Below are positions 1-64,000 of a stretch of 64,000 bases of DNA, piece after piece (position 1 is the first letter of the stretch; the number at the start of each line of letters is the position of its first letter). Made by a program: the position numbers and the translations under genes. Location of the stretch: assembly GCF_000265205.3 (NCBI RefSeq), contig NC_018000.1, positions 2,790,001-2,854,000 on the forward strand, read 5' to 3'. The DNA comes from Sinorhizobium fredii USDA 257. Its GTDB lineage: Bacteria; Pseudomonadota; Alphaproteobacteria; Rhizobiales; Rhizobiaceae. Below the pieces are notes generated by a model. That model had not been told where the DNA came from and did no database searches. It saw only the letters and a list, made by a program, of their open reading frames with translations.

Positions 1-211
1 ATTCCGCGCGGATGCGGCGGCAGACTTCTAGGCCGTCTATTTCCGGCATTCCGATGTCGAGTATGGCAAGATCTATGTTGCCGCGCCGGAATGCCATCAT
101 TGCTTCCGCCCCGTTTCTTGCGACCACCGTGGTCATGCCGGCTCGTTCGATGGCGAAGCAAATCACATCGCGAATGTGCGGTTCGTCGTCGACGACCAGG
201 ATGCGTGACAC
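1..211 (-). CDS. Response regulator, receiver domain (N-terminal part, cut by window edge)
   Basis: The minus strand encodes 70 residues of a CheY-like receiver domain. It begins with GTG at 211 and is still open at position 1. The acidic pair is D8/D9 in 'ILVVDDEP', and the phospho-acceptor is D52 in 'LAILDIGMPEIDG'. The start lies 13 nt after the stop of the DUF4173 gene upstream, so the two are probably co-transcribed. The output domain is outside the window, so the regulator class cannot be told. Confidence 0.85.
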   Translation of the reverse strand, partial: MSRILVVDDEPHIRDVICFAIERAGMTTVVARNGAEAMMAFRRGNIDLAILDIGMPEIDGLEVCRRIRAE

Positions 212-224
212 CGTGTATGTCCTG

Positions 225-1751
225 TCAGAACTGTTCCCGATAGTTCTTATCGGCCTCCCCAGGCGTTGCAACGTTTATGTGCCCGGTGAGGTAGTCGTGA
301 AGGCGTTGGGTGCGATAATTCCAGCCCCGCCAACCCGAAGCAGATTCAAGAAAGTCGGCGGCGAGGCCTGCCCGGGTGTAACGTGCGCGATAGTCGCTTT
401 TGGCGGCGCCTGAGGGCAGCGCAGCAATAAAAGTGTCCAGGGCCGGAATGGCGGATGGCCCAAGGGTTAACAAGTAGTCGATGTCGAGCGGTATGCCGGT
501 CCCGGTGAGTTCGCGGCTGTGGACCACGTTGAATCGCGCCACCAACGCCGGAATGTCGACCAAGGCGCAAACATAGAGCGTTGCCGCCAATGCCGTCAGA
601 TTCGTCGCGATCAGCCACTCGTTGGTCCGGCGCAACAAGATGCGCAAGAGGATCAGGGCTAGGCCGACGGCGACGAGAGCCATCCAGATGCCAGCGGCGA
701 CGCGCAATTCGGTCAGCGAATAGACTTCGACATAAAGGTCGAGTCGAAGGATGGAAGAAATGCAAAGCAGGATATTCTGGGAAATCCATGCGTGAACGAG
801 ACCACGGAGGGCGGCGTTGCTTTCTCCCGGGCCACCGCTGCGCATGACCACGAGGACGAAGCCGGCGGCCAGGAGAGCGGTGATGATCAGCGGGTAAGCG
901 CCGCGATGGGCGTATTGCGCATGGGTCATGCCGGCCGGCAGCTCCGCTCCGCCCCAAAGATAGAGGAGGTCAAGCAATGTCTGGACGGCGAACAGGGCGT
1001 TGAAGACAAGCAGGGATCGAAGAACGGTGGCTTCGCCGAGGAGCATGCCCTCGATAGCCTTGCCGGCCGCCTCTGCACGGGGGGACGGTTTGCTGCGCCG
1101 CTTGAGCCGGGGCCGCAGCAGCGGCCAGACTGCCGCTACCGCCAGAAGCCAGAAGGCAATGCGCCATGGGTTGCAGAAGCGAAGAACTGCAGCGAGATCG
1201 ATCGCCGAGAGCGCCCGCTCGATAACGGGATTGGCAAGCGCAAAGAGGGCCACGAAAATCAGGGCGAAGAGCCCCGGAACGAGCCAGATGACCAGGCCGG
1301 GAATGATCTTGGCAGTCGTGTGCCGGGATGCACCCTTGGCGAAGTGCCTATGGCAGTCGCGGACGAGCCGCATCGGAGCTGCAAGCGCAAAGCGGTACAG
1401 GACAGGGGGCAATCCAGCGAGCCGCTGCGGGACAAGCTTCGATCGGGCCAAAGCCACTAGCGCGAGGCCGCACGCCGAACTCAAGCACCCCAGGAAGGAT
1501 GGCGCCTCCAGCAACGGCGCGGATGCGATGAGCGACACCGCGCAAAGGACAAGAATTTTTGCCGTCGCCGGCCTTGGAACGGAAAACAGGGTGCCGGCGG
1601 TGACAGCCATCGCATAGATGAATGCGTTCACGCCGAGCGGCTGTTGGTAGAAAAGCGCATCGGCCAGCGCCACGAGGGCAAGTCCGACGGCTGCGCTGGC
1701 GCTCCTGCGGTCGATCCGATTCGGAACGACTGCGTTATCGGAAAATGTCAT
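225..1751 (-). CDS. DUF4173 (DUF4153-like) integral membrane protein
   Basis: A 508-aa protein with about ten to twelve hydrophobic segments. The region around residues 240-300 ('NALFAVQTLLDLLYLWGG', then 'YAHRGAYPLI') is the conserved block of DUF4173 membrane proteins. A short soluble tail follows ('SGWRGWNYRTQRL'). The family has no settled function; relatives often sit beside two-component genes, as here, where a response regulator starts 13 nt downstream. The ATG overlaps the end of a 59-codon ORF upstream, which suggests translational coupling. Function unknown; membrane location is confident. Confidence 0.8.
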   Translation of the reverse strand: MTFSDNAVVPNRIDRRSASAAVGLALVALADALFYQQPLGVNAFIYAMAVTAGTLFSVPRPATAKILVLCAVSLIASAPLLEAPSFLGCLSSACGLALVALARSKLVPQRLAGLPPVLYRFALAAPMRLVRDCHRHFAKGASRHTTAKIIPGLVIWLVPGLFALIFVALFALANPVIERALSAIDLAAVLRFCNPWRIAFWLLAVAAVWPLLRPRLKRRSKPSPRAEAAGKAIEGMLLGEATVLRSLLVFNALFAVQTLLDLLYLWGGAELPAGMTHAQYAHRGAYPLIITALLAAGFVLVVMRSGGPGESNAALRGLVHAWISQNILLCISSILRLDLYVEVYSLTELRVAAGIWMALVAVGLALILLRILLRRTNEWLIATNLTALAATLYVCALVDIPALVARFNVVHSRELTGTGIPLDIDYLLTLGPSAIPALDTFIAALPSGAAKSDYRARYTRAGLAADFLESASGWRGWNYRTQRLHDYLTGHINVATPGEADKNYREQF

Positions 1752-1914
1752 CAGCTATTTTCTCCTTGGGGCCGCCGCCGGCCCTGACAAGCATTTGCGC
1801 GCCGTCGCGGCCGGATAGGGCGCGCTGGCAGACGCCTTCGGAACTCAACCACCAGCCGTCGACGCGGAGGTGATCTGGAATGGGGAGGGAGGAAGGAATT
1901 TCGGTGCGGGTCAT
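1735..1914 (-). CDS. Small unknown ORF (59 aa) overlapping the DUF4173 gene
   Basis: Reads from ATG at 1914 to TAA at 1735. Its last codons overlap the ATG of the DUF4173 gene in another frame. The product is soluble-looking, with a Trp-Trp pair ('VDGWWLSSEG') and one Cys. No family is recognised. It is kept because the overlap has the geometry of a translationally coupled leader gene. It could still be a chance ORF in GC-rich DNA. Confidence 0.35.
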   Translation of the reverse strand: MTRTEIPSSLPIPDHLRVDGWWLSSEGVCQRALSGRDGAQMLVRAGGGPKEKIADDIFR

Positions 1915-2293
1915 GACATTAGCATGTCGCGTGCAATTGCAGATTCCGTGCAGGCCCTTGGGAAAAACTTAGGAGCATGCGCCCGCCGAGGCGGCTGCCC
2001 CAGCCAACCGGCGCTTCTCAACGCTTTCGTCCGGAAAACTTGTTCAAGTCGCGGAGCTTGTCGAAAAGCGGCGAATTCGAGCGACCAGGGTTTTATGTCA
2101 GAAGCCCCCGGTCGGAGCCGGCGCGCTCCTCCGGGAGCCGCCCTGGCGGCGCGTGGGCCATGAACCCATAAACTGGACGACTGAGATAGGGTAGATTCCG
2201 GCCCGTCCGCTTTTGGTCAAAGGCGGAACGCGACATGACCACGAGCACACGTATAAAAACCAACAGTCCGCCGCCATCGGCTTTACGTCAGGC
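1915..2293. other. Intergenic region without a recognisable gene
   Basis: About 380 bp between the small ORF and the VOC gene. Open frames here are short and do not resemble known proteins. The promoter for the leftward DUF4173 operon should lie in the part near 1915-2000, but no clear -35/-10 pair could be fixed. Confidence 0.4.
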
Positions 2294-2659
2294 TCAATCC
2301 TTCTTGAACTCGAATAGCTCGATGACGTTGCCCGATGGATCTTCAAGCAAGATGGCGCGGCCGGCACCGCCGTCGCTGATTTGGCCGCGGAATCTTGCAT
2401 CAGCCCGGCGCAACCGCTCAATAAGGACGTCGACCTCGTTTGTAACAATCATAAATCGGTTCCATCCGCCCGGCTTCGGATCGCCGCCCGCTTGACCACC
2501 GCTCCCCGCACCTGGGGCGCTGAGATACAGCGTCAAGTCGTCGCGTAGCAGCGCGGCGAACTTGCCCGGATTGTGCTTGTCGATCTTGAAATCGAGATTG
2601 TCTCGATAGAACGCGACCGCCTCGTTGACGTCTGCAACGATGTATCGGACGGATGCCAT
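2294..2659 (-). CDS. VOC superfamily (glyoxalase/bleomycin-resistance-like) protein
   Basis: A 121-aa single-domain protein of usual VOC length. The N-terminal 'VRYIVADVNEAVAFYRDNL' beta-alpha unit and the C-terminal 'LLEDPSGNVIELFEF' strand are typical. The final Glu in 'VIELFE' is at the usual metal-ligand position, and a second half-site may be 'MASVRYIV' (no His). The substrate cannot be told from sequence. The gene stands alone, with a truncated IS5 upstream. Confidence 0.85.
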   Translation of the reverse strand: MASVRYIVADVNEAVAFYRDNLDFKIDKHNPGKFAALLRDDLTLYLSAPGAGSGGQAGGDPKPGGWNRFMIVTNEVDVLIERLRRADARFRGQISDGGAGRAILLEDPSGNVIELFEFKKD

Positions 2660-2890
2660 TCAACCTTCTCCTCTGTCTTGTAGCTAGAACGGTCCACTCG
2701 CGCAAAGGTTTCCTGTCGATGGAGCTGAGTGCAGAAGCTGGCTGTCTGTATGCCAGCCGCAGAAGTTGGATTTAAGGGATTGGACGTAGTCGTATTTCGG
2801 CGGTGTTTATGACACCCTATACGACCGACATTGGGTCAGCATACCAAATGGCGGCTTTCATATCGCGCCAGCTTCTGACTCAGGCTCAAC

Positions 2891-3160
2891 ATGAGCCGAT
2901 ATGACCTGACCGACTTCGAATGGCGCGTGATCGAGCCGCTGCTACCCAACAAGACGAGAGGCGTGCCGCGCGTCTATGATCGACGCGTGCTGAACGGCAT
3001 CTTCTGGGTGCTGCGATCCGGTGCGCCGTGGCGAGACCTACCCGGGCCCTATGGCACTCGCACTACCTGCTATAATCGCTTCGTCCAATGGCGGAAGGCG
3101 GGCATGTGGGATCGGCGGCTGGAGCGACGGGAGGCGAGACCACGAGTAATTCTCAGATGA
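2891..3160 (+). pseudogene. IS5-family transposase, N-terminal fragment
   Basis: Starts with 'MSRYDLTDFEWRVIEPLLP' and 'GIFWVLRSGAPWRDLP', the DUF4096 N-terminal domain of IS5 transposases. Similarity stops after 'KAGMWDR' (about 3117). The frame then runs a few unrelated codons to a stop that overlaps the end of the convergent XRE gene. The catalytic DDE domain is missing, so this is a remnant that cannot transpose. It marks a junction at about 3.12 kb. Confidence 0.85.
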
Positions 3161-3968
3161 AGTTGGCGCGGAACAGCACTTGACCGGGGGCGATGTCGTT
3201 GGTGACAGCGGCGCGCAGCGCTGCGTCAAGCCGCGGATCGTCCGGCTCGTAAAGGCCGCACATAGATAGCGCCTGACGCGGATTCACTGCAAAGCCGAGA
3301 TAATCATATACCACCCGCGCGCAACAGGGCATGCGCTCGCCGCTGCCGGAGACGCCGAGCTTGAGGCCGGTCAGGCGGGTGATGCGGTTTTTGAAAGAAG
3401 GGAACAGGATAGTCTGGCTGATTTCCAGTCCAGTCAGCGTCTCATAATCGACAAGGAAAATCCGGTCCCTTAGAAAGTGCGCCACGCCGCGATAGACGCC
3501 GCGATATGCTTTCTCACCGGGACGCTCGACGAGCCGCTCGCTGCGCCGGTAAAAGATACCCCCTTCGCTTTGTTCGAAGCGGACGAGAGTACGCAAAATC
3601 CGTCCTGGATAGGCCATCGAGTAATAGTTTTCAAAGTAATAGCCGAGATATCTATCTAAGCCCGCGCTCCCCATCGCCTTCAGGCGGCTCAGGTGGGCGG
3701 CCTCGCGAGTTGCAGCCGGCACTTCGACGCGCGCGCGAGGACGTAGCTGCACAAGCTCCGCGAAGCGCACGGCCGGGAGCAGTATCTCGTGCTCCTCTAC
3801 ACCAAAGAAATCGCATAGGCGGCGCAGAATATGGGCGGAAGGCAAGTGGCGGCCGCCGAGATAGCGATTGAATTGCGGTCGATTGATCTTCACTTGCCGG
3901 CAGACCTCAGCGATCGAACCGCGATAGCTGCACAAAAGCCGTAGGTTGGCGGCGAAATTCTCGTGCAT
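3153..3968 (-). CDS. XRE-family transcriptional regulator (divergent from symporter/aspartase operon)
   Basis: A 271-aa protein with an N-terminal helix-turn-helix (residues about 15-65, 'SIAEVCRQVKINRPQFNRYL'). A large C-terminal domain probably senses a ligand; it contains Cys in 'RMPCCARVVYDY' and near 'LSMCGLYEPDD'. It is transcribed away from an AGCS symporter, aspartase and asparaginase set. The 203-bp gap between them has two inverted repeats. By analogy with ansR in the rhizobial ans operons it may control Asp/Asn catabolism. That role is inferred from context only. Confidence 0.75.
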   Translation of the reverse strand: MHENFAANLRLLCSYRGSIAEVCRQVKINRPQFNRYLGGRHLPSAHILRRLCDFFGVEEHEILLPAVRFAELVQLRPRARVEVPAATREAAHLSRLKAMGSAGLDRYLGYYFENYYSMAYPGRILRTLVRFEQSEGGIFYRRSERLVERPGEKAYRGVYRGVAHFLRDRIFLVDYETLTGLEISQTILFPSFKNRITRLTGLKLGVSGSGERMPCCARVVYDYLGFAVNPRQALSMCGLYEPDDPRLDAALRAAVTNDIAPGQVLFRANFI

Positions 3969-4003
3969 AGGTCTCTCTCAGCGTCAAAAAGCGAAAGCGC
4001 GTT

Positions 4004-4034
4004 TTGGCGCGAACCGTGCACCAGAATGCGCCAA
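4004..4034. promoter_or_regulatory. Inverted repeat, candidate operator
   Basis: TTGGCGC at 4004-4010 is matched by its exact complement GCGCCAA at 4028-4034, with 17 bp between. It lies in the divergent promoter region between the XRE regulator and the symporter gene, closer to the regulator start. It could be an autoregulatory site. Confidence 0.4.
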
Positions 4035-4052
4035 TTAGCAATAATCCGGCAA

Positions 4053-4073
4053 GTTGTCACAGCGAGTGGCAAC
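4053..4073. promoter_or_regulatory. Second inverted repeat, candidate operator
   Basis: GTTGTCAC (4053-4060) and GTGGCAAC (4066-4073) form an 8-bp inverted repeat with one mismatch and a 5-bp spacer. It sits about 100 bp before the symporter ATG, where a repressor of the Asp/Asn operon could bind. Confidence 0.4.
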
Positions 4074-4171
4074 GGGCATAGCCCGTATCAGGGAGATTTC
4101 AGGCTTTCCGGCGGCGGCCGGTCGGCCATCACCGCGCCGACGATTGCGGCGCGCGCCAACGGGAGGATGTT

Positions 4172-5635
4172 ATGCTCGATTTTCTCAATGACCTTTTGTG
4201 GAGCAAGGTGCTGATCGTCGTGCTGATCGGCATTGGTCTGTGGTTTACGCTTGCCTCGCGTTTCGTCCAGCTTCGCTATTTCGGGCGCATGTTTCGCATT
4301 CTTGGTTCCGGACAGGCCTTTGCCAGGGGGTCGGATGGCCATCTCTCCTCCTTTCAGGCGCTGATGCTCTCGGTTGCCGGCCGTGTCGGCGGCGGCAATA
4401 TTGCCGGCGTTGCGGTAGCGATCACGCTTGGCGGGCCGGGCGCTATCTTCTGGATGTGGCTCGTCGGCCTCATCGGCATGGCGACGAGCTTCTTCGAATG
4501 CACCCTGGCGCAGGCCTACAAGCGGGCTGAGCCGGATGGTACCTATCGCGGCGGCCCGGCCTATTACATCGCCCGTGGCCTCGGCGAGCGATGGAAATGG
4601 CTGGCGGGCGTCTATTCGGTGCTCTTGCTGGTCACGTTCGGTTTCGGTTTCAACGGAGTGCAGTCCTATTCCGTGGCCACGTCGCTCAACGATGCCTTCG
4701 GCCTGCCGGTGATCGCCACTGGCGCCGGCATCGCCGTCCTCGTCGGCATCATCATCGCCGGCGGTGTCCGGCGCATCGCCCGCATTGCCGACGTGCTGGT
4801 GCCAGTCATGGCGCTGAGCTACATCGCCATTGCGCTGGTCGTGCTTGCGTTCAACATCGATGCTTTGCCCGCCACGCTCATGCTGATCGTCAAGAGCGCC
4901 TTCGGCCTGGAGCCGGCGATCGGCGGTGGCATCGGCGCTGCCATCGTTATGGGCGTGCGGCGCGGGCTCTTCTCCAATGAAGCCGGTCTCGGCAGCGCGC
5001 CCAATGTCGCGGCCGTGGCGCAAGTGCCGCATCCGGCATCGCAAGGTGTCGTGCAGGCGTTCTCGGTGTTTATCGACACGCTGATCGTATGCTCCTGCAC
5101 AGCCTTCATCATTCTGCTCGGCGATGTCTACCGCCCGGGCGCAGACGAAATGGTCGGCGTGGCCCTCGCCCAAGCTTCGCTCGCGAGTCATATCGGCGAG
5201 TGGGGGCGCGTCTTCGTCAGCATTGCGATGATGCTCTTCGGCTTCACCACGATGATCTATAATTACTATCTCGGCGAGAACAGCCTGGTCTGGTTCGGCG
5301 GGCGCAACAAGCCGCTCATCATTCTTTACCGGATGGCGGTGGTTGGCCTGTGCGGCTGGGGCGCCACCTCCGACCTCGGCACGATCTTCGCCTTTGCCGA
5401 CGTCACCATGGGCCTGCTCGCGCTCGTTAACCTGCTGGCGCTCGTCATGCTCTTCAAGCCTGCGCTGAAGCTGATGCGGGATTACGACAGGCAACTGGTG
5501 CAGGGCGCTTCCGAACCGGTCTTCAATCCGGAAAAATTCGGCTATCCTGGGATAGATCGCGACGCCTGGAAAGGCGAGGCCTGGGGCTACGAGCCCGAAG
5601 GCGCGGTGGCAGCGAGCGGGAGCGCGCGCGTCTAG
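4172..5635 (+). CDS. Alanine/glycine:cation symporter family (AGCS) transporter
   Basis: A 487-aa inner-membrane protein of normal AGCS length with about eleven membrane segments. The signature 'GGGNIAGVAVA' (around residue 75) and the motif 'SNEAGLGSAP' (around 270) identify the sodium:alanine symporter family. The start has a strong site (GGGAGGATGTT before ATG). It is the first gene of a rightward set with aspartase (75 bp downstream) and asparaginase. The substrate here may be aspartate, asparagine or a related amino acid; the family is sure, the substrate is inferred. Confidence 0.9.
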   Translation: MLDFLNDLLWSKVLIVVLIGIGLWFTLASRFVQLRYFGRMFRILGSGQAFARGSDGHLSSFQALMLSVAGRVGGGNIAGVAVAITLGGPGAIFWMWLVGLIGMATSFFECTLAQAYKRAEPDGTYRGGPAYYIARGLGERWKWLAGVYSVLLLVTFGFGFNGVQSYSVATSLNDAFGLPVIATGAGIAVLVGIIIAGGVRRIARIADVLVPVMALSYIAIALVVLAFNIDALPATLMLIVKSAFGLEPAIGGGIGAAIVMGVRRGLFSNEAGLGSAPNVAAVAQVPHPASQGVVQAFSVFIDTLIVCSCTAFIILLGDVYRPGADEMVGVALAQASLASHIGEWGRVFVSIAMMLFGFTTMIYNYYLGENSLVWFGGRNKPLIILYRMAVVGLCGWGATSDLGTIFAFADVTMGLLALVNLLALVMLFKPALKLMRDYDRQLVQGASEPVFNPEKFGYPGIDRDAWKGEAWGYEPEGAVAASGSARV

Positions 5636-5710
5636 ATCATCCCGCTCTCAGCACGAACCCCGGGCCGCGACAACCCGGCCCGTCGTTTTCAACTTTCGCG
5701 AGCCAACGAC

Positions 5711-7114
5711 ATGAACATGCGTATCGAACACGACCTGCTTGGGGATAGGGAGGTGCCGACCGATGCCTGGTTCGGCATTCAGACCCTGCGGGCGGTCGAG
5801 AATTTTCCGATCACCGGCGTGCCGATCAGCCATTTTCCGCATTTTGTAGCGGCACTCGCAATGGTGAAGGCAGCTGCCGCCCGCGCCAATTGCGATCTTG
5901 GCCTGCTCGCCCCGCACAAGGCCGAGGCGATCTTCGCCGCCTGCGAGGAGATCGCTGCCGGTCGGCTGCATGACCAGTTCGTCGTAGACCTCATCCAGGG
6001 CGGAGCCGGCACCTCGACCAATATGAATGCCAACGAGGTCATCTCCAATCTCGCGCTCGAAAAGCTCGGTCATGCCAAAGGTGCTTACCTGCACCTGCAT
6101 CCCAACGACGATGTGAACAAGTCGCAATCGACCAATGACGCCTATCCGACTGCGGTGTGCCTCGGCCTGCAATTCGCCGCCGAGCCGCTCGTCGCAGCGA
6201 TCGGCTCGCTCAAGGAAGCGCTTGCGGATAAGGGTAAGGAATTTGCCGACGTCTTGAAAATGGGTCGCACCCAGCTTCAGGACGCGGTGCCGATGACGCT
6301 TGGTCAGGAATTCGACGCTTTCGCCGTCAACCTCGGCGAAGACATCGAGCGAACCGGCGAGATCCTGCGTCTCCTCTCAGAGGTCAACCTGGGCGGCACG
6401 GCCATCGGCACCGGCCTCAACACCCATCCCGATTATGCGCCTCTCGTGGTCCGCCATCTTGCCGAGATATCCGGCAAGCCGATGCTGCCGGCCGCCAACC
6501 TCATCGAGGCGACCTCCGACATGGGCGCCTTTGTGCTCTTCTCCGGCCTGCTCAAGCGGCTGGCGATCAAGCTCTCGAAGCTCGCCAACGATCTGCGCCT
6601 GCTTTCGAGCGGACCGCGCGCCGGCCTCGGCGAGATCGAGCTTCCGGCCATGCAGCCCGGCTCTTCAATCATGCCGGGCAAGGTCAATCCCGTCATTCCC
6701 GAAGCGGTCAATCAGGTTGCCTATCAGGTGATCGGCAACGACCTTGCCGTCACGCTCGCGGCCGAGGCCGGCCAGCTCCAGCTCAACGCCATGGAGCCGC
6801 TGATCGTCTACAATCTGTTCTCTTCAATCAAGATGCTGGCGACCGCCTGCCAAATCCTCGAAGAACGGTGCATCCGCGGCATTCGCGCCAATCGCGAGCA
6901 GTGCCGGCGCCATGTCGAACGCAGCATCGGCATCGTCACCGCCCTGGTGCCGCGCATCGGCTACCAGAACGCCACGCGCATCGCCGCCGAGGCATTGGCG
7001 ACCGGCGCCACCGTGGGCGAACTGGTCGCCGCCGAGGGGCTGCTGACGCCGCAGGAGCTCGAAAGGTTGCTCAGCCCCGAGGCGATGCTCGGGCCCGGAG
7101 CCGAGGTCGGATGA
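5711..7114 (+). CDS. aspA: Aspartate ammonia-lyase (aspartase)
   Basis: A 467-aa member of the fumarase/aspartase superfamily. The signature loop 'GSSIMPGKVNP' carries the catalytic Ser. The upstream motifs 'GAGTSTNMNANEV' and 'NDDVNKSQSTNDAYP' are also present. It converts aspartate to fumarate and ammonia. Its stop overlaps the asparaginase ATG (ATGA), so the asparaginase product would feed aspartase. Fumarase C is an alternative, but the operon partner favours aspartase. Confidence 0.88.
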   Translation: MNMRIEHDLLGDREVPTDAWFGIQTLRAVENFPITGVPISHFPHFVAALAMVKAAAARANCDLGLLAPHKAEAIFAACEEIAAGRLHDQFVVDLIQGGAGTSTNMNANEVISNLALEKLGHAKGAYLHLHPNDDVNKSQSTNDAYPTAVCLGLQFAAEPLVAAIGSLKEALADKGKEFADVLKMGRTQLQDAVPMTLGQEFDAFAVNLGEDIERTGEILRLLSEVNLGGTAIGTGLNTHPDYAPLVVRHLAEISGKPMLPAANLIEATSDMGAFVLFSGLLKRLAIKLSKLANDLRLLSSGPRAGLGEIELPAMQPGSSIMPGKVNPVIPEAVNQVAYQVIGNDLAVTLAAEAGQLQLNAMEPLIVYNLFSSIKMLATACQILEERCIRGIRANREQCRRHVERSIGIVTALVPRIGYQNATRIAAEALATGATVGELVAAEGLLTPQELERLLSPEAMLGPGAEVG

Positions 7115-8055
7115 AGCGCCGCATCCTCATCCTCCACACGGGCGGCACCATCGGTATGGAGGCCACTCCCAGTGGCCTTAAGCCGATGGCGGGGTTTGGC
7201 GCGCTGCTCAAGCGCCGGCTCGGCGAAACGGCCTCCGCTGCGCCGCTGCCCGATTGCGATGTCGTCGAACTCGAAAGGCTGATCGACAGCGCCAATCTGC
7301 AACCGGCGCAATGGCCGGTCATTGCCGGCGAACTCGTCCGCCGCTGGGAGGCCTATGACGGCTTCGTCGTTCTGCATGGCACCGACACCATGGCCTGGAC
7401 GGCTTCGGCGCTCTCCTTCATGCTGCGCGGTCTCGACAAGCCGGTCATCCTGACCGGCGCGCAGATTCCGCTTGCGGCGCCGCGCAGCGATGCGCTGAAA
7501 AATCTGGAGATGGCCCTGATCCTTGCGGCGCAACATCCGATCCGTGAGGTGAGCATCTGTTTTGGACGAAAGCTGCTTAGGGGAAACCGCAGTCGCAAGA
7601 TCGCCACCGATCGCTTCGACGCCTTCGATTCGCCCAACTATCCGCCGATCGCCGAATCCGGCATCAAAATCGTGCTGCATCGTGAGTTGCTCCTTGCGGC
7701 CGAGGCCAAGGCTTTCTTTCTGCCGAAGCATTTCGAGCCAGAGGCGGTGGCGGTGCTCACCATCCATCCGGGGCTTTCGTCGCCCGTCGTCGAGGTGGCA
7801 CTCTCCTCCCCCCATCTCCGCGGGGTGGTGCTGCGTAGCTACGGCGTTGGCAATGTGCCGGAGGCGGACGCGCGGCTGCTTGCGGCCCTTGGCGGGGCCG
7901 TGGCGCGTGGCGTGACCGTGATTAACACCACACAATGCGTCTTTGGCGCCGTCGCGCAGGACACTTATGCCACAGGCACCGCCTTGGCCCGCATCGGCGT
8001 CGTCTCGGGCGGTGACATGACGCTGGAGGCCGCCTTTGCAAATTGCATGTCCTGA
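7111..8055 (+). CDS. L-asparaginase, C-terminus lost by frameshift
   Basis: The start overlaps the aspartase stop. The product is a 314-aa type I/AnsA-like asparaginase. The N-terminal catalytic Thr is T13 in 'LHTGGTIG' and the second motif is 'HGTDTM'. Both active-site regions and the 'GGDMTLEAAF' region are intact. The frame then stops after 'ANCMS' instead of continuing about 30 residues. The missing tail is present in the next frame at 8043-8135, so a single base is missing in the A-run near 8040. The enzyme may be inactive or altered, or this may be a sequencing error. Confidence 0.85.
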   Translation: MKRRILILHTGGTIGMEATPSGLKPMAGFGALLKRRLGETASAAPLPDCDVVELERLIDSANLQPAQWPVIAGELVRRWEAYDGFVVLHGTDTMAWTASALSFMLRGLDKPVILTGAQIPLAAPRSDALKNLEMALILAAQHPIREVSICFGRKLLRGNRSRKIATDRFDAFDSPNYPPIAESGIKIVLHRELLLAAEAKAFFLPKHFEPEAVAVLTIHPGLSSPVVEVALSSPHLRGVVLRSYGVGNVPEADARLLAALGGAVARGVTVINTTQCVFGAVAQDTYATGTALARIGVVSGGDMTLEAAFANCMS

Positions 8056-8135
8056 CCGCCGAAAGACTGGGCCCGGAGGAAATCCGTGCTCGCATCGCGC
8101 AGCCGCTCTGCGGCGAGATCACGACGACCGCATAG
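8043..8135 (+). pseudogene. Out-of-frame C-terminal tail of the asparaginase
   Basis: Translating 8043-8135 gives 30 residues ('LHVLTAERLGPEEIRARI' and on to 'LCGEITTTA') that match the usual end of AnsA-type asparaginases, followed by TAG. One extra A in the 'GCAAATTG' stretch around 8038-8044 would join it to the upstream frame. Confidence 0.75.
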
Positions 8136-8801
8136 TCGATCTGCGCCTGAGCAGACGATCGGCACCCCCCCCCAGGATACCTATTCATTGACACGGGATT
8201 CTCACATTGACGGGAGAGCGACACTTCAGCCGGGGAAGGGGCATCCCCTTCGCGTTGGATGCCGCCGCTCGCACAGTCGCCTTGACGAGCTCGATGTTGT
8301 GGAAATCAGCACAAGCCGTTGGTCTCTAGTTCTCGATGCAGACCAAATGGTGGCTTGTATGCGATCTACTCTAACGTGAATGCCTCGTCCCGAGCGCGAT
8401 GCAGTGCTGGTCGAGTGGCCCGGAATGACTTCGCGTTATCCGGAATACAACGACGAGTCTCTACATCGGCCGGCGGCGGGCCAATGGGTCGAGAATTCGC
8501 CTTCACCATCGTCGTGGCAGGGTGGAAGTGCAGCAGCCGCTCGCCCTCTGTGTAGTTCGGCCGGACCTTCCGGGCGTCACGGCGAGGAGGTCGGCCGCCA
8601 CCGCAAGATAACGGCCGATCTTGGCGATTGAAACCAAAACCAGGAGGCGCGCCAACGGCTCCTTGATGATGCCCGCTGCAAGATTGGAGGGCCTCTCTGG
8701 TGAAACTCGGCCTCGTCGTTTACATGAACCTGAGAGGCGCACTGCCTGCGGCGGAGTCTCGCCTTATTGGCAAAGACAACAGAACCCTTGCAACAGAGGA
8801 C
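8136..8801. other. Gene-poor spacer with a possible decayed membrane gene
   Basis: About 660 bp before nhaA. On the minus strand at 8580-8690 a stretch reads '[20 protein letters not shown]', which loosely resembles the C-terminal part of YqaA/DedA-type membrane proteins but has no proper start or end. The rest shows nothing recognisable. A region at about 8712-8801 is duplicated, with divergence, at 32.5 kb together with the start of nhaA. Confidence 0.35.
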
Positions 8802-10013
8802 GTGAGCACTTTGTCCAAAGCTTACGAAAACACTTCGCAAAGCGGCCGTATCCGGTCGACGCTCCGTCAATTCCTGGATAATGAGGCTGCGGGCGGCCTC
8901 GTGCTGATGGCGACAGCCGTACTTGCCATTGGAGTGGCAAACTCACCTCTTGCACCGGTCTATTTCTCGGCACTGCACGTCCATGTCGGCCCCCTAAGCC
9001 TTCAACACTGGATCAACGACGCTTTGATGAGCGTGTTCTTCCTGCTCGTCGGCCTTGAAATAAAGCGCGAGATGCTCGATGGTCATCTATCGAGCTGGAG
9101 CCGCCGAATTTTGCCTGGAGCCGCCGCGGCGGGTGGCATGTTGGTGCCAGCCCTGATTTACATCGGTTTCAATCTGGCAAACCCGACAGCATTGCGCGGC
9201 TGGGCTATTCCAACGGCCACTGATATTGCCTTCGCCCTCGGCGTCCTTTCGCTGCTTGGACCACGCGTGCCCGCCTCGCTGAAGATATTCCTTGCTGCCC
9301 TGGCAATCATCGATGATCTCGGGGCAGTCATTGTTATCGCATTGTTCTACACCGACGCTCTGAACTTCATCGCGATCGCCGCCGCCGGCGGCTTGGTCGC
9401 CGTTCTGATCACCTTCAATCGCTTGAAGGTTGCTCGCCTGTGGCCCTATCTGTTGGCCGGCGCAACCCTGTGGTTACTCGTGCTTCTCTCAGGCATTCAT
9501 GCAACATTGGCCGGCGTGATGCTGGCCATGACAATTCCGCTGAAATTGACTCCTGGCACCCCGGAAGCATCGCACCACGAGTCGCCGCTGCACAAGCTTG
9601 AACATGCGCTGCAAAGGCCGGTAGCTTTCTTGGTCGTGCCGATATTCGGCTTTGCCAATGCCGGCGTGTCATTCGCCGGCGTTACGCCTTCGGTGTTGCT
9701 CGAACCCCTGACGCTCGGCGTGGCGGCGGGGTTGCTGATTGGCAAGCTCGTTGGTGTCTTCGGGACGGTGGCAATCCTGGTCAGGACCGGTCTTGCTGAT
9801 CTGCCCGCCACTGCAACCTGGAGCCAGACCTTAGGTGTCGCTCTTTTGTGTGGCATAGGCTTCACCATGAGCCTGTTCATCGGGCTTCTGGCGTTTGATG
9901 AACCGGGAATCCAGGACCGGGTAAAGCTCGGGATCCTCGCCGGCTCGGTTTTGGCAGGCATTGCCGGCTACACAGTATTGAGTGTGGTAGGGCGGAAATG
10001 TCGCTCCGAGTAG
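8802..10013 (+). CDS. nhaA: Na+/H+ antiporter NhaA (copy 1)
   Basis: The GTG start at 8802 is chosen because AGAGGA stands just before it. Longer upstream starts (from 8700) lack such a site and add a non-conserved stretch. The product is 403 aa with about twelve membrane segments. The functional Asp pair is in '[10 protein letters not shown]', matching E. coli D163/D164. Other conserved blocks are '[17 protein letters not shown]' and '[10 protein letters not shown]'. It exchanges Na+ (or Li+) for H+ in the inner membrane. A second, diverged nhaA is convergent just downstream, and a third decayed copy lies at 32.5 kb. Confidence 0.93.
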
Positions 10014-10150
10014 GGAAGATCGTTGGGTGGCGCTTCTTTCCAACATGAACCGATGCAATCCCTGGTTCCTTTTTCATGTCATTGGGACTGAACTCTGTTT
10101 TCTTCCGTCGGCAGCAACCGGGATATCAGAGCGCCGGCGCAAGTACCTGC

Positions 10151-11305
10151 CTAAGAGGGCTTTCGAGGGGCCCACCTCAAAATGCCGTATCCGCAGGCTC
10201 CCGCAACAAGGGAACCGGCGAAGATTCCCAGTTTGGCTCTGTCTTTCAGTTCTGGTTCGGTGAACGCCAACTGAGCAATGAACAAACTCATGGTAAAACC
10301 AAATCCACAGAGCAGCGCGGTCCCGGCCGCTTGAGTCCAGGTTGCCCCCTCCGGCAAATCAGCAACCTTTGAATTTACCAATAGGACGACGGTGCCGAAG
10401 ACGCCGACTATTTTGCCTATGGATAGGCCTGCGGCTACGCCCAAGGTGACCGGCTCGAACAGGGTGCTAGGAGAGACACCTGCGAATGAAACGCCCGCAT
10501 TGGCGAATCCGAACAGCGGCACGATTAAGAAGGCGACGGGTGTACTGAGACAATGTTCGAGCCGGTGGAGCGGCGATGCCGAAAATGTCGCATCCGACGC
10601 GTCATGACGGAGATGGCCAGGGATCGCCAGTGCTACGAGCACTCCGGCAAGCGTCGCATGCACACCCGACCGCAGCAAAAACGCCCACAGGACCAAACCC
10701 AGCAGCGCGTAGGGAACAAGATGGTTCACCCCTTGGCGGTTCAGAAGAAAGAGGAGCGATAAGAGAACTCCCACAATCGCGAGGTCAGGTACCGAAAGGC
10801 CGTGGCCGTAGAAGAGCGCGATGACAAGAATGGCTCCTACATCATCGATAATGGCCAACGCGGTCAGGAAAACCTTCAAGGAAGACGGAACGCGAGGTCC
10901 CAGTAGCGAAAGGACGCCGAGAGCAAAGGCTACGTCGGTCGCGGACGGTATGGCCCAGCCCCGCAACGCCGTCGGGCTGCCGAGATTGAGGACGATGTAA
11001 ATCAGGGCAGGCATTAGCATGCCACCCGCTGCCGCAGCGCCCGGTAGAAGGCAGCGTCGCCAGCTCGAGAGTCCTCCGTAGGCCCACTCTCGCTTGATCT
11101 CGAGGCCAATGCGAAGGAAGAACAATGCCATCAGTCCGTCGTTGATCCATTGCTGCACACTGAATGGACCAATATTGCGACCGAGCGCTGCGGAGTAGGA
11201 TGGGGAAAAGCGCGAGTTCGCCAGCACGATCGCAAGCAGCGCTGCAATCATGAGCAGCAGGGCTGCCGAGAATTTCTTGTCTGAAAGCCGGCGCAGCAGA
11301 CTCAT
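10151..11305 (-). CDS. nhaA: Na+/H+ antiporter NhaA (copy 2)
   Basis: The start at 11305 ('MSLLRRLSDKKF') has AAGGTGAG upstream and gives 384 aa, the usual NhaA length. A longer frame from 11443 adds an unlikely basic leader. The Asp pair is in 'ALAIIDDVGAILV', and '[20 protein letters not shown]' is conserved. It faces copy 1 tail-to-tail with 137 bp between. The two copies share long blocks but differ throughout, so they are old paralogues or independent acquisitions. A 32-aa membrane ORF starts 247 bp upstream on the same strand. Confidence 0.92.
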   Translation of the reverse strand: MSLLRRLSDKKFSAALLLMIAALLAIVLANSRFSPSYSAALGRNIGPFSVQQWINDGLMALFFLRIGLEIKREWAYGGLSSWRRCLLPGAAAAGGMLMPALIYIVLNLGSPTALRGWAIPSATDVAFALGVLSLLGPRVPSSLKVFLTALAIIDDVGAILVIALFYGHGLSVPDLAIVGVLLSLLFLLNRQGVNHLVPYALLGLVLWAFLLRSGVHATLAGVLVALAIPGHLRHDASDATFSASPLHRLEHCLSTPVAFLIVPLFGFANAGVSFAGVSPSTLFEPVTLGVAAGLSIGKIVGVFGTVVLLVNSKVADLPEGATWTQAAGTALLCGFGFTMSLFIAQLAFTEPELKDRAKLGIFAGSLVAGACGYGILRWAPRKPS

Positions 11306-11453
11306 GGTTACGCTCACCTTGAGGGCGATGCACCCAAACCGAGCGCATCGCAACCGGTTCGCAATAAGGGGCGCTGCGTGGAATTTTCCCTGCGAAGCTA
11401 GGGAACATCCGCCGCATGACCGATGTTTCCCTTCCTGTCTCACCCACGGTAGC

Positions 11454-11552
11454 TTACCGCAGCCATCCGAAATACAGAGCGGCAGATAAACCGACCTGGA
11501 GAAAAGCCAGTGTGACTATCAGAATGACAAATCCGCGCTTCAGGAGAGTCAT
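11454..11552 (-). CDS. Small single-span membrane protein (32 aa)
   Basis: ATG at 11552 follows AGAGGTG. The product is one hydrophobic helix ('FVILIVTLAFLQVGLSAALY') ending with 'FGWLR' before TAA. It lies upstream of the second nhaA on the same strand, separated by about 150 bp. It could be a small regulatory subunit of a transporter. No family is recognised; the good ribosome-binding site and clean hydrophobic helix are the only support. Confidence 0.45.
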   Translation of the reverse strand: MTLLKRGFVILIVTLAFLQVGLSAALYFGWLR

Positions 11553-11756
11553 GCGACACCTCTTTCCATCGGGCCGCCCCCTGGGGCAAATCGCGCATTG
11601 CTGCGGCCCTGTCTGATCATGAACAGCGCATGCATGTCAAACCGAATGCGGCATTCACTTAAAATATCGCTTCGAGACCACTGCCGAAGGGCACACGGCA
11701 GTGCTCCGGTGCTTGGAGAAGCCTCAGCGAAAGAGCTCGTCCGGCATACCGGCCGT

Positions 11757-13268
11757 TCACATAGACGCCGCGCCTTCGCGCTGCCTGACCGCGAAATCCT
11801 CCTCTGGCGAATAGACGAGCGTCTTGCGGCCATAGGCGGCGAAGTAGACGATCGCCAGTGCATACCAGATAGCGACGCCGATGATGCCCCTCTGATAAAG
11901 GGGATCGGCGAGCTGGAACGCGATCGTCACCAGCGCTATGACGACGGTAAGCGCCGCACCTGGTATGCCAAACGGGCTGCGGTAGGGCCGCTCGATGTTC
12001 GGAAAAGCGCGGCGCAGTTGGATGAAAGTCAGCCCCTGAAGCAGGTAGGAAAACATGGCGCCAAACACCGCCATGTTCAGCAGCACACCGCCTATGAAGG
12101 AGCCGGCCTGCTCACCGCCCTGAGTGAACCAGACCACCAGCATGACGAGATAACCGACCAGCGCCCCGGCAACCAGTGCTGTGTTCGGCGTCTTGTGCGC
12201 GCCATGGGTGACCGACAAGAAATGCGGGAAATAGCCGGCGCGTGACAGCGAATAGATTTGCCGACCAAAGGCGAAGATGATCGCGTGGAAACTTGCAATC
12301 AGTCCAGCCACTGCAAACAACGACAGGATCTTCGCCCAGCCCGTGCCGTAGATCGCACGGAAGCCGTCGAGGATCGGCTCGCCCGAGGAACCGAGCTTGA
12401 AAGCGCCGTCAGGAATGGCCGGATTGATGATGAGCACCAGGAAACCGGTCGCAATCAATGTGAACATGCCAAGCATGATGCCCTTGGGCATGTCGCGCCT
12501 CGGATCGACCGATTCCTCGGCGGCTAGCGGCAACTGCTCGATGGCAAGGAACAGCCAGACGGCGAAAGGCATCGAGGCCAGCACGCCATAGATGCCGAAC
12601 GGGAGGAACGGTCCGCCACCCTCCGGAAGCTCGACGGCCGTACCAGTCGCCGGATCAACGCCAACGTTCATCGCATACCTGCTGAAATCGATGAACGGAA
12701 TGGCGCTCAAGAAGAAGAACACCAGAATGGCCAGCGCAATTAGTGTGACAATCACCGTGACCTTAAACGAGAGTTCCACTCCCCGAACATTAAGACCGAC
12801 GAAGACGATGTAGCCGATCAACCACCAGACGGGCTGGAAGTACTGCGGCGTCTCGAAAATGCCGGTCAGGTATGCCCCGATGAAGAACACCACGACCGCG
12901 GGGGTGAGCACATATTCGATATTTTCCGCCACGCCGGTGATAAACCCACCCCATGGACCAAATGCCGTCCGCGCGAAAGAATAGGCGCCGCCCGTATGCG
13001 GCAAGGCCGGGCTCATCTCGGCGATGGAGTAAGTCAGGCCGAGATACATGATTGTGATCAGAATGGTGCCGATGAACATGCCGCCCCATCCGCCGACGGC
13101 AAAGCCAAGATTCCAGCCCGAGAAGTCACCGGAAATGACCGCCCCCACACCGAGAGCCCAGAGCGAGAAGACACCCGCATGACGCCTAAGCTCGCGTATG
13201 GAGAAATACTCCTGCCCAGGTATGTGATAGATCACCCCACCTTCATGCTGTTTGCTGTCGTCGGCCAT
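11757..13268 (-). CDS. APC-family amino acid/amine permease (ethanolamine-permease-like)
   Basis: The ATG at 13268 ('MADDSKQHEGG') is preferred over an upstream frame extension to 13463. It gives 503 aa, and AAAGG precedes it. Twelve membrane segments are visible. 'VISGDFSGWNLG' and 'SIAEMSPALPHTGGAYSFAR' are typical of the APC superfamily, closest in style to ethanolamine permeases. 'RRAFPNIERPYRSPFGIPG' near the C-terminus is also family-typical. No ethanolamine ammonia-lyase gene is nearby, so the substrate is open. Confidence 0.85.
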   Translation of the reverse strand: MADDSKQHEGGVIYHIPGQEYFSIRELRRHAGVFSLWALGVGAVISGDFSGWNLGFAVGGWGGMFIGTILITIMYLGLTYSIAEMSPALPHTGGAYSFARTAFGPWGGFITGVAENIEYVLTPAVVVFFIGAYLTGIFETPQYFQPVWWLIGYIVFVGLNVRGVELSFKVTVIVTLIALAILVFFFLSAIPFIDFSRYAMNVGVDPATGTAVELPEGGGPFLPFGIYGVLASMPFAVWLFLAIEQLPLAAEESVDPRRDMPKGIMLGMFTLIATGFLVLIINPAIPDGAFKLGSSGEPILDGFRAIYGTGWAKILSLFAVAGLIASFHAIIFAFGRQIYSLSRAGYFPHFLSVTHGAHKTPNTALVAGALVGYLVMLVVWFTQGGEQAGSFIGGVLLNMAVFGAMFSYLLQGLTFIQLRRAFPNIERPYRSPFGIPGAALTVVIALVTIAFQLADPLYQRGIIGVAIWYALAIVYFAAYGRKTLVYSPEEDFAVRQREGAASM

Positions 13269-13777
13269 GGCAGTTGCCTTTCGCGGATGTTCGCTGCGAT
13301 TCCGGCCTAGTAGGCAAAGTGAAGCTGGAGCTTCCAAAGCCCCTCGGGTTAATCGGGCGCGTATGGCTTCTGTGGCCCGAGTTTCGAAGAGCACGCTGCC
13401 AGCCAACAACCGCTCAGAAGCGAACAACTGAGGCGGGGTAACAAGCCAATGCCTGTGTCGCATGCAAGATTTACCCAGAAACTCTTGCTGATTTCATGCT
13501 CAATCGAAGGCTTTGTCAAACGTATTTGAATGTTACCGCGCTCCCAAAACCCACACTTCCGCTGCAAATGTGCAATTGGCGGTAGCTGGGTGCACGTCGC
13601 TCATTTTTTTGTATTGATTACCATACTTCTGTCGCATGAACTCAATGTCATCCATTCAGTGGCTGATTGCGTGACAGGATAACTCGGCCAGGCTCTGTCT
13701 TATTCTTTACTTGCCGACCTGATCCTAAGGCGCAATACTTCTCTTTAGAAAGATCATCGGAGGTGGAGGAGGCCACC
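13269..13777. other. Intergenic region, divergent promoters
   Basis: About 510 bp between the leftward permease and a rightward small gene. No credible coding frame was seen. An AT-rich patch at 13600-13650 may hold the promoter of the 13778 gene. Confidence 0.4.
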
Positions 13778-14218
13778 ATGAACTATCATACACGCGAAAG
13801 ACTCCATGCTGTGGCGGCCGTTCATGCCGGAATGGATGCCCCCGCGATGTCGCGGGACGAACGCCTCGCGCGATGGGCGCATCTCTTGGAGCAAGATCCG
13901 GACCGGTCCCTCGCAACGCTCACCGAGACTGAGTATGAGCCTGAATTCATACGCGACAGTATGCGAAGCGAAGGTTCTCCTATCACGATAGCATCTGAGG
14001 ACGCTGCACTTCGCGCCGACGGTCTCACAGGCGACACTTATGGGGACGCGAAGCGCTTCTTCGGATTGGCCGATTGGCAGTTGCACCACGTCGTATGTAG
14101 CTGCCATTCCGGCGCAACGGTGCGATCCGGAAAGGCTGCGGAATATGTTCGCGAGGTAGCGAAGCCATATCCCGGCCTTCTTGCCATGCTCTGGGATGCG
14201 CTGCGTATTTTCCGTTGA
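13778..14218 (+). CDS. Conserved-looking hypothetical protein (146 aa)
   Basis: The ATG at 13778 has a strong purine-rich site (GGAGGTGGAGGAGG) upstream; a longer frame from 13667 lacks one. The protein is soluble and acidic, with no signal peptide. It has a Cys-His cluster near residue 105 ('LHHVVCSCHSG') that could bind a metal. No family is recognised. It stands alone, convergent with the ABC exporter genes. Confidence 0.65.
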   Translation: MNYHTRERLHAVAAVHAGMDAPAMSRDERLARWAHLLEQDPDRSLATLTETEYEPEFIRDSMRSEGSPITIASEDAALRADGLTGDTYGDAKRFFGLADWQLHHVVCSCHSGATVRSGKAAEYVREVAKPYPGLLAMLWDALRIFR

Positions 14219-14330
14219 CTGTACGCCGCTGACGATCGCGCTGGCCAAAGCTTGAGTCGGGCGGGCAGTGAGCCATTTTGCCCGCCTGAGCTTGGCCAGC
14301 TTGACACCGCTGGAAACTAGTCTTTTGAAA

Positions 14331-15002
14331 TTAGTTAATCTTGCCGTCGATAAGCTGGATTCTCCGGTCCATTCGCTCGGCAATCTCGAGATCGTGTGTG
14401 ACTGCCACGACCGTCTTGCCGCGATCGCGCACCAGACCTTCGAGTATCCTGAAAACCTGCTCTGAGCTATGGCTATCGAGGCTGCCTGTCGGCTCGTCGG
14501 CGAGGATCAGCGAAGGATCGTTAGCGAGCGCGCGCGCGACCGCCACGCGCTGGCGCTGTCCGCCGGAAAGCTGGTCAGGCCGCTTGTCGAGGTGTTCCCC
14601 CAGTCCCAGCGAGGTGAGCAATTCGCCGGCTCGCTCCCGCATTTGCCCCCGGGCCAGTCGCCCGAGCCTGCGCATCGGAATCTCGACGTTCTCGCGCGCC
14701 GTGAATTCCGGCAAGAGAAAGTGAAACTGAAAGACGAAGCCGAGTTTGGAGAGCCGCGTGGCTGCCCGCTCGCGCTCATCCATCGGCTCGGTATCGCGGC
14801 CGGCAATTCTGAGTGTGCCGCTTGTCGGCCGGTCGAGCAGGCCGAGCAGGTAGAGGAGGGAGGATTTGCCCGACCCGGACGGCCCCGTGATGGCGACGAA
14901 CTCGTTCTCGCCGATCGATAGCGAGACATTTCTAACCAGCGTGACGGGAACGGTCTCCGGCAGGACGCGCGTCAGGTTCTCGGTCTCGATGAGCACGTTC
15001 AT
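14331..15002 (-). CDS. ABC transporter ATP-binding protein (MacB/LolD type)
   Basis: A 223-aa ATPase with Walker A 'GPSGSGKSS' near residue 40, signature 'LSGGQRQRV', Walker B 'LILADEPTG' and switch 'AVTHD'. Length and motif spacing fit the LolD/MacB group. It is the last gene of a three-gene set: adaptor, permease, ATPase. The start overlaps the permease stop by 4 nt. It powers export of an unknown substrate across, or from, the inner membrane. Confidence 0.9.
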   Translation of the reverse strand: MNVLIETENLTRVLPETVPVTLVRNVSLSIGENEFVAITGPSGSGKSSLLYLLGLLDRPTSGTLRIAGRDTEPMDERERAATRLSKLGFVFQFHFLLPEFTARENVEIPMRRLGRLARGQMRERAGELLTSLGLGEHLDKRPDQLSGGQRQRVAVARALANDPSLILADEPTGSLDSHSSEQVFRILEGLVRDRGKTVVAVTHDLEIAERMDRRIQLIDGKIN

Positions 15003-16249
15003 GTCGCACCCCTGATGATGTCGACAGGATTGAGGCCGGCAGCGCGGCGCGCCGGCAGGTATCCAGCCAACGCCGCCGAGCCCAATGCGAAAGCAGCGGC
15101 GATGACGTAATGAAGCAGGCTCCAGGCGATCGGCAGATGCGTCATTTCCTGTCCCGTCGCTGCGATCTCGAAGCGCACCAGTGACAGCGCATAGGTCATC
15201 GAAAATCCGAGCAGCCAGCCAAGCGCAGAGCCTGCCACGCCGATGGCCACGCCTTCGAGCAGGAAGAGGCGGCGCATGTCGGCTTCGCGGAAGCCGAGGG
15301 ACTTCATGATGGCGATGTCGCGCGCTTTCTCATGCGTGATGGTGGAGATGATGTTGTAGATTCCGAATCCCGCGACCAGCATGATCGCGCCGACAACCGT
15401 ATACATGATGACATTGCGCACCACGAGCGCCTCGAGAATCGACTCGTTTGCCTCCTGCCACGCCACCGCCTTGTAGCCGAGTTCGGCCTCGGCACGGCGC
15501 GCCACCGACGGCGCGTTGTTCGGATCGTCGAGCTTGATACGGATTTCGTTGACGGCGTTCGGCCGCGCGGACAGGACTTGCGCATTCTTCAGAAGCACAT
15601 AGGCCTCGCCCTCGTCACGTGCGGTGGTTCCCGTGTGGAACAGACCGGCTATCTTAAAATTACGGGTCAGCCCCTCAGAAGACACCGCCGTGACCGTGTC
15701 GCCCAGACTCGCACCGAGCCTGGTCGCCATTGTGTCGCCAATCAGAACATTGTTGCCGCCTGCAGCAAGTGCAGCGAAGCTTCCTTCGACGAAGTCCTCC
15801 ACGATAGGCGAGACACCGAGCTCACGCTCGGGATCGACCCCGATGATCGCCGCGCCCACCTCCTGGCTGGAATATCGCATTACGCCCTGCGCCTTGAGGC
15901 TTGCGGCGAACCGTCCAGGAACCCAGCTCGCCAGCCAGGCGGTCGCGGCCGTCGGATTGATGATGCCGCGTCGGTCGTCGCGCGGCCTCAGCCCGGAAAT
16001 TGCCACCGAGGCGAAGGCGTCCTCAGCGGGTTGGCGGCGCGCCGTTCGCTGCTCGTCAGTGATGTTGACATGCGGCATGGTGTCGACGAGTTGTCTGATG
16101 AAATCGTCCTGCCCGCCCTGCATAAGCGCCGCCATGGCGATCGAAAATCCGACTCCGACGGCCACGCCCAGAACGGCAACCAGCATCTGGCGACCGCGGC
16201 CGGCGATATGGGTGGCTGCGATGTCGAAGATGAGCGGCATTACACTCAT
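14999..16249 (-). CDS. ABC transporter permease (FtsX/MacB type)
   Basis: A 416-aa protein with one N-terminal membrane segment, a periplasmic MacB-PCD-like domain (residues about 30-260) and three C-terminal membrane helices. It ends 'YLPARRAAGLNPVDIIRGAT', typical of the FtsX-like permease family. It overlaps both neighbours by 4 nt. A decayed copy of this C-terminus lies at 32866-32930, so the locus was once duplicated. Confidence 0.9.
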   Translation of the reverse strand: MSVMPLIFDIAATHIAGRGRQMLVAVLGVAVGVGFSIAMAALMQGGQDDFIRQLVDTMPHVNITDEQRTARRQPAEDAFASVAISGLRPRDDRRGIINPTAATAWLASWVPGRFAASLKAQGVMRYSSQEVGAAIIGVDPERELGVSPIVEDFVEGSFAALAAGGNNVLIGDTMATRLGASLGDTVTAVSSEGLTRNFKIAGLFHTGTTARDEGEAYVLLKNAQVLSARPNAVNEIRIKLDDPNNAPSVARRAEAELGYKAVAWQEANESILEALVVRNVIMYTVVGAIMLVAGFGIYNIISTITHEKARDIAIMKSLGFREADMRRLFLLEGVAIGVAGSALGWLLGFSMTYALSLVRFEIAATGQEMTHLPIAWSLLHYVIAAAFALGSAALAGYLPARRAAGLNPVDIIRGAT

Positions 16250-17253
16250 TCCTGCGAGGCGGCGGCGAAGGTCACGCGCGCACCGTCGGCTACTGCAGGA
16301 TAGGGTGACACGACACGGGCGTTCTCGTCGATGCCGGAAAGAACTTCGATGCCGTTAGCGCCACGAATCCCAGTCCGAATTTCGTGGCGCCGCGCCCTTC
16401 CATCTTCGACCAGGACGACCTGATTCCCGTTTACGGCCGATGAAGGTAATAAGAGCGCATTGTTGGAGACACGGATGACGATATTGACGTCGGTCGACAT
16501 GCCGATCCGCAGTGGCGTGTCGTCCGGCAGGCGCAGGCGGACGCGGTAGGTCTTCGTAACAGAGTCGCCCTTGGGCGTAACGCTGTCGACGACCGCCTCC
16601 AGATTCTGCCCCGGAAAAGCGTCCGCTTTCAGGAGCGCGCGCTGGCCAACCTCGACGCGCGGAATATCCTCCTCATTGACTTCGGAGACCACCAGCAGCG
16701 GCTTTGGCTCGCCGACCCAGAAAAGCACCGTCCCGAGCTCAGCAACCTCGCCGACCTCGCCATCCTGCCGGAGCACGACGCCGGGGCTCGGGGCTCGCAA
16801 AACATAAGTTTCCAGGCGCGCCTTTTGTCCGGCAATCAGTGCCTCGATCTGCAGGAGGTCGGATCGAGCCCGATCGACCGCCTGCTGGCTTGTCACATTG
16901 CGTTCCGCAAGCACCGAGAGGCGGCGGAATTCCTCCTGAGCCAAGCCCAGCCGCGCTTCCAGTTCACCCAGCGTGGCGCGTACCTGGCTGTCATCGAGTC
17001 GAGCAAGGATATCACCGCGCGCCACCAGCGACCCTTCGCAGTCGCATTGCTCGACGATTCTGTCGCGGACCACCGGAGCGACCTTGGCCCAGGTGCGCGG
17101 TTCGACCGTGCCGCTCGCATAGACGATTTCTGCCGCGGCTCCACGCGACGGAACCACGACGGAGACCGGCGTGGGGCGCCATGCAAACAAGGCTGTGGAT
17201 GCGGCTATGGCCGCAAGACCAATGGCGCCGATTATCCAGCGTTTCAACCGCAC
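16246..17253 (-). CDS. Periplasmic adaptor (HlyD/MacA-like membrane fusion protein)
   Basis: A 335-aa protein with an N-terminal membrane anchor (residues about 5-25). A lipoyl/hairpin region follows ('RDIVEQ' region through 'QAVDRARSDLLQIEALIAGQ'), then a beta-barrel domain ('GMSTDVNIVI'). It is first in the ABC exporter operon and should bridge the permease to an outer-membrane channel encoded elsewhere. The CDCEG sequence near residue 71 gives two unusual cysteines. Confidence 0.88.
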   Translation of the reverse strand: MRLKRWIIGAIGLAAIAASTALFAWRPTPVSVVVPSRGAAAEIVYASGTVEPRTWAKVAPVVRDRIVEQCDCEGSLVARGDILARLDDSQVRATLGELEARLGLAQEEFRRLSVLAERNVTSQQAVDRARSDLLQIEALIAGQKARLETYVLRAPSPGVVLRQDGEVGEVAELGTVLFWVGEPKPLLVVSEVNEEDIPRVEVGQRALLKADAFPGQNLEAVVDSVTPKGDSVTKTYRVRLRLPDDTPLRIGMSTDVNIVIRVSNNALLLPSSAVNGNQVVLVEDGRARRHEIRTGIRGANGIEVLSGIDENARVVSPYPAVADGARVTFAAASQE

Positions 17254-17485
17254 CAGACGCTCCCGAGCGAGTATGACCTACACCGTTAGACCGAGCGTCG
17301 GTCTCACGAACTCCATCCTTAAGCAACTTTCAATAAGCGAACAAAATGCAATCCGAATCGCGTATCCAGGCGGGCGAATCATTTCAGTAACCGATAGTAG
17401 CGGATATTAATCCGGCGTAGCGATTCTGGGTTTGCAGCGGGCGAGTCAGAGCGTTGCAAGCTGCACATCCAATGAGGTGGAATTT

Positions 17486-18817
17486 TTGCCACGATCCATC
17501 CGACACCCTGCACGGCTTGTGCCGATGGCATTCCTTATTGCCATTTTTGTAGGCACAGCCTTGCTCATGCTGCCGATCTCTCGCGCGGGGCCGGGAGCTG
17601 CTCCCCTGCTTACCGCATTGTTTACCGCCACCTCGGCAGTCTGCGTCACGGGGCTTATCGTCCAGGACACACCGACGTACTGGTCCGGCTTCGGCCAAGG
17701 CGTGATTCTTGCGCTGTTCCAGGTCGGTGGTTTCGGAATCATGACAGGCGCAACGCTTCTGGGTCTCCTCGTTACTCGCAGACTGAGACTGAGTAGCCGT
17801 CTCATTGCCCAGACGGAGACCAAGAGCCTCACTCTGGGCGATGTCGCTGGCGTCCTTCGTCTCATCTTACTCGTTACAGTGACAGTCGAACTGCTGACCG
17901 CGGCTGTGCTCAGTTGGCGGTTCCGATACGGCTATGATCATGATTGGAGCGACGCGCTGTGGCATGGGCTGTTTCATGCGGTCTCCGCGTTCAATAATGC
18001 AGGGTTCTCAACCTATTCCGATAGCCTAATCGGATTTGCGTTCGACCCACTTATCCTTGTTCCGATCATGGCCGCAGTCATCATCGGCGGCATTGGTTTT
18101 CCGGTTCTCTTCGAGCTCCGGCAGGCGACGCGGCAGCCGCAACGCTGGTCTATCCACACCAAGATTACCCTGCTTGGAACGGCTTTTTTGCTCGTGGCCG
18201 GACTCGCTGCGACGGCCGTCTACGAGTGGGGCAATCAGGCAACGTTGGGATCATACGAATGGACGGGAAAGCTGCTGAACGCGGCGACCCATTCGGTCAT
18301 GACGAGAACCGCCGGCTTTAACAGCGTCAATATTGGAGAAATGCGTATCGAGACGCTGGTATCGACCTATGCTTTGATGTTTATCGGCGGCGGCAGTGCC
18401 GGAACCGCCGGCGGCATAAAGGTCACCACGTTCTTCCTTCTTGGATTTGTTGTCTGGGCGGAGATTCGAGGTCAGCCCGATACAACCGCGTTTCGACGTC
18501 GTATCGGCGCCCATGCTCAACGCCAGGCACTGGCAATTGTATTGTTGTCAGTTGCCTCTGTTGGCGGGGGCGTGCTCATTCTCCTCAGCGTCACGAGCTT
18601 CCCGCTTGAGGATGTCATGTTTGAAGTCATCTCGGCATTTGGGACCGTTGGCCTGTCTACGGGCATTACTGCAGGACTACCTCCCGCCGGGCAACTTGTT
18701 GTCATCGTCTTGATGTACATCGGCCGCGTCGGCACGATCACAATTGCAAGCGCGCTCGCGCTGCAAGAGCGCAATATACTCTTCCGATATCCAGAGGAGC
18801 GCCCAATCGTTGGCTAA
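17486..18817 (+). CDS. Potassium transporter subunit TrkH/KtrB
   Basis: The TTG at 17486 has GAGGTGG five bases upstream. A longer frame from 17432 also begins with TTG but lacks a site. The product is 443 aa. The four pore loops with their selectivity glycines are visible: 'ATSAVCVTGL', 'SAFNNAGFS', 'TRTAGFNSV' and 'SAFGTVGLSTG'. The length fits the KtrB branch. The stop overlaps the start of the RCK subunit gene, so the two form a complete K+ uptake system in the inner membrane. Confidence 0.92.
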   Translation: MPRSIRHPARLVPMAFLIAIFVGTALLMLPISRAGPGAAPLLTALFTATSAVCVTGLIVQDTPTYWSGFGQGVILALFQVGGFGIMTGATLLGLLVTRRLRLSSRLIAQTETKSLTLGDVAGVLRLILLVTVTVELLTAAVLSWRFRYGYDHDWSDALWHGLFHAVSAFNNAGFSTYSDSLIGFAFDPLILVPIMAAVIIGGIGFPVLFELRQATRQPQRWSIHTKITLLGTAFLLVAGLAATAVYEWGNQATLGSYEWTGKLLNAATHSVMTRTAGFNSVNIGEMRIETLVSTYALMFIGGGSAGTAGGIKVTTFFLLGFVVWAEIRGQPDTTAFRRRIGAHAQRQALAIVLLSVASVGGGVLILLSVTSFPLEDVMFEVISAFGTVGLSTGITAGLPPAGQLVVIVLMYIGRVGTITIASALALQERNILFRYPEERPIVG

Positions 18818-19481
18818 GAACAGCATTCCCCGCGGGGACGGGGTCGTCATTATTGGTCTCGGCCGCTTCGGCAGCGCCGTTGCACAATCACTGGTCTCTC
18901 TTGGCCATGAGGTGTTGGCCATCGACGAAAACGCGGAGCTGGTTCAGAGCTGGGCCACCCGGCTGACCCACGTCGTGGAGGCTGATAGCTCCAATACAGA
19001 CTCTCTGCGTCGCCTCGGCGTCCAGGACTTTCCGCATGCGGTCGTCGGAATTGGAACGGATATCGAAGCGAGCGTGCTTACCGTGCTGGCGCTCTCGGAA
19101 CTCGGAGTGCCCGACATCTGGGCAAAGGCCGTCAATCCTAACCACGGTCGCATTCTGGAGCGTACCGGAGCGCATCATGTCGTATATCCGGAAGCGGCCA
19201 TGGGCGAGCGTGTCGCCCACCTGGTCACTGGCAAGATGATCGACTTCATAGAATTCGATGATGGCTTTGCCATCGTGAAGACGACCGCGCCGGAAGAAGC
19301 TATCGACAAGACGCTGGGAGAATCCGGTCTTCGTAGCAAGTACGGGGTGACCATCGTCGGCGTCAAGCGGAGGAAGATGGACTTTACGTATGCCACGCCG
19401 GAAACAATGGTCGAGGCGGGTGATCTGTTGATCGTGTCAGGACCGACCAAACTGGTGGAAAGGTTCGCAGCGCTTACTTGA
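18810..19481 (+). CDS. Potassium uptake regulatory subunit TrkA/KtrA (RCK)
   Basis: The TTG at 18810 overlaps the stop of the channel gene and has AGAGGAG upstream. A longer in-frame ATG at 18744 lies inside the previous gene. The product is 223 aa. The Rossmann motif 'IIGLGRFGSAVAQSL' is at residues about 14-28. An RCK-C domain follows near residue 140. It binds nucleotide on the cytoplasmic side and gates the KtrB-like channel. Confidence 0.92.
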   Translation: MAKNSIPRGDGVVIIGLGRFGSAVAQSLVSLGHEVLAIDENAELVQSWATRLTHVVEADSSNTDSLRRLGVQDFPHAVVGIGTDIEASVLTVLALSELGVPDIWAKAVNPNHGRILERTGAHHVVYPEAAMGERVAHLVTGKMIDFIEFDDGFAIVKTTAPEEAIDKTLGESGLRSKYGVTIVGVKRRKMDFTYATPETMVEAGDLLIVSGPTKLVERFAALT

Positions 19482-20635
19482 CGCATTTGGGCTCGGTCGG
19501 CGAACTGGCGGTTTTCGGCAGTGTGATCAAAGTTGCTCGCAGTTCTCCGACATCGAAAGGTCCCTTGCCATGTAGCTGTCGAAGCCGCGAGCGCGGCGAC
19601 TTCACGCTCTCGCGGATCTGCCACCAGACACGAATGCTGCTGTCGATGTTTGTTATCGGACGCTTCCACGTTGGCTTGCCTATAGAATATCCTAGATTCT
19701 AGGGCCGCGCTTCTGAGCGCTCTGAATGATCCCCATTTTCTCGTTAATGGCATGCTGCAGACCGGCCGGCCCGAGGTAGTTCGCGATGGACCAAAGGAGC
19801 AACGTTCGTAACGCATTGACAGTGCGCCGGCAGAAGCGCGCTCTTGCAAGACGTAAGCAAAAATACCCCCGAGAAGAAGAGCTACATATTTGATAAAGAG
19901 CTTGGGCCGGCGGCTTAGGACATGCCCTCTAGTTTCAGAACGCTATCGCCCTGTTCATCGCTCTCGGCGCGGTCATTGGCGCCGGCATTGCTCTCTACGG
20001 GCGCTGGGCGGCGAGGAGCCGATCGGCGAATGACATCATGCGTCCGCCGTCTCCTCTCCGCGGCGGCCATCTCTTGAATAGCATAGGCATGGGGCATCGG
20101 GGACGAAATGGCAGATGATGATATGAACGGGAACGGCAACAGTTCGTTGCCGGCCAATTGGGCGGCGCTGAGCGTCCGGGGTCCAGGCTGACGGGCGTCG
20201 GCTTCATGGCCCTGCAGCCGATCAAGGACAACACCGCTCATCTCGAGGAAACGCATGTCCCCGTTTCTAATCGGCGGTTTCTCAGAAGGAAATGGAATGG
20301 CGATCGGCACGAGGTTCCGAGGACCGGCTACGCCAGGAGGCGGCGCTGAAGGACATCCACGACGCCCAGGTGCCGCGCGCGGAACTCGATCGCGTCTGGG
20401 AGGGCTATGACCAGCGCTTCTCTGACCACCAGCGGCAGATCGATGCGGTGAAGCAGGCGCAAGGCAGTGTCTACAGGCAGCGCGGCATCATCCTCGACCA
20501 ACACCCATTGAGCTGCAACGCTTCCAAAAGAGCCTTTAAATCGTTGTCTCCAGAGAAGAGAACGACATGGTCGGCCGGACAGGACACCGCCTCTTGACGA
20601 TCGGCATTATATGCTGATTTACAACCTTTACGCAG
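19482..20635. other. Decayed region without an intact gene
   Basis: On the plus strand, 19938-20120 encodes a hydrophobic stretch ('NAIALFIALGAVIGAGIALY') in an open but startless frame. At 20292-20500, 'RQEAALKDIHDAQVPRAELD' and what follows look like the end of a small phage-type coiled-coil protein. Neither has a convincing start and stop. The area looks like leftovers of deleted or frameshifted genes. Confidence 0.35.
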
Positions 20636-20776
20636 CTCATTGAGTTTGCTGTGAGCCGCGATTTAGGCGGACAGGTGGAACTGAACTATGCGCCGGCGGG
20701 TTTGGGTGTCGAGATCGTTATCCCGCTAGGATCGATTTCATTGACATCGAGACCGGTCTCACGCGTAAAATCGTGA
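20636..20776 (+). pseudogene. C-terminal remnant of an HWE-type sensor histidine kinase
   Basis: The frame reads 'TQLIEFAVSRDLGGQVELNY', then 'APAGLGVEIVIPLG', ending at TGA 20774-20776. This matches the last part of the catalytic domain of HWE/HisKA_2 kinases, which are common in rhizobia. Everything upstream is missing. It is bounded on the right by the IS701 element. Confidence 0.55.
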
Positions 20777-20883
20777 GGTCGAGTGCTCGCGCCAAGGATT
20801 GCTACTATCCGCGCAGCCGGCAAACGGTTCCACTCAGAACGAAAACAGCCAAATTGACCGTTCAATGCTGCGATTTAATCTAG

Positions 20884-22296
20884 CATTACAGTTGCATTTA
20901 GTTTTGAGGTGAGCTCGTCGAGCGGCCGCCTGATGGGCGCGCCTCCAGCATGACCATGCGATGACGTAGGCGGGGCTTATGCGACGCTGAGCAAGCCTGA
21001 TGGCGATGCGCCGGACTTCCTGGATAGACCAGCGGATCAAGTCCTGATGGTCGGCATCCGCGGTCTTTTTGGGGGCGTCGCGTCATTGGCGCGGTACCGG
21101 ATCACCGCCATCATGGCGAAGGCAAGCATGACGAGGGAGACGTGGCGATGCCAGCCATGCCATGACCGGGTTTCGTTGTGATCGAGTCCGAGCTCGTTCT
21201 TGGCGGTCTCGAAGCTGTCTTCGATCGCCCAGCGATGGCCTTCAACGGAAACGAGCGTCTGGATGTCCGTCCCGGCCGGGCACCATGTGGTGAAGAATGC
21301 GAGATCACCGTCGCTGATATTGCGCCGGATCAGCAGGCCACGGGTCCAAAGCCCAGATTTCGTCTCGTTATATTCGTCGGCATCGAGGTCGGCGAGTTCG
21401 CAATAGGCCCAGTCATGAAGCCGCGCGCCTTTGGTGCCCTCACCGGCGGAAAGACGTTGCCATGCACTTGGATCGAGATCACGGGCGATCTCCTGCGCTG
21501 TGCCGGCGACCGGAGGCTTACCCGACCAGGAGCCGAAATGGTGGTCCGATTTAACCCCAAGAACGTAGCCTTTGCAGGCTCGACGCAGGGTCCCTTCGAC
21601 GTCCCCGACGCCATAGACCGCATCTGCGGCCACCCATGAAAACGGCACGTCGGCTGCCAGCGCACGCCGTATCATCTCGACAGCCAGGCCTGGCTTGGTA
21701 GCGAAGGCTGTAGCCTGAGGAACATGAGCTGCTGCAAGCCTTGCCGGATCGCCAGTCCAGCTCTTGGGCAAGTACAGGGCTCGATCGATAAAGGCATGGC
21801 CGCGAACGGACACATAGGCGGCGAACACACCGATCTGGCAGTTCGTTATCTTGCCAGCCGAACCTGTATATTGACGTGCAACACCGCACGATGTCTTGCC
21901 CTGCTTGAGGAAGCCCGTCTCGTCGATGACCAGGACCGCATCATCCGTGGCGAGGTTTTCTACGACATACTCTCGCACGATGTCGCGAAGTGCGTCCGCG
22001 TCCCAGCGCCCGCGCCCCAGAATGGCTTGTTGCCGCCACGGGCCGGGATCACCGGCCGCCTCAGCACGCATCCAACCTGTCTTACGCCGCTCGTCACCCA
22101 GCAAGCCGTCCAGGAAAAGGTTCGCAGAGGCTGCAACTCGCTCCTGCGTAAACAGTCCGCGCATGCGAGCCTTCACGTCGCGCAACGATGATGCCCAAAG
22201 CTCAAGCGTCGTCTCGATTGATGCACCTGCCATCCATGACCTCCGAATCATGGAGACCCATAGATTCAGATCATAAATAAATATGCAACTGTGATG
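20884..22296 (-). mobile_element. IS701-family insertion sequence
   Basis: The ends carry matching inverted sequences: CATTACAGTTGCAT just inside the left end and CATCACAGTTGCAT inside the right. CTAG stands at both edges (20880-20883 and 22297-22300), fitting the 4-bp YTAR target duplication of this family. The right CTAG is shared with the next element. Confidence 0.75.
21037..22251 (-). CDS. IS701-family transposase, frameshifted near its C-terminus
   Basis: A 404-aa frame with the family's core ('VLVIDETGFLKQGKTSCGVA', 'GHRWAIEDSFETAKNELGLD'). It ends early at 'MPTIRT'. The expected tail ('DLIRWSIQEVRRIAIRLAQR' and beyond) continues in the -1 frame from about 21060 down to 20900. The switch point is a C5A5 run at about 21069-21078. 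Either one base was lost in the homopolymer, or a -1 slip occurs there. IS701 transposases normally come from one frame, so a decayed copy is more likely. Confidence 0.8.
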   Translation of the reverse strand: MIRRSWMAGASIETTLELWASSLRDVKARMRGLFTQERVAASANLFLDGLLGDERRKTGWMRAEAAGDPGPWRQQAILGRGRWDADALRDIVREYVVENLATDDAVLVIDETGFLKQGKTSCGVARQYTGSAGKITNCQIGVFAAYVSVRGHAFIDRALYLPKSWTGDPARLAAAHVPQATAFATKPGLAVEMIRRALAADVPFSWVAADAVYGVGDVEGTLRRACKGYVLGVKSDHHFGSWSGKPPVAGTAQEIARDLDPSAWQRLSAGEGTKGARLHDWAYCELADLDADEYNETKSGLWTRGLLIRRNISDGDLAFFTTWCPAGTDIQTLVSVEGHRWAIEDSFETAKNELGLDHNETRSWHGWHRHVSLVMLAFAMMAVIRYRANDATPPKRPRMPTIRT

Positions 22297-22412
22297 CTAG
22301 GCTGTGGTGACGATTTAATCATTTGAGCCAGAGCATGATGCTGGCGAGCTTGACGAATCCGAGGAAGGTTGCTGCGAGCTTATCGTAGCGTGTTGCGATG
22401 CGGCGCCACTGC

Positions 22413-24212
22413 TTGCAGCGCGACAACCAAGATGAGACGCGCATTGCCTCGTCGAAACTGTTCCCGAATACTCAACCGTTGCCTCACATAATTTGCTCCC
22501 TACCGAGGGGTATGAACAGGGGCGACTATGGGACAGCTGAGCATGGCGACGAGGAAAGAACTGACGGCGGCGGTTTCGGAGCGTTATCGTGCTTCGACGC
22601 GAACGGAGAAGGCGAGAATTCTGGATGAGTTCGTCGTCATCACGGGCTTTCACCGCAAGCACGCGATGCGCCTGCTGCGGCGCCACGGGAGAGAGCCTAC
22701 AGGTCGGCGAGCGCGGCCGCGGGTTTATGATGAAGCGGAACGCAATGCGCTCATATTGCTGTGGGAGGCGTCTGATCGGGTTTGTGGGAAGCGGCTGAAG
22801 GCGTTGCTACCCGTCCTTGTCGAGGCGATGGAACGGCACGGTCATTTTAACCTCGCGCCTGAGATCCGCGGCAAATTGCTGGCGATGAGCGCGGCCACGA
22901 TCGACAGGACGCTGGGACCGATCCGAGAGGGTTTGGGACGCCCTCGACGGCGGCCCGCGGCGCACGCCCTGCGACGGAGCATTCCCATTAGAACGTCGGC
23001 GGATTGGGACAATCCGGCGCCAGGCTTCGTTGAGGCGGATCTCGTCGCCCATTGCGGCCCTTCGGCTCGCGGCAGCTTCATCCAAACCCTTGTTCTCACC
23101 GACATCGCGACTGGCTGGACGGAATGTGCGCCGCTGCTGGTTCGCGAACAGACACTGTTGAGCAGTGTGCTCACAGAATTGCGCAAGCAACTGCCCTTCG
23201 CGCTTCTCGGCCTGGATACGGACAACGACACCGTCTTCATGAACGAGACGTTGAAGGCCTATTGTGACGCCGCCAACATTGTCTTCACGCGCTGCCGCCC
23301 CTACCGCAAGAACGACCAGGCCTTTGTCGAGCAGAAGAATGGCGCCGTCGTGCGCAGGATGGTTGGATATCGTCGGTTCGAGGGACTGGAGGCCGCCACG
23401 CTGCTAGCGAAGCTCTACCGATCAGCACGGCTGTTCGTAAACTTCTTTCAGCCATCATTCAAATTGATCGCGAAGCAGCGCGACGGCGCTCGTGTGCGCA
23501 AGACGTATAGTCCGCCAGCCACGCCGCATCAGCGTCTGATTGCCGACGCTCGCACGTCAGATGCAGTCCGCTCCCGTCTGCAGGAAATCTACGCAGGGCT
23601 CGATCCTGTCCTGCTATTGCGCGATATTCGCGCCCTACAGGAGCGACTCGCTGCGCTTGCCGACACGCCGCCGGCCATGCGCACTGACGGGGTAGCTCAG
23701 CCGATCGACCTTTTCCTCGCGAGTTTGCGGACGGCCTGGAAGGACGGAGCTACCCGGCCGACGGATCGTCCGATTGTAAAGGCCAAAAGAGGACGGCGGC
23801 GTCCTGACCCTCTCGTCAAGGCGACCGCCGACTTGCGAAGTTGGTTCGAAGCCGAACCATGGCGAACCGGCAGTGAACTTCTGTCACGTCTGCAGGCCGA
23901 GTATCCCGGCGATTACCCCGACAAGCTGCTTCGAACACTTCAGCGCCGGCTGAAGGTCTGGCGTAGCGAACAGGCGGACGCGTTGCTGTTTGGCACCTTG
24001 AACAAGGAGCCGCCGATCCACCAAATCGCAAGGCCGCACTGAGGTGCCGTGGCGCTCGCGAAGGAGGCCAGGCGCTGCGAAACCCCTGCCATCTCCGCGC
24101 CCGGCCTCCTTCGCCCCAACCCGGGAGCAAAATGAATGAGGCAACGTACGAATATCGGGGAGCATCGTTACGTGCGGCAATACGTGATCTCAGCCAGATT
24201 GTCGCTCTACAA
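22413..24212 (+). mobile_element. ISNCY-like (rve-type) insertion sequence inside the IS427 element
   Basis: Imperfect inverted ends: TTGCAGCGCGACAA at the left and the complement of TTGTAGAGCGACAA at the right. CTGC is present on both sides (22409-22412 and 24213-24216). The repeat can be read as CTGCTTG if the left TTG belongs to the target. The element is about 1.8 kb with one transposase gene. Confidence 0.75.
22528..24042 (+). CDS. Transposase with integrase core (ISNCY/IS481-like)
   Basis: A 504-aa protein. An N-terminal helix-turn-helix region lies at residues about 1-60. The integrase core carries acidic residues in 'GFVEADLVAH', 'LLGLDTDNDTVF' and 'FVEQKNG', fitting a D-D-E triad. 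A basic C-terminal part follows. The frame is complete and the element's ends are intact, so it may still be mobile. The exact IS family is uncertain between ISNCY and IS481-like groups. Confidence 0.85.
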   Translation: MGQLSMATRKELTAAVSERYRASTRTEKARILDEFVVITGFHRKHAMRLLRRHGREPTGRRARPRVYDEAERNALILLWEASDRVCGKRLKALLPVLVEAMERHGHFNLAPEIRGKLLAMSAATIDRTLGPIREGLGRPRRRPAAHALRRSIPIRTSADWDNPAPGFVEADLVAHCGPSARGSFIQTLVLTDIATGWTECAPLLVREQTLLSSVLTELRKQLPFALLGLDTDNDTVFMNETLKAYCDAANIVFTRCRPYRKNDQAFVEQKNGAVVRRMVGYRRFEGLEAATLLAKLYRSARLFVNFFQPSFKLIAKQRDGARVRKTYSPPATPHQRLIADARTSDAVRSRLQEIYAGLDPVLLLRDIRALQERLAALADTPPAMRTDGVAQPIDLFLASLRTAWKDGATRPTDRPIVKAKRGRRRPDPLVKATADLRSWFEAEPWRTGSELLSRLQAEYPGDYPDKLLRTLQRRLKVWRSEQADALLFGTLNKEPPIHQIARPH

Positions 24213-24960
24213 CTGCTTGAGTTTGGCGAAGAAGCCCTCAATTCCCCAGCGTTGGCGGTAGGCGATCCGATCATAGCCGTGCTGATGCTTGCGATGACGG
24301 CGAGGCGGAATGACCGGCTCGCCGCCCTGATCCAGGATGGCGTCGTGGAGGCTGTCGGCATCGTAGGCGCGGTCGGCGATGACTTGGCCTGAAGCCAGTC
24401 CGGCGACAAGGCCGCAGGCTGGCGCCATGTCGTTCTGCTGGCCGGGTCCGATCGCGAAGCGGATCGGCAGGCCGAGTGCATCTACGACGGCGTGGAGCTT
24501 GGTGCCGAAGCCGCCGCGCGAGCGCCCGAGAGCCTGGGCTTCAGGTCCCCCCTTTTGCGCCGCGCGCCTGCGGCTTGTGCATTCGCCCGGATGACAGTGG
24601 CGTCGATCGCCAGCCATTCGAGATCGGGATCACGGACAATCGCTTCGAACAGGCGGTCAAACACGCCCATCTCGATCCAGCGGTAATAGCGACGCTTGGC
24701 CGTCTGATATGGGCCGAATCGCTCTGGAAGATCACGCCAGCGTGCACCGGAACGGGCCATCCATAACAACGCGTCGAAGAAGCGGCGCCCGTCGCTGCGC
24801 GGGCCGCGCCTTCCCTTCCGTCCCCCGGGAACGAACGGCTTCACCTTCTCCCACTGATCGTCACGAAGAGCTTCGCCTTCCATCGCTGGCCTCCAAAAGC
24901 CAGCGTTGAATCTGATTTGCACCCTGATGGGAATCCCAAATCTTAAATCGTCACTACGGC

Positions 24961-25740
24961 CTAGTGCGACATCAGAACCGGCATTGAAATGTTATTCAGC
25001 AGATTGCGCGTCGCGCCGCCGAACATATCTTCAAAGAGCGGCGAGTGGCCATACGCGCCGCATACGATAAGATCTGCACTCTCTCGGTCGAGGACCGCAA
25101 ATAACGCACCGGTGAAATCGGTCTCCCCGGTATCGCGCCATCCTTCCAAGGCAACCGTAACCGCGTGATGTTCGAGATGGCTCTTTATCTCCTGAACATC
25201 TTCATTTTGGTCGCTGTAGTTGCTCGCAAAAACGAACAGGAAAACTTTGCGCGCTAGCTTGAGGATTGGCATCGCATCATGAACGGCGCGGGTTGACTCT
25301 CGACTGAAATTCCAGGCAACGATCACCCGCTCGCCGATTGCACCTTCACCGGCCCAGCCCGTCGGAAGCACCAACATGGGAACCCCGGCGGTCATCAGAA
25401 TTTCTTGAGGAACTGCTGAATTGGAAAGATGGCGGCGATCCGGATGCGGCTGTGTCGTTACCAGAAGATCAGCGCAATGGGCAAAAAGCACTGCGGTATG
25501 AGCTTCCGGCCTTGCCCGGTGATATTGGAAATCCAGGCCAGCCTCCTGAACTGCCGTGGTGAATTTGGCCTCGATTGCCATCGCGGAATCGCGGCTCTCC
25601 CCTTCCAGTGCTTCCTTTGTGCTGATGTCGACGCCGATCAGTCTGGCTTGGTGCTTGGCAGCGACATTTATGGCGGTGCGCACTCGGGCAGGGCAATCTG
25701 CTCCAACGTCCAAATAGACGACGATATCTCTATAGCCCAT
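24961..25740 (-). CDS. Universal stress protein (tandem UspA domains)
   Basis: The start at 25740 ('MGYRDIVVYLDVG') has GGAGGA upstream; four extra in-frame codons upstream are unlikely. The product is 259 aa with two UspA folds. The second keeps the nucleotide-binding loop 'GAYGHSPLFEDMFGG'. It is a cytoplasmic stress protein. The stop codon is formed by the CTAG target copy of the IS427 element, so the coding sequence survived insertion exactly at its end. Confidence 0.9.
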   Translation of the reverse strand: MGYRDIVVYLDVGADCPARVRTAINVAAKHQARLIGVDISTKEALEGESRDSAMAIEAKFTTAVQEAGLDFQYHRARPEAHTAVLFAHCADLLVTTQPHPDRRHLSNSAVPQEILMTAGVPMLVLPTGWAGEGAIGERVIVAWNFSRESTRAVHDAMPILKLARKVFLFVFASNYSDQNEDVQEIKSHLEHHAVTVALEGWRDTGETDFTGALFAVLDRESADLIVCGAYGHSPLFEDMFGGATRNLLNNISMPVLMSH

Positions 25741-25849
25741 AGCTTCCTCCATGTGCGAAGGCGTAATGCCGAGGCGAACCCCATCTCAGTGAACCCTTAA
25801 TACCCATTGACGCGGCAGGTTCCGGATGCCTGCAAAGAAAAACCCGCTG

Positions 25850-26530
25850 CGGCGATGTCGGGCTGAGTGCACAAGCGGCAAGGAAGGCCTGATTTGGTCG
25901 CTTCGGAGGCGACCACGAGCCGCTCCATAATACGGAGAAAACGAAGGGAGCAAGCGCACCCGCCACCAGCCGGGCGGCGACCATGCGGCCGGTAATTGCG
26001 CCGTAGCCGGCCGATCCGAACAGCCAGAGCGGCAGCGCGCTCTGGGCAATGCTGTTGATGCCCGAACCGAGACCAAGACAAATTCCGAAGGCGGCAGCAC
26101 CGGGCAGCCACGTTCCGGATACGCCAACGACGACGACAGCCGCGACTATCAGGGTGGCCGAGCGCGTCGCGAGCATCGGTGGCGGCAGGTTCTTGCCGAA
26201 TGCCATACTGATGAAGCCTGATCAAGACCTGCGCGGGTCCGAACAGCGAGCCGATGACCACCGCTGCCGTGCCGAAACCGATGGATCCCAGCATCGGAAC
26301 CATGTGCATCAGTATCGCCGAAAGCGTGAACCCATGCAGGGCAAAAGCTAATGAAACAAGGAACATGCCACGTCGCCTGACCTTAGACGTAAACGCGCCG
26401 ACGATCGCCTCTCGGTCTTCACCCGTGAATGCGGTTGCTTCGGACCTCCGGCTTCGCGGAAGGCAGACGAGCAGGTTCAATGCCGCGTAGGCGGTGTAGA
26501 TTTCGCGCCATGTCAGGTGCTTGTGAAGGC
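25850..26530 (-). pseudogene. MFS transporter, broken C-terminal half
   Basis: The minus strand gives 'LVSLAFALHGFTLSAILMHM' and 'GFGTAAVVIGSLFGPAQVLI'. The reading then jumps frame near 26215 to 'MAFGKNLPPPMLATRSATLI' and 'FGSAGYGAITGRMVAARLVA', then decays. These are membrane segments 7-12 of a major facilitator protein. Upstream of about 26530 there is no N-terminal half. At least one frameshift and a 5' deletion make it non-functional. Confidence 0.75.
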
Positions 26531-26636
26531 TACGCCGGCGTATATAGTTAGATAGATTTCGGTCTGTCTCGCGCTCAGCTACGATAGGAAAAAAGCGGGG
26601 AGGCGTCTTTGCATTAGCGGAGGGCAGGGGGACCGA

Positions 26637-27740
26637 ATGAAGATCCGCCTCACCGACGGGGCACGCTTTTTCCTGCTTGGCGAGCGGAAGACGATCTTTG
26701 TCGAGTCGTCACAGCAGATTTTCGAAGTTGACGACATCACTGCCTATCTCACCTGCCTCCTTGCCGAGGCAATGTCGGCTCACGACTTGGAAAATGCGCT
26801 TGTGGCGCGCGGCTCACGTCGTGTCGCAGCGCGCTCGTTCGTGAGGGACTATCTTCTCGAATGGTCGCGACGCGGGGTACTGGACGTCGCCTTCGACGAG
26901 GACGAGGGCGCGCCTGTGCACACGCAGTTGCTCGATCTCGCCGGCACGGCCGTGTCGATTGCCTATCACGATCGGGGATTGCTCGATAGCATCCTTCCCG
27001 TTTTCGATCATCAGGCCGCGTCCGGCATGCAGCCCCTGATTACCTACTCTGTGGGCCGCTTCGGTGAGCGCGCCTGCATCAGCCGACATCGTTCGCAAGC
27101 GATGATCGTCACGGCCGCGGAGGCGGTGCCGGCATTGAAAACGCTGCTGACGGACGACGTCCTCCAGAACCTCGGCGCGGCCGTCGCCCTTCACACCGCG
27201 CTTCTGGTGAAGAACGGGAATGGCCTCTTGATCTGCGGCGCCCCCGGAGCGGGCAAGACGACGCTCGCTTTGGCGCTGAGCGAGGCCGGGTTTTTCTATG
27301 GCGCAGATGATATCGCTGTGTTGAACGAGGATGGCCGGCTACGCGGCGTAGCGTTTGCGCCGGCGCTCAAAGAGGGTTCGTGGCGCCTCTTTGAGGGAAT
27401 GCGGGATGCGATCCACATCGCTCCGATACACCGCCGTCTCGACAACAAGCGTGTGCGCTACCTCGCGCCGGTCCACCTTGCTTCCCCCGAGGCAGTTCCG
27501 CTCGGATGCATCGTGCTCATCCGCCGCCGGCGAAGCGGGCCGGCGGCGGTTAGGAAGGTCGAGCCGTTTCGCGCTCTCTCGGAGTTGCTTGCTGGCGCCT
27601 TCACGCCCATGCGTAGGCTGCACCTGCGGCAGTTCCAGACCCTCCTAATCGCGGTCTCGGGCGCCAGGGTCATCGAACTGACCTATTCGCGGCTCGATAA
27701 GGCCGTAGAGACCTTGAGCCGGTACCATGACGGGGAATAG
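26637..27740 (+). CDS. PqqD-like domain fused to HPr-kinase-like (HprK-related) protein
   Basis: A 367-aa protein. Residues about 1-90 have the size and pattern of a PqqD-like winged helix ('GERKTIFVESSQQIFEVDD', then 'FVRDYLLEWSRRGVLDV'), the fold used as RiPP recognition element. Residues about 170-360 resemble HPr kinase/phosphorylase, with Walker A 'GAPGAGKTTLAL' at 201-212 and 'GADDIAVL' as the second acidic motif. HprK's usual phosphotransferase context is absent. Its stop overlaps the next gene by 14 nt. The layout resembles loci known as HprK-related systems; the substrate is unknown. A short leader-type protein downstream is the likeliest target. Confidence 0.78.
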   Translation: MKIRLTDGARFFLLGERKTIFVESSQQIFEVDDITAYLTCLLAEAMSAHDLENALVARGSRRVAARSFVRDYLLEWSRRGVLDVAFDEDEGAPVHTQLLDLAGTAVSIAYHDRGLLDSILPVFDHQAASGMQPLITYSVGRFGERACISRHRSQAMIVTAAEAVPALKTLLTDDVLQNLGAAVALHTALLVKNGNGLLICGAPGAGKTTLALALSEAGFFYGADDIAVLNEDGRLRGVAFAPALKEGSWRLFEGMRDAIHIAPIHRRLDNKRVRYLAPVHLASPEAVPLGCIVLIRRRRSGPAAVRKVEPFRALSELLAGAFTPMRRLHLRQFQTLLIAVSGARVIELTYSRLDKAVETLSRYHDGE

Positions 27741-28812
27741 CTATCGCGGTCTTCTTGCCCTCGTCGCCTGCCTCAAGGGCACTCCTCCCGGAGAGGTGGA
27801 TTGGGATGAAGTCATAGCAGATGCCAACAGGAGCCTGACGATCTCGTCTCTTGCCGCCGCAATGAGCTTAGCTGGGGCCGTGGACATACCGGAGGACGTT
27901 CGCTCCTATTTTTCTCTGATTTACGAGCGAAACGCTGAGCGCAACTCCAGGCTGTCTGCCCAACTCACAGAGGCGATCGGCTGCCTGAACGGTGTCGGCG
28001 TCGAGCCGATCATGATGAAAGGCGCGGCTCTCCTCCTGGGGTGGGAGCACCGAGCGGTCGGCGCGAGGCTTCTGACGGACCTCGATATTCTCGTGCGGCC
28101 CGAGGAAATACCCGATGCGATCGCCGCGCTCCGGCGGATTGGATATGAGATCCAGTTTGCGGCCGGCAGCGGCTCCTGGCCGGGAAATCCCAGGTATCAT
28201 CTGCCGGCGGTGCTGGCGCGATCGAGGGACGCGGGCGCAATCGACCTTCAGTGTCGGCCGAGAGGTCCCGCCTCCTTCAGCGACGTCGAATGGCTTTACG
28301 GTCGCAGTCGCCGGGCGGACCTCGATGGAATCCATGTCCATATTCCGTCGCCCTTTGTGCAGGTCGTGTTCCTGATCCTGCATGACCAGTTTCAGGACGG
28401 CGACTATTGGCGCGGTCTCCTCGATCTGCGCCACCTTCTCGACATGGCGCAACTCGCGCGCTCGGCAAAAATAGACTGGGACGAATTGAGATCGCTCTTC
28501 GCCGCCGGCTATGAGAGAAATGCCGTGGATACGCAGATCATCACGGCCGATGCGCTGTTCGGCCTTGAGGGTGCTGGCGGTCTCTTTTTTGGAAAGCTGG
28601 CGCATTGCCAATTAGCGCGGCGCCGGCTCCAGTTCGGCCGAGATTATCTCGCCGTCCCGTTGACTGTTCTGACGCTTCTGACGGAGATCTTTCACTACCC
28701 GTCCTGGGATCGCTTCGGCGGCGAGCGCTATCCTTCCCGGTCGCAGGAGATCAGGCGAAAGCTCCGCGAGTTGCGGCGCATTTTTCGTCCCAAGCCACCT
28801 GGAAAACTATAG
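27727..28812 (+). CDS. Nucleotidyltransferase-family protein (NTP_transf_5-like)
   Basis: A 361-aa protein of the family often annotated 'nucleotidyltransferase family protein'. The core reads 'EPIMMKGAALLLGWE', then 'LLTDLDILVRPEEIPDAIAA', with the D-x-D metal motif in 'TDLDILV'. A C-terminal helical domain contains 'HDQFQDGDYWRGLLDLRHLL'. It overlaps the PqqD-HprK-like gene and is surely co-translated. Such proteins occur beside HprK-like kinases in lasso-peptide and related clusters. What it transfers, and to what, is unknown. Confidence 0.78.
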   Translation: MTGNSYRGLLALVACLKGTPPGEVDWDEVIADANRSLTISSLAAAMSLAGAVDIPEDVRSYFSLIYERNAERNSRLSAQLTEAIGCLNGVGVEPIMMKGAALLLGWEHRAVGARLLTDLDILVRPEEIPDAIAALRRIGYEIQFAAGSGSWPGNPRYHLPAVLARSRDAGAIDLQCRPRGPASFSDVEWLYGRSRRADLDGIHVHIPSPFVQVVFLILHDQFQDGDYWRGLLDLRHLLDMAQLARSAKIDWDELRSLFAAGYERNAVDTQIITADALFGLEGAGGLFFGKLAHCQLARRRLQFGRDYLAVPLTVLTLLTEIFHYPSWDRFGGERYPSRSQEIRRKLRELRRIFRPKPPGKL

Positions 28813-28974
28813 AGGCGGGCAGCAAGCCGGAACTGCGTTCCTCTCCGGTCACTGCTAACCTGATAAACACTATTGGGAATTCTCCCAGGTAATCATTCTG
28901 GATTAACGCAAAAGCCATTAACAAATGAGTTGACCTTTGCTGTAATGTGGGAAGAAATGCGAGGGAGGGCGCTT

Positions 28975-29280
28975 ATGAGTTCCGAAAAAACTGATGGTCT
29001 GCCGTCAAGGTGCGAAGAAGACCGGCGCGAATTCCTGAAGAAGTGCGGTCGTTTTGCAGTCGTCACTCCACCCGCGGTCACCATGCTGCTTTCCACCAGC
29101 CTCACGTCGAACGCAATAGCGGCTTCCGGCGGTGGTGGAGGCGGAAGCCACGCCAACAATGGCTGGGGCAACGGTCCGGATGCGACAAACAAGGGCAGCT
29201 ACCACGGCGCAGGCGTATCCCGAGGAGGCCCGGGGGCTGGCTACTCGCAGAGTAGTTCCAAAGTCGGCGGCGCCCGATAA
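28975..29280 (+). CDS. Short protein with conserved Cys-containing leader and Gly-rich tail
   Basis: The ATG at 28975 follows GAGGGAGGG and gives 101 aa. Residues about 12-50 hold a basic motif 'RREFLKKCGRFAVVTPPAV', then a hydrophobic stretch ending 'TSNAIAA', which looks like an export or membrane signal of Tat-like type. The tail (about 50 residues) is rich in Gly, Ser, Asn and His and has no Cys. A paralogue at 38643 keeps the leader almost unchanged but has a different tail. A conserved leader with a variable tail, next to a PqqD-like/kinase fusion, suggests a modified peptide precursor. This is inference. Confidence 0.65.
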   Translation: MSSEKTDGLPSRCEEDRREFLKKCGRFAVVTPPAVTMLLSTSLTSNAIAASGGGGGGSHANNGWGNGPDATNKGSYHGAGVSRGGPGAGYSQSSSKVGGAR

Positions 29281-29450
29281 CCCGGCTTGAACAGTCGGCA
29301 AACTCGTGTCGGCTGACAGCGTGCAAAGGCGCCGAACGGTTCCCATGCGCGGCGCCTCTACCGAGTCTAGGTACGTCTCAGACAATTGGTACCGACGAAA
29401 CGAACTTTCTGCTGCTGACGTTTAGCCCACGCCGCCGCGAGGTCAAAAGC

Positions 29451-29622
29451 TCAGCCGCTGATACAGAGCCAGCCATGCATTGAATATCCGCTTTGGCACT
29501 TGCTTTCGCCGAGCACAATTTCTCCCCTCTTTAGCGCTTTTGGCAGCGCCTCCCGCAATATTGCGCTCAGCACCTGAGGATGAATTCGCGACAAATTGTT
29601 TGCATTCGAACACGCTTGTATA
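29451..29622 (-). pseudogene. 3' part of a 62-codon ORF split by IS66
   Basis: If the IS66 and one copy of its 8-bp target repeat are removed, ATG at 32248 reads through 32224 and continues at 29614 down to TGA at 29451-29453. That gives 62 codons in frame. The joined product starts 'MQQTTFIQACSNANN' and ends 'CQSGYSMHGWLCISG', with three Cys. AGGCGAGG precedes the ATG. The 5' part is 32224-32248. No family is recognised. Confidence 0.4.
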
Positions 29623-29695
29623 GTAAGCGCGATTTTCCCCGCACATTGACGCCGGCGATTTCGACGGATCGTCTTGCGTTGGGAACGGCATCTGG

Positions 29696-31288
29696 TCAGG
29701 CGGTGGCAGTCTGTGTGAAGTTGAAGGGCAACAAGTCGTCGATATCAGCATCGCCCGCGCGTTGAGGCAATTCGGTAAGGACGTGGCGCAACCACGTCAA
29801 CGGCTCGACGCCGCAGGCACGGCAGGTCAGCATGAGGCTGTAGATGACGGCGCTGGCCTTGGCTCCGTCGGTGGTATCGCTGAACAGCCAGCTCTTTCTG
29901 CCGGTCGCAAAAACTCTGATGTCGCGCTCCAAGATGTTGTTGTCGATCGGCATCCTGCCATCGTCTGTGTAGCGCGTCAGATAATCCCACTGGTTCAGGG
30001 TGTAGGATACAGCATCGCCCAGCTTGGTGTCCGGCATGACCTTCGGCGCGATTTCGTCGAGCCATACCTTGAGAGCGGTCAGGACGGGTATGCTGTGTTG
30101 CTGTCGGAATCGGCGAACGCTGTCGGCCTTCGTTTCGCCGGCATCAGGCTTCTTGTCTCGTGCTTGCCTTTCAACCCGATAGAGTTGTTCGAAGAACCGG
30201 AGAGCCTGCTCGGGCGGACCGCCGCCTTTCTTTCTGGCTTTGAGGGCATCGACGAAGCGCCGCCTCGAATGGGCCATGCATCCGATATGGATCGCGCCAT
30301 CCAGCGTGCGCCAGGCGGTGTAACCATCGCTCATCAATATGCCGCGGTAATCGCCGAGGAAGGTCTGGGGGTGAATCTGGCCGCGGCCCGGCTGATAATC
30401 GAGAAGCACGATCGGCTCGTCACTGTCGTCGCCGCTCCGATAGGCCCACATATACGATGTGCTGGTGGCCTCTTTGTCCTTTTCCTTCAGGACCTGAACG
30501 GTCGTCTCGTCGCCATGGATGAGGGGTTGCGACCTGAGCCGCAGTTTCAGCGCGTCATAGATGCGATGCAGATGCTTCTCGCTCGAACCGATCACCCAGT
30601 GGCCGAGAGCACCACGGCTGACAGGAACACCGGCGCGTTCGAAGGTCTGCGCCAGACGGTAGAGCGGTGTGCCGTCGACGTACTTGTGAACGAGTGCGAA
30701 GGCCAATGTCGAGGCCGTGGCGATGCTGCCCGGCAAGGGCTGCACCGGCATCGGCGCGGTCACGACAGGCGTGTTGATCCCGGTGCGGTCGCAATGGCGG
30801 CATGCATATTTGAACCGCACATTCTGTAAGACCTTCGCCTTCACTTCGATATGAAGTTGCTCGGTAACGGCCTCGCCCATGCGGTGCATCTGCCCACGGC
30901 AGCAAGGACAAGCCTTCTGATCGTCGGGAAGGTCATACTCGACGCGCTCGCGCGGCAGGTTCTGCGGTAGTGGTCTGCGGCCACGCTTCTGACCCGTCGT
31001 GCTTTCGACAGGCGGCAGGCCTGTGTCCGGAATGTCGATGACCTCGCTCTCGTGGCTGTCCGCTCCATCCTCGTCCGCAGCCTCTTCGGCTTCGTTGAAG
31101 ATGCGATCAACGTGCTTTTCGCTGCGCGGCGCAAAGCGATGGAGCCGTGCAAGCGCCAGCTCTTCCTCCAGCTTGACGACCCGCTGCGAGAGCGTTTCCT
31201 TCTCGGCTTTCAGCGCGGCGATTTCGGCAGCATTGGCCGCCAACTGCGCCATCAGCTCTGCAACGCTCGGTTCGCCGGTTCGATTCAT
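29696..31288 (-). CDS. tnpC: IS66 transposase TnpC
   Basis: A 530-aa protein with an N-terminal coiled coil ('AALKAEKETLSQRVVKLEEE'). A zinc-finger region follows ('CPCCRGQMHRMGE', 'YACRHCDRTG'), then the IS66 catalytic core ('IHGDETTVQVL', 'LMSDGYTAWRTLDG', 'RDIRVFATGRKSWLFSDT'). Length and order are normal for the family. It catalyses element movement with help from TnpA and TnpB. Confidence 0.95.
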   Translation of the reverse strand: MNRTGEPSVAELMAQLAANAAEIAALKAEKETLSQRVVKLEEELALARLHRFAPRSEKHVDRIFNEAEEAADEDGADSHESEVIDIPDTGLPPVESTTGQKRGRRPLPQNLPRERVEYDLPDDQKACPCCRGQMHRMGEAVTEQLHIEVKAKVLQNVRFKYACRHCDRTGINTPVVTAPMPVQPLPGSIATASTLAFALVHKYVDGTPLYRLAQTFERAGVPVSRGALGHWVIGSSEKHLHRIYDALKLRLRSQPLIHGDETTVQVLKEKDKEATSTSYMWAYRSGDDSDEPIVLLDYQPGRGQIHPQTFLGDYRGILMSDGYTAWRTLDGAIHIGCMAHSRRRFVDALKARKKGGGPPEQALRFFEQLYRVERQARDKKPDAGETKADSVRRFRQQHSIPVLTALKVWLDEIAPKVMPDTKLGDAVSYTLNQWDYLTRYTDDGRMPIDNNILERDIRVFATGRKSWLFSDTTDGAKASAVIYSLMLTCRACGVEPLTWLRHVLTELPQRAGDADIDDLLPFNFTQTATA

Positions 31289-31341
31289 CGTAGTTTTGAA
31301 TCTGAACCGCTACCCTACGTCAACAGCTCAATTCGCCACCC

Positions 31342-31695
31342 TCAGCCGGCGACCTGATACTGCCGCACCGGGTGGCGGACCATCGCATCGATATCGATGC
31401 CGTCGAGGATCCAGTGCAGTTGCTCGGTCGTCACCGTGACCACCGCCACCTCACGGCGAGGCCATCGGAACTTGTCCTCGGTCAGCCGCTTCAGGACCAG
31501 CACAAAGCCCGATCGGTCGAAGAACAAGAGCTTCATCCGGTCGCGACGGCGATTGCAGAACGCAAAAACCGCTGGAGCAAACGGATCGAGCGCCATCGTC
31601 TCCTGGACCAGAACTGCAAGGCTGTTGATGCCAGCCCGAAAGTCGATCGGTTCGCGATGCAGGTAGACCTGAAGGTCAGCGCCCAGTCTGAACAT
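31342..31695 (-). CDS. tnpB: IS66 accessory protein TnpB
   Basis: 117 aa, typical IS66 Orf2: 'YLHREPIDFRAGINSLAVLV', 'FCNRRRDRMKLLFFDRSGFV' and 'WILDGIDI'. Its start overlaps the end of tnpA by 20 nt and it lies 53 bp before tnpC. Required with the other IS66 proteins; exact biochemical role is not settled. Confidence 0.95.
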   Translation of the reverse strand: MFRLGADLQVYLHREPIDFRAGINSLAVLVQETMALDPFAPAVFAFCNRRRDRMKLLFFDRSGFVLVLKRLTEDKFRWPRREVAVVTVTTEQLHWILDGIDIDAMVRHPVRQYQVAG

Positions 31696-32143
31696 GACCC
31701 AACGCTCCGATTATTGCTGCCAACACGTCCACATCACTACATTCCAGCGTCAGCTTCACACCGTTCGGCAGTGACGCGCTCACCTTGGCTGGAGAGGACA
31801 GCCGGTCGATCCTCTCCGATTGCGATCGTCGCTCTTCACCATCCGTGGCAGGCATCTCCAACGCAAACGCGCTGCTCTGCATTGGCAGGCTGCTCGCCGC
31901 GGTGATCTGAACCGGAAGAAAAGCCGATGTCGAAGACGGCGGCAGAGCACGGAACTCCTTGGCCTTCTTTATCCATTTCCAAACGAGGTTCGCGTTGACC
32001 CCATGTTCGAGCGCAAGTTTCGATACTGATGCGCCAGGTTCAAGGCAGGCCGAAATAAGACGGTCTTTCGATGCTGGATCGAACCGGCGTCGTCCATTCC
32101 GACCAACGAGTCGCACGACAAGCTTTTGACCTTCTTCCATCAT
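31676..32143 (-). CDS. tnpA: IS66 protein TnpA (helix-turn-helix)
   Basis: The start at 32143 has AAGGAGGT seven bases upstream. A longer frame to 32485 runs through the inverted end and the interrupted host ORF, so it is rejected. The product is 155 aa with an HTH region: 'RRRFDPASKDRLISACLEPG' and 'LALEHGVNANLVWKWI'. First gene of the IS66 operon. Confidence 0.93.
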   Translation of the reverse strand: MMEEGQKLVVRLVGRNGRRRFDPASKDRLISACLEPGASVSKLALEHGVNANLVWKWIKKAKEFRALPPSSTSAFLPVQITAASSLPMQSSAFALEMPATDGEERRSQSERIDRLSSPAKVSASLPNGVKLTLECSDVDVLAAIIGALGHVQTGR

Positions 32144-32506
32144 TTGGTGTCCACCTCCTTTAGGTGGACACCAAATGCCAAAGCTCACACCATCACAGAA
32201 GGTGCGGGGAAATTCGCGCTTACCTTGTATAAACGTGGTCTGCTGCATAAAATCGCCTCGCCTGTGAATCGAACGCTCGGGCACGGGAAGCCTCTTCTGA
32301 GAGATCGGAAGGGGGCTTCTCGGTTCAGAACGGACTGCGTTGCCAGTCGAAAGCCCGGAACTGAAGCACGGTAACCGCTTCAGTTCATGTATGCCGCCTC
32401 TATGGAAATCCTCCTCCCGCCAGGGTCCAGCGGTCGGCCACATATTTGCACCGCGGTAGCCGAACATGCCCGGGATAAACAGCACGTCTGTGGCGTAACT
32501 TAGTAT

Positions 32507-32818
32507 CGTCGTTTACATCACCGGGAGGGCGCATGGTGCGTGCGGCAGAGGCCACTTCACGTTGCAACAGAGGACGTGGACACCTGTCGAGATCGTACGA
32601 AAAACTTTCGCGTGGCGGCCGTACCCGGTCGACGCTTCGTCAGTTCCTCGTCAATGAGGCCTCGGGCCGCCTTGTGCTGATGGCGACGGCCGTACTGGCA
32701 ATCATGCCAACTCACCTTTATCGGTAGCCTATTTCTCCGCTCTATATGCCTATTTCGGTCCGCTGAGCCTTCAGCACTGGATTAGCGACGCTCTGATGAG
32801 CGTCTTTTTCCTGCTAAC
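32507..32818 (+). pseudogene. nhaA 5' remnant (third copy)
   Basis: This stretch copies the region from about 8712 of the intact nhaA, including the leader with 'TTGCAACAGAGGACGTG'. The encoded start of the protein is also kept ('[20 protein letters not shown]'). A frameshift follows 'LAIM' near 32705, yet similarity continues through '[16 protein letters not shown]' and stops at about 32818. It is a truncated, frameshifted duplicate. Confidence 0.85.
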
Positions 32819-32865
32819 CGCCTCCGGCAGGATAGGGTCAGTTTCTCGGCCTCAATTCAGCGCAG

Positions 32866-32930
32866 TCATGATGCGCCCATGATGGTATCGACGGAATTGA
32901 GACGAGCGGCGCGGCGCGCCGGCAGGCAAC
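32866..32930 (-). pseudogene. ABC permease 3' remnant
   Basis: Reads 'LPARRAARLNSVDTIMGAS' and a stop, matching the end of the permease encoded at 14999 ('LPARRAAGLNPVDIIRGAT'). The DNA around it is also similar. No more of the gene is present. Confidence 0.7.
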
Positions 32931-33078
32931 CTGTTTCGGCGCGCTGCTGATCGATCACGTTGGGCGGTGCGGTCTTGCCAATAATGCCCGTTCGCGCCAC
33001 TCTGAGCTTCGACTAATAGCCGGACATCCGCGGATGTCGGATGAAGGTCGGAACCTGCACCCGAACCGAGGGCCAAGC

Positions 33079-33399
33079 ATGAGCAGCATGAGAGACCGCC
33101 AAGAAGGCTTCGAAAAGAAATTCGCGATGGACGAGGAATCGAAGTTCAAGGCCATGGCACGTCGCAACAAGCTCTTCGGCCTATGGGCCGCCGAGAAGCT
33201 CGGCAAGACCGGCGCGGACGCCGACGCCTATGCGAAGGAGGTGGTGCGCGCGGACTTCGAGGAAGCAGGGGACAACGATGTGTTCCGCAAGGTGCGCGCC
33301 GATTTCGACGCAGCTGGCGTCGCACAGCCCGACCATGAGATTCGCAGCGTTATGGACGAACTGCTGGCGACCGCCGTCGACCAGATCAAGAACACGTGA
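33079..33399 (+). CDS. DUF1476 protein (zeta-type inhibitor of F1F0-ATP synthase)
   Basis: A 106-aa protein matching DUF1476 along its whole length: 'RDRQEGFEKKFAMDEESKFK', 'ARRNKLFGLWAAEKLG', 'YAKEVVRADFEEAGDNDVFR'. This family is the alphaproteobacterial zeta subunit that blocks ATP hydrolysis by F1. The start is taken at 33079; a second ATG three codons on (33088) is possible. It lies outside any ATP synthase operon, among remnants, so it may be a second copy of a chromosomal gene. Confidence 0.88.
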   Translation: MSSMRDRQEGFEKKFAMDEESKFKAMARRNKLFGLWAAEKLGKTGADADAYAKEVVRADFEEAGDNDVFRKVRADFDAAGVAQPDHEIRSVMDELLATAVDQIKNT

Positions 33400-33479
33400 A
33401 TTCCGCTGAGTTCTGACAGATAACTGCGGAAGGAGGTACGGTTCCTGTCGGCCTTCGGAACCGGAGCCAGAGCTCGATC

Positions 33480-33666
33480 AGCGGCTACGGAAACATCACG
33501 ACAGGCGCGTTCTTGATATTCCACAATACGGATCTAGGCCACGCTGCGGCATATTACGATACCAACCCGAATGTTGCCGGTGGCGCGGTGCTTATCGCGG
33601 AACTCGACAATGTCACGCTTCTGGGCACTTCGGCAACTTCCATACCGGTGATTTTCTGTTGGTCTA
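33480..33666 (+). pseudogene. C-terminal remnant of an RTX-like secreted protein
   Basis: The frame gives 'GNITTGAFLIFHNTDLGHAA', 'AYYDTNPNVAGGAVLIAELD' and 'NVTLLG'. One frame later it reads 'FGNFHTGDFLLV' and a stop (33664-33666). The pattern resembles the ends of type I-secreted calcium-binding proteins. A frameshift near 33630 and the lack of any upstream body make it a fragment. Confidence 0.5.
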
Positions 33667-33842
33667 GCGCTGAACGACAATGCAAGTGGCGATGGCCGAA
33701 CTTTGGCGCGCCGCATGCCCCTCGGCAAGGTCTATATAATACTCTAGATTCCGTCCAGCTCCACCTAGTGCTATTAAGGGGACAACACCTTCTTACTCGT
33801 GATGGATTTATTACGCCGGAACGGCCGCTGGGGTAGTTCTCA

Positions 33843-34568
33843 ATGGACCAAGGAATAAAGCGCCGTATCGCGGCTTCTGTGCCGGCAGAGGAGTTCACGA
33901 GGCTGGATAGAGACGGTCCTGCGGCTGCCGCGATGAAACCGCACAAGAGTGCGCTTCTTTGGCACGACCTCGCCACCAAACACCCGTCGATTATTGTCGG
34001 CGTCGTCCTCGCCTATGCTTTTCGAGATCCCCCACTGGCGGACCATCTCGCGCTGTCGATCGTTGCCGGTGGTTTAAGTGTGCTCACCTTGGCGTCAGCG
34101 AACTATGTGTTAAGGGAATGGCTGAACCGGATTGACATTCAAGCTTTGGGAAAACAAGCAGATGCCACCCTGATATCCGTTGGGCTTTTTGGTGTGTTTT
34201 CTATGGCGGGTCTGCTACTGGCCTCTCAGCTTGGGAGACCGTTTTTGTGGACGGCAGTCGTGTTCCTGTGTTCAGGAATGATTTACCAGGTCCCTAGATT
34301 TCAGCCGAAAGACGCGCCGAATTTGCATGTGATCGTCGAGTCCATCAGGCATCCAATCCAATTCACACTCGGCTGGATGATTATCGACCCGTTAACTTCG
34401 CCTCCAATTTACCTCGTCCTCGCTTTCTGGACTGCAGCGGCTTTCTTGGCTTGGCTCCCAAAATCTCACCATAGCTCCGAGACCGCGGCGAACATACGGA
34501 GTAGGCGCTTCGCAGGAGCATTCCGGCACAATCGGCATGTTGCCCAGCCGGGTCGAGATGGTGGCTGA
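33843..34568 (+). CDS. UbiA-superfamily prenyltransferase-like membrane protein (short or truncated)
   Basis: A 241-aa protein with about six membrane segments. 'ASANYVLREWLNRID' corresponds to the first conserved region of UbiA-like enzymes, but the expected acidic D-x-x-x-D motif is reduced to 'NRIDIQ'. The later part 'QPKDAPNLHVIVESIRHPIQ' matches the second region ('KD....D....S...PI'). The catalytic Asp clusters look weakened, so enzyme activity is doubtful. The gene stands alone before the kinase/regulator pair. Confidence 0.6.
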   Translation: MDQGIKRRIAASVPAEEFTRLDRDGPAAAAMKPHKSALLWHDLATKHPSIIVGVVLAYAFRDPPLADHLALSIVAGGLSVLTLASANYVLREWLNRIDIQALGKQADATLISVGLFGVFSMAGLLLASQLGRPFLWTAVVFLCSGMIYQVPRFQPKDAPNLHVIVESIRHPIQFTLGWMIIDPLTSPPIYLVLAFWTAAAFLAWLPKSHHSSETAANIRSRRFAGAFRHNRHVAQPGRDGG

Positions 34569-34664
34569 CGCTTTCGTTGACTTTTCTCGCCTTTGTAGTG
34601 AAGATTTAGAAATACTGAAAATACATTTTCCTACTCACGCGAGAGCTTCTATGCGGAGTTGCGC

Positions 34665-36344
34665 ATGGTTAGCATAGAATTTAGTCGCAATGCCGACGCG
34701 AGGCACTCGCATTGGCCGGGGAAGGGGTTTGCGAGTCTGGCCCGCAACTGGTTGCTGCGCACCGACCCTGAGCGATTGATTTGTATCGGTCGATTTCTGA
34801 GTGCCGCGTTTGCTTTCCTGGCGATCTATCTGGATCCGACTCGACCCAACTCGCAGCTTTATGAGTCCCGGGTTGTTCTGTGTCTGTATCTCTTCCTTTC
34901 CATTGGGCTGATCTTCTTTCCTCTCCGCCGTTCGTTCGATAGTCCTGCGCATTTGTTCATCCATATTGTTGATGCCGCAGTGGTCGGCTGGCTGACATTT
35001 CTGACGAATGAGCTTGCCAGCCCGTTTTTCACCATTCTCCCATTCGTGATCTTATCGATGACGATGCGCTGGGGTTTAAAGGGAGCGACGCTTGGTGCGT
35101 TAATCGCCCTTTTCGTCCAACTGGTCGTAGGCATTCCTGATCTGCTGGATGGGGAATCGGAGCTCAATCTCTTCATCATGAGGTCCATCTATTTTGTGCT
35201 GATAGCGGCTACTCTGGGATATTTCGGGGCCTATAGGGAACAAAGCAGGCAACGCTTAGCCCAACTTGCACAGTGGCCGCCAGGTGCTATAGGCGAGGAC
35301 TCGGTATCCTGGTTGGGAATACTCCTGGAACACGCCTCCCGGGTCCTGGGAGGCCCACACCTGCTAGTGATCTGGCGTGATCAGGAGCTTGAATCGGGAT
35401 GCGTCGCCTACTGGACATGCGGCAATCTGCAGTTGATCGACGTCAAGGGCTCTGAGTTCTGGCAACGTCACGACCCGCAACAACATGCCACAGATCGACG
35501 CAAGAGCAGCAAAAAACTGGACGCGATCTTCGCTGAATTGCCGGAGTTATCCGCAAAGCCCAGTGAAACACATTGCAAAGTATCTGCAGCTGCCTTTTCG
35601 AGTATTCGATTTCGTGGATGCGTCTTTGTCATCAGCCCTGCCCCTAATCCTGACGGTGGCCCCGCTTTAACTCAGATCATTGCCGCTCGCCTCAGCGCGG
35701 AACTTGAACGTATCGCTTTGATTCAGTCGGCGCTCGCGGAAGAGCGCATGCGTCTTGCAAGGGACTTGCATGATACCGTTCTCCAGAACCTTACCGCGGC
35801 GCGTCTGAAGCTGAAACTGATCAGCGAAGCGGTTCCGAATGCTGCAAAGGCACAATTGACGGAGGTGGGGCTGCTCCTTCTTGAGCAACAACAGTGCTTG
35901 CGCAAATTCGTCGAGGACAGCCGAGCGGCTGAGGGAGGTAGTCTTGCTCGACTCGGGCAGACCCTCCCCGATTTCCTAAAGCTCTTAAAAGCGCGTTGGA
36001 ATTGCGACATCGGGTTTTCGTTTGGCCCCGCAGAACTCGTGGTGCCAAAATGGATGCTGCACGAGATAATGCAGTTGATCTCCGAAGCCGCGGCCAATGC
36101 GGTCCGTCATGGGCGAGCCACACGACTGAACATCATCGTCACAGGAGTGGAAGATAGCCTAACCCTCGAAATAACTGACGATGGCTCCGGGGTGCCCGAG
36201 AACTTGGAGCCTCAGAAGCCCTCGTCGCTTTCGCAACGCGTCGCGGAACTGGGTGGGCAACTCACAGTTTGCGCGACGTCGCCTGGCTTCGGGCTTCAGA
36301 TCACGCTCCCTGCTAGGCTGGAGGGCTGGTCATGTACTCAGTGA
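34665..36344 (+). CDS. Sensor histidine kinase (NarL-partner type, HisKA_3)
   Basis: A 559-aa membrane kinase. About five membrane segments lie in residues 30-190. A GAF-like middle region follows to about 350. The dimerisation helix with the phospho-accepting His is 'ERMRLARDLHDTVLQNL'. The ATPase has N-box 'EAAANAVRHGRA' and G-box 'DDGSGVPEN'. An in-frame TTG two codons upstream (34659) is an alternative start. It overlaps the response regulator gene by 13 nt. Confidence 0.88.
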   Translation: MVSIEFSRNADARHSHWPGKGFASLARNWLLRTDPERLICIGRFLSAAFAFLAIYLDPTRPNSQLYESRVVLCLYLFLSIGLIFFPLRRSFDSPAHLFIHIVDAAVVGWLTFLTNELASPFFTILPFVILSMTMRWGLKGATLGALIALFVQLVVGIPDLLDGESELNLFIMRSIYFVLIAATLGYFGAYREQSRQRLAQLAQWPPGAIGEDSVSWLGILLEHASRVLGGPHLLVIWRDQELESGCVAYWTCGNLQLIDVKGSEFWQRHDPQQHATDRRKSSKKLDAIFAELPELSAKPSETHCKVSAAAFSSIRFRGCVFVISPAPNPDGGPALTQIIAARLSAELERIALIQSALAEERMRLARDLHDTVLQNLTAARLKLKLISEAVPNAAKAQLTEVGLLLLEQQQCLRKFVEDSRAAEGGSLARLGQTLPDFLKLLKARWNCDIGFSFGPAELVVPKWMLHEIMQLISEAAANAVRHGRATRLNIIVTGVEDSLTLEITDDGSGVPENLEPQKPSSLSQRVAELGGQLTVCATSPGFGLQITLPARLEGWSCTQ

Positions 36345-36970
36345 TCATCGTGGACGACCACCCTCTGCTCCTGAGGGGCCTCCAGGATCTGATGAGCGCG
36401 GCACCAGAGTTTGAAGTCGTCGGTGCAACCACCAGCGGAACCGAAGCAGTTTCGCTGATTTGCGATCTTCAGCCAGACATTGCCGTTCTTGATGTGGCGA
36501 TCCCAAGTATGGGTGGACTAGAGATTCTGCGGGCGACGCGCAACAAAAGACTGACCAAATTCATTTTTCTCACGGCAACGATAAGCGGACCCCAGATTGC
36601 CGATGCACTGAAAATGGGATTGTCTGGAATTCTCTTGAAGGAGTACGCCCCGGAAGAACTGCTGAACTGCATGCGCAAAGTCGCAAACGGAGGCAAGTGG
36701 CTCCCGCAGGAGCTGCTATCAAGAGCGTCGATGCCGAGTGATGAAGGCATGGTCGAAAAGCTTAATCTCCTTACGGCGCGGGAACGCCAGATCACCGTGT
36801 TGATATGCAGTGGGCTTTCGAACCGCACCATTGCTGAGAGGATCGGCACATCAGAAGGAACAGTCGGAATTCATTTACACAATATTTTCCGTAAGTTGGA
36901 GATTAGTAATCGTACAGCGCTTGCCGCCCTACATGTCCAATACATGACTGCTAATAATAAGAATGTTTGA
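36332..36970 (+). CDS. LuxR/NarL-type response regulator
   Basis: 212 aa. A receiver domain occupies residues 1-120 (acidic 'VDDHPLL', phospho-Asp in 'AVLDVAIPSMGG', Lys in 'GILLKEYAPEE'). A LuxR helix-turn-helix lies at about 143-205 ('LTARERQITVLICSGLSNRT'). It is the cognate partner of the overlapping kinase gene. Two decayed copies of its DNA-binding part lie 0.8-1.1 kb downstream, one inverted. Confidence 0.92.
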   Translation: MYSVIIVDDHPLLLRGLQDLMSAAPEFEVVGATTSGTEAVSLICDLQPDIAVLDVAIPSMGGLEILRATRNKRLTKFIFLTATISGPQIADALKMGLSGILLKEYAPEELLNCMRKVANGGKWLPQELLSRASMPSDEGMVEKLNLLTARERQITVLICSGLSNRTIAERIGTSEGTVGIHLHNIFRKLEISNRTALAALHVQYMTANNKNV

Positions 36971-37441
36971 ATGTATCATACGCTCTGAAATAATGCGAAA
37001 CAGTTTGGCGGAACCGCCGACAATCAGGCGATCTGCGCGGGTTCCTTCGCACTATGGGCAACTAACAGTAAGAGGCTGAAGCGAACACCGTCGCCATGTT
37101 TCATGGGCTGCTTGCGAGGCCAATTTGCGAGGCCAATTTCACTACGGCGCCGCGCTTCTTATCAGATGCGCAAACGTTGCTTTGGCGCTGTAGCAGTTGA
37201 GATGCTGCATGTTTTGAACCCTAAACGGGCTACCCTTTATGGAAGCGTGCAGTGGGGTCGCCACAGCGATCTTCCCTTTCGGAAGCTTCAAACCGAACGC
37301 CATATATCGTCCTCTATATTTCGCAACCCCATCTTTCGATGTAATTATTTCAGTCCCGAAGGCGTAGACCCTTCGAGATATTGGGCCATAAAGATATAGA
37401 CATAGGTTGCAACGGCCTCGCTTCTAGCAAGGAGTTTTACC
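36971..37441. other. Intergenic region upstream of a secreted-peptide gene
   Basis: No credible gene. It contains an exact tandem repeat of a 13-bp unit (GCGAGGCCAATTT at 37114-37126 and 37127-37139). The promoter of the 37442 gene should be in the AT-richer last 100 bp. Confidence 0.4.
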
Positions 37442-37633
37442 ATGGTTTCTATCACGAAAGTGCTTTTTGCATGTGCATTGGGCGTGTCTTCTTTGTTGGC
37501 ATTTCCGATGCTTTCAATCAGTCCCTCCGACGGCCTTGAATCCGGCAAGGCATTCGCAGATAACCGCGACCGGGGACACCCGTCCGGTGACATAGGAAGA
37601 CAAGACAGCCGCACGACCAGTTCGGGAAACTAA
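37442..37633 (+). CDS. Small secreted peptide (63 aa)
   Basis: ATG follows AGCAAGGAG with good spacing. Residues 1-about 40 form a signal peptide ('VLFACALGVSSLLAFPML', ending near 'GKAFA'). The remaining tail of about 23 residues is polar and charged ('DNRDRGHPSGDIGRQDSR'), with no Cys. A strong intrinsic terminator follows 33 bp after the stop, so the gene is a transcription unit of its own. No family is recognised. The 'ADNRD' at the cleavage region recurs in the 38643 protein, perhaps by chance. Confidence 0.6.
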   Translation: MVSITKVLFACALGVSSLLAFPMLSISPSDGLESGKAFADNRDRGHPSGDIGRQDSRTTSSGN

Positions 37634-37666
37634 TTGAACCCGCATCCAAAAAGCTCGCTCGTATTC

Positions 37667-37693
37667 GGAGGCCCTGGTGGCCTCCTTTTTTTT
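37667..37693 (+). terminator. Rho-independent terminator
   Basis: A perfect 7-bp stem (GGAGGCC / GGCCTCC) with a 5-nt loop is followed by eight T. It ends the transcript of the small secreted-peptide gene. Confidence 0.9.
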
Positions 37694-37716
37694 GCGATTT
37701 CACGCAGGCCTGCTTG

Positions 37717-37953
37717 TCATATATTGTGCCCGACGCGCGGCAAGCGCTGAGCGAGTCCCAATGTCCAGTTTTCGGAGATGTTGTGCAGGTGGATTCTGAT
37801 CGCTCCCCATCTGATGTTGCCAAGGTAGAGGCAAATTGCTCGGTTGGAAAGGCCGCCGCAAATCAGTGTCGTGAACTTAAGTTCACGGGGTGTAAGCAGG
37901 TTAAACTTCAAATATCCCTGCTTGCTCGCTTGAGACGCTTTGGCCAGCAGCAC
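37717..37953 (-). pseudogene. Inverted remnant of the response regulator's DNA-binding domain
   Basis: The minus strand encodes 78 residues with 'LKFNLLTPRELKFTTLICGG', 'LSNRAICLYLGNIRWGAIRI' and 'HLHNI'. These align with the LuxR domain of the regulator at 36332 but have lost helix and Gly positions. There is no receiver domain. It is a diverged, inverted fragment. Confidence 0.75.
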
Positions 37954-38052
37954 TTCGCGAGATCACGGTGTTGATCGATAGGGTTGAAGATTCCCGTAGC
38001 GCTTGCCGCCCTGCATGTGCAATACATGACAGCTAATAATAAGAGTATTTGA
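37944..38052 (+). pseudogene. Direct remnant of the response regulator's 3' end
   Basis: The plus strand carries 'GAGATCACGGTGTTGAT' and then 'AGCGCTTGCCGCCCTGCATG' through 'AATACATGACAGCTAATAAT', ending with TGA. It follows the last part of the regulator gene at 36785-36970 nearly base for base, with about 100 bp of the helix-turn-helix deleted. It abuts the inverted remnant. Confidence 0.8.
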
Positions 38053-38076
38053 ATCTCGCTTTCAGAAGTCTACCCC

Positions 38077-38101
38077 AAAAAAAGAGGCCATTGGGGGCCT
38101 C
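38077..38101 (-). terminator. Terminator-like hairpin on the minus strand
   Basis: Read leftward, a 6-bp stem (GAGGCC/GGCCTC) with a 6-nt loop is followed by seven T. It resembles the terminator at 37667 but points the other way. It could end leftward transcripts from beyond 38.1 kb, or be a relic of an inverted duplication. Confidence 0.55.
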
Positions 38102-38102
38102 C

Positions 38103-38642
38103 GCTGATCTGCTAGTAGAATCAATTTGCCTGACAATATCGTTTAACATTGTCTTGTTTTTCGCTGCAGGCATGATTGGATTATCTCGTTTTCCACAAAC
38201 ACCCTTATTTTCTAGTATACCATTGTTAGGAAAAGAGAGTAGAAATTTCTTTCTAAACTAACTTTGATAATATTGAGTCTGTATGAAATTCGTCATCAAA
38301 AAACTCTCAAAATTAAATACGTAGGATCATTTCAACAGCTATTTGGCATCAAGGCACGTTGCGCTTAGAATAATTGCACCGAAGGACCCACGTGAGAATA
38401 TAGAGGATCATATACAGGCGAAAAATTTCCTGCCAAGAAGATCAGGTGGCGAAGGCACGACTACTGCGCGATCTCGAACGCCAAGCGCCTTTGGTGATCC
38501 GGGTCGTACTCATGTCAAAAAATTCGATCGGACCTGCTAACATAACCCTTCGGTATACAGTTCTATATATTCTCAAGTCCTCAGGGGAATGGGAGGATCG
38601 CATCCAAGTTGATAGTTGTTGGATGCTGAGGAGTCCACGTCA
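38103..38642. other. AT-rich intergenic region
   Basis: About 540 bp, with 38110-38420 clearly richer in A and T than the rest of the window. Short frames on both strands show no known protein. The promoter and leader of the 38643 gene lie at its right end. Confidence 0.4.
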
Positions 38643-38915
38643 ATGCACTCCAAAACACCCCAAGCGCGGCCAACACGGAGTGAAGAAGACCGCCGCGAAT
38701 TTCTAAAGAAATGCGGTCGCTTCGCTGCCATCACGCCGCCATTGGTTACAATGCTACTGTCCACTAGCCTCACTTCGGACGCTATCGCCAAATCCGGCGC
38801 CGATAATCGCGATGGCTCCGGTCGTGATCGTCCCCGCCGAGACCGCAGGGCGCGCCGAGTTGACCAAGGACGCTCGGCCGACGTGGCCAGGGAAGGGCAC
38901 GGGGATTTTCGATGA
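38643..38915 (+). CDS. Short protein with conserved Cys-containing leader and Arg/Asp-rich tail
   Basis: ATG at 38643 follows GAGGAG. The product is 90 aa. The leader 'DRREFLKKCGRFAAITPPLV' and 'TMLLSTSLTSDAIAK' is nearly identical to that of the 28975 protein. The tail is different: Arg-, Asp- and Gly-rich ('GSGRDRPRRDRRARRVDQG'). No PqqD-like, kinase or nucleotidyltransferase gene accompanies this copy, so it is either an orphan served by the 26.6-kb enzymes or a decaying duplicate. Confidence 0.6.
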   Translation: MHSKTPQARPTRSEEDRREFLKKCGRFAAITPPLVTMLLSTSLTSDAIAKSGADNRDGSGRDRPRRDRRARRVDQGRSADVAREGHGDFR

Positions 38916-39078
38916 AGCTGCGAAGGAGCGCGACTTTCCTGCTTTGGCAGCGGTAGGCGATCTTTGTCGAGTCGTCGCGGATCTTCAAATTTTCGCACCA
39001 ATGCCGTTGGGAAGCTATAGGTCAATTCTGAACATCGCGGTCCTTTGCAGTCCGAACGATGACCCACATAGGTCGATA

Positions 39079-42000
39079 TTACACCGCCAGATAGGCCGCG
39101 ATCACTGCCGCTATCTGATCGGAGCTCAGAGCGTCCATCTGGGAGTCCATCAAGGCGTTCAGTTGCGTGCTAGACAGATTCCCGATGTCTTCTGTGGACA
39201 GGCCCGCCACACCGGATGCGCTGAACGAGGCGACATCTTCCGCTGAGAAGGTTGCCAGATCGTCGGTCTCCAGTGCGGCGACCTGCGCCGAGGTCATCGC
39301 ACTGACCTGGACCGACGTCAAAGCCTCGGCCTGGTCTGTCGTCAAGGCGGCGACGACCCTGGTGCTCAACCCCGAGATCGCGCTCGTGCTCAAGGCGACG
39401 ATATGATCGGTGGAGAGCTGGGCGATGTCGTCAGTCCCCAGAGCCGCTGCCTGTATGGCGTTGAGGGCACTGAGCTGCGCCGTGGACAAGGTGGCGATCT
39501 GGGCGGTGCTCATCGCCGCCACCTGGTTGTAGCTCAGCGATCCGATCTGGCTTGTTCTCAATGCGGCGATCTCGGCAGTGGAGAGCGCTGCGACAAAGGT
39601 GGTGGACAGGCCTTTGATGGCCGACGCGTTGATCGCCGCCAGTTCCGCGGTCGAGAACGTACCGATATCCTCGGTGGTCAGACCGGCGAGCCCATCGGCG
39701 CTCAAGGCGGCAATTTGACCGGTGGACAGCGAGTCGATCTGAGTAGCGCTCATGGTTCCGACCTGGGCGCTGCTCAGGCCCGCAATGCTGGTGGTCCCCA
39801 GAGCGGCGATCTCGGCGGTGGAGAGCCCGGCGATGAATTCCGTGGGCAGTCCCCTGATGGCGGAAGAGCTGATCGCCGCGAGTTCCTCGGCCGAGAACCC
39901 CTCCAGATCATCCGTGCTCAGCCCCGACAGCGCATCCGAGCTCATGGCGGCGATCTGCACGGTGGTAAGGGCGTCGACCTGATCGTCGCTCAGGGCCCTG
40001 ACCTGATCGCTGCCGAGGCCGGCAACGCCCGCCGTGCTCAAAGCGGCAATCTGCGCCGTCGAGAGTACCGCGAGATCGTCGGTGCTTAGTGCCGCCACTT
40101 GCTTGGAGCCGAGACCGCTGATCTGCGCCGTTGACAGGCCCTCGATCTGGTCGGTGCTCAGCGCGTTGATCTGGGCGGTGGAAAGGCCTGATATGCCGGC
40201 CGAGCTCAAGGCCCCGATCTGATCGACCGAAAGCGCAGCGATGGTGTCTGTGGAGAGCCCCAACACGGCAGTCGAACTGATCGCCGCTATTTCATCCGTC
40301 GAGAAGGTCTCCAGATCATCCGTGCCGAGAACGGCGATCTGCTTCGAACTCAGTGCGGCAATCTGGAACGAGGTGAGAGCCTCGACCTGGTCGATGTTCA
40401 AGGCGTTGATCTGGGCCGTTGAAAGGCCGGCGATGCCACCCGTGCCCAGCGCCGCGATCTGATCTTCCGAAAGCGCCGCTATCGTGTCGGTGGACAATCC
40501 CGCCACGGCACGCGAACTGATCGCTGCGATATCCTCGGTCGAGAAGCTTTCCAGATCGTCCGTACTCAGCGCCGCGATCTGCGTCGAACTCATCACCGCC
40601 ACCTGGGCCGAGGTCAGGGCCTCGAGCTGATCGGCGTTCAGCGTGTCGATCTGGGCGGTGGAAAGGCTTGCAAACGCTGCCGCACCCAGCGCGGCAATCT
40701 GGTCCGTCGAGAGAATCGCGATGTCGTCCGTTCCCAGCACCGCCACCTGCTTGGAGTTCAGGGCTGCGATCTGGTCGGTCGACAGTGCCTCGATCTGGGC
40801 GGTGCTCAACGCCTGGATCTGGATGGTGGAAAGACCGGCGACGCCCGCCGCGCTCAAGGCGGCAATCTGATCCGCCGAAAGCGCTGCGATCGTGTCCGTG
40901 GACAATCCCGCCACGGCGCCCGAGCTGATCGCCCCGATATCCGCGCTCGAAAAGCTCTCCAGATCGTCCGTGCTCAGCACCGCAATCTGCGTCGAACTCA
41001 TCACCGCGATCTGACTCATGGTCAGAGCCTCGAGCTGATCGGCGCTCAGCGCCTGGATCTGCATGGTCGAAAGCGCCGCAACGCCCGCCGTGCTCAGTGT
41101 GGCAATCTGTTCCGTCGAAAGAGCCGCAATGTCGTCGGTGCCCAGCGCCGCCACCTGCTTGGACCTGAGAGCAGCGATCTGGTCGGTCGACAGGGCCTCG
41201 AGCTGGTCGGCGCTCAAGGCGTTGAGCTGGGCGGTGGAAAGGTCTGCGACGCCGTCCGCGCTCAAGGCAGCGATCTGATCCGCCGAAAGCGCTGCTATCA
41301 TGTCCGTAGACAACCCCGCTACGGCATCCGAACTGATCGCCGCGATATCCGCGGTCGAGAAGGTCGCGAGATCCTCCGTGCTCAGCGCCGCGATCTGCGT
41401 CGAACTCAGCGCCGCGACCTGTTCTGAGGTCAGGGCCGCGAGCTGCTCGGCGCTCAGCGCATCGATCTGTGCCGTGGAAAGGACCGCAATGCCAGCCGTG
41501 CCAAGCGCGGCAATCTGGTCCGCCGAGAAGGCCGCAATGTCCTCGGTGCCCAGGGCCGCCGCCTGCTTGGAGCTGAGGACAGCGACCTGTTCGGTCGACA
41601 GGGCTGCGATCTGGTCGGTGCTCAACGTACTCATTTGGGCCGTCGTAAGACCGGCGACGCCGGCCGTGCTCAAAGCCGCGATCTGTTCCGCCGAAAGCGC
41701 CGCAATCGTATCCGTGGACAGTCCCGCCACGGCGCTTGAACTGAGAGCCGCGATCTCCGCCGTCGAGAAGCCTGCAATGTCGTGCGTGCTCAGCGCAGCG
41801 ATTTGCTTGGAGCCGAGCGCGGCGATCTGGTCCGTCGTCAAGGCATCGACCTGGTCCGCGCTCAGGATGGAAATATCCGCCGTGCTCAGACCGACAACGC
41901 CGCCCGCGCTCAAGGCGGCGATCTGGTCGGTCGAGAGCGCCGCGACGTCGTCCGTGCTCAACACGTCGACCTGTCTGGACGTGAGCGCCCCCATCTGGGC

Positions 42001-45000
42001 CGTGGTCAAGGCCGCAAGCTGATCGCTGTTCAAGGCATCGACCTGCTTGGTGCTCAGCGCCGCAACGGCAGCCGTGCTCAACGCAGCGATCTGACCGGCG
42101 GAGAAGGCAGCTATGACATCCGTCGAAAGGCCGGAAACGAGATCCGCGCCGATCGCCGCAATGTCCTCGACCGACAGCGCCGTTATATCGTCCGCATCAA
42201 GCGCGGAGATTTGCTGCGACGTCAGCCCGCCAATCTGGTCGGTCGACAAGGCGGCAATCTGGTCGGAGTTCAGAACAGCGATCTGCTTGGTGGTCAGTCC
42301 GGCGACGGCCGTGGCGCTCAAGGCTGCGATCTGATCGGTCGAAAGGGAAGCGACGGCAGACGTGGACAGTCCCGCTATGGCACTCGCGCTGATGGCAGCA
42401 ATGTCCTTGATCGAGAAGACCGCCACGTCTTCCGTCCCCAGGACTGCAAGCTGCGTCGAGCTCAGGGCGCCGACCTGCGCCGCGGTCAGAGCCTCTAGCT
42501 GATCCGTGCTCAAGGCAGCGAGCTGCTTCGTGGTCAGTCCCGCCATGGCAGCCGTGCCCAAGGCCCCGATCTGATCGGTCGAGAGGGCCGTGATATCGCT
42601 TGTGCCCAAGGCGGTGACTTGCGTCGAACTCAGGGCGGCAACCTGCTTGGTGCTCAAGGCGGCGAGCTGGCTGGTACTGAGCGCGTTGACCTGTGCGCTG
42701 CTCAGGCCGGCAATGCCGGCCGTGCTCAGGGCCGCAACCCGATCCGTCGAGAGGGCCGAGACGGCGGCCGTGGAGAGGCTCGAAATGGCACTCGAACTGA
42801 TGGCCGCGATGTCCTTGGTCGAGAAGACCGCAATGTCTTCCGTCCCCAGGACTACAAGCTGCGTCGCACTCAGAGCGCCGACCTGGGTCGAAGTCAGGGC
42901 TTCGACTTGATCGGTGCTCAAGGCGACGAGCTGCCTGGTGGTCAGTCCTGCGACGGCAGTGACACTCAAAGCTGCGATCTGATCGGTCGAGAGACCCGCA
43001 AGGTCGTCCGTGCCCAGGGCGGCGACCTGCGCCGAGCCCAGCGCCGCCACCTGCTTGGTGCTCAAGGCGGCGAACTGGCTGCTGCTGAGCACGTTCAACT
43101 GCGCGCTGCTCAGGCCGGCAATACCCGTCGTGCTCAGGAGAGCGATCTCATCGGTGGAAAGGGCAGCAATGACAGCCGTGGACAGTCCCGTCATGGCGCT
43201 CGCGCTGATCGCCGCAATGTCCTTGGTCGAGAAGACCGCTATGTCCTCCGTCCCCAGGGCTCCGATCTGAGTCGAACTTAGGGCTCCGACCTGGGCGGCG
43301 GTCAGGGCCTCCATCTGGTCGGTGCTCAAGGCCACGATTTGCTTTGTGCTCAGCCCGGTGATCGCCGTTGTGCTCAACGCCGCGATCTGGTCGGTCGAGA
43401 AGGCCTCGATGTCGCTCGTGTCCAGGGCGGCAATTTGCGCCGACGTCAACGCGGCGACCTGCTTGGTGCTCAGCGCGACGATCTGGTCCGTGGACAGGGC
43501 CTCGACCTGGTCAGAGGTCAGCTCGCTGATGCCGGCGGTGCCGAGCGCGGCGATCATGTCCGAGGACAGGGCCGCGACAGTCTCCGTGCTCAAGGCGGCG
43601 ACTTGCGTCGATTTCAGCGCGGCAATCTGTTTGGTGCTCAAAGCGACGACCTGGTCGGAGCTCAGCGTGGCCATCTGGTCCGTGCTCAGGCCCGCGATGC
43701 CGGCGGTGCTGAGCGCGGCAATCTGCGTGGAGGACAGGGCCGCGACGACATCCTCCGACAAGCCCGAAATGGCCTTCGAGCCGATTGCGGCAATATCGGC
43801 GGTCGAGAACGCCTCTATGTCCTCTGGCTCGAGGGCCGAGAGCTGGGTGGAGCTGAGAACGGCAACCTGCGTGGAGGAGAGGGCTGCAATCTGGTCGCTG
43901 GACAGGGCGTCGATCTGGTCGGTGCTGAGGTGAGCGACGCCCTTCGTGGTCAGCGCCACGATCTGGTTCGTGGTGAGGGCCTCGATGAGATCTGCCGACA
44001 ATCCGGCAACGGCGCTCGAACTGATCGCCGCGATATCGGCGGTCGAGAATGCCGCTATGTCCTCCGCACTGAGGACGGCAAGCTGCTCGGAGCCGAGGGC
44101 GGCAACCTGTGCAGTGGAGAGAGCCCCGACCTGATCGGAGGACAAGGCTTCGATCTGGTCGGCGGTCAGGCCGGCGACAGCCTTCGTGCCGAGCGCCGCG
44201 ACCTGAGCCGTGGTCAAAGCCGCGACGTTGTCCGTGTTCAAGGCGGCGATTTGCGTCGAACTCAGCGCTTTAAGCTGCGCGGTGGACAGGGCCGCGGTCT
44301 GGTCGGTCGACAAGGCGGCGATCTGTGCGGTGGTCAGGCTCGCGACCGCACTCGTGCTGAGCGCGGCGATTTGAGCGGTGGAAAGCGCTGCAATGGCGTC
44401 CACGCTGACGCCCGGGGCGCCTTTGTTGGTAATTGCCGCCATCTCGGCGGTCGAGAACGTCGCTACGCCCTCTTCTCCAAGAGCGGCGAGCTGTGTCGAG
44501 CTCAGTGCCTTCACCTGCGAGACGGACAAAGCTTCTGCCTGGGCGGTCGACAGGCCGGCGATCTGGGTGCTCGACAGGCTGGCGATCGCACTCGTGCTCA
44601 AGGCCGCAATCTGATCGGTGGACAGGGACGCGATGACCTCCGCATCCAATCCCAGTATGGCTTTGTTGCTGATCGCGGCGATGTCGCCGGTCGAGAACAT
44701 AGCCAACCCGTCGGTCCCCAGGGCCGCAATCTGTCGCGCGTTCAGGACCTTCACCTGTGTCACGGACAGAGCCTCGATCTGGTCGGTCGACAACGCAGCG
44801 ATCTGATCGGTTGTCAGGCCCAGGACGCCCTTCGTGCTGAGCGCCGCGACCTGATCGGTGGACAAGGCCGCAAGATCGTCCGTGCCGAAGGCGGCGACTT
44901 GCGCCGAACTCAATGTCCTGAGCTGTGCGGCGGAAAGGACCGCGGTCTGGTCGGAGGACAAGGCGTCGCTCTGGGCGGTGGTCAGGCCCGAAATGGCACT

Positions 45001-46155
45001 GGTGCTCAGGGCAGCAACCTGAGCGGTCGAAAGCGCAGCGATGGCTTCCGTACTCACTCCCTTGATGGCCAGATTGGTGATCGCCGCGATTTCGGCAGTC
45101 GAGAATGTCGCGATGCCGTCGGTCCCGAGCGCCGCAAGCTGCCTCGAATTCAGCGCCTTCACCTGCAAGGCAGACATCGCCTCGGCCTGATCGGTCGACA
45201 GGGCGGCCATCTGCGCGGTCGTCAGGTTGGCGACCGCAGTCGTGTTCAGGGCGGCAATCTGTGCGGTGGAGAGCGCAGCGATCGCACCCGTGGTCAAGCC
45301 CCATACGGCCTTGTTGATCGCCGCGATTTCGGAAGTCGAGAATGCCGCGATGCCGTCCGTCTCCAAGGACCCGAGCTGCGCCGCGGTCAGCGCCTTCACC
45401 TGTGAGACGGTCAGTGCCTCGATCTGGTCGATCGCCAACACGCCGAACTGGTTGGTGGAAAGCCCCGAGATCGCCGAGGCGCTCAGCGCAGCAATCTGAT
45501 CGGTGGAAAGCGCGGCAATATCGTCGCTGCCCAAGGCATCGATTTGCGAGGCCTTCAGTGCACCGACCTGGGCTGTCATCAAGGCGGCAATCTGATCGGT
45601 GGACAAGGCGGCGATCTGCGCGGCCGTCAGGCCGGCGATGGCGCGGGTGCTCAAGGCGGCAATCTGATCCGTGGAAAGGGATGCGATGACCTCTGTGGCC
45701 AGACCTGACACGGCTTTCGCACCGATGGCCGCGATGTCGGCGGTCGAGAAGGTCGCCAGGTCTTCCTCGCTCATGACCGAGAGCTGCAACGCGCTAAAAA
45801 CCGCGACCTGGGTCGAACTCAACGCCTCCGTCTGGTCCGTCGAAAGACCGTCGACCTGCGTCGTCGTGAGGGCCGCAACTTGGCTCGTGCCGAAGCTTTC
45901 GATGTCGGATTGGTCGAGGACGGCGAGTTGCTCCAGGGTCAAACCGACGACGGCGCTTGGGGAGATGGCGGCCAACTGCCGGGAACTGAGGACATCGACG
46001 TCCTCCGTGTCCAGCGCGGCGATCTGAGCCGATGACATCGCGCTGATCTGCTTCGTCGTCAACGAGGCCACGTCTTCCGTCGTCCAGGCAGCCACGGCCG
46101 CCGTCGAATAGGATTTGATCAGAGTGGGGCTCAGGGACGAAATGATGGAGGTCAT
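39079..46155 (-). CDS. Giant octapeptide-repeat protein (2358 aa)
   Basis: One open frame of 7.1 kb. After a short N-terminus ('MTSIISSLSPTLIKSYSTAA') almost the whole chain is about 290 repeats of eight residues, consensus [ST]-x-[QDA]-[IVL]-x-[AG]-L-[ST], for example 'STDQIAALSTAQIAAL'. Ile and Leu at positions 4 and 7 after a Ser/Thr cap suggest short helices stacked in a solenoid. It is acidic, has no visible Cys and very few Lys, Arg or Pro, and no N-terminal signal peptide. It ends 'QIAAVIAAYLAV'. No secretion genes lie nearby. Large surface or adhesin-like proteins are the obvious guess, but there is no direct evidence. Confidence 0.85.
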   Translation of the reverse strand: MTSIISSLSPTLIKSYSTAAVAAWTTEDVASLTTKQISAMSSAQIAALDTEDVDVLSSRQLAAISPSAVVGLTLEQLAVLDQSDIESFGTSQVAALTTTQVDGLSTDQTEALSSTQVAVFSALQLSVMSEEDLATFSTADIAAIGAKAVSGLATEVIASLSTDQIAALSTRAIAGLTAAQIAALSTDQIAALMTAQVGALKASQIDALGSDDIAALSTDQIAALSASAISGLSTNQFGVLAIDQIEALTVSQVKALTAAQLGSLETDGIAAFSTSEIAAINKAVWGLTTGAIAALSTAQIAALNTTAVANLTTAQMAALSTDQAEAMSALQVKALNSRQLAALGTDGIATFSTAEIAAITNLAIKGVSTEAIAALSTAQVAALSTSAISGLTTAQSDALSSDQTAVLSAAQLRTLSSAQVAAFGTDDLAALSTDQVAALSTKGVLGLTTDQIAALSTDQIEALSVTQVKVLNARQIAALGTDGLAMFSTGDIAAISNKAILGLDAEVIASLSTDQIAALSTSAIASLSSTQIAGLSTAQAEALSVSQVKALSSTQLAALGEEGVATFSTAEMAAITNKGAPGVSVDAIAALSTAQIAALSTSAVASLTTAQIAALSTDQTAALSTAQLKALSSTQIAALNTDNVAALTTAQVAALGTKAVAGLTADQIEALSSDQVGALSTAQVAALGSEQLAVLSAEDIAAFSTADIAAISSSAVAGLSADLIEALTTNQIVALTTKGVAHLSTDQIDALSSDQIAALSSTQVAVLSSTQLSALEPEDIEAFSTADIAAIGSKAISGLSEDVVAALSSTQIAALSTAGIAGLSTDQMATLSSDQVVALSTKQIAALKSTQVAALSTETVAALSSDMIAALGTAGISELTSDQVEALSTDQIVALSTKQVAALTSAQIAALDTSDIEAFSTDQIAALSTTAITGLSTKQIVALSTDQMEALTAAQVGALSSTQIGALGTEDIAVFSTKDIAAISASAMTGLSTAVIAALSTDEIALLSTTGIAGLSSAQLNVLSSSQFAALSTKQVAALGSAQVAALGTDDLAGLSTDQIAALSVTAVAGLTTRQLVALSTDQVEALTSTQVGALSATQLVVLGTEDIAVFSTKDIAAISSSAISSLSTAAVSALSTDRVAALSTAGIAGLSSAQVNALSTSQLAALSTKQVAALSSTQVTALGTSDITALSTDQIGALGTAAMAGLTTKQLAALSTDQLEALTAAQVGALSSTQLAVLGTEDVAVFSIKDIAAISASAIAGLSTSAVASLSTDQIAALSATAVAGLTTKQIAVLNSDQIAALSTDQIGGLTSQQISALDADDITALSVEDIAAIGADLVSGLSTDVIAAFSAGQIAALSTAAVAALSTKQVDALNSDQLAALTTAQMGALTSRQVDVLSTDDVAALSTDQIAALSAGGVVGLSTADISILSADQVDALTTDQIAALGSKQIAALSTHDIAGFSTAEIAALSSSAVAGLSTDTIAALSAEQIAALSTAGVAGLTTAQMSTLSTDQIAALSTEQVAVLSSKQAAALGTEDIAAFSADQIAALGTAGIAVLSTAQIDALSAEQLAALTSEQVAALSSTQIAALSTEDLATFSTADIAAISSDAVAGLSTDMIAALSADQIAALSADGVADLSTAQLNALSADQLEALSTDQIAALRSKQVAALGTDDIAALSTEQIATLSTAGVAALSTMQIQALSADQLEALTMSQIAVMSSTQIAVLSTDDLESFSSADIGAISSGAVAGLSTDTIAALSADQIAALSAAGVAGLSTIQIQALSTAQIEALSTDQIAALNSKQVAVLGTDDIAILSTDQIAALGAAAFASLSTAQIDTLNADQLEALTSAQVAVMSSTQIAALSTDDLESFSTEDIAAISSRAVAGLSTDTIAALSEDQIAALGTGGIAGLSTAQINALNIDQVEALTSFQIAALSSKQIAVLGTDDLETFSTDEIAAISSTAVLGLSTDTIAALSVDQIGALSSAGISGLSTAQINALSTDQIEGLSTAQISGLGSKQVAALSTDDLAVLSTAQIAALSTAGVAGLGSDQVRALSDDQVDALTTVQIAAMSSDALSGLSTDDLEGFSAEELAAISSSAIRGLPTEFIAGLSTAEIAALGTTSIAGLSSAQVGTMSATQIDSLSTGQIAALSADGLAGLTTEDIGTFSTAELAAINASAIKGLSTTFVAALSTAEIAALRTSQIGSLSYNQVAAMSTAQIATLSTAQLSALNAIQAAALGTDDIAQLSTDHIVALSTSAISGLSTRVVAALTTDQAEALTSVQVSAMTSAQVAALETDDLATFSAEDVASFSASGVAGLSTEDIGNLSSTQLNALMDSQMDALSSDQIAAVIAAYLAV
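39603..43755 (-). repeat. Higher-order modules of 24-bp octad repeats
   Basis: A marker octad (encoding residues like 'AVAGLSTD') recurs at 39603, 39843, 40251, 40491, 40899, 41307, 41715, 42123, 42363, 42771, 43179 and 43755. The distances are 240, 408, 240, 408 (four times), 240, 408, 408 and 576 bp. All are multiples of 24, equal to 10, 17 or 24 octads. Within the 17-octad module a second 7-octad step is visible. So modules are built as 10 + 7n octads. Confidence 0.85.
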
Positions 46156-46672
46156 GCGTGAAAACCCTTGGGCCTGCCAAAGCAGTTCTTATTAGCAACG
46201 ATCGCGCCGAAAGAGATGCCGTCGTCCATGCAGGATCCCGCGCATCTCTGGCCAGCGACCTGGCGATGGCTGCCTGCCGGCTGCTGAGACGCCATCGGAT
46301 ACGCGCCACCAATAAAGGAGCGGACTTGCCTGAACCTGAAGAACCGCTCAGTGAGGCGGCTCAGCACTGATCAGCGTCTTTCCGCTGGTGCTGCGCGACG
46401 GCGCGCTCCAGCTCGGACGCGACCTGCTGACGCTCCCCGGCGTGGATTGATACCAGACCGTACTAAGCCGCCCAGAGGGCAGATGGGGAGCCGATTTTGT
46501 CGCTTGCGGCAATTTTGGGGTTTGGGTCGAACCGGTATTTCGGAGGGAGGAAGGACGGGGAGACCGCGTTTCCTCGGCCTGCGCCGTTCGCCTCGCTGCT
46601 CACGCCGGCCGCTCGCCGGCCCACCGAGGCCCGCGCGGCTGCGCTGGCGCTTTTGGAGTTGCGATTACGGCT
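46156..46672. other. Intergenic region upstream of the repeat-protein gene
   Basis: No convincing gene. The leftward promoter for the giant gene should be just right of 46156. On the plus strand at 46374-46449, 'VFPLVLRDGALQLGRDLLTL' followed by 'PGVD' and a stop looks like the end of a lost gene, but the family is not recognised. Confidence 0.35.
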
Positions 46673-46888
46673 TCAATGCTTGCTATCGGATAGTGGAATG
46701 CCCTTTAGATGGGCGAAAATGCGAAACCAGAATTCGTGGTCCGCCTCTCGACGATCGACGTAGGCCTCAAGCGCGCAATGAGCCACGGCCGTGGTGGCAT
46801 CCACACCGTACAGCTCTACGGCGGCTTCTATGGCGCTCTCCTGATCGAAATTACCTGCAAAGATGCTTTTCACCTGGTCATCCCTCAT
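46673..46888 (-). CDS. Small hypothetical protein (71 aa)
   Basis: The product ('MRDDQVKSIFAGNFDQESAI', then 'EAYVDRREADHEFWFRIFAH') is protein-like, acidic and helical, with one Cys and no signal. Codon use fits the neighbours. The ribosome-binding site is weak. No family is recognised. Confidence 0.5.
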   Translation of the reverse strand: MRDDQVKSIFAGNFDQESAIEAAVELYGVDATTAVAHCALEAYVDRREADHEFWFRIFAHLKGIPLSDSKH

Positions 46889-46909
46889 TTTCGTTGATGG
46901 TTCTTAGCC

Positions 46910-47151
46910 TTAGCTGGCCCGTCCCATTAACCGCATGCCCTCGCCAGTCCACGAGATGAATGTTCGACTTCCTGCAAGCGGTCCACCCAGGATGACAGGC
47001 GTGTTGATCTCGACCAGGCCGTGATCGAGGAGAACGCGAAGCCGACGCCACGGGAGGTCGGTTTCCTCGCCCCGGCGATCAGCGCCATGTCCTCCTGAAC
47101 CTGCTGAGCCGCGCTGCTCGCCATCGCGGGCAACTTGGAAAATATTGTCAT
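46910..47151 (-). pseudogene. Probable frameshifted small gene
   Basis: From ATG at 47151 the frame reads 'MTIFSKLPAMASSAAQQVQE' and 'DMALIAG'. The better-looking continuation ('EETDLPWRRLRVLLDHGLVE', 'INTPVILGGPLAGSRTFISW') is in the neighbouring frame and ends at 46910. An extra G in a GGGG run near 47070 would explain this. The family is unknown. Confidence 0.35.
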
Positions 47152-47203
47152 CCTCTACGCCTCCTGCGTTGTCAGAAGTCTTCCATTGTTGGTTGATGCC
47201 CAA

Positions 47204-47987
47204 TGCTCACCCATTCAATCTGAGATTTTAAGCATCGGTACGCAATATCTCCGGAGGAGATATGCGGCGGCAGTCGGGGTCACGGCGGAAAGCCGCGCCC
47301 TGCGATGCAGGGCGCGGCCTAATCCATGGGCCCTCCTCAATGGCCAGCGCCGGGCCGAAGCCAAATAGACCCCGTCCTGCCTTCAACGCCGACGACAACG
47401 GCGCCGCAAGCGCCTCCAACATGGGCCCCGTGGGTAGGACCAACGCCGCGTTTGCCGCCGTTGCGAAATGATCCGCCCCCAAGCCACCGGAGGTGCAACG
47501 CCAGCCTGCCCCAATACAGCCGCCACAGAATGCCGGTGAAGGTTTTGAGATGGCGCTCGGGCGATTGCCCACCAAACGGCCGGTCATCCTTGTGCTTGCA
47601 CTAGGACTTTCAGTCTTCAGCCTACCTCGGCAAGGCGGCCGTGACCGGAGGGGTACGAGGCAATCGAAAGATGGCGGAGCTCGGGGCCGGCATGTTCCTG
47701 AAACCTCCTCGGATTCGGCCGCCTCTCACCGCCAACAAAGGTCATGCGATACTATTGGGGCGGCGTGTCACATTCGGGGTGCGGTCCTGAATGAACGAAG
47801 CTGATGAACGCCATCACCGCCGCACATGACGGTGCGATCCAGATGATCGACAGCACTTCGATCACCCGGGGCTCACCAGCAGGCTGCGACGGGAGAAGAA
47901 AAGCCAGACATTTTGAACAACCGTTTCGTTCGAATGTGTAGCGTGGCCGCGGCAGCGATGTGCCTATCTCTTTCGCCTCTATAATAT
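47204..47987. other. Long region without a recognisable gene
   Basis: About 780 bp. Open frames on both strands at 47230-47590 mirror each other as expected for GC-rich DNA, and none resembles a known family. The leader of the OhrR-like gene begins near its right end. Confidence 0.35.
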
Positions 47988-48002
47988 TGCGATTTAATCG
48001 CA
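47988..48002. promoter_or_regulatory. Palindromic operator upstream of OhrR-like gene
   Basis: TGCGATTTAATCGCA is a perfect 6-bp inverted repeat with a 3-bp centre (TGCGAT/ATCGCA). It lies 44 bp before the start codon in an AT-rich stretch. Its shape fits MarR/OhrR operators, which are AT-centred inverted repeats, so autoregulation is likely. Confidence 0.55.
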
Positions 48003-48046
48003 CCCGATTTATATATGCGGCAGTAAGAACTCGATTGGATTTACCC

Positions 48047-48550
48047 ATGACCACGTCCCCGACCGCAAAGAGCTCCAGCGGACCGCCCGCGTCCCCGCAG
48101 GCAGGCAGCGGGGGACGGAAGCTGTCGAATTTCCTGTGCTTCGCGATCTACTCGGCTAACCTTGCCTTCGGTCGGGCGTATAAGCCGATCCTCGACGAGA
48201 TTGGCCTGACTTACACTCAATACATCGCCCTGGTCGCCCTCTCCGAGGGGGACGACCAGACCGTCGGGGAACTCGGGGAAAAGATGTTCCTCGAATCCAA
48301 CACGCTGACGCCGATCCTCAAGAAGCTCGAGCAGATAGGCTTCATCATTCGTCGCCGCGATCCCGCGGACGAGCGGCAGGTTCGATTGAGCCTGACCCCC
48401 GCCGGACGCACTCTGCTCGATTCCGATCCCGCCGCGGCGCTGGTCGACGCGACCGGGCTTGGAGACGACTTTGATGAAGTGCAGGGAAACGTGGCGAGGC
48501 TACGCGACAATCTCCTACGCACCACGCGGGCCGGCCCGGAAAAATCATAG
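48047..48550 (+). CDS. OhrR-like MarR-family peroxide-sensing regulator
   Basis: ATG at 48047 gives 167 aa; a longer frame from 47960 starts inside the operator. The N-terminal 'LSNFLCFAIYSANLAFGRAY' has the reactive Cys position of OhrR, followed by the two Tyr of 'LTYTQY'. The winged helix is 'LESNTLTPILKKLEQIGFII' with 'RRRDPADERQVRLSLT'. It should repress until the Cys is oxidised by organic peroxide. The usual partner gene ohr is not present in the window. Confidence 0.85.
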   Translation: MTTSPTAKSSSGPPASPQAGSGGRKLSNFLCFAIYSANLAFGRAYKPILDEIGLTYTQYIALVALSEGDDQTVGELGEKMFLESNTLTPILKKLEQIGFIIRRRDPADERQVRLSLTPAGRTLLDSDPAAALVDATGLGDDFDEVQGNVARLRDNLLRTTRAGPEKS

Positions 48551-48553
48551 GGG

Positions 48554-48569
48554 CTCCGCCAGCGGAGCG
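48554..48569 (+). terminator. Hairpin after the OhrR-like gene
   Basis: GCTCCGC and GCGGAGC form a 7-bp stem with a 2-nt gap just after the stop codon. No T-run follows, so termination is uncertain. Confidence 0.3.
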
Positions 48570-48775
48570 CCGGTAACGGCGTCGCCGGCCGCCGATAAGG
48601 TGTTACGGCTCCCGGCGCCACTTGCAGCAACTCTGGGTGTCCACGCGCCGGTCCTCTGCAAAGACATCGCAGCGGCTCACTGACGGCGCCGCTCACGTGC
48701 GCATGCTGGGAACTCGAGATCGCTCAGGCGCAAATCAGGTCCCGTCTCGGCTCGGCCGGATGTCCGCACGCCGCA

Positions 48776-49440
48776 TTAAACCTTTTCGAGCAGACTAAAC
48801 TGAACCGGGAGAAGTTTGCGAAGCTTGAGTTCCCCTGCCGCATTTTTGTCATTGACAGTCAGGAATTGTCCTTTTCCAGATCCCAACGGCCTGACCAGGC
48901 GTCCATCCGGCTTGAGCTGGTCAAGCAATGCCGGCGGCGACTGCTTGGCCGCCACCGTGACCAGTATCTTGTCGAACGGAACGCGCTCAGGCCAGCCGCG
49001 AGACCCGTCTCAGACACGAATGCCGACATTGCTATAACCGAAGCCCTGCAGCAGAGCCTCGGCATGGCTTGCGAATTCCTTAATGATTTCCACGCTCCAG
49101 ACCTGCCGGCGAGCTCCGCGAGGATTGCGGTTTGATAGCCCAGGCCGGTGCCGATTTCGAGCACTGCCTCATGCCGTTGGGGAGCGAGGAGATCGGTCAG
49201 CGACCATGAAGGGCTGCGAGATGGTTTTATCGAGGCCGATCGGCAGCGGCATGTCCCGATAGGCATAAGGCGCAAGCGGGGCTGGCACGAAGAGATGCCG
49301 CGGCACCCACTGCATCGCAGCCGTCACCGGATCAGCGCCGCCCTGCCGAGCTCGTCGCTCGCAAGCTGGACATTGATAGCAATCAGCTCGACCATGTGCC
49401 TGCGTAAGATCGCGAGGTGCTCTTCATTCATTGGTTTCAT
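48776..49440 (-). pseudogene. Protein-L-isoaspartate O-methyltransferase, frameshifted
   Basis: Fragments in different frames follow the order of the enzyme. '[20 protein letters not shown]' is at the start (49440). Then comes 'VLEIGTGLGYQTAILAELAG', the SAM-binding motif I. Next are 'WSVEIIKEFASHAEALLQGF', 'VPFDKILVTVAAKQSPPALL' and 'QLKPDGRLVRPLGSGKGQFL'. The last part is 'LLPVQFSLLEKV' with stop at 48776. Several frameshifts and a stop break it. Confidence 0.8.
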
Positions 49441-49756
49441 GATCGCAGGCCTTCCTCATTGCCAGATAGCTATGATCAGACGGCCTCAGGCGTGACCGGA
49501 ACCGAGTCCACTTGCGCCATGGCGCGCAAACCGCGGTGGCCGCAAATGGGTCCCTAACCGGTCATTGGTGTCTGTATGGTCAATGGGCTTAATTGGGCCC
49601 AGTTCCAGTCGCTCGAAAAAGGTTCCGAAACTGACTCCGCGATCAGGAAGGGCATTACCGTCGGACGGACCCCGATGAGATACCTGCCTGCAAATTGAAG
49701 CACACCGTCAATCGCTAGTATTATTCACTCTCCACCGCAAGGTCGCTAGTGAGCAG
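49441..49756. other. Intergenic region
   Basis: About 315 bp between the pcm remnant and the cytochrome gene. No gene seen. The promoter for the rightward cytochrome/methyltransferase pair should lie in its last 100 bp. Confidence 0.4.
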
Positions 49757-50230
49757 ATGATTGTCATTCGTTCCGCGATTCTCCTGGCATCAGTTTTGGT
49801 AGCGGTTGCCGTGGCAGCGCTATCGTTCGGCTGGTATTGGCTCCACTTCGGCAGACCCGTCGGTGAAGCCAAAACAGCCGCACTCGGCCGGACGCTCTAT
49901 GCTCAGCACTGCGCCTCCTGCCACGGCGCACTACTTGAAGGCCAGCCTGATTGGAAACGCCTGCTGCCGAGCGGCCGGATGCCCGCGCCGCCGCATGACG
50001 CTTCCGGTCACACCTGGCATCATCCCGATGGTGTGCTCTTCCGCCTAATCAAAGAGGGACCGGCCGCAGTTGTGGGCGGAGGCTACCAAAGCGATATGCA
50101 AGGCTTTGGCGAGATCCTCAACGATGATGAGATCCGTGCGGTGCTGGCATTCTTAAAGAGCACCTGGCCAGAGCGCGAGCGCGCTTACCAAGCGGAAATG
50201 AGCCGCCGGGAGCGAGAAGAGATGAAGTGA
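49757..50230 (+). CDS. Membrane-anchored c-type cytochrome
   Basis: 157 aa with one N-terminal membrane segment (residues about 5-30) acting as anchor or signal. A single haem site C52-x-x-C55-H56 is in 'HCASCHG'. A Met in 'SDMQGFG' near 112 is the probable second axial ligand. It is periplasmic. The next gene starts 38 bp on. It lies at the edge of the copper/redox block and may receive electrons there, but no partner is certain. Confidence 0.85.
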   Translation: MIVIRSAILLASVLVAVAVAALSFGWYWLHFGRPVGEAKTAALGRTLYAQHCASCHGALLEGQPDWKRLLPSGRMPAPPHDASGHTWHHPDGVLFRLIKEGPAAVVGGGYQSDMQGFGEILNDDEIRAVLAFLKSTWPERERAYQAEMSRREREEMK

Positions 50231-50268
50231 TATGATCCTGTGGCAGAGGCTGAATGGGAGGACCATCC

Positions 50269-50880
50269 ATGGGCATTTACAGCGAAGTCATCCTGCCAAG
50301 GCTCTGCGATCTCTCCATGCGCAACGAGCGCCTGCGCGCCTATCGCGAACGTGTGATCGGCGCGGCGGAGGGGCGGGTCCTGGAGATTGGAAGCGGCTCG
50401 GGTCTGAACCTGCCATTCTACAGTCCGATGGTTCGCGAGATCTTGGCACTCGAACCCGACCCGAATCTCCTCGCGATGGCCCGTCGCGCTCCGCCTGTTG
50501 ACGCGCCATTGAATTTCATCGAAGCCTCCGCGGAGCGGATTCCCCTCGACGACAGCAGCGTCGATACGGTGGTGACGACCTGGACTCTTTGCACGATCCC
50601 GGAAGCCGCCGAGGCTCTAACCGAAATGCGCCGCGTGCTCAGGCCGCAGGGCAAACTCCTCTTCGTCGAGCACGGCCTTTCGCCCGACCGCGGCGTGCGC
50701 TGGTGGCAGGATACGCTCACGCCGATCTGGCGGCGTATCAGCGGCGGCTGTCATCTCAACCGCCCGATCCAGTCGATGATCGAAAAAGCCGGCTTCGGCA
50801 TCGAGCGCATCGAGACCGGCTACATGCGAGGGCCGAAGCCAATGACGTTCATGTATGAGGGCAGCGCCCGCCCTAGATGA
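50269..50880 (+). CDS. SAM-dependent methyltransferase (class I, UbiE-like)
   Basis: The start at 50269 ('MGIYSEVILPRL') has GGGAGGA upstream. 203 aa. Motif I 'VLEIGSGSGLNLPFY', motif II region 'ALEPDPNLLAMA', and 'VVTTWTLCTIPEAAEALTEM' are those of methyltransferase type 11. The closing part 'RPKPMTFMYEG' is typical of a group that acts on small molecules or lipids. The substrate is unknown. Confidence 0.85.
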   Translation: MGIYSEVILPRLCDLSMRNERLRAYRERVIGAAEGRVLEIGSGSGLNLPFYSPMVREILALEPDPNLLAMARRAPPVDAPLNFIEASAERIPLDDSSVDTVVTTWTLCTIPEAAEALTEMRRVLRPQGKLLFVEHGLSPDRGVRWWQDTLTPIWRRISGGCHLNRPIQSMIEKAGFGIERIETGYMRGPKPMTFMYEGSARPR

Positions 50881-50910
50881 GTAACGGCCGCGCTCTTAGT
50901 CCAGCGCCCG

Positions 50911-51732
50911 CTATTTTGCGCGTGCCGACGCGATCAGCCGCTTCATGGTCGCCTCGTCGACGAGTCCGCGGACCACTTCCTTTCCGACGACGAAGCTCGG
51001 CGTGCCGCCGATGCGCAAGGCTTCCGCGAGGGCGATGTTGCGCTTGATGGCGGCGTCGATCGCCGGGTCTTGCATGTCGGTCTTCAGGCGCTCGACATCG
51101 ATCCCCACATCGGCGGCGACTTCGAGGGTCGAGGTCTCGGTGATGCGGCCGTTGTAGGTCATCATCCTCTGGTGAAAGGCGAGATACCTGCCCTGCTTGC
51201 GGCTCGCAAGCGCGGCGCGAGCGGCGAAGACTGAGCCCGGACCGAGGATGGGATATTCCTTGAAGACGAGCCGTATTCCCTTGTCGGCTTTTTCGAGCTT
51301 GCCGAGCAGCGGTGCCGCCTGCCGGCAATAGGGGCAGTTGTAGTCGAAGAACTCGACGACGATGGCGTCGCCTTGAGGATTCACGCCGACCGGGGCATCC
51401 GGATCGTTGAAGATTTCATCGCGCCGCTCTGAGACCACCTTGGCCGCTTCGCCGGCAGCCGCGGCCTGCCGACGGGCCTCCAGGTCCTTCACAGACTGCA
51501 AAATGACCTCGGGGTTGGCGAGAATATAAGCATGAAGTTGCCGCTCGAGATCGTCCGTCTTTCGGGCGGGCGGAAGGATCCCCAACGCGTATAGAAGCGC
51601 CAGTCCGGAGAGCACGACCGACAGGCCCGCGAGCGCAATTGCGGTAAACGCCAAGAGCCTCGGACATCGCCCCCGCTTTCCAGCGGCGGAGTCCGGTTCG
51701 GAAGAGGAATTGTCGGGCGCTTCTGCTACCAT
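50911..51732 (-). CDS. DsbA-family thiol:disulfide protein
   Basis: 273 aa. One membrane segment (residues about 28-52), a helical linker, then a thioredoxin fold with active site C133-P-Y-C136 in 'FFDYNCPYCRQ'. The cis-Pro loop is 'GGTPSFVVG'. It resembles Com1/DsbA-type periplasmic oxidoreductases. It overlaps the Sco gene by 7 nt and ends the copper/redox operon, so it may keep copper-protein thiols in the right state. Confidence 0.9.
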   Translation of the reverse strand: MVAEAPDNSSSEPDSAAGKRGRCPRLLAFTAIALAGLSVVLSGLALLYALGILPPARKTDDLERQLHAYILANPEVILQSVKDLEARRQAAAAGEAAKVVSERRDEIFNDPDAPVGVNPQGDAIVVEFFDYNCPYCRQAAPLLGKLEKADKGIRLVFKEYPILGPGSVFAARAALASRKQGRYLAFHQRMMTYNGRITETSTLEVAADVGIDVERLKTDMQDPAIDAAIKRNIALAEALRIGGTPSFVVGKEVVRGLVDEATMKRLIASARAK

Positions 51733-52433
51733 GGGAGCAATCCTGTCAGCTTCTCCCAGAAACCTGGCTCCGGGTGCGGATGCGGCTTCTGTGTCCGGTT
51801 TGTCAGCGCGTTGACGAAGACGACCAGATTGACCGTCTCGAACTTCAGCCCGTGAAAGCGGGCGCGCAGGCGACCGTCCTGATCGATCACGTGGGTGACG
51901 ATCCCGTGCATCTGCATGCCGCCGTTGTCTTCGGTGAACTTGAGACCGTAGGTCTCGGCGATCTTGCGGGTCGTGTCCTCGGGGTTGTCCGGGTCGGTCG
52001 TCAGGAAGACCCAGTTTGCCGGATCAAGGCCATGCGCCTGGCCGTAGTCGCGGAGGACCGGGCCGGTGTCGTGCTTCGGATCCGTTGTGATGGTGACGAA
52101 CTCGACCATCTCCTTCATCGGAGTCTGGTTGATCGTCTTCTGGATTTCGGCAATCCGCTCCGCATGCAGCGGACAGACGTCCGGACAGTTGGTGTAGACG
52201 AAATTCAGGACGACGACCTTGCCACGCAACACGTCGAGGCCGACCACCCGCCTGTCGGCATCCTGCAGGGTGAAGGCAGGCGCTTCGCTGTCCACGGGCT
52301 GGAAATACTGCTCCTTGTCGCGGAGGTCCTGATCGACCTCCTCGAGCGAATGAGCCGCCGCCGGCGCGGTCAACGCCATCACCGCGGCGATCGCGAGGAG
52401 TGCCAGTCGCAGCATACGCACCGGATACATCAT
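51726..52433 (-). CDS. Sco1/SenC copper chaperone
   Basis: 235 aa from ATG at 52433, which overlaps the preceding stop (ATGA). A signal peptide covers residues about 1-27. The copper-binding C83-x-x-x-C87 is in 'YTNCPDVCPLH', and the partner His is in 'GIVTHVID'. Sco proteins deliver Cu to the CuA site of cytochrome oxidase or act as periplasmic thiol reductants. Its position between TlpA and DsbA genes fits both. Confidence 0.9.
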   Translation of the reverse strand: MMYPVRMLRLALLAIAAVMALTAPAAAHSLEEVDQDLRDKEQYFQPVDSEAPAFTLQDADRRVVGLDVLRGKVVVLNFVYTNCPDVCPLHAERIAEIQKTINQTPMKEMVEFVTITTDPKHDTGPVLRDYGQAHGLDPANWVFLTTDPDNPEDTTRKIAETYGLKFTEDNGGMQMHGIVTHVIDQDGRLRARFHGLKFETVNLVVFVNALTNRTQKPHPHPEPGFWEKLTGLLPW

Positions 52434-53077
52434 TGCGAATTTCCCTTGTTGCCGGAGGTGGGCACGCCTCCCGCTTTCTGTTCGACGATCGACTTGAGGA
52501 ACGCCACCATGTCCGGTGCGTCCCATTCAGCAGGCCCCATCAGTCGGCCGAGTTCCCGTCCGTCGGTGTCGATCAGGATTGTCGTCGGCAATCCGACTGC
52601 CGCAAGGGCGGAGAGCGCCCGACCGGAAGCGTCGACGTGCGCGGCGAGCCGCCGAACCCCGATCTCAGAGTAGAACGTCTTCACCGTCTCCGCTCCCAGG
52701 CGGTCAACCGAGAGGGCGACGACTTGAAACCTGTCACCGCCCAGCGCCGCCTGCAGCCGATCGAGGGTCGGCATCTCCTTGCGGCACGGCAGACACCAGG
52801 TCGCCCAGACGTTGAGCAGAACGACCTTGCCGCGGAAATCCGCGAGCGTGCGAGGCTGTCCGTCGCCGTCGGTGAACAGAACATCCGGAATGGGCTTCGG
52901 CGTATCGTTCAGCACGAAGCCCTTGGGGACACCCTCGGGTTCTGGACCGACAGAGGCGCGGAGAAAGAGAGCGCCTGCAAATCCAGCGAAGCCCATGACA
53001 CCCAGCAGCAGAAGCGACCGACGGCGCATGGCCGACGGCGCAGAGGTCCTCGCTGTGTCGGTGTTCATCTTGGTCAT
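52430..53077 (-). CDS. TlpA/ResA-like periplasmic thioredoxin
   Basis: 215 aa. A signal anchor 'RRRSLLLLGVMGFAGFAGAL' is followed by a thioredoxin fold with C95-L-P-C98 in 'WATWCLPCRKE'. The cis-Pro is in 'VGLPTTILID'. It is coupled to both neighbours by ATGA overlaps. It is likely a reductant for Sco or for apocytochromes. Confidence 0.9.
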   Translation of the reverse strand: MTKMNTDTARTSAPSAMRRRSLLLLGVMGFAGFAGALFLRASVGPEPEGVPKGFVLNDTPKPIPDVLFTDGDGQPRTLADFRGKVVLLNVWATWCLPCRKEMPTLDRLQAALGGDRFQVVALSVDRLGAETVKTFYSEIGVRRLAAHVDASGRALSALAAVGLPTTILIDTDGRELGRLMGPAEWDAPDMVAFLKSIVEQKAGGVPTSGNKGNSQ

Positions 53078-53514
53078 TCCGTCGTGTAGACCTCCGGGGT
53101 CTTGCCGTCCTTCGGCACGGTGTAGATCACAAACGGTTCGGTTTTGGTGCCGATCATGCCCGGCGAGCCCATTGGCATTCCAGGCAACGTTATGCCAGCG
53201 ATCGGGGGTCTCTCCTTGAGCAGCTTGCGGACGACGTTCACCGGCACGTGCCCATCGACAACGTAGCCCTCGACGAACATCGTGTGGCAGCCCTGCAGGT
53301 CTTCCGGCACGCCGGCCTTTCGGCTGATCTCGAGAAGGTCGTTGGTCGGTTTGACGTCAACGTTGAAGCCGTTGTCGCGGAGATACGCGGCATAGCCCTC
53401 GCAGCAGCCGCACTGCGGGTTCTTATAGAGCGTCGCCTGCAGCGGATCGGCAAGCGCCGGCGAGGCGAAGGCCATGAGAAGGGCGAGACTGGCGAAGCGG
53501 ATCGAAGGATTCAT
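53074..53514 (-). CDS. DUF411 metal-binding periplasmic protein
   Basis: 146 aa with a signal peptide (residues 1-22, 'LLMAFASPALA'). The DUF411 motif 'YKNPQCGCCEGYAAYLRD' has C35, C37 and C38. Further on come 'GCHTMFVEGYVVDGHVP' and Met-rich 'GMPMGSPGM'. Family members sit in copper and silver resistance loci and bind metal. It lies 25 bp after the multicopper oxidase. Confidence 0.9.
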   Translation of the reverse strand: MNPSIRFASLALLMAFASPALADPLQATLYKNPQCGCCEGYAAYLRDNGFNVDVKPTNDLLEISRKAGVPEDLQGCHTMFVEGYVVDGHVPVNVVRKLLKERPPIAGITLPGMPMGSPGMIGTKTEPFVIYTVPKDGKTPEVYTTE

Positions 53515-53539
53515 TTCGGTTCTCCTTGTTCTGTTTGGT

Positions 53540-54997
53540 TCAGGCGACGCGCAGCACGGTCATCATCCCGGACATCTGGTGGTCCATGACATGGCAGTGC
53601 AGCATCCAGTCGCCGGGGTTGTCGGCGACGAAGGCGACCTCGACCACGTCCTTCGGGGCCATCAACACTGTGTCCTGCCACTGGCGGTGCGGGACGGCCT
53701 TGCCGTTGCGGCTCAACACTTTGAGGCTGTGGCCGTGGAAGTGCATCGGGTGCCACCAGGCGGTCTCGTTGCGCAGTTCCAGCAGGACGCTGCGGCCCCG
53801 CTCGAAGACGAGGGCGGGTTCCATGCCGGCATGGCCGTCGCCGGTCATCGACTGGCCGTTGATCGTCCAAACCGCGTCGTGGCCCATGCCCATCATTCCA
53901 CCGCCGCCACCCATAATGCCGCCCATCATCCCACCCATGCCGGACATTCCGCCCATGCTCACCATGCCGCCCTGGAGCGTCAGCGTGTGGCGCTCGGCCG
54001 ATGCGAGGTTCGGCTCCGGCAAGGGATTGCGGGGCAGTACGACAAGCGCGTCGAAAACGTGCGCGCGGATCGGCGGCCGGCTATCGTAAGCAATCTGCGT
54101 CAGCCGGTAGGATAGGCCGTCGTAGAAGTCGTCGACGACATCGTAGCGCCGGCCCGGCTCGCCCTCGAGGTCGAGGACGAGATCGACGCGCATCGCCGGG
54201 CCGACAAGGATTCGGCCGTCTTCGGGTTCGTGCGGATCGCAGGGCTGGCCGTCGATCGTGACGACTATCGGTCGATGCCCTTCAAACCGAAGCGCCATGA
54301 TCCGGGCGAGCGACGCATTGACGAGGCGCAGGCGGACGCGCTCGCCAGTCCGGAAGGGCTCCGCTTCGGAGACCCGGCCGTTGAGCGTCACCGTATTGCC
54401 GACGCGTCCGGACATCGCCGCCTCCATCCGGTTGCCAAAGCGCGATGCGATCGCGCCTCTGTCCGTCAACCGCCAGTCGGAAAGGAGCCAGAGGACGTCA
54501 TGATCGACGGCGACGGGTTCGCGCTCCTCGACGATGACCGCTCCGGCGAGACCGCGGCCGAGTTGCTCGAGACTGTTGGCATGCGGGTGATACCAGAAGG
54601 TCCCCGCGTCCGGCGGCGTGAATTCGTAGACGAAACGCTCTCCCGGCTTGATCGGCGGCTGCGTCAGACCAGGCACCCCGTCCATGGCGTTGGGAAGCCT
54701 GATGCCGTGCCAGTGGACGGTGGTCTCCTGGTCCAGTCGGTTTTCGACGACGAGGCGAGCGCGCTCGCCCTGGCGAAGCCGCACGACCGAGCCCGGAACC
54801 GTTCCGTTGTAGGTCCAGACATCCGTTTCCGGCCTATCTGGACGAAGTCGCGCGCGGCCAGGCGCGGCGACGATGCGGTAGCCGTCGGATGGCGCGGACT
54901 GCGCCGGGAACGGTGCCAACGCACTCGCCAGCAGAAGGCCCGCGCCAGCCTGGAGCAGACCCCGGCGAGACACGAGACAATGGGATTCGCTATTCAC
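53540..54997 (-). CDS. Multicopper oxidase (CueO/CopA type)
   Basis: 485 aa with a Tat signal ('SRRGLLQAGAGLLLASALAP'). The copper ligands are in H95-W-H97 ('VHWHGIRLP'), 'FWYHPHANSL', 'WWHPMHFHGHSL' and 'HCHVMDHQMSGM'. A Met/Gly-rich loop at about 340-375 ('GGMSGMGGMMGGIMG') is typical of oxidases that take Cu(I). It should oxidise Cu(I) to Cu(II) in the periplasm. It is the first gene of the right-hand half of the copper block after the small Cys-rich protein. Confidence 0.93.
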   Translation of the reverse strand: MNSESHCLVSRRGLLQAGAGLLLASALAPFPAQSAPSDGYRIVAAPGRARLRPDRPETDVWTYNGTVPGSVVRLRQGERARLVVENRLDQETTVHWHGIRLPNAMDGVPGLTQPPIKPGERFVYEFTPPDAGTFWYHPHANSLEQLGRGLAGAVIVEEREPVAVDHDVLWLLSDWRLTDRGAIASRFGNRMEAAMSGRVGNTVTLNGRVSEAEPFRTGERVRLRLVNASLARIMALRFEGHRPIVVTIDGQPCDPHEPEDGRILVGPAMRVDLVLDLEGEPGRRYDVVDDFYDGLSYRLTQIAYDSRPPIRAHVFDALVVLPRNPLPEPNLASAERHTLTLQGGMVSMGGMSGMGGMMGGIMGGGGGMMGMGHDAVWTINGQSMTGDGHAGMEPALVFERGRSVLLELRNETAWWHPMHFHGHSLKVLSRNGKAVPHRQWQDTVLMAPKDVVEVAFVADNPGDWMLHCHVMDHQMSGMMTVLRVA

Positions 54998-55095
54998 ATT
55001 CGATCCTTCCGATCATCGTCGATGACGGAACGCATGGGCGGCAATGCACACGCGTTCGTTCATCCGGTTGTGTCGCTGGCCGCGACAGCCGGAAC

Positions 55096-55449
55096 TCAGC
55101 CGATGTAGGAGGTTCGTGGTGGATCGGGGTCGGGCTGCACCCCCCTGCCAACGAGGAGAGGATCGCGGACACCTGCAGAAGCGGGCTTCTCGCCAATCGG
55201 AACGAGCGTCGCTATCGGCAGCGGCGCGACGGCGGGGGCGGCGCAGACGTTGCCGCAGGCCATCGCCTTCAAGCCGCCGGGCTGGTCGGGACAATCCTGA
55301 CAGTCGCCCTGGTCCGACATGGCCATCTCGGACATAGTCGCCATCTTCGCAGTCATGCCGCTCGCCTGGGCGACCGACAGGCCCATCCCCGCGGCAACGA
55401 AGGTCGCGAGGAGCAAGAGGCCAAGCTGTCGGACAGACCAGCGTTTCAT
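55096..55449 (-). CDS. Small exported Cys/Met-rich protein (117 aa)
   Basis: The start at 55449 begins a signal peptide ('RQLGLLLLATFVAAGMGLSV'). The mature part has a Met-rich stretch ('AKMATMSEMAMSD') and four Cys ('DCQDCPDQ', 'ACGNVC'), with a Pro-rich end. A longer frame to 55686 is rejected because it has no start site. The protein resembles in plan the one at 62199 and probably binds copper in the periplasm. The family name is not known to me. Confidence 0.7.
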   Translation of the reverse strand: MKRWSVRQLGLLLLATFVAAGMGLSVAQASGMTAKMATMSEMAMSDQGDCQDCPDQPGGLKAMACGNVCAAPAVAPLPIATLVPIGEKPASAGVRDPLLVGRGVQPDPDPPRTSYIG

Positions 55450-55550
55450 AGCGGAGAGAATCGCGCCGAACCTCCGGGAATACAAGCCATGATGCGCCCC
55501 AGAGGAGACCCAGCGCGTCAACATTGCGTGACGCGACGCGAGCGGACGTC

Positions 55551-55670
55551 TCAGCGGAAGAACACGTATTTGATCAGGGCCGCGATCACGAGCACGATCA
55601 TGAGAAACGCGACGATGCCGATGCCCCCCATGCCCCACATCATGCCGCCGCCCATCATGTCGTCCATCAT
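55551..55670 (-). CDS. Small Met/Gly-rich membrane protein (39 aa)
   Basis: The start at 55670 has GGAGGA upstream. The N-terminus 'MMDDMMGGGMMWGMGG' is Met-rich and is followed by one membrane helix ('IVAFLMIVLVIAALIKYVFF'). It is 101 bp before the Cys-rich gene on the same strand. The pattern suggests a copper-linked small membrane protein. The upstream IS110 begins within about 15 bp. Confidence 0.7.
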   Translation of the reverse strand: MMDDMMGGGMMWGMGGIGIVAFLMIVLVIAALIKYVFFR

Positions 55671-55684
55671 GGCATCCTCCCTTC

Positions 55685-57098
55685 ATTCGGCCTTACCCCT
55701 TTTTCAACGTGCCATTGATTGCCGCAAGCTGTCGTGGCGCAGGTGAGATGGGTATGGCTGTCATTCGGCTGTCCTCGATGGCTCCGGCGGCTGGGCCGCC
55801 TGTCTCACCGCCCTTGGTTCGACCGCTGATTGCTCGATGCCCGCGATGGCTAAGTAAGGCGATGTCGGCGATCCCAGGCCTGCGCCGGCTCCCAACGATG
55901 CGAGGCACCCGATGGAGGTATTTGTTGGAATAGACGTCGCAAAAGAGACCCACTGGGTCTGTGCGCTCGATCATGCGGCTCGCGTTCTTCTCAACCGTGC
56001 CGTCGACAACGAACAGGCCGATATCGACGCCCTTGTCAGGGAACTGGTGGCCCTTGGCGACGACGTTGTGATCGGGCTGGACATCACCGGATCGCTGGCC
56101 CGCTTCCTTGAAGCGGTCCTGCTGGCCGAGGGCCTGCGTCTCGTCCACGTACCGGGCATCGCCGTCAACCGGGCCGGACACGGCTTTGCCGGCGGCGAGC
56201 GCAAGTCGGACCCACGCGATGCCCACACCATCGCCGATCTCGTCCGCACCCGGTCGCTGCGTCCGATCCTGCCCGACGACGAGACCGTCATCGCGCTTCG
56301 ACTGAAGGTCACACGCCGACGCGAGATCACCGATGACCAGACACGCCGTATCTCCCGATTGCGCCAGCTCCTCGGCGCCATTCATCCCGGCCTGGAGCGG
56401 CGCCTCGACCTGACGGGCAAGGGACCGCTCGTGCTCATCACCCGCTATGTCACGCCGGGCGAGATCCGCTCTGCAGGCCACAAGAGGATCGTAGCCTACC
56501 TCAGGAAGACGCCGCATCTGCATGCGGCCGAAGCGCTTGCCCGGGCCGCACTCGAAGCCGCCCAGGGCCAGCGAACCGTCGTGCCGGGGGAGGCCGTCTT
56601 CGCCGACATGATCCGTGAGATCGCAGCCGAAGCGCTCGAAGCCCGCCAGATCCTTGGCCGCCTCGACAGGGATATCGAGGCGCTTCTCGACGACCACCTT
56701 GATGGCGCCCTCATCCGTTCCCTGCCGGGGATGGGGGCGGAATTGACGGCGGAACTCATCGCCAACATCGGCACCATCGACAGGTTCCCCTCCGCCGACG
56801 CGCTGGCCAGCGCCGCCGGTCTGGCGCCTGTCATCCGACAGTCCGGAATGTCCAGGAACTGGCGACGTGCCCATGGCGGCGACAAGGCCCTCAAACGCGT
56901 CTTCTTCCAGAGCGCCTTCTGCGCCGTCTCCACAAGGGACCCACTGTCCAAGGCCTTCTACGACCGAAAGCGAAAAGAGGGAAAACACCACACCCAGGCT
57001 ATCATCGCCCTGGCCAGACGGCGCATAACCGTCCTCTGGACCATGATCCGATCCAGACAGGCATTCGATCCCAACCGAAAAGCGGCTTGACTTTTCCA
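55685..57098 (+). mobile_element. IS110-family element inside the copper gene block
   Basis: It is defined by the transposase at 55912-57090 and the limits of the flanking copper genes. IS110 elements usually lack clear inverted ends, so the borders are only approximate. The right border is within a few bases of the cusA stop codon. Confidence 0.65.
55912..57090 (+). CDS. IS110-family transposase
   Basis: 392 aa. The N-terminal DEDD domain starts 'MEVFVGIDVAKETHWVCALD'; 'SDPRDAHTIADLVR' carries further acidic residues. The C-terminal transposase_20 domain has 'LIRSLPGMGAELTAELIANI' and 'ASAAGLAPVIRQSG'. The frame is complete. It is oriented against the copper genes. Confidence 0.95.
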   Translation: MEVFVGIDVAKETHWVCALDHAARVLLNRAVDNEQADIDALVRELVALGDDVVIGLDITGSLARFLEAVLLAEGLRLVHVPGIAVNRAGHGFAGGERKSDPRDAHTIADLVRTRSLRPILPDDETVIALRLKVTRRREITDDQTRRISRLRQLLGAIHPGLERRLDLTGKGPLVLITRYVTPGEIRSAGHKRIVAYLRKTPHLHAAEALARAALEAAQGQRTVVPGEAVFADMIREIAAEALEARQILGRLDRDIEALLDDHLDGALIRSLPGMGAELTAELIANIGTIDRFPSADALASAAGLAPVIRQSGMSRNWRRAHGGDKALKRVFFQSAFCAVSTRDPLSKAFYDRKRKEGKHHTQAIIALARRRITVLWTMIRSRQAFDPNRKAA

Positions 57099-60000
57099 TT
57101 ACTCAGCCGCCTCCAAGAGCTTCTCCTCTGCGGCCTCGACCGCTGGTCGGTTGTCGGCCGCCAGCCGCCAGCCCTTCACCAGTCCGTAGATCGCCGGGAT
57201 CACCGCGAGCGTCAGCACCGTCGACGAGATCATGCCGCCGATCATCGGCACCGCGATGCGCTGCATGATTTCCGATCCGGTTCCGGTGCTCCAGAGGATC
57301 GGCACCAGCCCGGCGATGATCGCGACGACTGTCATCATCTTCGGCCGCACCCGTTCGACCGCACCGACCATGATCGCCCTGTGGAGGTCATCCCGCGTGA
57401 ACGCGCGCTTCTCCGCCGCGCAGACCGACCGCTGCTCCCGCAGCGCCTGGTCGAGATAGATCAGCATGATCACGCCCGTTTCGGCCGCCACGCCTGCCAG
57501 CGCGATGAAGCCGACGACCACCGCGACCGAGGCGTTGAACCCTAGCCACCACATCAGCCAGATGCCGCCGACGAGCGCGAAGGGTAGCGACAGCATGACG
57601 ATCAGCGTCTCGGTCAGCGCCTTGAAGTTCAGGTAGAGCAGCAGGAAGATCAACGCCAGCGTCAGCGGCACGACGATCGCCAGCCGCGCCTTCGCCCGTT
57701 CGAGATACTCGTACTGGCCGCTCCAGGCGACCGAGTAGCCGGGCGGCAGCGGGACGCTCTTGGCGACGGCCTCCCGCGCTTCCGCGACGTAGCCGCCGAG
57801 ATCGCGATTGGCGATGTCGACGAAGACGTAGACGGCGAGCTGGCCATTTTCGGTGCGGATCGTCGTCGCACCGCGCGTCAGCTTCACTTCCGCCACTTCG
57901 CCCAGCGGCACGCTGCCGCCGCCCGGAAGCGCGACCTGGACGTCGCGGGCGATCGATTGCGGATCGCTGCGGAAGGCGCGCGGATAGCGGACCGCCACGC
58001 CGTAGCGCTCGCGCCCCTCGACCGTCGAAGTGACCACCTCGGAACCGAGCGCTGTGCCGATCACCTCCTGCACGTCGTCGACACTGAGGCCATATCGTCC
58101 GAGCGCGATGCGGTCCGGTACGATGTCGAGATAGTAGCCGCCGATCACTCGCTCGGCGTAGGCGCTCGATGTGCCGGGGATCGTCTTCAGCACGGTCTCG
58201 ATGTCGCGGGCGATCCGCTCCATCTCCTTGAGGTCGATGCCGTAGACCTTGACGCCGACGGGCGTGCGGATGCCGGTCGACAGCATGTCGATGCGGGCGC
58301 GGATCGGCATGGTCCACGCATTGGAGACGCCGGGGAACTGCAGCGCCGCATCCATTTCCTGCTTGAGGCTGTCGATGGTCACGCCCGGCCGCCATTCGGA
58401 CTTCGGTTTGAGGGTGATGATCGTTTCGAACATCTCCGTCGGCGCGGGATCGGTGGCGGTCAGCGCCCTCCCGGCCTTGCCGAACACAGTCTCGACCTCC
58501 GGGAACGACTTGATGATCCGGTCCTGGGTCTGCATCAGCTCGGCCGCCTTGGTCACCGACAGGCCGGGCAAGGTCGTCGGCATGTACATCAGCGTGCCCT
58601 CGTTGAGGCTCGGCATGAACTCGCTGCCGATCTGCCGCGCCGGCCACACCGTCGCGGCGAGCGCGGCGACCGCCAGCAAGATCGTGATCGTCTTCGCCCG
58701 CAGCACCCCGGCGATGACCGGGCGGTAGACCCAGATCAGGAAGCGGTTGAGCGGGTTCTTGTGTTCGGGCACGATCCGGCCGCGCACGAACACGACCATC
58801 AGCGCCGGAACGAGCGTCACGGACAGGAGCGCGGCGGCCGCCATCGCGAAGGTCTTCGTGAAGGCGAGCGGTCCGAACAGCCGTCCCTCCTGTGATTCGA
58901 GCGTGAAGATCGGCAAGAACGATACCGTGATGATCAGCAGACTGAAGAAGAGCGCCGGGCCAACTTCGCTTGCGGCCTTGATCAGCACCTCGGTGCGGGG
59001 TTTGTCGGGCGGCGCGCGCTCCAGATGCTTGTGGGCGTTCTCGATCATCACGATCGCCGCGTCGATCATCGCGCCGATGGCGATGGCGATGCCGCCGAGG
59101 CTCATGATGTTGGCCCCAATCCCTAATGCCCGCATTGCGACGAATGAGATCAGGATGCCGATCGGCAGCATGATGATCGCGACGAGGGCGCTCCGGACAT
59201 GCAGGAGGAAGGCGATCGTCACCAGGGCGACGATGACGGATTCCTCGACGAGCGTGCCCTTGAGCGTCTCGATCGCCGCCTCGATTAGCTCCGAGCGATC
59301 GTAGACGGGCAGGATTTCCGTGCCGGCGGGAAGGCTTTCCTTGATCGCCGTCAGGCTCTTCTTGGCGCTGTCGATGACGTTAAGCGCGTTTTCGCCGACC
59401 CGCTGCAGCACGATGCCGCTTGCGACCTCTCCTTCGCCGTTCAACTCAGTAATGCCGCGGCGCTCGTCTGGAACCGTCTCCACCCGCGCTACGTCGCCAA
59501 GACGGAGCGGCGTGCCGCCTTCGGTCACCAGAACGATGTTCTCGATGTCCTTGATGCCCTGCAGGTAGCCTTTGCCCCGGACCATGAACTCGAATTCGGA
59601 AATCTCGACCGTCCGCCCACCGACGTCCCGATTGCTGGCGCGGACCGCGTCGGCGACTTGTTTAAGCGTCACGTTCTGCGCTCTGAGGCGTGCCGGGTCG
59701 ACGACGATGGAATACTGCTTGACGAAGCCGCCGACGCTCGCGACCTCGGCGACGCCCTCGGACTTCGAAGCGGCGAAGCGGACAACCCAATCCTGCAGCG
59801 AGCGGAGTTCCGCCAGCGACAGTTCCTTCGCCACGAGGGCGTACTGGTAGACCCAGCCCACGCCCGTCGCATCCGGGCCGAGGCTCGGCGACACGCCTTC
59901 GGGCAGCCTGCTGGAGGCGGCGTTCAGGTATTCGAGCACGCGGCTGCGCGCCCAGTAGGGATCGGTCCCGTCTTCGAAGATGACGTAGACGAAGGAAACC

Positions 60001-60266
60001 CCGAAGAAGGAGAAGCCGCGCACGACCCTCGAGCGTGGGACGGTCAGCATGGACGTCGTCAGCGGATAGGTGACCTGGTCCTCGACCACCTGCGGTGCCT
60101 GGCCGGGATAGTCGGTAAAGACGATGACCTGCACGTCCGAGAGGTCCGGGATGGCATCCAGCGGAAGCGTCCGCAGGGAATAGACTCCGGCGGCAATCGA
60201 GAGCGCAGCGCCGACGAAGATCAGCACGAGATTGCGGGCGGACCAGGCGATCAAGTTCGAGATCAT
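57099..60266 (-). CDS. cusA: Copper/silver RND efflux pump CusA
   Basis: 1055 aa, normal for heavy-metal RND pumps, with twelve membrane segments. The monovalent-metal subtype is suggested by 'NEGTLMYMPTTLPG' and 'MPIRARIDMLSTGIRTP', which carry Met residues matching E. coli M573 and M623. The start overlaps cusB (ATGA). No outer-membrane channel gene (cusC) is seen. An IS110 lies directly downstream. Confidence 0.93.
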   Translation of the reverse strand: MISNLIAWSARNLVLIFVGAALSIAAGVYSLRTLPLDAIPDLSDVQVIVFTDYPGQAPQVVEDQVTYPLTTSMLTVPRSRVVRGFSFFGVSFVYVIFEDGTDPYWARSRVLEYLNAASSRLPEGVSPSLGPDATGVGWVYQYALVAKELSLAELRSLQDWVVRFAASKSEGVAEVASVGGFVKQYSIVVDPARLRAQNVTLKQVADAVRASNRDVGGRTVEISEFEFMVRGKGYLQGIKDIENIVLVTEGGTPLRLGDVARVETVPDERRGITELNGEGEVASGIVLQRVGENALNVIDSAKKSLTAIKESLPAGTEILPVYDRSELIEAAIETLKGTLVEESVIVALVTIAFLLHVRSALVAIIMLPIGILISFVAMRALGIGANIMSLGGIAIAIGAMIDAAIVMIENAHKHLERAPPDKPRTEVLIKAASEVGPALFFSLLIITVSFLPIFTLESQEGRLFGPLAFTKTFAMAAAALLSVTLVPALMVVFVRGRIVPEHKNPLNRFLIWVYRPVIAGVLRAKTITILLAVAALAATVWPARQIGSEFMPSLNEGTLMYMPTTLPGLSVTKAAELMQTQDRIIKSFPEVETVFGKAGRALTATDPAPTEMFETIITLKPKSEWRPGVTIDSLKQEMDAALQFPGVSNAWTMPIRARIDMLSTGIRTPVGVKVYGIDLKEMERIARDIETVLKTIPGTSSAYAERVIGGYYLDIVPDRIALGRYGLSVDDVQEVIGTALGSEVVTSTVEGRERYGVAVRYPRAFRSDPQSIARDVQVALPGGGSVPLGEVAEVKLTRGATTIRTENGQLAVYVFVDIANRDLGGYVAEAREAVAKSVPLPPGYSVAWSGQYEYLERAKARLAIVVPLTLALIFLLLYLNFKALTETLIVMLSLPFALVGGIWLMWWLGFNASVAVVVGFIALAGVAAETGVIMLIYLDQALREQRSVCAAEKRAFTRDDLHRAIMVGAVERVRPKMMTVVAIIAGLVPILWSTGTGSEIMQRIAVPMIGGMISSTVLTLAVIPAIYGLVKGWRLAADNRPAVEAAEEKLLEAAE

Positions 60267-61693
60267 GGCTGTGCCTCGCTCGCGGTCAGCGCATTCAGCG
60301 CCGCGTTGAGGTTGCTTTCAGCGTCGAGCAGGAAGTTGGCGGCAACCACGATCTTCTCGCCGGCTTCGATCCCTTTCGTGATCTCCGTCCGGTCATCGCC
60401 ACGCGCTCCGAGAGCGACGTCTCGCGGTTCGAAGCGGCCGTCGCCCTTGTCGACGAACACCAGTTGGCGATCACCCGTGTCGATGACGGCGCTGTTCGGC
60501 ACGGCGACAACCGGATCCGGTTCGCCCGAGGCGATCTCGACCTCGGCGTACATGTTGGCGAGAAGCAGGCCATCGGCGTTGGAGAGCTCAACCCGTACCT
60601 TGGCCGTCCGCGTCTGCGCCTGAAGTTCGGGATAGATCAGGTCGACGGTGCCTTCGAACATCTTGCCGGGGAGATTGCGCACGCTGACCGTGGCGGGCGC
60701 GCCCTTCCGGATGGCTGCGGCATCGTATTCGGGGACGTCCGCGATCACCCACACCCTGGACGTGTCGGCGATGCGGAACAGGACGTCGCCGGCCTCCGCC
60801 ATCATGCCCGTGGTCGCGTTGCGCTCGAGGACGACGCCGTCGCCGGGCGACAGGTAGGCGATGCTCTTGGGCACCGCCCGGTCGCGCGCGATCGCCCGGA
60901 CCGCCTCTTCCGGTACGCCGAGATTGCGCAGTTGCAGCGCGCCGCCGACGTCGAGGTCGGGCTTGCCGCCGCCGCGCAGTTCCGTGGCGTATTCAGCTCC
61001 GGCCTTGGCGATCTCCTTCGAATAGAAATGGAAGAGCCGGTCACCTTTTTTCACTCGGTCGCCTGTGGTGACGTCGGCGACATCTTCGATGAAGGCGTCC
61101 GCCCGCATCGAGACAATCCGCACCAGTCGTTCGTCGAATGCGACAGTGCCGGGCACGCGCACCTTGCGGGCGATGACGGCTCGCTCCGCCGTCGCTGTCT
61201 TCACCCCGGTCCGCTGGAGCTTGCCGAGCGAAACTTTGACGACGGAGGTGTCCGCCTCGTCGCCCTCGTAGACCGGGATGTAGTCCATGCCCATCGAGTC
61301 TTTCTTCGGCACCTTGGAGGTGTCGGGCAGGCCCATGGGATTGCGGTAATAGAGTATCTTGCGCTCGCCCGCGTTCGGCGTGGCTCCCGCGCTTTCGGCG
61401 GATGCCTTCTCCACCGTCTCGAAGGATACGTCCTCGCTCTGCCGCACGGCGACGAAGGCGCGGCCGTCAGGAGTTTCCTTCGGCATAGCCGAATACTCCG
61501 GCGCACCGTCCGGATGGCGGTAGTAGATGACCTTGCCCGTCGGCATGGCCGCGGGCGGCATTGTTTCCCCGAGCGCCTGCCCGGGGAAAAACTGGCGGAA
61601 GTTGGTGGCGAGGCCGCGCGTGCCCGCCACGTAGCCTCCCCCGCCAGCGGCGGCGAGGGAGCTGACGAGGACCAGGAATTTGAACGTCTTCAC
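60263..61693 (-). CDS. cusB: Copper/silver RND adaptor CusB
   Basis: 476 aa. An N-terminal anchor is followed by two copies of a heavy-metal-binding motif ('YYRHPDGAPEYSAMPKETPDG' at about 57, and 'YYRNPMGLPDTSKVPKKDS' at about 114). The usual adaptor domains come next ('VRVPGTVAFDERLVRIVSMR', 'YLSPGDGVVLERNATTG'). It overlaps the YtkA-like and cusA genes by 4 nt each. It should capture metal in the periplasm and pass it to CusA. Confidence 0.92.
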   Translation of the reverse strand: MKTFKFLVLVSSLAAAGGGGYVAGTRGLATNFRQFFPGQALGETMPPAAMPTGKVIYYRHPDGAPEYSAMPKETPDGRAFVAVRQSEDVSFETVEKASAESAGATPNAGERKILYYRNPMGLPDTSKVPKKDSMGMDYIPVYEGDEADTSVVKVSLGKLQRTGVKTATAERAVIARKVRVPGTVAFDERLVRIVSMRADAFIEDVADVTTGDRVKKGDRLFHFYSKEIAKAGAEYATELRGGGKPDLDVGGALQLRNLGVPEEAVRAIARDRAVPKSIAYLSPGDGVVLERNATTGMMAEAGDVLFRIADTSRVWVIADVPEYDAAAIRKGAPATVSVRNLPGKMFEGTVDLIYPELQAQTRTAKVRVELSNADGLLLANMYAEVEIASGEPDPVVAVPNSAVIDTGDRQLVFVDKGDGRFEPRDVALGARGDDRTEITKGIEAGEKIVVAANFLLDAESNLNAALNALTASEAQP

Positions 61694-62088
61694 GGTGTCG
61701 CCTGCAGGATGACTTCGCCTTGGACGGTGTCGGTCTCGCCCTGGACCTTGGCAGCGAGCTTGAAGCGCCAGCCGCCTTCCATGCTGAGGTTGGTCTTGAA
61801 GCGGTAGATGCCGGGTTCCGTAGACGGCACAGGCTCGACAGAGGTTGTCATTGCCTCCATGCCTTCCGGTGCCATGTCGAGGCGCGTGGTGAAGATCACC
61901 GCGTCCGAAACGGGCTTTTCCGTTCGCTTGTCGATCAGCCGAACCGCGACGGTCGCTTCCGGACTCTGCGCGACCTCGGACTGGACGAGCTGGAACTCGT
62001 AGTCCGTTGCAGTGGCGAAGGATGTGGTTGTCGAGGCGAGCACAACCGCCAGCGATGCGAGGATTCCCTTGCGAGAAAATTGGTTCAT
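61690..62088 (-). CDS. YtkA/FixH-like periplasmic protein
   Basis: 132 aa from ATG at 62088 (a GTG four codons upstream is possible). A signal peptide 'ILASLAVVLASTTTSFATA' is followed by an Ig-like beta domain ('VAVRLIDKRTEKPVSDAVIF', 'PGIYRFKTNLSMEGGWRFKL') of the YtkA/FixH type. Such genes often precede cusBA in rhizobia. The exact role is unknown. Confidence 0.75.
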   Translation of the reverse strand: MNQFSRKGILASLAVVLASTTTSFATATDYEFQLVQSEVAQSPEATVAVRLIDKRTEKPVSDAVIFTTRLDMAPEGMEAMTTSVEPVPSTEPGIYRFKTNLSMEGGWRFKLAAKVQGETDTVQGEVILQATP

Positions 62089-62198
62089 ACGAAATCTCAC
62101 CCAGGACGGGCAGGTCGGCCGCGTCCTTGAACAGACAATATGGTCGGATGCACCCGCCGACGCTTGGGCAGGACGAATCCAGCGGATCGAAGGTGAGA

Positions 62199-62639
62199 TC
62201 AGGCCTTGGGAGGTCGCGCGGGCGGCTCGATGATAGCCGAGGGCAGATGGCTGTCCTCTAACAAGCCGTGCGACAGTTCGCGGGACTCAAGACTGATGCG
62301 CCGGCCGCCCGTGTCCTCATGGGCGAGAATGGTGGAGGAGCATAAGAGTGCGAGCGGACACGCCCTACCGCATTCGTTCTTTTGGGCGGGCTGCTGCTCC
62401 GGACAGCAGGACATGTCCTCGGCGCCTTCCATGCCCGGCACGGCTTCCATCTGCATGTCGGACGAAAGTGCCATCGCATTCGCCGCCACGCTCATGCTCA
62501 CGGGACCGAACACGACCCCGAGCAGCGCTAACAGACAAAGAAAGCGCCGGAGCGCGACGACAGCGAACATGCGCTTATGCTTGCATAGCGCGCCGTTCAT
62601 TGGAAGACGGTCACGGAAAGTTGCGACCGAGGGCCGCAT
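62199..62639 (-). CDS. Exported Cys/Met-rich protein (146 aa)
   Basis: ATG at 62639 has GGAGGT close upstream. A hydrophobic signal ('RRFLCLLALLGVVFGPVSMS') lies at residues about 32-52. The mature part has Met-rich 'SDMQMEAVPGMEG', then 'SCCPEQQPAQKNECGRACPL' with several Cys. The plan matches the 55096 protein. It is probably a periplasmic or membrane copper-binding factor. Confidence 0.7.
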   Translation of the reverse strand: MRPSVATFRDRLPMNGALCKHKRMFAVVALRRFLCLLALLGVVFGPVSMSVAANAMALSSDMQMEAVPGMEGAEDMSCCPEQQPAQKNECGRACPLALLCSSTILAHEDTGGRRISLESRELSHGLLEDSHLPSAIIEPPARPPKA

Positions 62640-62674
62640 CCGACCTCCACTGGGTTATTTAACCAGGCAGAGGA

Positions 62675-63238
62675 CTATCCAATCCGCACAACAGTTTCGG
62701 ACACGAATTCGAACCGCGGAATCGCAAGGTTCTCCGGTGCGGGTCCCTTGCGGACCCTGCCGGCGGTATCATAGTGCGATCCGTGGCAGGGGCAGAACCA
62801 GCCCCCGAAATCGCCGGCCTGTCCTAGAGGCACGCAGCCGAGATGCGTGCAGACGCCAATCATCACGATCCAGTTCTCCTTCGCCTCCCCGGCGGAGCGG
62901 GCGACATCGGTCGCAGGCTGGTCGTCGGAAAGGTTGGCGTTCCGGGCGAATGGATCCTTTAGATCATCAAGTGCTGTCGCCTTTGCCGCCTCGATCTCCT
63001 GCTGGGTGCGGTTTCGAATGAAGACCGGCCGACCGCGCCATTTGACGGTCAGAGACATGCCTTCTGCGAGGGATGATACATCCACCTCGATGGAGGCCAT
63101 CGCGAGCGTCGATGCGTCAGGACGCATCTGGTCAATGAATGGCCAGGACGCGGCCCCGACACCGACGGCCCCCGCCATGGCTGTCACCAGATAGAGAAAA
63201 TCGCGTTTGGTTGGCCCGCCTGGTTCGTCTATCGCCAC
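62675..63238 (-). CDS. petA: Rieske iron-sulfur protein (ubiquinol-cytochrome c reductase subunit-like)
   Basis: 187 aa, GTG start at 63238 with GAGGCAC upstream. The signal/anchor is '[20 protein letters not shown]'. The [2Fe-2S] ligands lie in '[12 protein letters not shown]' and '[10 protein letters not shown]'. This is the bc1 Rieske subunit type, but no cytochrome b or c1 gene follows. It is the first visible gene of the copper/redox block; an isolated copy may replace a subunit damaged by copper or serve another electron path. Confidence 0.9.
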
Positions 63239-63561
63239 AGGAATAGTGCCTCGTTATGGCGCTTAGCTGGTCCCGTTGCAAAAGATCGTGGATCGCCCTG
63301 CCCAACCGGGGCGTGGTGACGACGATCTTTCGAGAGAAGCTCTGCGCAGCCATTATACGTCCAAGCCCCAAGCGATGGGAATGGCAACTGAGTCCGGCAA
63401 AAGCCGCCCTCCGGCTCACCGAATTGGACTTCTGCTCACCACCATTCCGCGAGGCTGATGAAGGCGTACTCTCGACTGATAGTGTTGAAGAAGTCAGGCT
63501 TGAAGCCGGTAGAGTAGCTCGCTCAGGGCGTCGCGATTGAGGTCGACGCGACCTCCTCGGC
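63239..63561. other. Intergenic region next to an IS1182 end
   Basis: No gene of its own. The right part (about 63430-63560) probably belongs to the end of the IS1182 element; its exact end was not located. The promoter of the leftward copper block should be near 63250-63350. Confidence 0.4.
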
Positions 63562-64000
63562 CTAAGTGGCCGGGATTACCGTCCGCGGGGTGCAGATCTT
63601 GGCCAATTTCCTGAGGTTCTGGGCGATGGCGGCGAGGTGGAACTCATCGCGGGCACCGCAGGGGCCGCGTAGTCGCAATCTATCGAGCTTCAGAATGCGT
63701 TTGAGGTGCGCGAAGAGCATCTCCACCTTCTTTCGCTGATAGCGTGACGTCTGGTAAGCGTCGGTTTTGGCAATGTCGCGAGCCATGTCGCGCGCGCCCT
63801 CATAGATTGAGCGCGTTACCTTGCGCGCCGGCGCCTTCGGACAACAGCGAGGCTTAAGTGCGCAGGCGTCGCAGTCATGCTTGCTCGCCCGATAACGTAG
63901 CGTGTTGTCCTTTCCCACACCGGTCCGCGGTGTCGAGAATGGCCGCCGGTAATGCTGAAGAATCTTATCACCTGGGCAGCGGTAGGTATCGCTTGCATGG
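63562..64000 (-). CDS. IS1182-family transposase, C-terminal part (cut by window edge)
   Basis: The minus-strand frame is open from the window edge to 63562. It includes a Cys cluster ('DCDACALKPRCCP') followed by 'MARDIAKTDAYQTSRYQRKK' and 'VEMLFAHLKRILKLDRLRLR', the usual end of IS1182 transposases. The N-terminal part lies beyond position 64000. Confidence 0.85.
   Translation of the reverse strand, partial: HASDTYRCPGDKILQHYRRPFSTPRTGVGKDNTLRYRASKHDCDACALKPRCCPKAPARKVTRSIYEGARDMARDIAKTDAYQTSRYQRKKVEMLFAHLKRILKLDRLRLRGPCGARDEFHLAAIAQNLRKLAKICTPRTVIPAT

Follow-up and report, generated by a model that had tools for sequence, protein, structure and literature searches.

A 2358-residue octad-repeat protein encoded twice in Sinorhizobium fredii USDA 257 and the partnership of octad genes with a GT41 glycosyltransferase gene

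The octad gene and its sequence

The window analyzed here is a stretch of 64,000 nucleotides, C1:2790001-2854000, of the 7.03 Mb genome of Sinorhizobium fredii USDA 257. At 39079-46155 on its minus strand lies a gene for a 2358-aa protein built of eight-residue repeats (octads). The open reading frame, a Pfam search, and genome comparison identify it as an ALTTAQ-repeat (PF20080) gene and as the second copy of this gene in the genome. The frame begins with the ATG at 46155, its stop codon ends at 39079, and it is unbroken; the plus-strand reading of the same interval is interrupted by stops. An RBS-like run, AAGGG (46165-46169, minus strand), was noticed by eye 9 nt 5' of the ATG.

When the 2358 residues were cut into repeats by dynamic programming, 293 octads were obtained, with 14 residues left outside them. 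These are the first seven residues and INKAVWG (residues 280-286; 45298-45318, minus strand), the sole short unit, which at 7 residues is one residue short. The original prediction had described about 290 octads in a single unbroken frame, and the count agrees well with it; the strand, which had been missing, can now be added. Residue identity at lag 8 is 0.383, versus 0.04-0.11 at lags 1-7 and 9-15. A chance frame or an antisense shadow is ruled out by this signal together with the dN/dS values given below. Translation of the frame is supported by the conservation of its length across genomes and by these dN/dS values.

The octad consensus is LSTDQIAA, and the most frequent residues at positions 0 to 7 are L, S, T, D/A, Q, I/V, A, and A. 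Position 0 is L, F, I, M, or V in 291 of the 293 units, the remaining two being Y and W. S, T, G, N, or D, the residues of the helix N-cap set, fill position 1 in 280/293 units. Position 4 is mainly Q or D, resembling a capping box. Short capped helices with Ile and Leu at fixed positions had been proposed earlier; the octad pattern is confirmed, and HeliScrew4 is the name of a solved chain that shares this octad. The protein has no Cys and contains 224 D+E and 50 K+R. As had been stated before, no signal peptide is apparent by eye. The N-terminal 45 residues (MTSIISSLS..IKS.ST..VAAWTTEDVASLTT..QI; 46021-46155, minus strand) are conserved in the alignment of octad proteins, throughout the alphaproteobacterial ones and in part in the betaproteobacterial ones.

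Family, domains, and structural likeness

No named family had been recognized in the original prediction. Pfam does name the repeat: PF20080 matches the 2358-aa protein in 97 stretches with 1488.9 bits, against a curated cut-off of 26.4. The Pfam entry holds the same octad and supplies the name of the repeat only; a partner enzyme, a common period, and a frozen length are added here. Nothing exceeded the cut-off when the protein was searched against NCBIfam. The earlier view that there is no other domain can be kept, as besides PF20080 no Pfam stretch passes by itself. CAAP1, Sigma70_r4_2, and (barely) DUF4351 exceed their whole-protein Pfam cut-offs without a single stretch that passes, and these matches are taken as repeat artefacts. 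PF23952 exceeds its cut-off in the same manner in a 1687-aa paralogue. LRR, CAAP1, Sigma70_r4_2, and a lanthipeptide leader were rejected as matches of composition only. For LRR, there is no Pfam match in the 2358-aa protein, and the PDB matches are weak (E 1e-4 or worse) and follow the spacing of Leu. Up to E 1, the protein has no match to PF00353 (RTX) in Pfam and none to an ice-binding family in Pfam or NCBIfam.

A survey of homologues scored 7998 candidates, and domains were counted in 120 of the 190 matches. Among these 120 homologues, PF05860, presumably the FHA domain of two-partner secretion, occurs in 22, PF00353 in 15, and PF06060, which we take to be the mesothelin family, in two. 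Ig-like, FG-GAP, or calpain-like domains flank the octads in further homologues of this set. The partner domains point to proteins that are secreted or displayed on the surface through more than one route. Octads are present in 17 of 60 relatives, the genome of S. fredii USDA 257 being included. Among 14 control genomes, Caulobacter vibrioides gave the sole ALTTAQ match.

The best PDB match of the 2358-aa protein is 9zem, HeliScrew4, a chain of 120 aa (E 4.2e-18 over 112 residues). The octad pattern is the same over those 112 residues; 9zem differs in its length of about 15 octads and in the Pro that is common at position 2, as compared by sequence only. The name HeliScrew4 and the octad pattern suggest a screw of short helices. 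Mesothelin has been described as a right-handed solenoid of 24 short helices with 27-37 residues per circle (PMC10035497). It is thus also a short-helix solenoid, with a circle near the 27 residues per turn that we infer below for the octad protein. It differs in being a eukaryotic mix of ARM and HEAT repeats, and octads are not described in the available passages of that paper (PMC10035497).

Two copies and a frozen array length

Three octad genes were found among the matches listed for the genome. These are the window gene, a home copy at C1:303607-310683, and the 1687-aa paralogue at C1:292835-297898. The window and home copies are 98.76% identical over 7090 bp. Their 89 differences are distributed very unevenly along the gene: the first 6000 nt contain just 3 of them, 81 fall in nt 6000-7000, and the last 77 nt account for 5. 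In the window, the stretch nearly identical to the home copy is 40156-46175, and the diverged 3' end, with 86 of the 89 differences, is 39079-40155 (both minus strand). A simple recent duplication does not explain such clustering. Because the differences cluster at the 3' end, the window gene appears to be a second copy whose first 6 kb were made alike by gene conversion.

Within orthologue groups, the array length is frozen and the genes are under purifying selection (dN/dS by NG86). The length of 2358 aa is identical in 7/7 genes compared, from six genomes, with dS up to 0.58 and dN/dS of 0.13-0.26. All seven 1687-aa genes compared also have one length (dN/dS 0.08-0.12), as do the four genes of a third group of 2435 aa (dN/dS 0.21-0.24). 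The counts leave out G012 (a 2359-aa gene and a 1713-aa open frame), G023 (both frames broken), and the broken 2358-type gene of G030. The identical lengths suggest that octads have hardly been gained or lost by slippage over the divergence compared. The 2358-type gene looks frame-broken in L058 (G023, 1575+793 aa) and L059 (G030, 1214+1144 aa). Of these two genomes, G030 has an intact 1687-aa gene; in G023 this gene is broken as well.

It is a serious possibility, though short of an even one, that the window copy is a spare that has been relocated and does little or nothing itself, and that the home copy alone matters. The window copy is away from the home cluster. When the window was compared with a 35 kb home stretch, no match was found outside the octad genes. 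Transposase genes are present in the window, and relatives hold pieces like the flanks of the window copy which, where both are listed, are on contigs other than those of the octad genes. Against a spare stand the intact frame, the RBS-like run that has been kept, and a dN/dS of 0.26 between the window and home copies; yet conversion could preserve the frame without use.

The GT41 partner enzyme

In the home cluster, the genes between the 1687-aa and 2358-aa octad genes encode, in order, a 699-aa TPR-containing enzyme of glycosyltransferase family 41 (GT41; PF13844, E 1.5e-72; C1:298585-300684), a 416-aa protein that matches PF12248, and a UDP-galactopyranose mutase (UGM; PF03275). By sequence comparison the GT41 enzyme resembles human OGT, Xanthomonas XcOGT, and SPINDLY. 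In a manual count along the alignment, the His of its 'DH' and the Lys of its 'QKIT' match His568 and Lys852 of 7yeh_B, which are presumably active-site residues.

Octad genes and GT41 genes are partners well beyond this genome. A GT41 orthologue (at least 47% identity) is present in 15 of the 17 octad-positive genomes searched, in each case adjoining an octad gene by coordinates; G001 and G024 are octad-positive and lack it. In the 43 octad-negative genomes it was found once, as a fragment in the 70% complete G009. Strong GT41 matches number about zero to three per genome in the 60 relatives. Of the 77 named octad loci, 30 have a GT41 homologue within the retrieved flank and 19 have UGM there; no GT41 was found in the flank of the other 47. 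Clustering of the neighbouring frames likewise gave GT41 as the commonest shared neighbour (31 loci, median gap 410 bp). The relatives and the named loci overlap in part (L075/G022, L090/G015, L100/G023, L101/G011, L107/G012, and L114/G035).

The reverse search, which starts from GT41 alone, is the stronger test of the pairing. Plasmids were searched, 53 records matched, and the 14 best-ranked were examined, H2 being omitted as a near-copy of H1. An octad gene lies within 12 kb of the GT41 gene in 13 of these 14 loci, where some stretches end at record ends and L163 holds only a diverged octad protein. The GT41 plasmid locus without an octad gene is that of Azospirillum TSH58. The pairs come from Rhizobium, Shinella, Pseudorhizobium, Pseudoroseomonas, Niveispirillum, and Pseudomonas. 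The octad region of the Pseudoroseomonas plasmid (L167, 1609-6729) spans several overlapping frames that are annotated as separate hypothetical proteins. On the Pseudorhizobium flavum plasmid, flagellin and FlgE genes (L164, 3499-7509) are near the cluster of octad, GT41, and UGM genes.

In a tree of GT41 sequences, 42 octad-linked rows fall in one clade (100/100) and others elsewhere. All GT41 rows from octad loci were labelled as linked, second copies such as L091_15591 included. The unlinked sample consists of 11 rows from 12 loci (L172 was dropped by the length filter), and the tree has several long branches. That the link arose only once was rejected, since three or more label changes are required by the starred branches.

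Pairing of a large, probably exported protein with an enzyme of the GT41 family resembles that of HMW1 and HMW1C (PMC3012730, PMC3983070). Enzymes of the HMW1C type act on Asn, and HMW1 is secreted through the two-partner route, whereas the octad locus has an OGT-like enzyme and an octad protein. FlmG, a glycosyltransferase of an alphaproteobacterium, O-glycosylates exported proteins in the cytoplasm, as is proposed here for octad proteins, but its substrates are flagellins (PMC7591256).

Evidence for and against glycosylation

The regular company of GT41 genes favors the glycosylation of octad proteins, which would take place on Ser and Thr. Of the two copies in S. fredii USDA 257, only the home copy has a GT41 gene nearby; the window copy is far from it, and no GT41 gene adjoins it. 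If both Ser/Thr of each octad carried sugars, hydroxyls should be kept there. Hydroxyl loss was therefore counted at variable Ser/Thr columns, with octad positions 3, 6, and 7 as the control. In the 1687-aa paralogue, the hydroxyl was lost in 1/20 columns at position 2 and 10/49 at position 1, versus 35/41 in the control (p ~1e-9 each). The 2358-aa group, for which the home copy and five relatives were used and the window copy was left out, has no retention at position 2 (48/58 lost versus 44/51 in the control, p 0.79). Its retention at position 1 is weak (44/67 lost, p 0.011), and N-capping would explain it. In the 2435-aa group the losses are 60/70 at position 2 (p 1), 39/59 at position 1, and 48/55 in the control. 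The test thus supports glycosylation for the 1687-aa paralogue and does not support it for the 2358-aa protein.

These counts favor the possibility that the 2358-aa protein is exported, as an octad rod or as the stalk of an adhesin, but carries no sugar itself, and that the home GT41 modifies only the 1687-aa neighbour. Retention is strong at positions 1 and 2 of that neighbour and absent at position 2 of the 2358-aa protein, and ALTTAQ arrays do occur alongside extracellular domains. However, G028, G015, G017, and G029 each have a single 2435-aa octad gene in the stretch with GT41 adjoining it. An unglycosylated rod is considered unlikely, and glycosylation by the partner enzyme is kept as the preferred reading.

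Period of the arrays and predicted twist

Octad-level spectra were calculated for 72 of 77 arrays, those with runs of at least 80 octads. The main peak is at about 0.295 per octad, and further peaks at about 0.41, 0.115, and 0.18 are its second, third, and fourth harmonics. A harmonic fit was made for 116 of 218 proteins (at least 60 octads). With near-copies included and a rough line drawn at 1.15x the best of five shuffles, 106 arrays were above the line and 10 below. The fundamental is 0.2905-0.2960 per octad in 88/106 arrays (median 0.295, SD 0.001). These 88 comprise the 2358-aa protein itself, 86 of the 91 arrays that come from genomic or plasmid loci, and just one of the 14 mixed-domain homologues. 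The loci are a non-random sample, because similarity to the 2358-aa protein led to many of them.

The main super-repeat lags, 17, 10, 27, 44, 34, 24, and 7 octads, are near-whole numbers of this turn. The set of lags varies with the lineage, being 31, 24, and 7 in Nitrospirillum and 24, 10, 38, 34, and 14 in L068. Exceptions to the period are the mixed-domain proteins, the two-octad arrays L070-L072, the six-octad array L168, and L158, where the fit gave a 17-octad harmonic. L070, L071, and L072 are open frames of at least 5000 aa in which a two-octad alternation replaces the 3.39-octad period.

Residues recur in phase with this period. In a run of 259 octads of the 2358-aa protein, Asp (positions 3 and 4) and Glu (positions 3 and 6) are centered at 38-45 degrees, and Glu at position 4 at 114 degrees. 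Gly at position 7, Ala and Gly at position 4, and Lys at position 3 are on the opposite face, at 211-237 degrees. If the period is a twist, the 2358-aa protein would be a two-faced rod with an acidic stripe opposite a side of Gly/Ala/Ser and Lys, because these residues recur in phase with the turn. The 293 octads at 3.39 per turn give about 86 turns. A value of 9-10 Angstrom per turn can be assumed from other helical solenoids, and at this rise the rod would be near 80 nm long.

The period could instead reflect inherited units of duplication. Lag 17 is the highest in 45/72 arrays, the loci were gathered by similarity to one protein, and 13 of the 14 periodic mixed-domain homologues have other periods. 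A structural twist fits better with two other results: the fundamental hardly changes (0.2905-0.2960) among arrays whose top lags are 10, 24, 31, or 44, and harmonics 1-4 of a single frequency account for the four commonest peaks. Inherited duplication is rated as rather improbable next to a twist.

Export and location

Type I secretion genes are found beside octad genes in some lineages. In L068 and L069, genes for HlyD and an HlyB-like ABC transporter are directly upstream. Both an ABC transporter and HlyD were matched in only 2/77 named loci, Massilia L136 and Rhizobium cremeum L080. Type I genes are also in the octad stretch of Pseudoroseomonas L167, of Pseudomonas asturiensis L170 (with TolC), and of Pseudomonas L169 (the ATPase alone). 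In the genome of S. fredii USDA 257, three HlyD-type adaptors exceed the cut-off and none of them is near the octad genes. The L069-type transporter was rejected as a Sinorhizobium partner, as its orthologue is carried by 12 relatives, 10 of which are octad-negative, and the S. fredii USDA 257 genome has none at E 1e-100.

Giant proteins secreted by type I systems, RTX and others, are typically acidic, Cys-free, and without a Sec signal. The 2358-aa protein is similar to them in these traits, and PF00353 accompanies octads in the 15 homologues counted above, but the protein itself has no PF00353 match. Many octad proteins of Rhizobiaceae end in a short I-A-A-V-I-x-x-Y-like tail and share the N-terminal stretch. 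A like tail is kept beyond a low-complexity linker rich in Ser, Thr, and Ala in, e.g., L085-L088, L092, L095, L103, L104, L113, and L119. In the window gene the tail is SDQIAAVIAAYLAV (39082-39123, minus strand), and its conservation makes it a candidate export signal.

Among the roles left open by the original prediction, a surface fibre or adhesin now fits best, given the RTX, Ig-like, and FHA domains of homologues and the type I genes of some lineages; for an ice-binding role, no family matched up to E 1. The remaining role was a cytoplasmic scaffold. A scaffold in the cytoplasm or cell envelope that is never exported and is tuned by the partner enzyme, as eukaryotic proteins are by OGT, is improbable: the missing Sec signal (by eye), the lack of a type I adaptor adjoining octad genes in S. 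fredii USDA 257, and the cytoplasmic action of GT41 enzymes would suit it, but type I genes beside octad genes in some lineages, the extracellular domain partners, the acidic and Cys-free composition, and the conserved C-terminal tail argue against it.

Proposed explanation

The preferred reading is an acidic, Cys-free octad screw rod of fixed length that is glycosylated by GT41 and exported, and whose window copy is kept by conversion. We regard it as about evenly poised between right and wrong. The data show the repeats, their period and the residue faces at it, the gene partnership, the conserved length, purifying selection, and the presence of two copies, whereas fold, twist, glycosylation, export, a surface role, and gene conversion are deduced from them. 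Each octad would be one short capped helix, with the Ser of position 1 as N-cap, Gln or Asp at position 4, and Leu and Ile in the core. The octads would form a superhelix in which one turn takes about 3.39 octads (27 residues), or about 106 degrees per octad. The rod may be made in the cytoplasm and glycosylated there on Ser and Thr by the dedicated OGT-like GT41, and further sugars could be added from the UDP-galactofuranose that UGM would provide. Its exit from the cell would then need no Sec signal, type I secretion being the likeliest route; the PF05860 homologues mean that the export route may differ. The end product would be a surface or extracellular rod of fixed length. The window gene is a second copy that lies apart from the glycosylation genes, and gene conversion would keep it similar to the home gene.

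A broader reading is held more tentatively, somewhat below an even footing. Octad proteins, GT41, and, in part, type I transporters could together be a widespread, undescribed system of glycoprotein export, which would produce two-faced rods of fixed length, with a twist of about 106 degrees set by the octad and with duplications locked to whole turns. The single mixed-domain homologue in 14 that is at the common period lowers this reading and raises the rival of inherited duplication.

In the open-licence literature, ALTTAQ and HeliScrew were not found in any paper. In titles and the beginnings of abstracts on octapeptide solenoids, octapeptide proteins of rhizobia, 9zem, GT41 together with type I secretion, rhizobial OGT and UGM, and FlmG, no description of the octad protein or the pairing was found. 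The passages available from PMC11514114 do not mention ALTTAQ or octads. What is new is GT41 as a partner, one period shared by the long arrays, and an array length that stays frozen; the PF20080 name is known. If the proposal is true, a Pfam repeat for which no described function was found gains a testable role and a partner enzyme, and bacterial OGT-like GT41 enzymes gain a candidate class of dedicated substrates. Sequence alone would have sufficed to predict the twist of a solenoid, and the existing structure 9zem offers a check of the prediction. A natural rod whose length is fixed and whose twist is regular would be of interest to protein designers as well.

Other genes in the window

A histidine kinase and a LuxR-type response regulator are encoded at 34659-36970 (plus strand), some 2 kb past the 3' end of the octad gene. 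The transposase genes are of the IS66 type (29696-31288, minus strand) and of DDE_5 (21037-22251, minus strand). On the minus strand at 50911-61693, Pfam identifies a multicopper oxidase as well as an RND pump that has a CusB-like adaptor, and further frames there are, by eye, DsbA-like, SCO1-like, and TlpA-like. This cluster looks like a copper-handling set.
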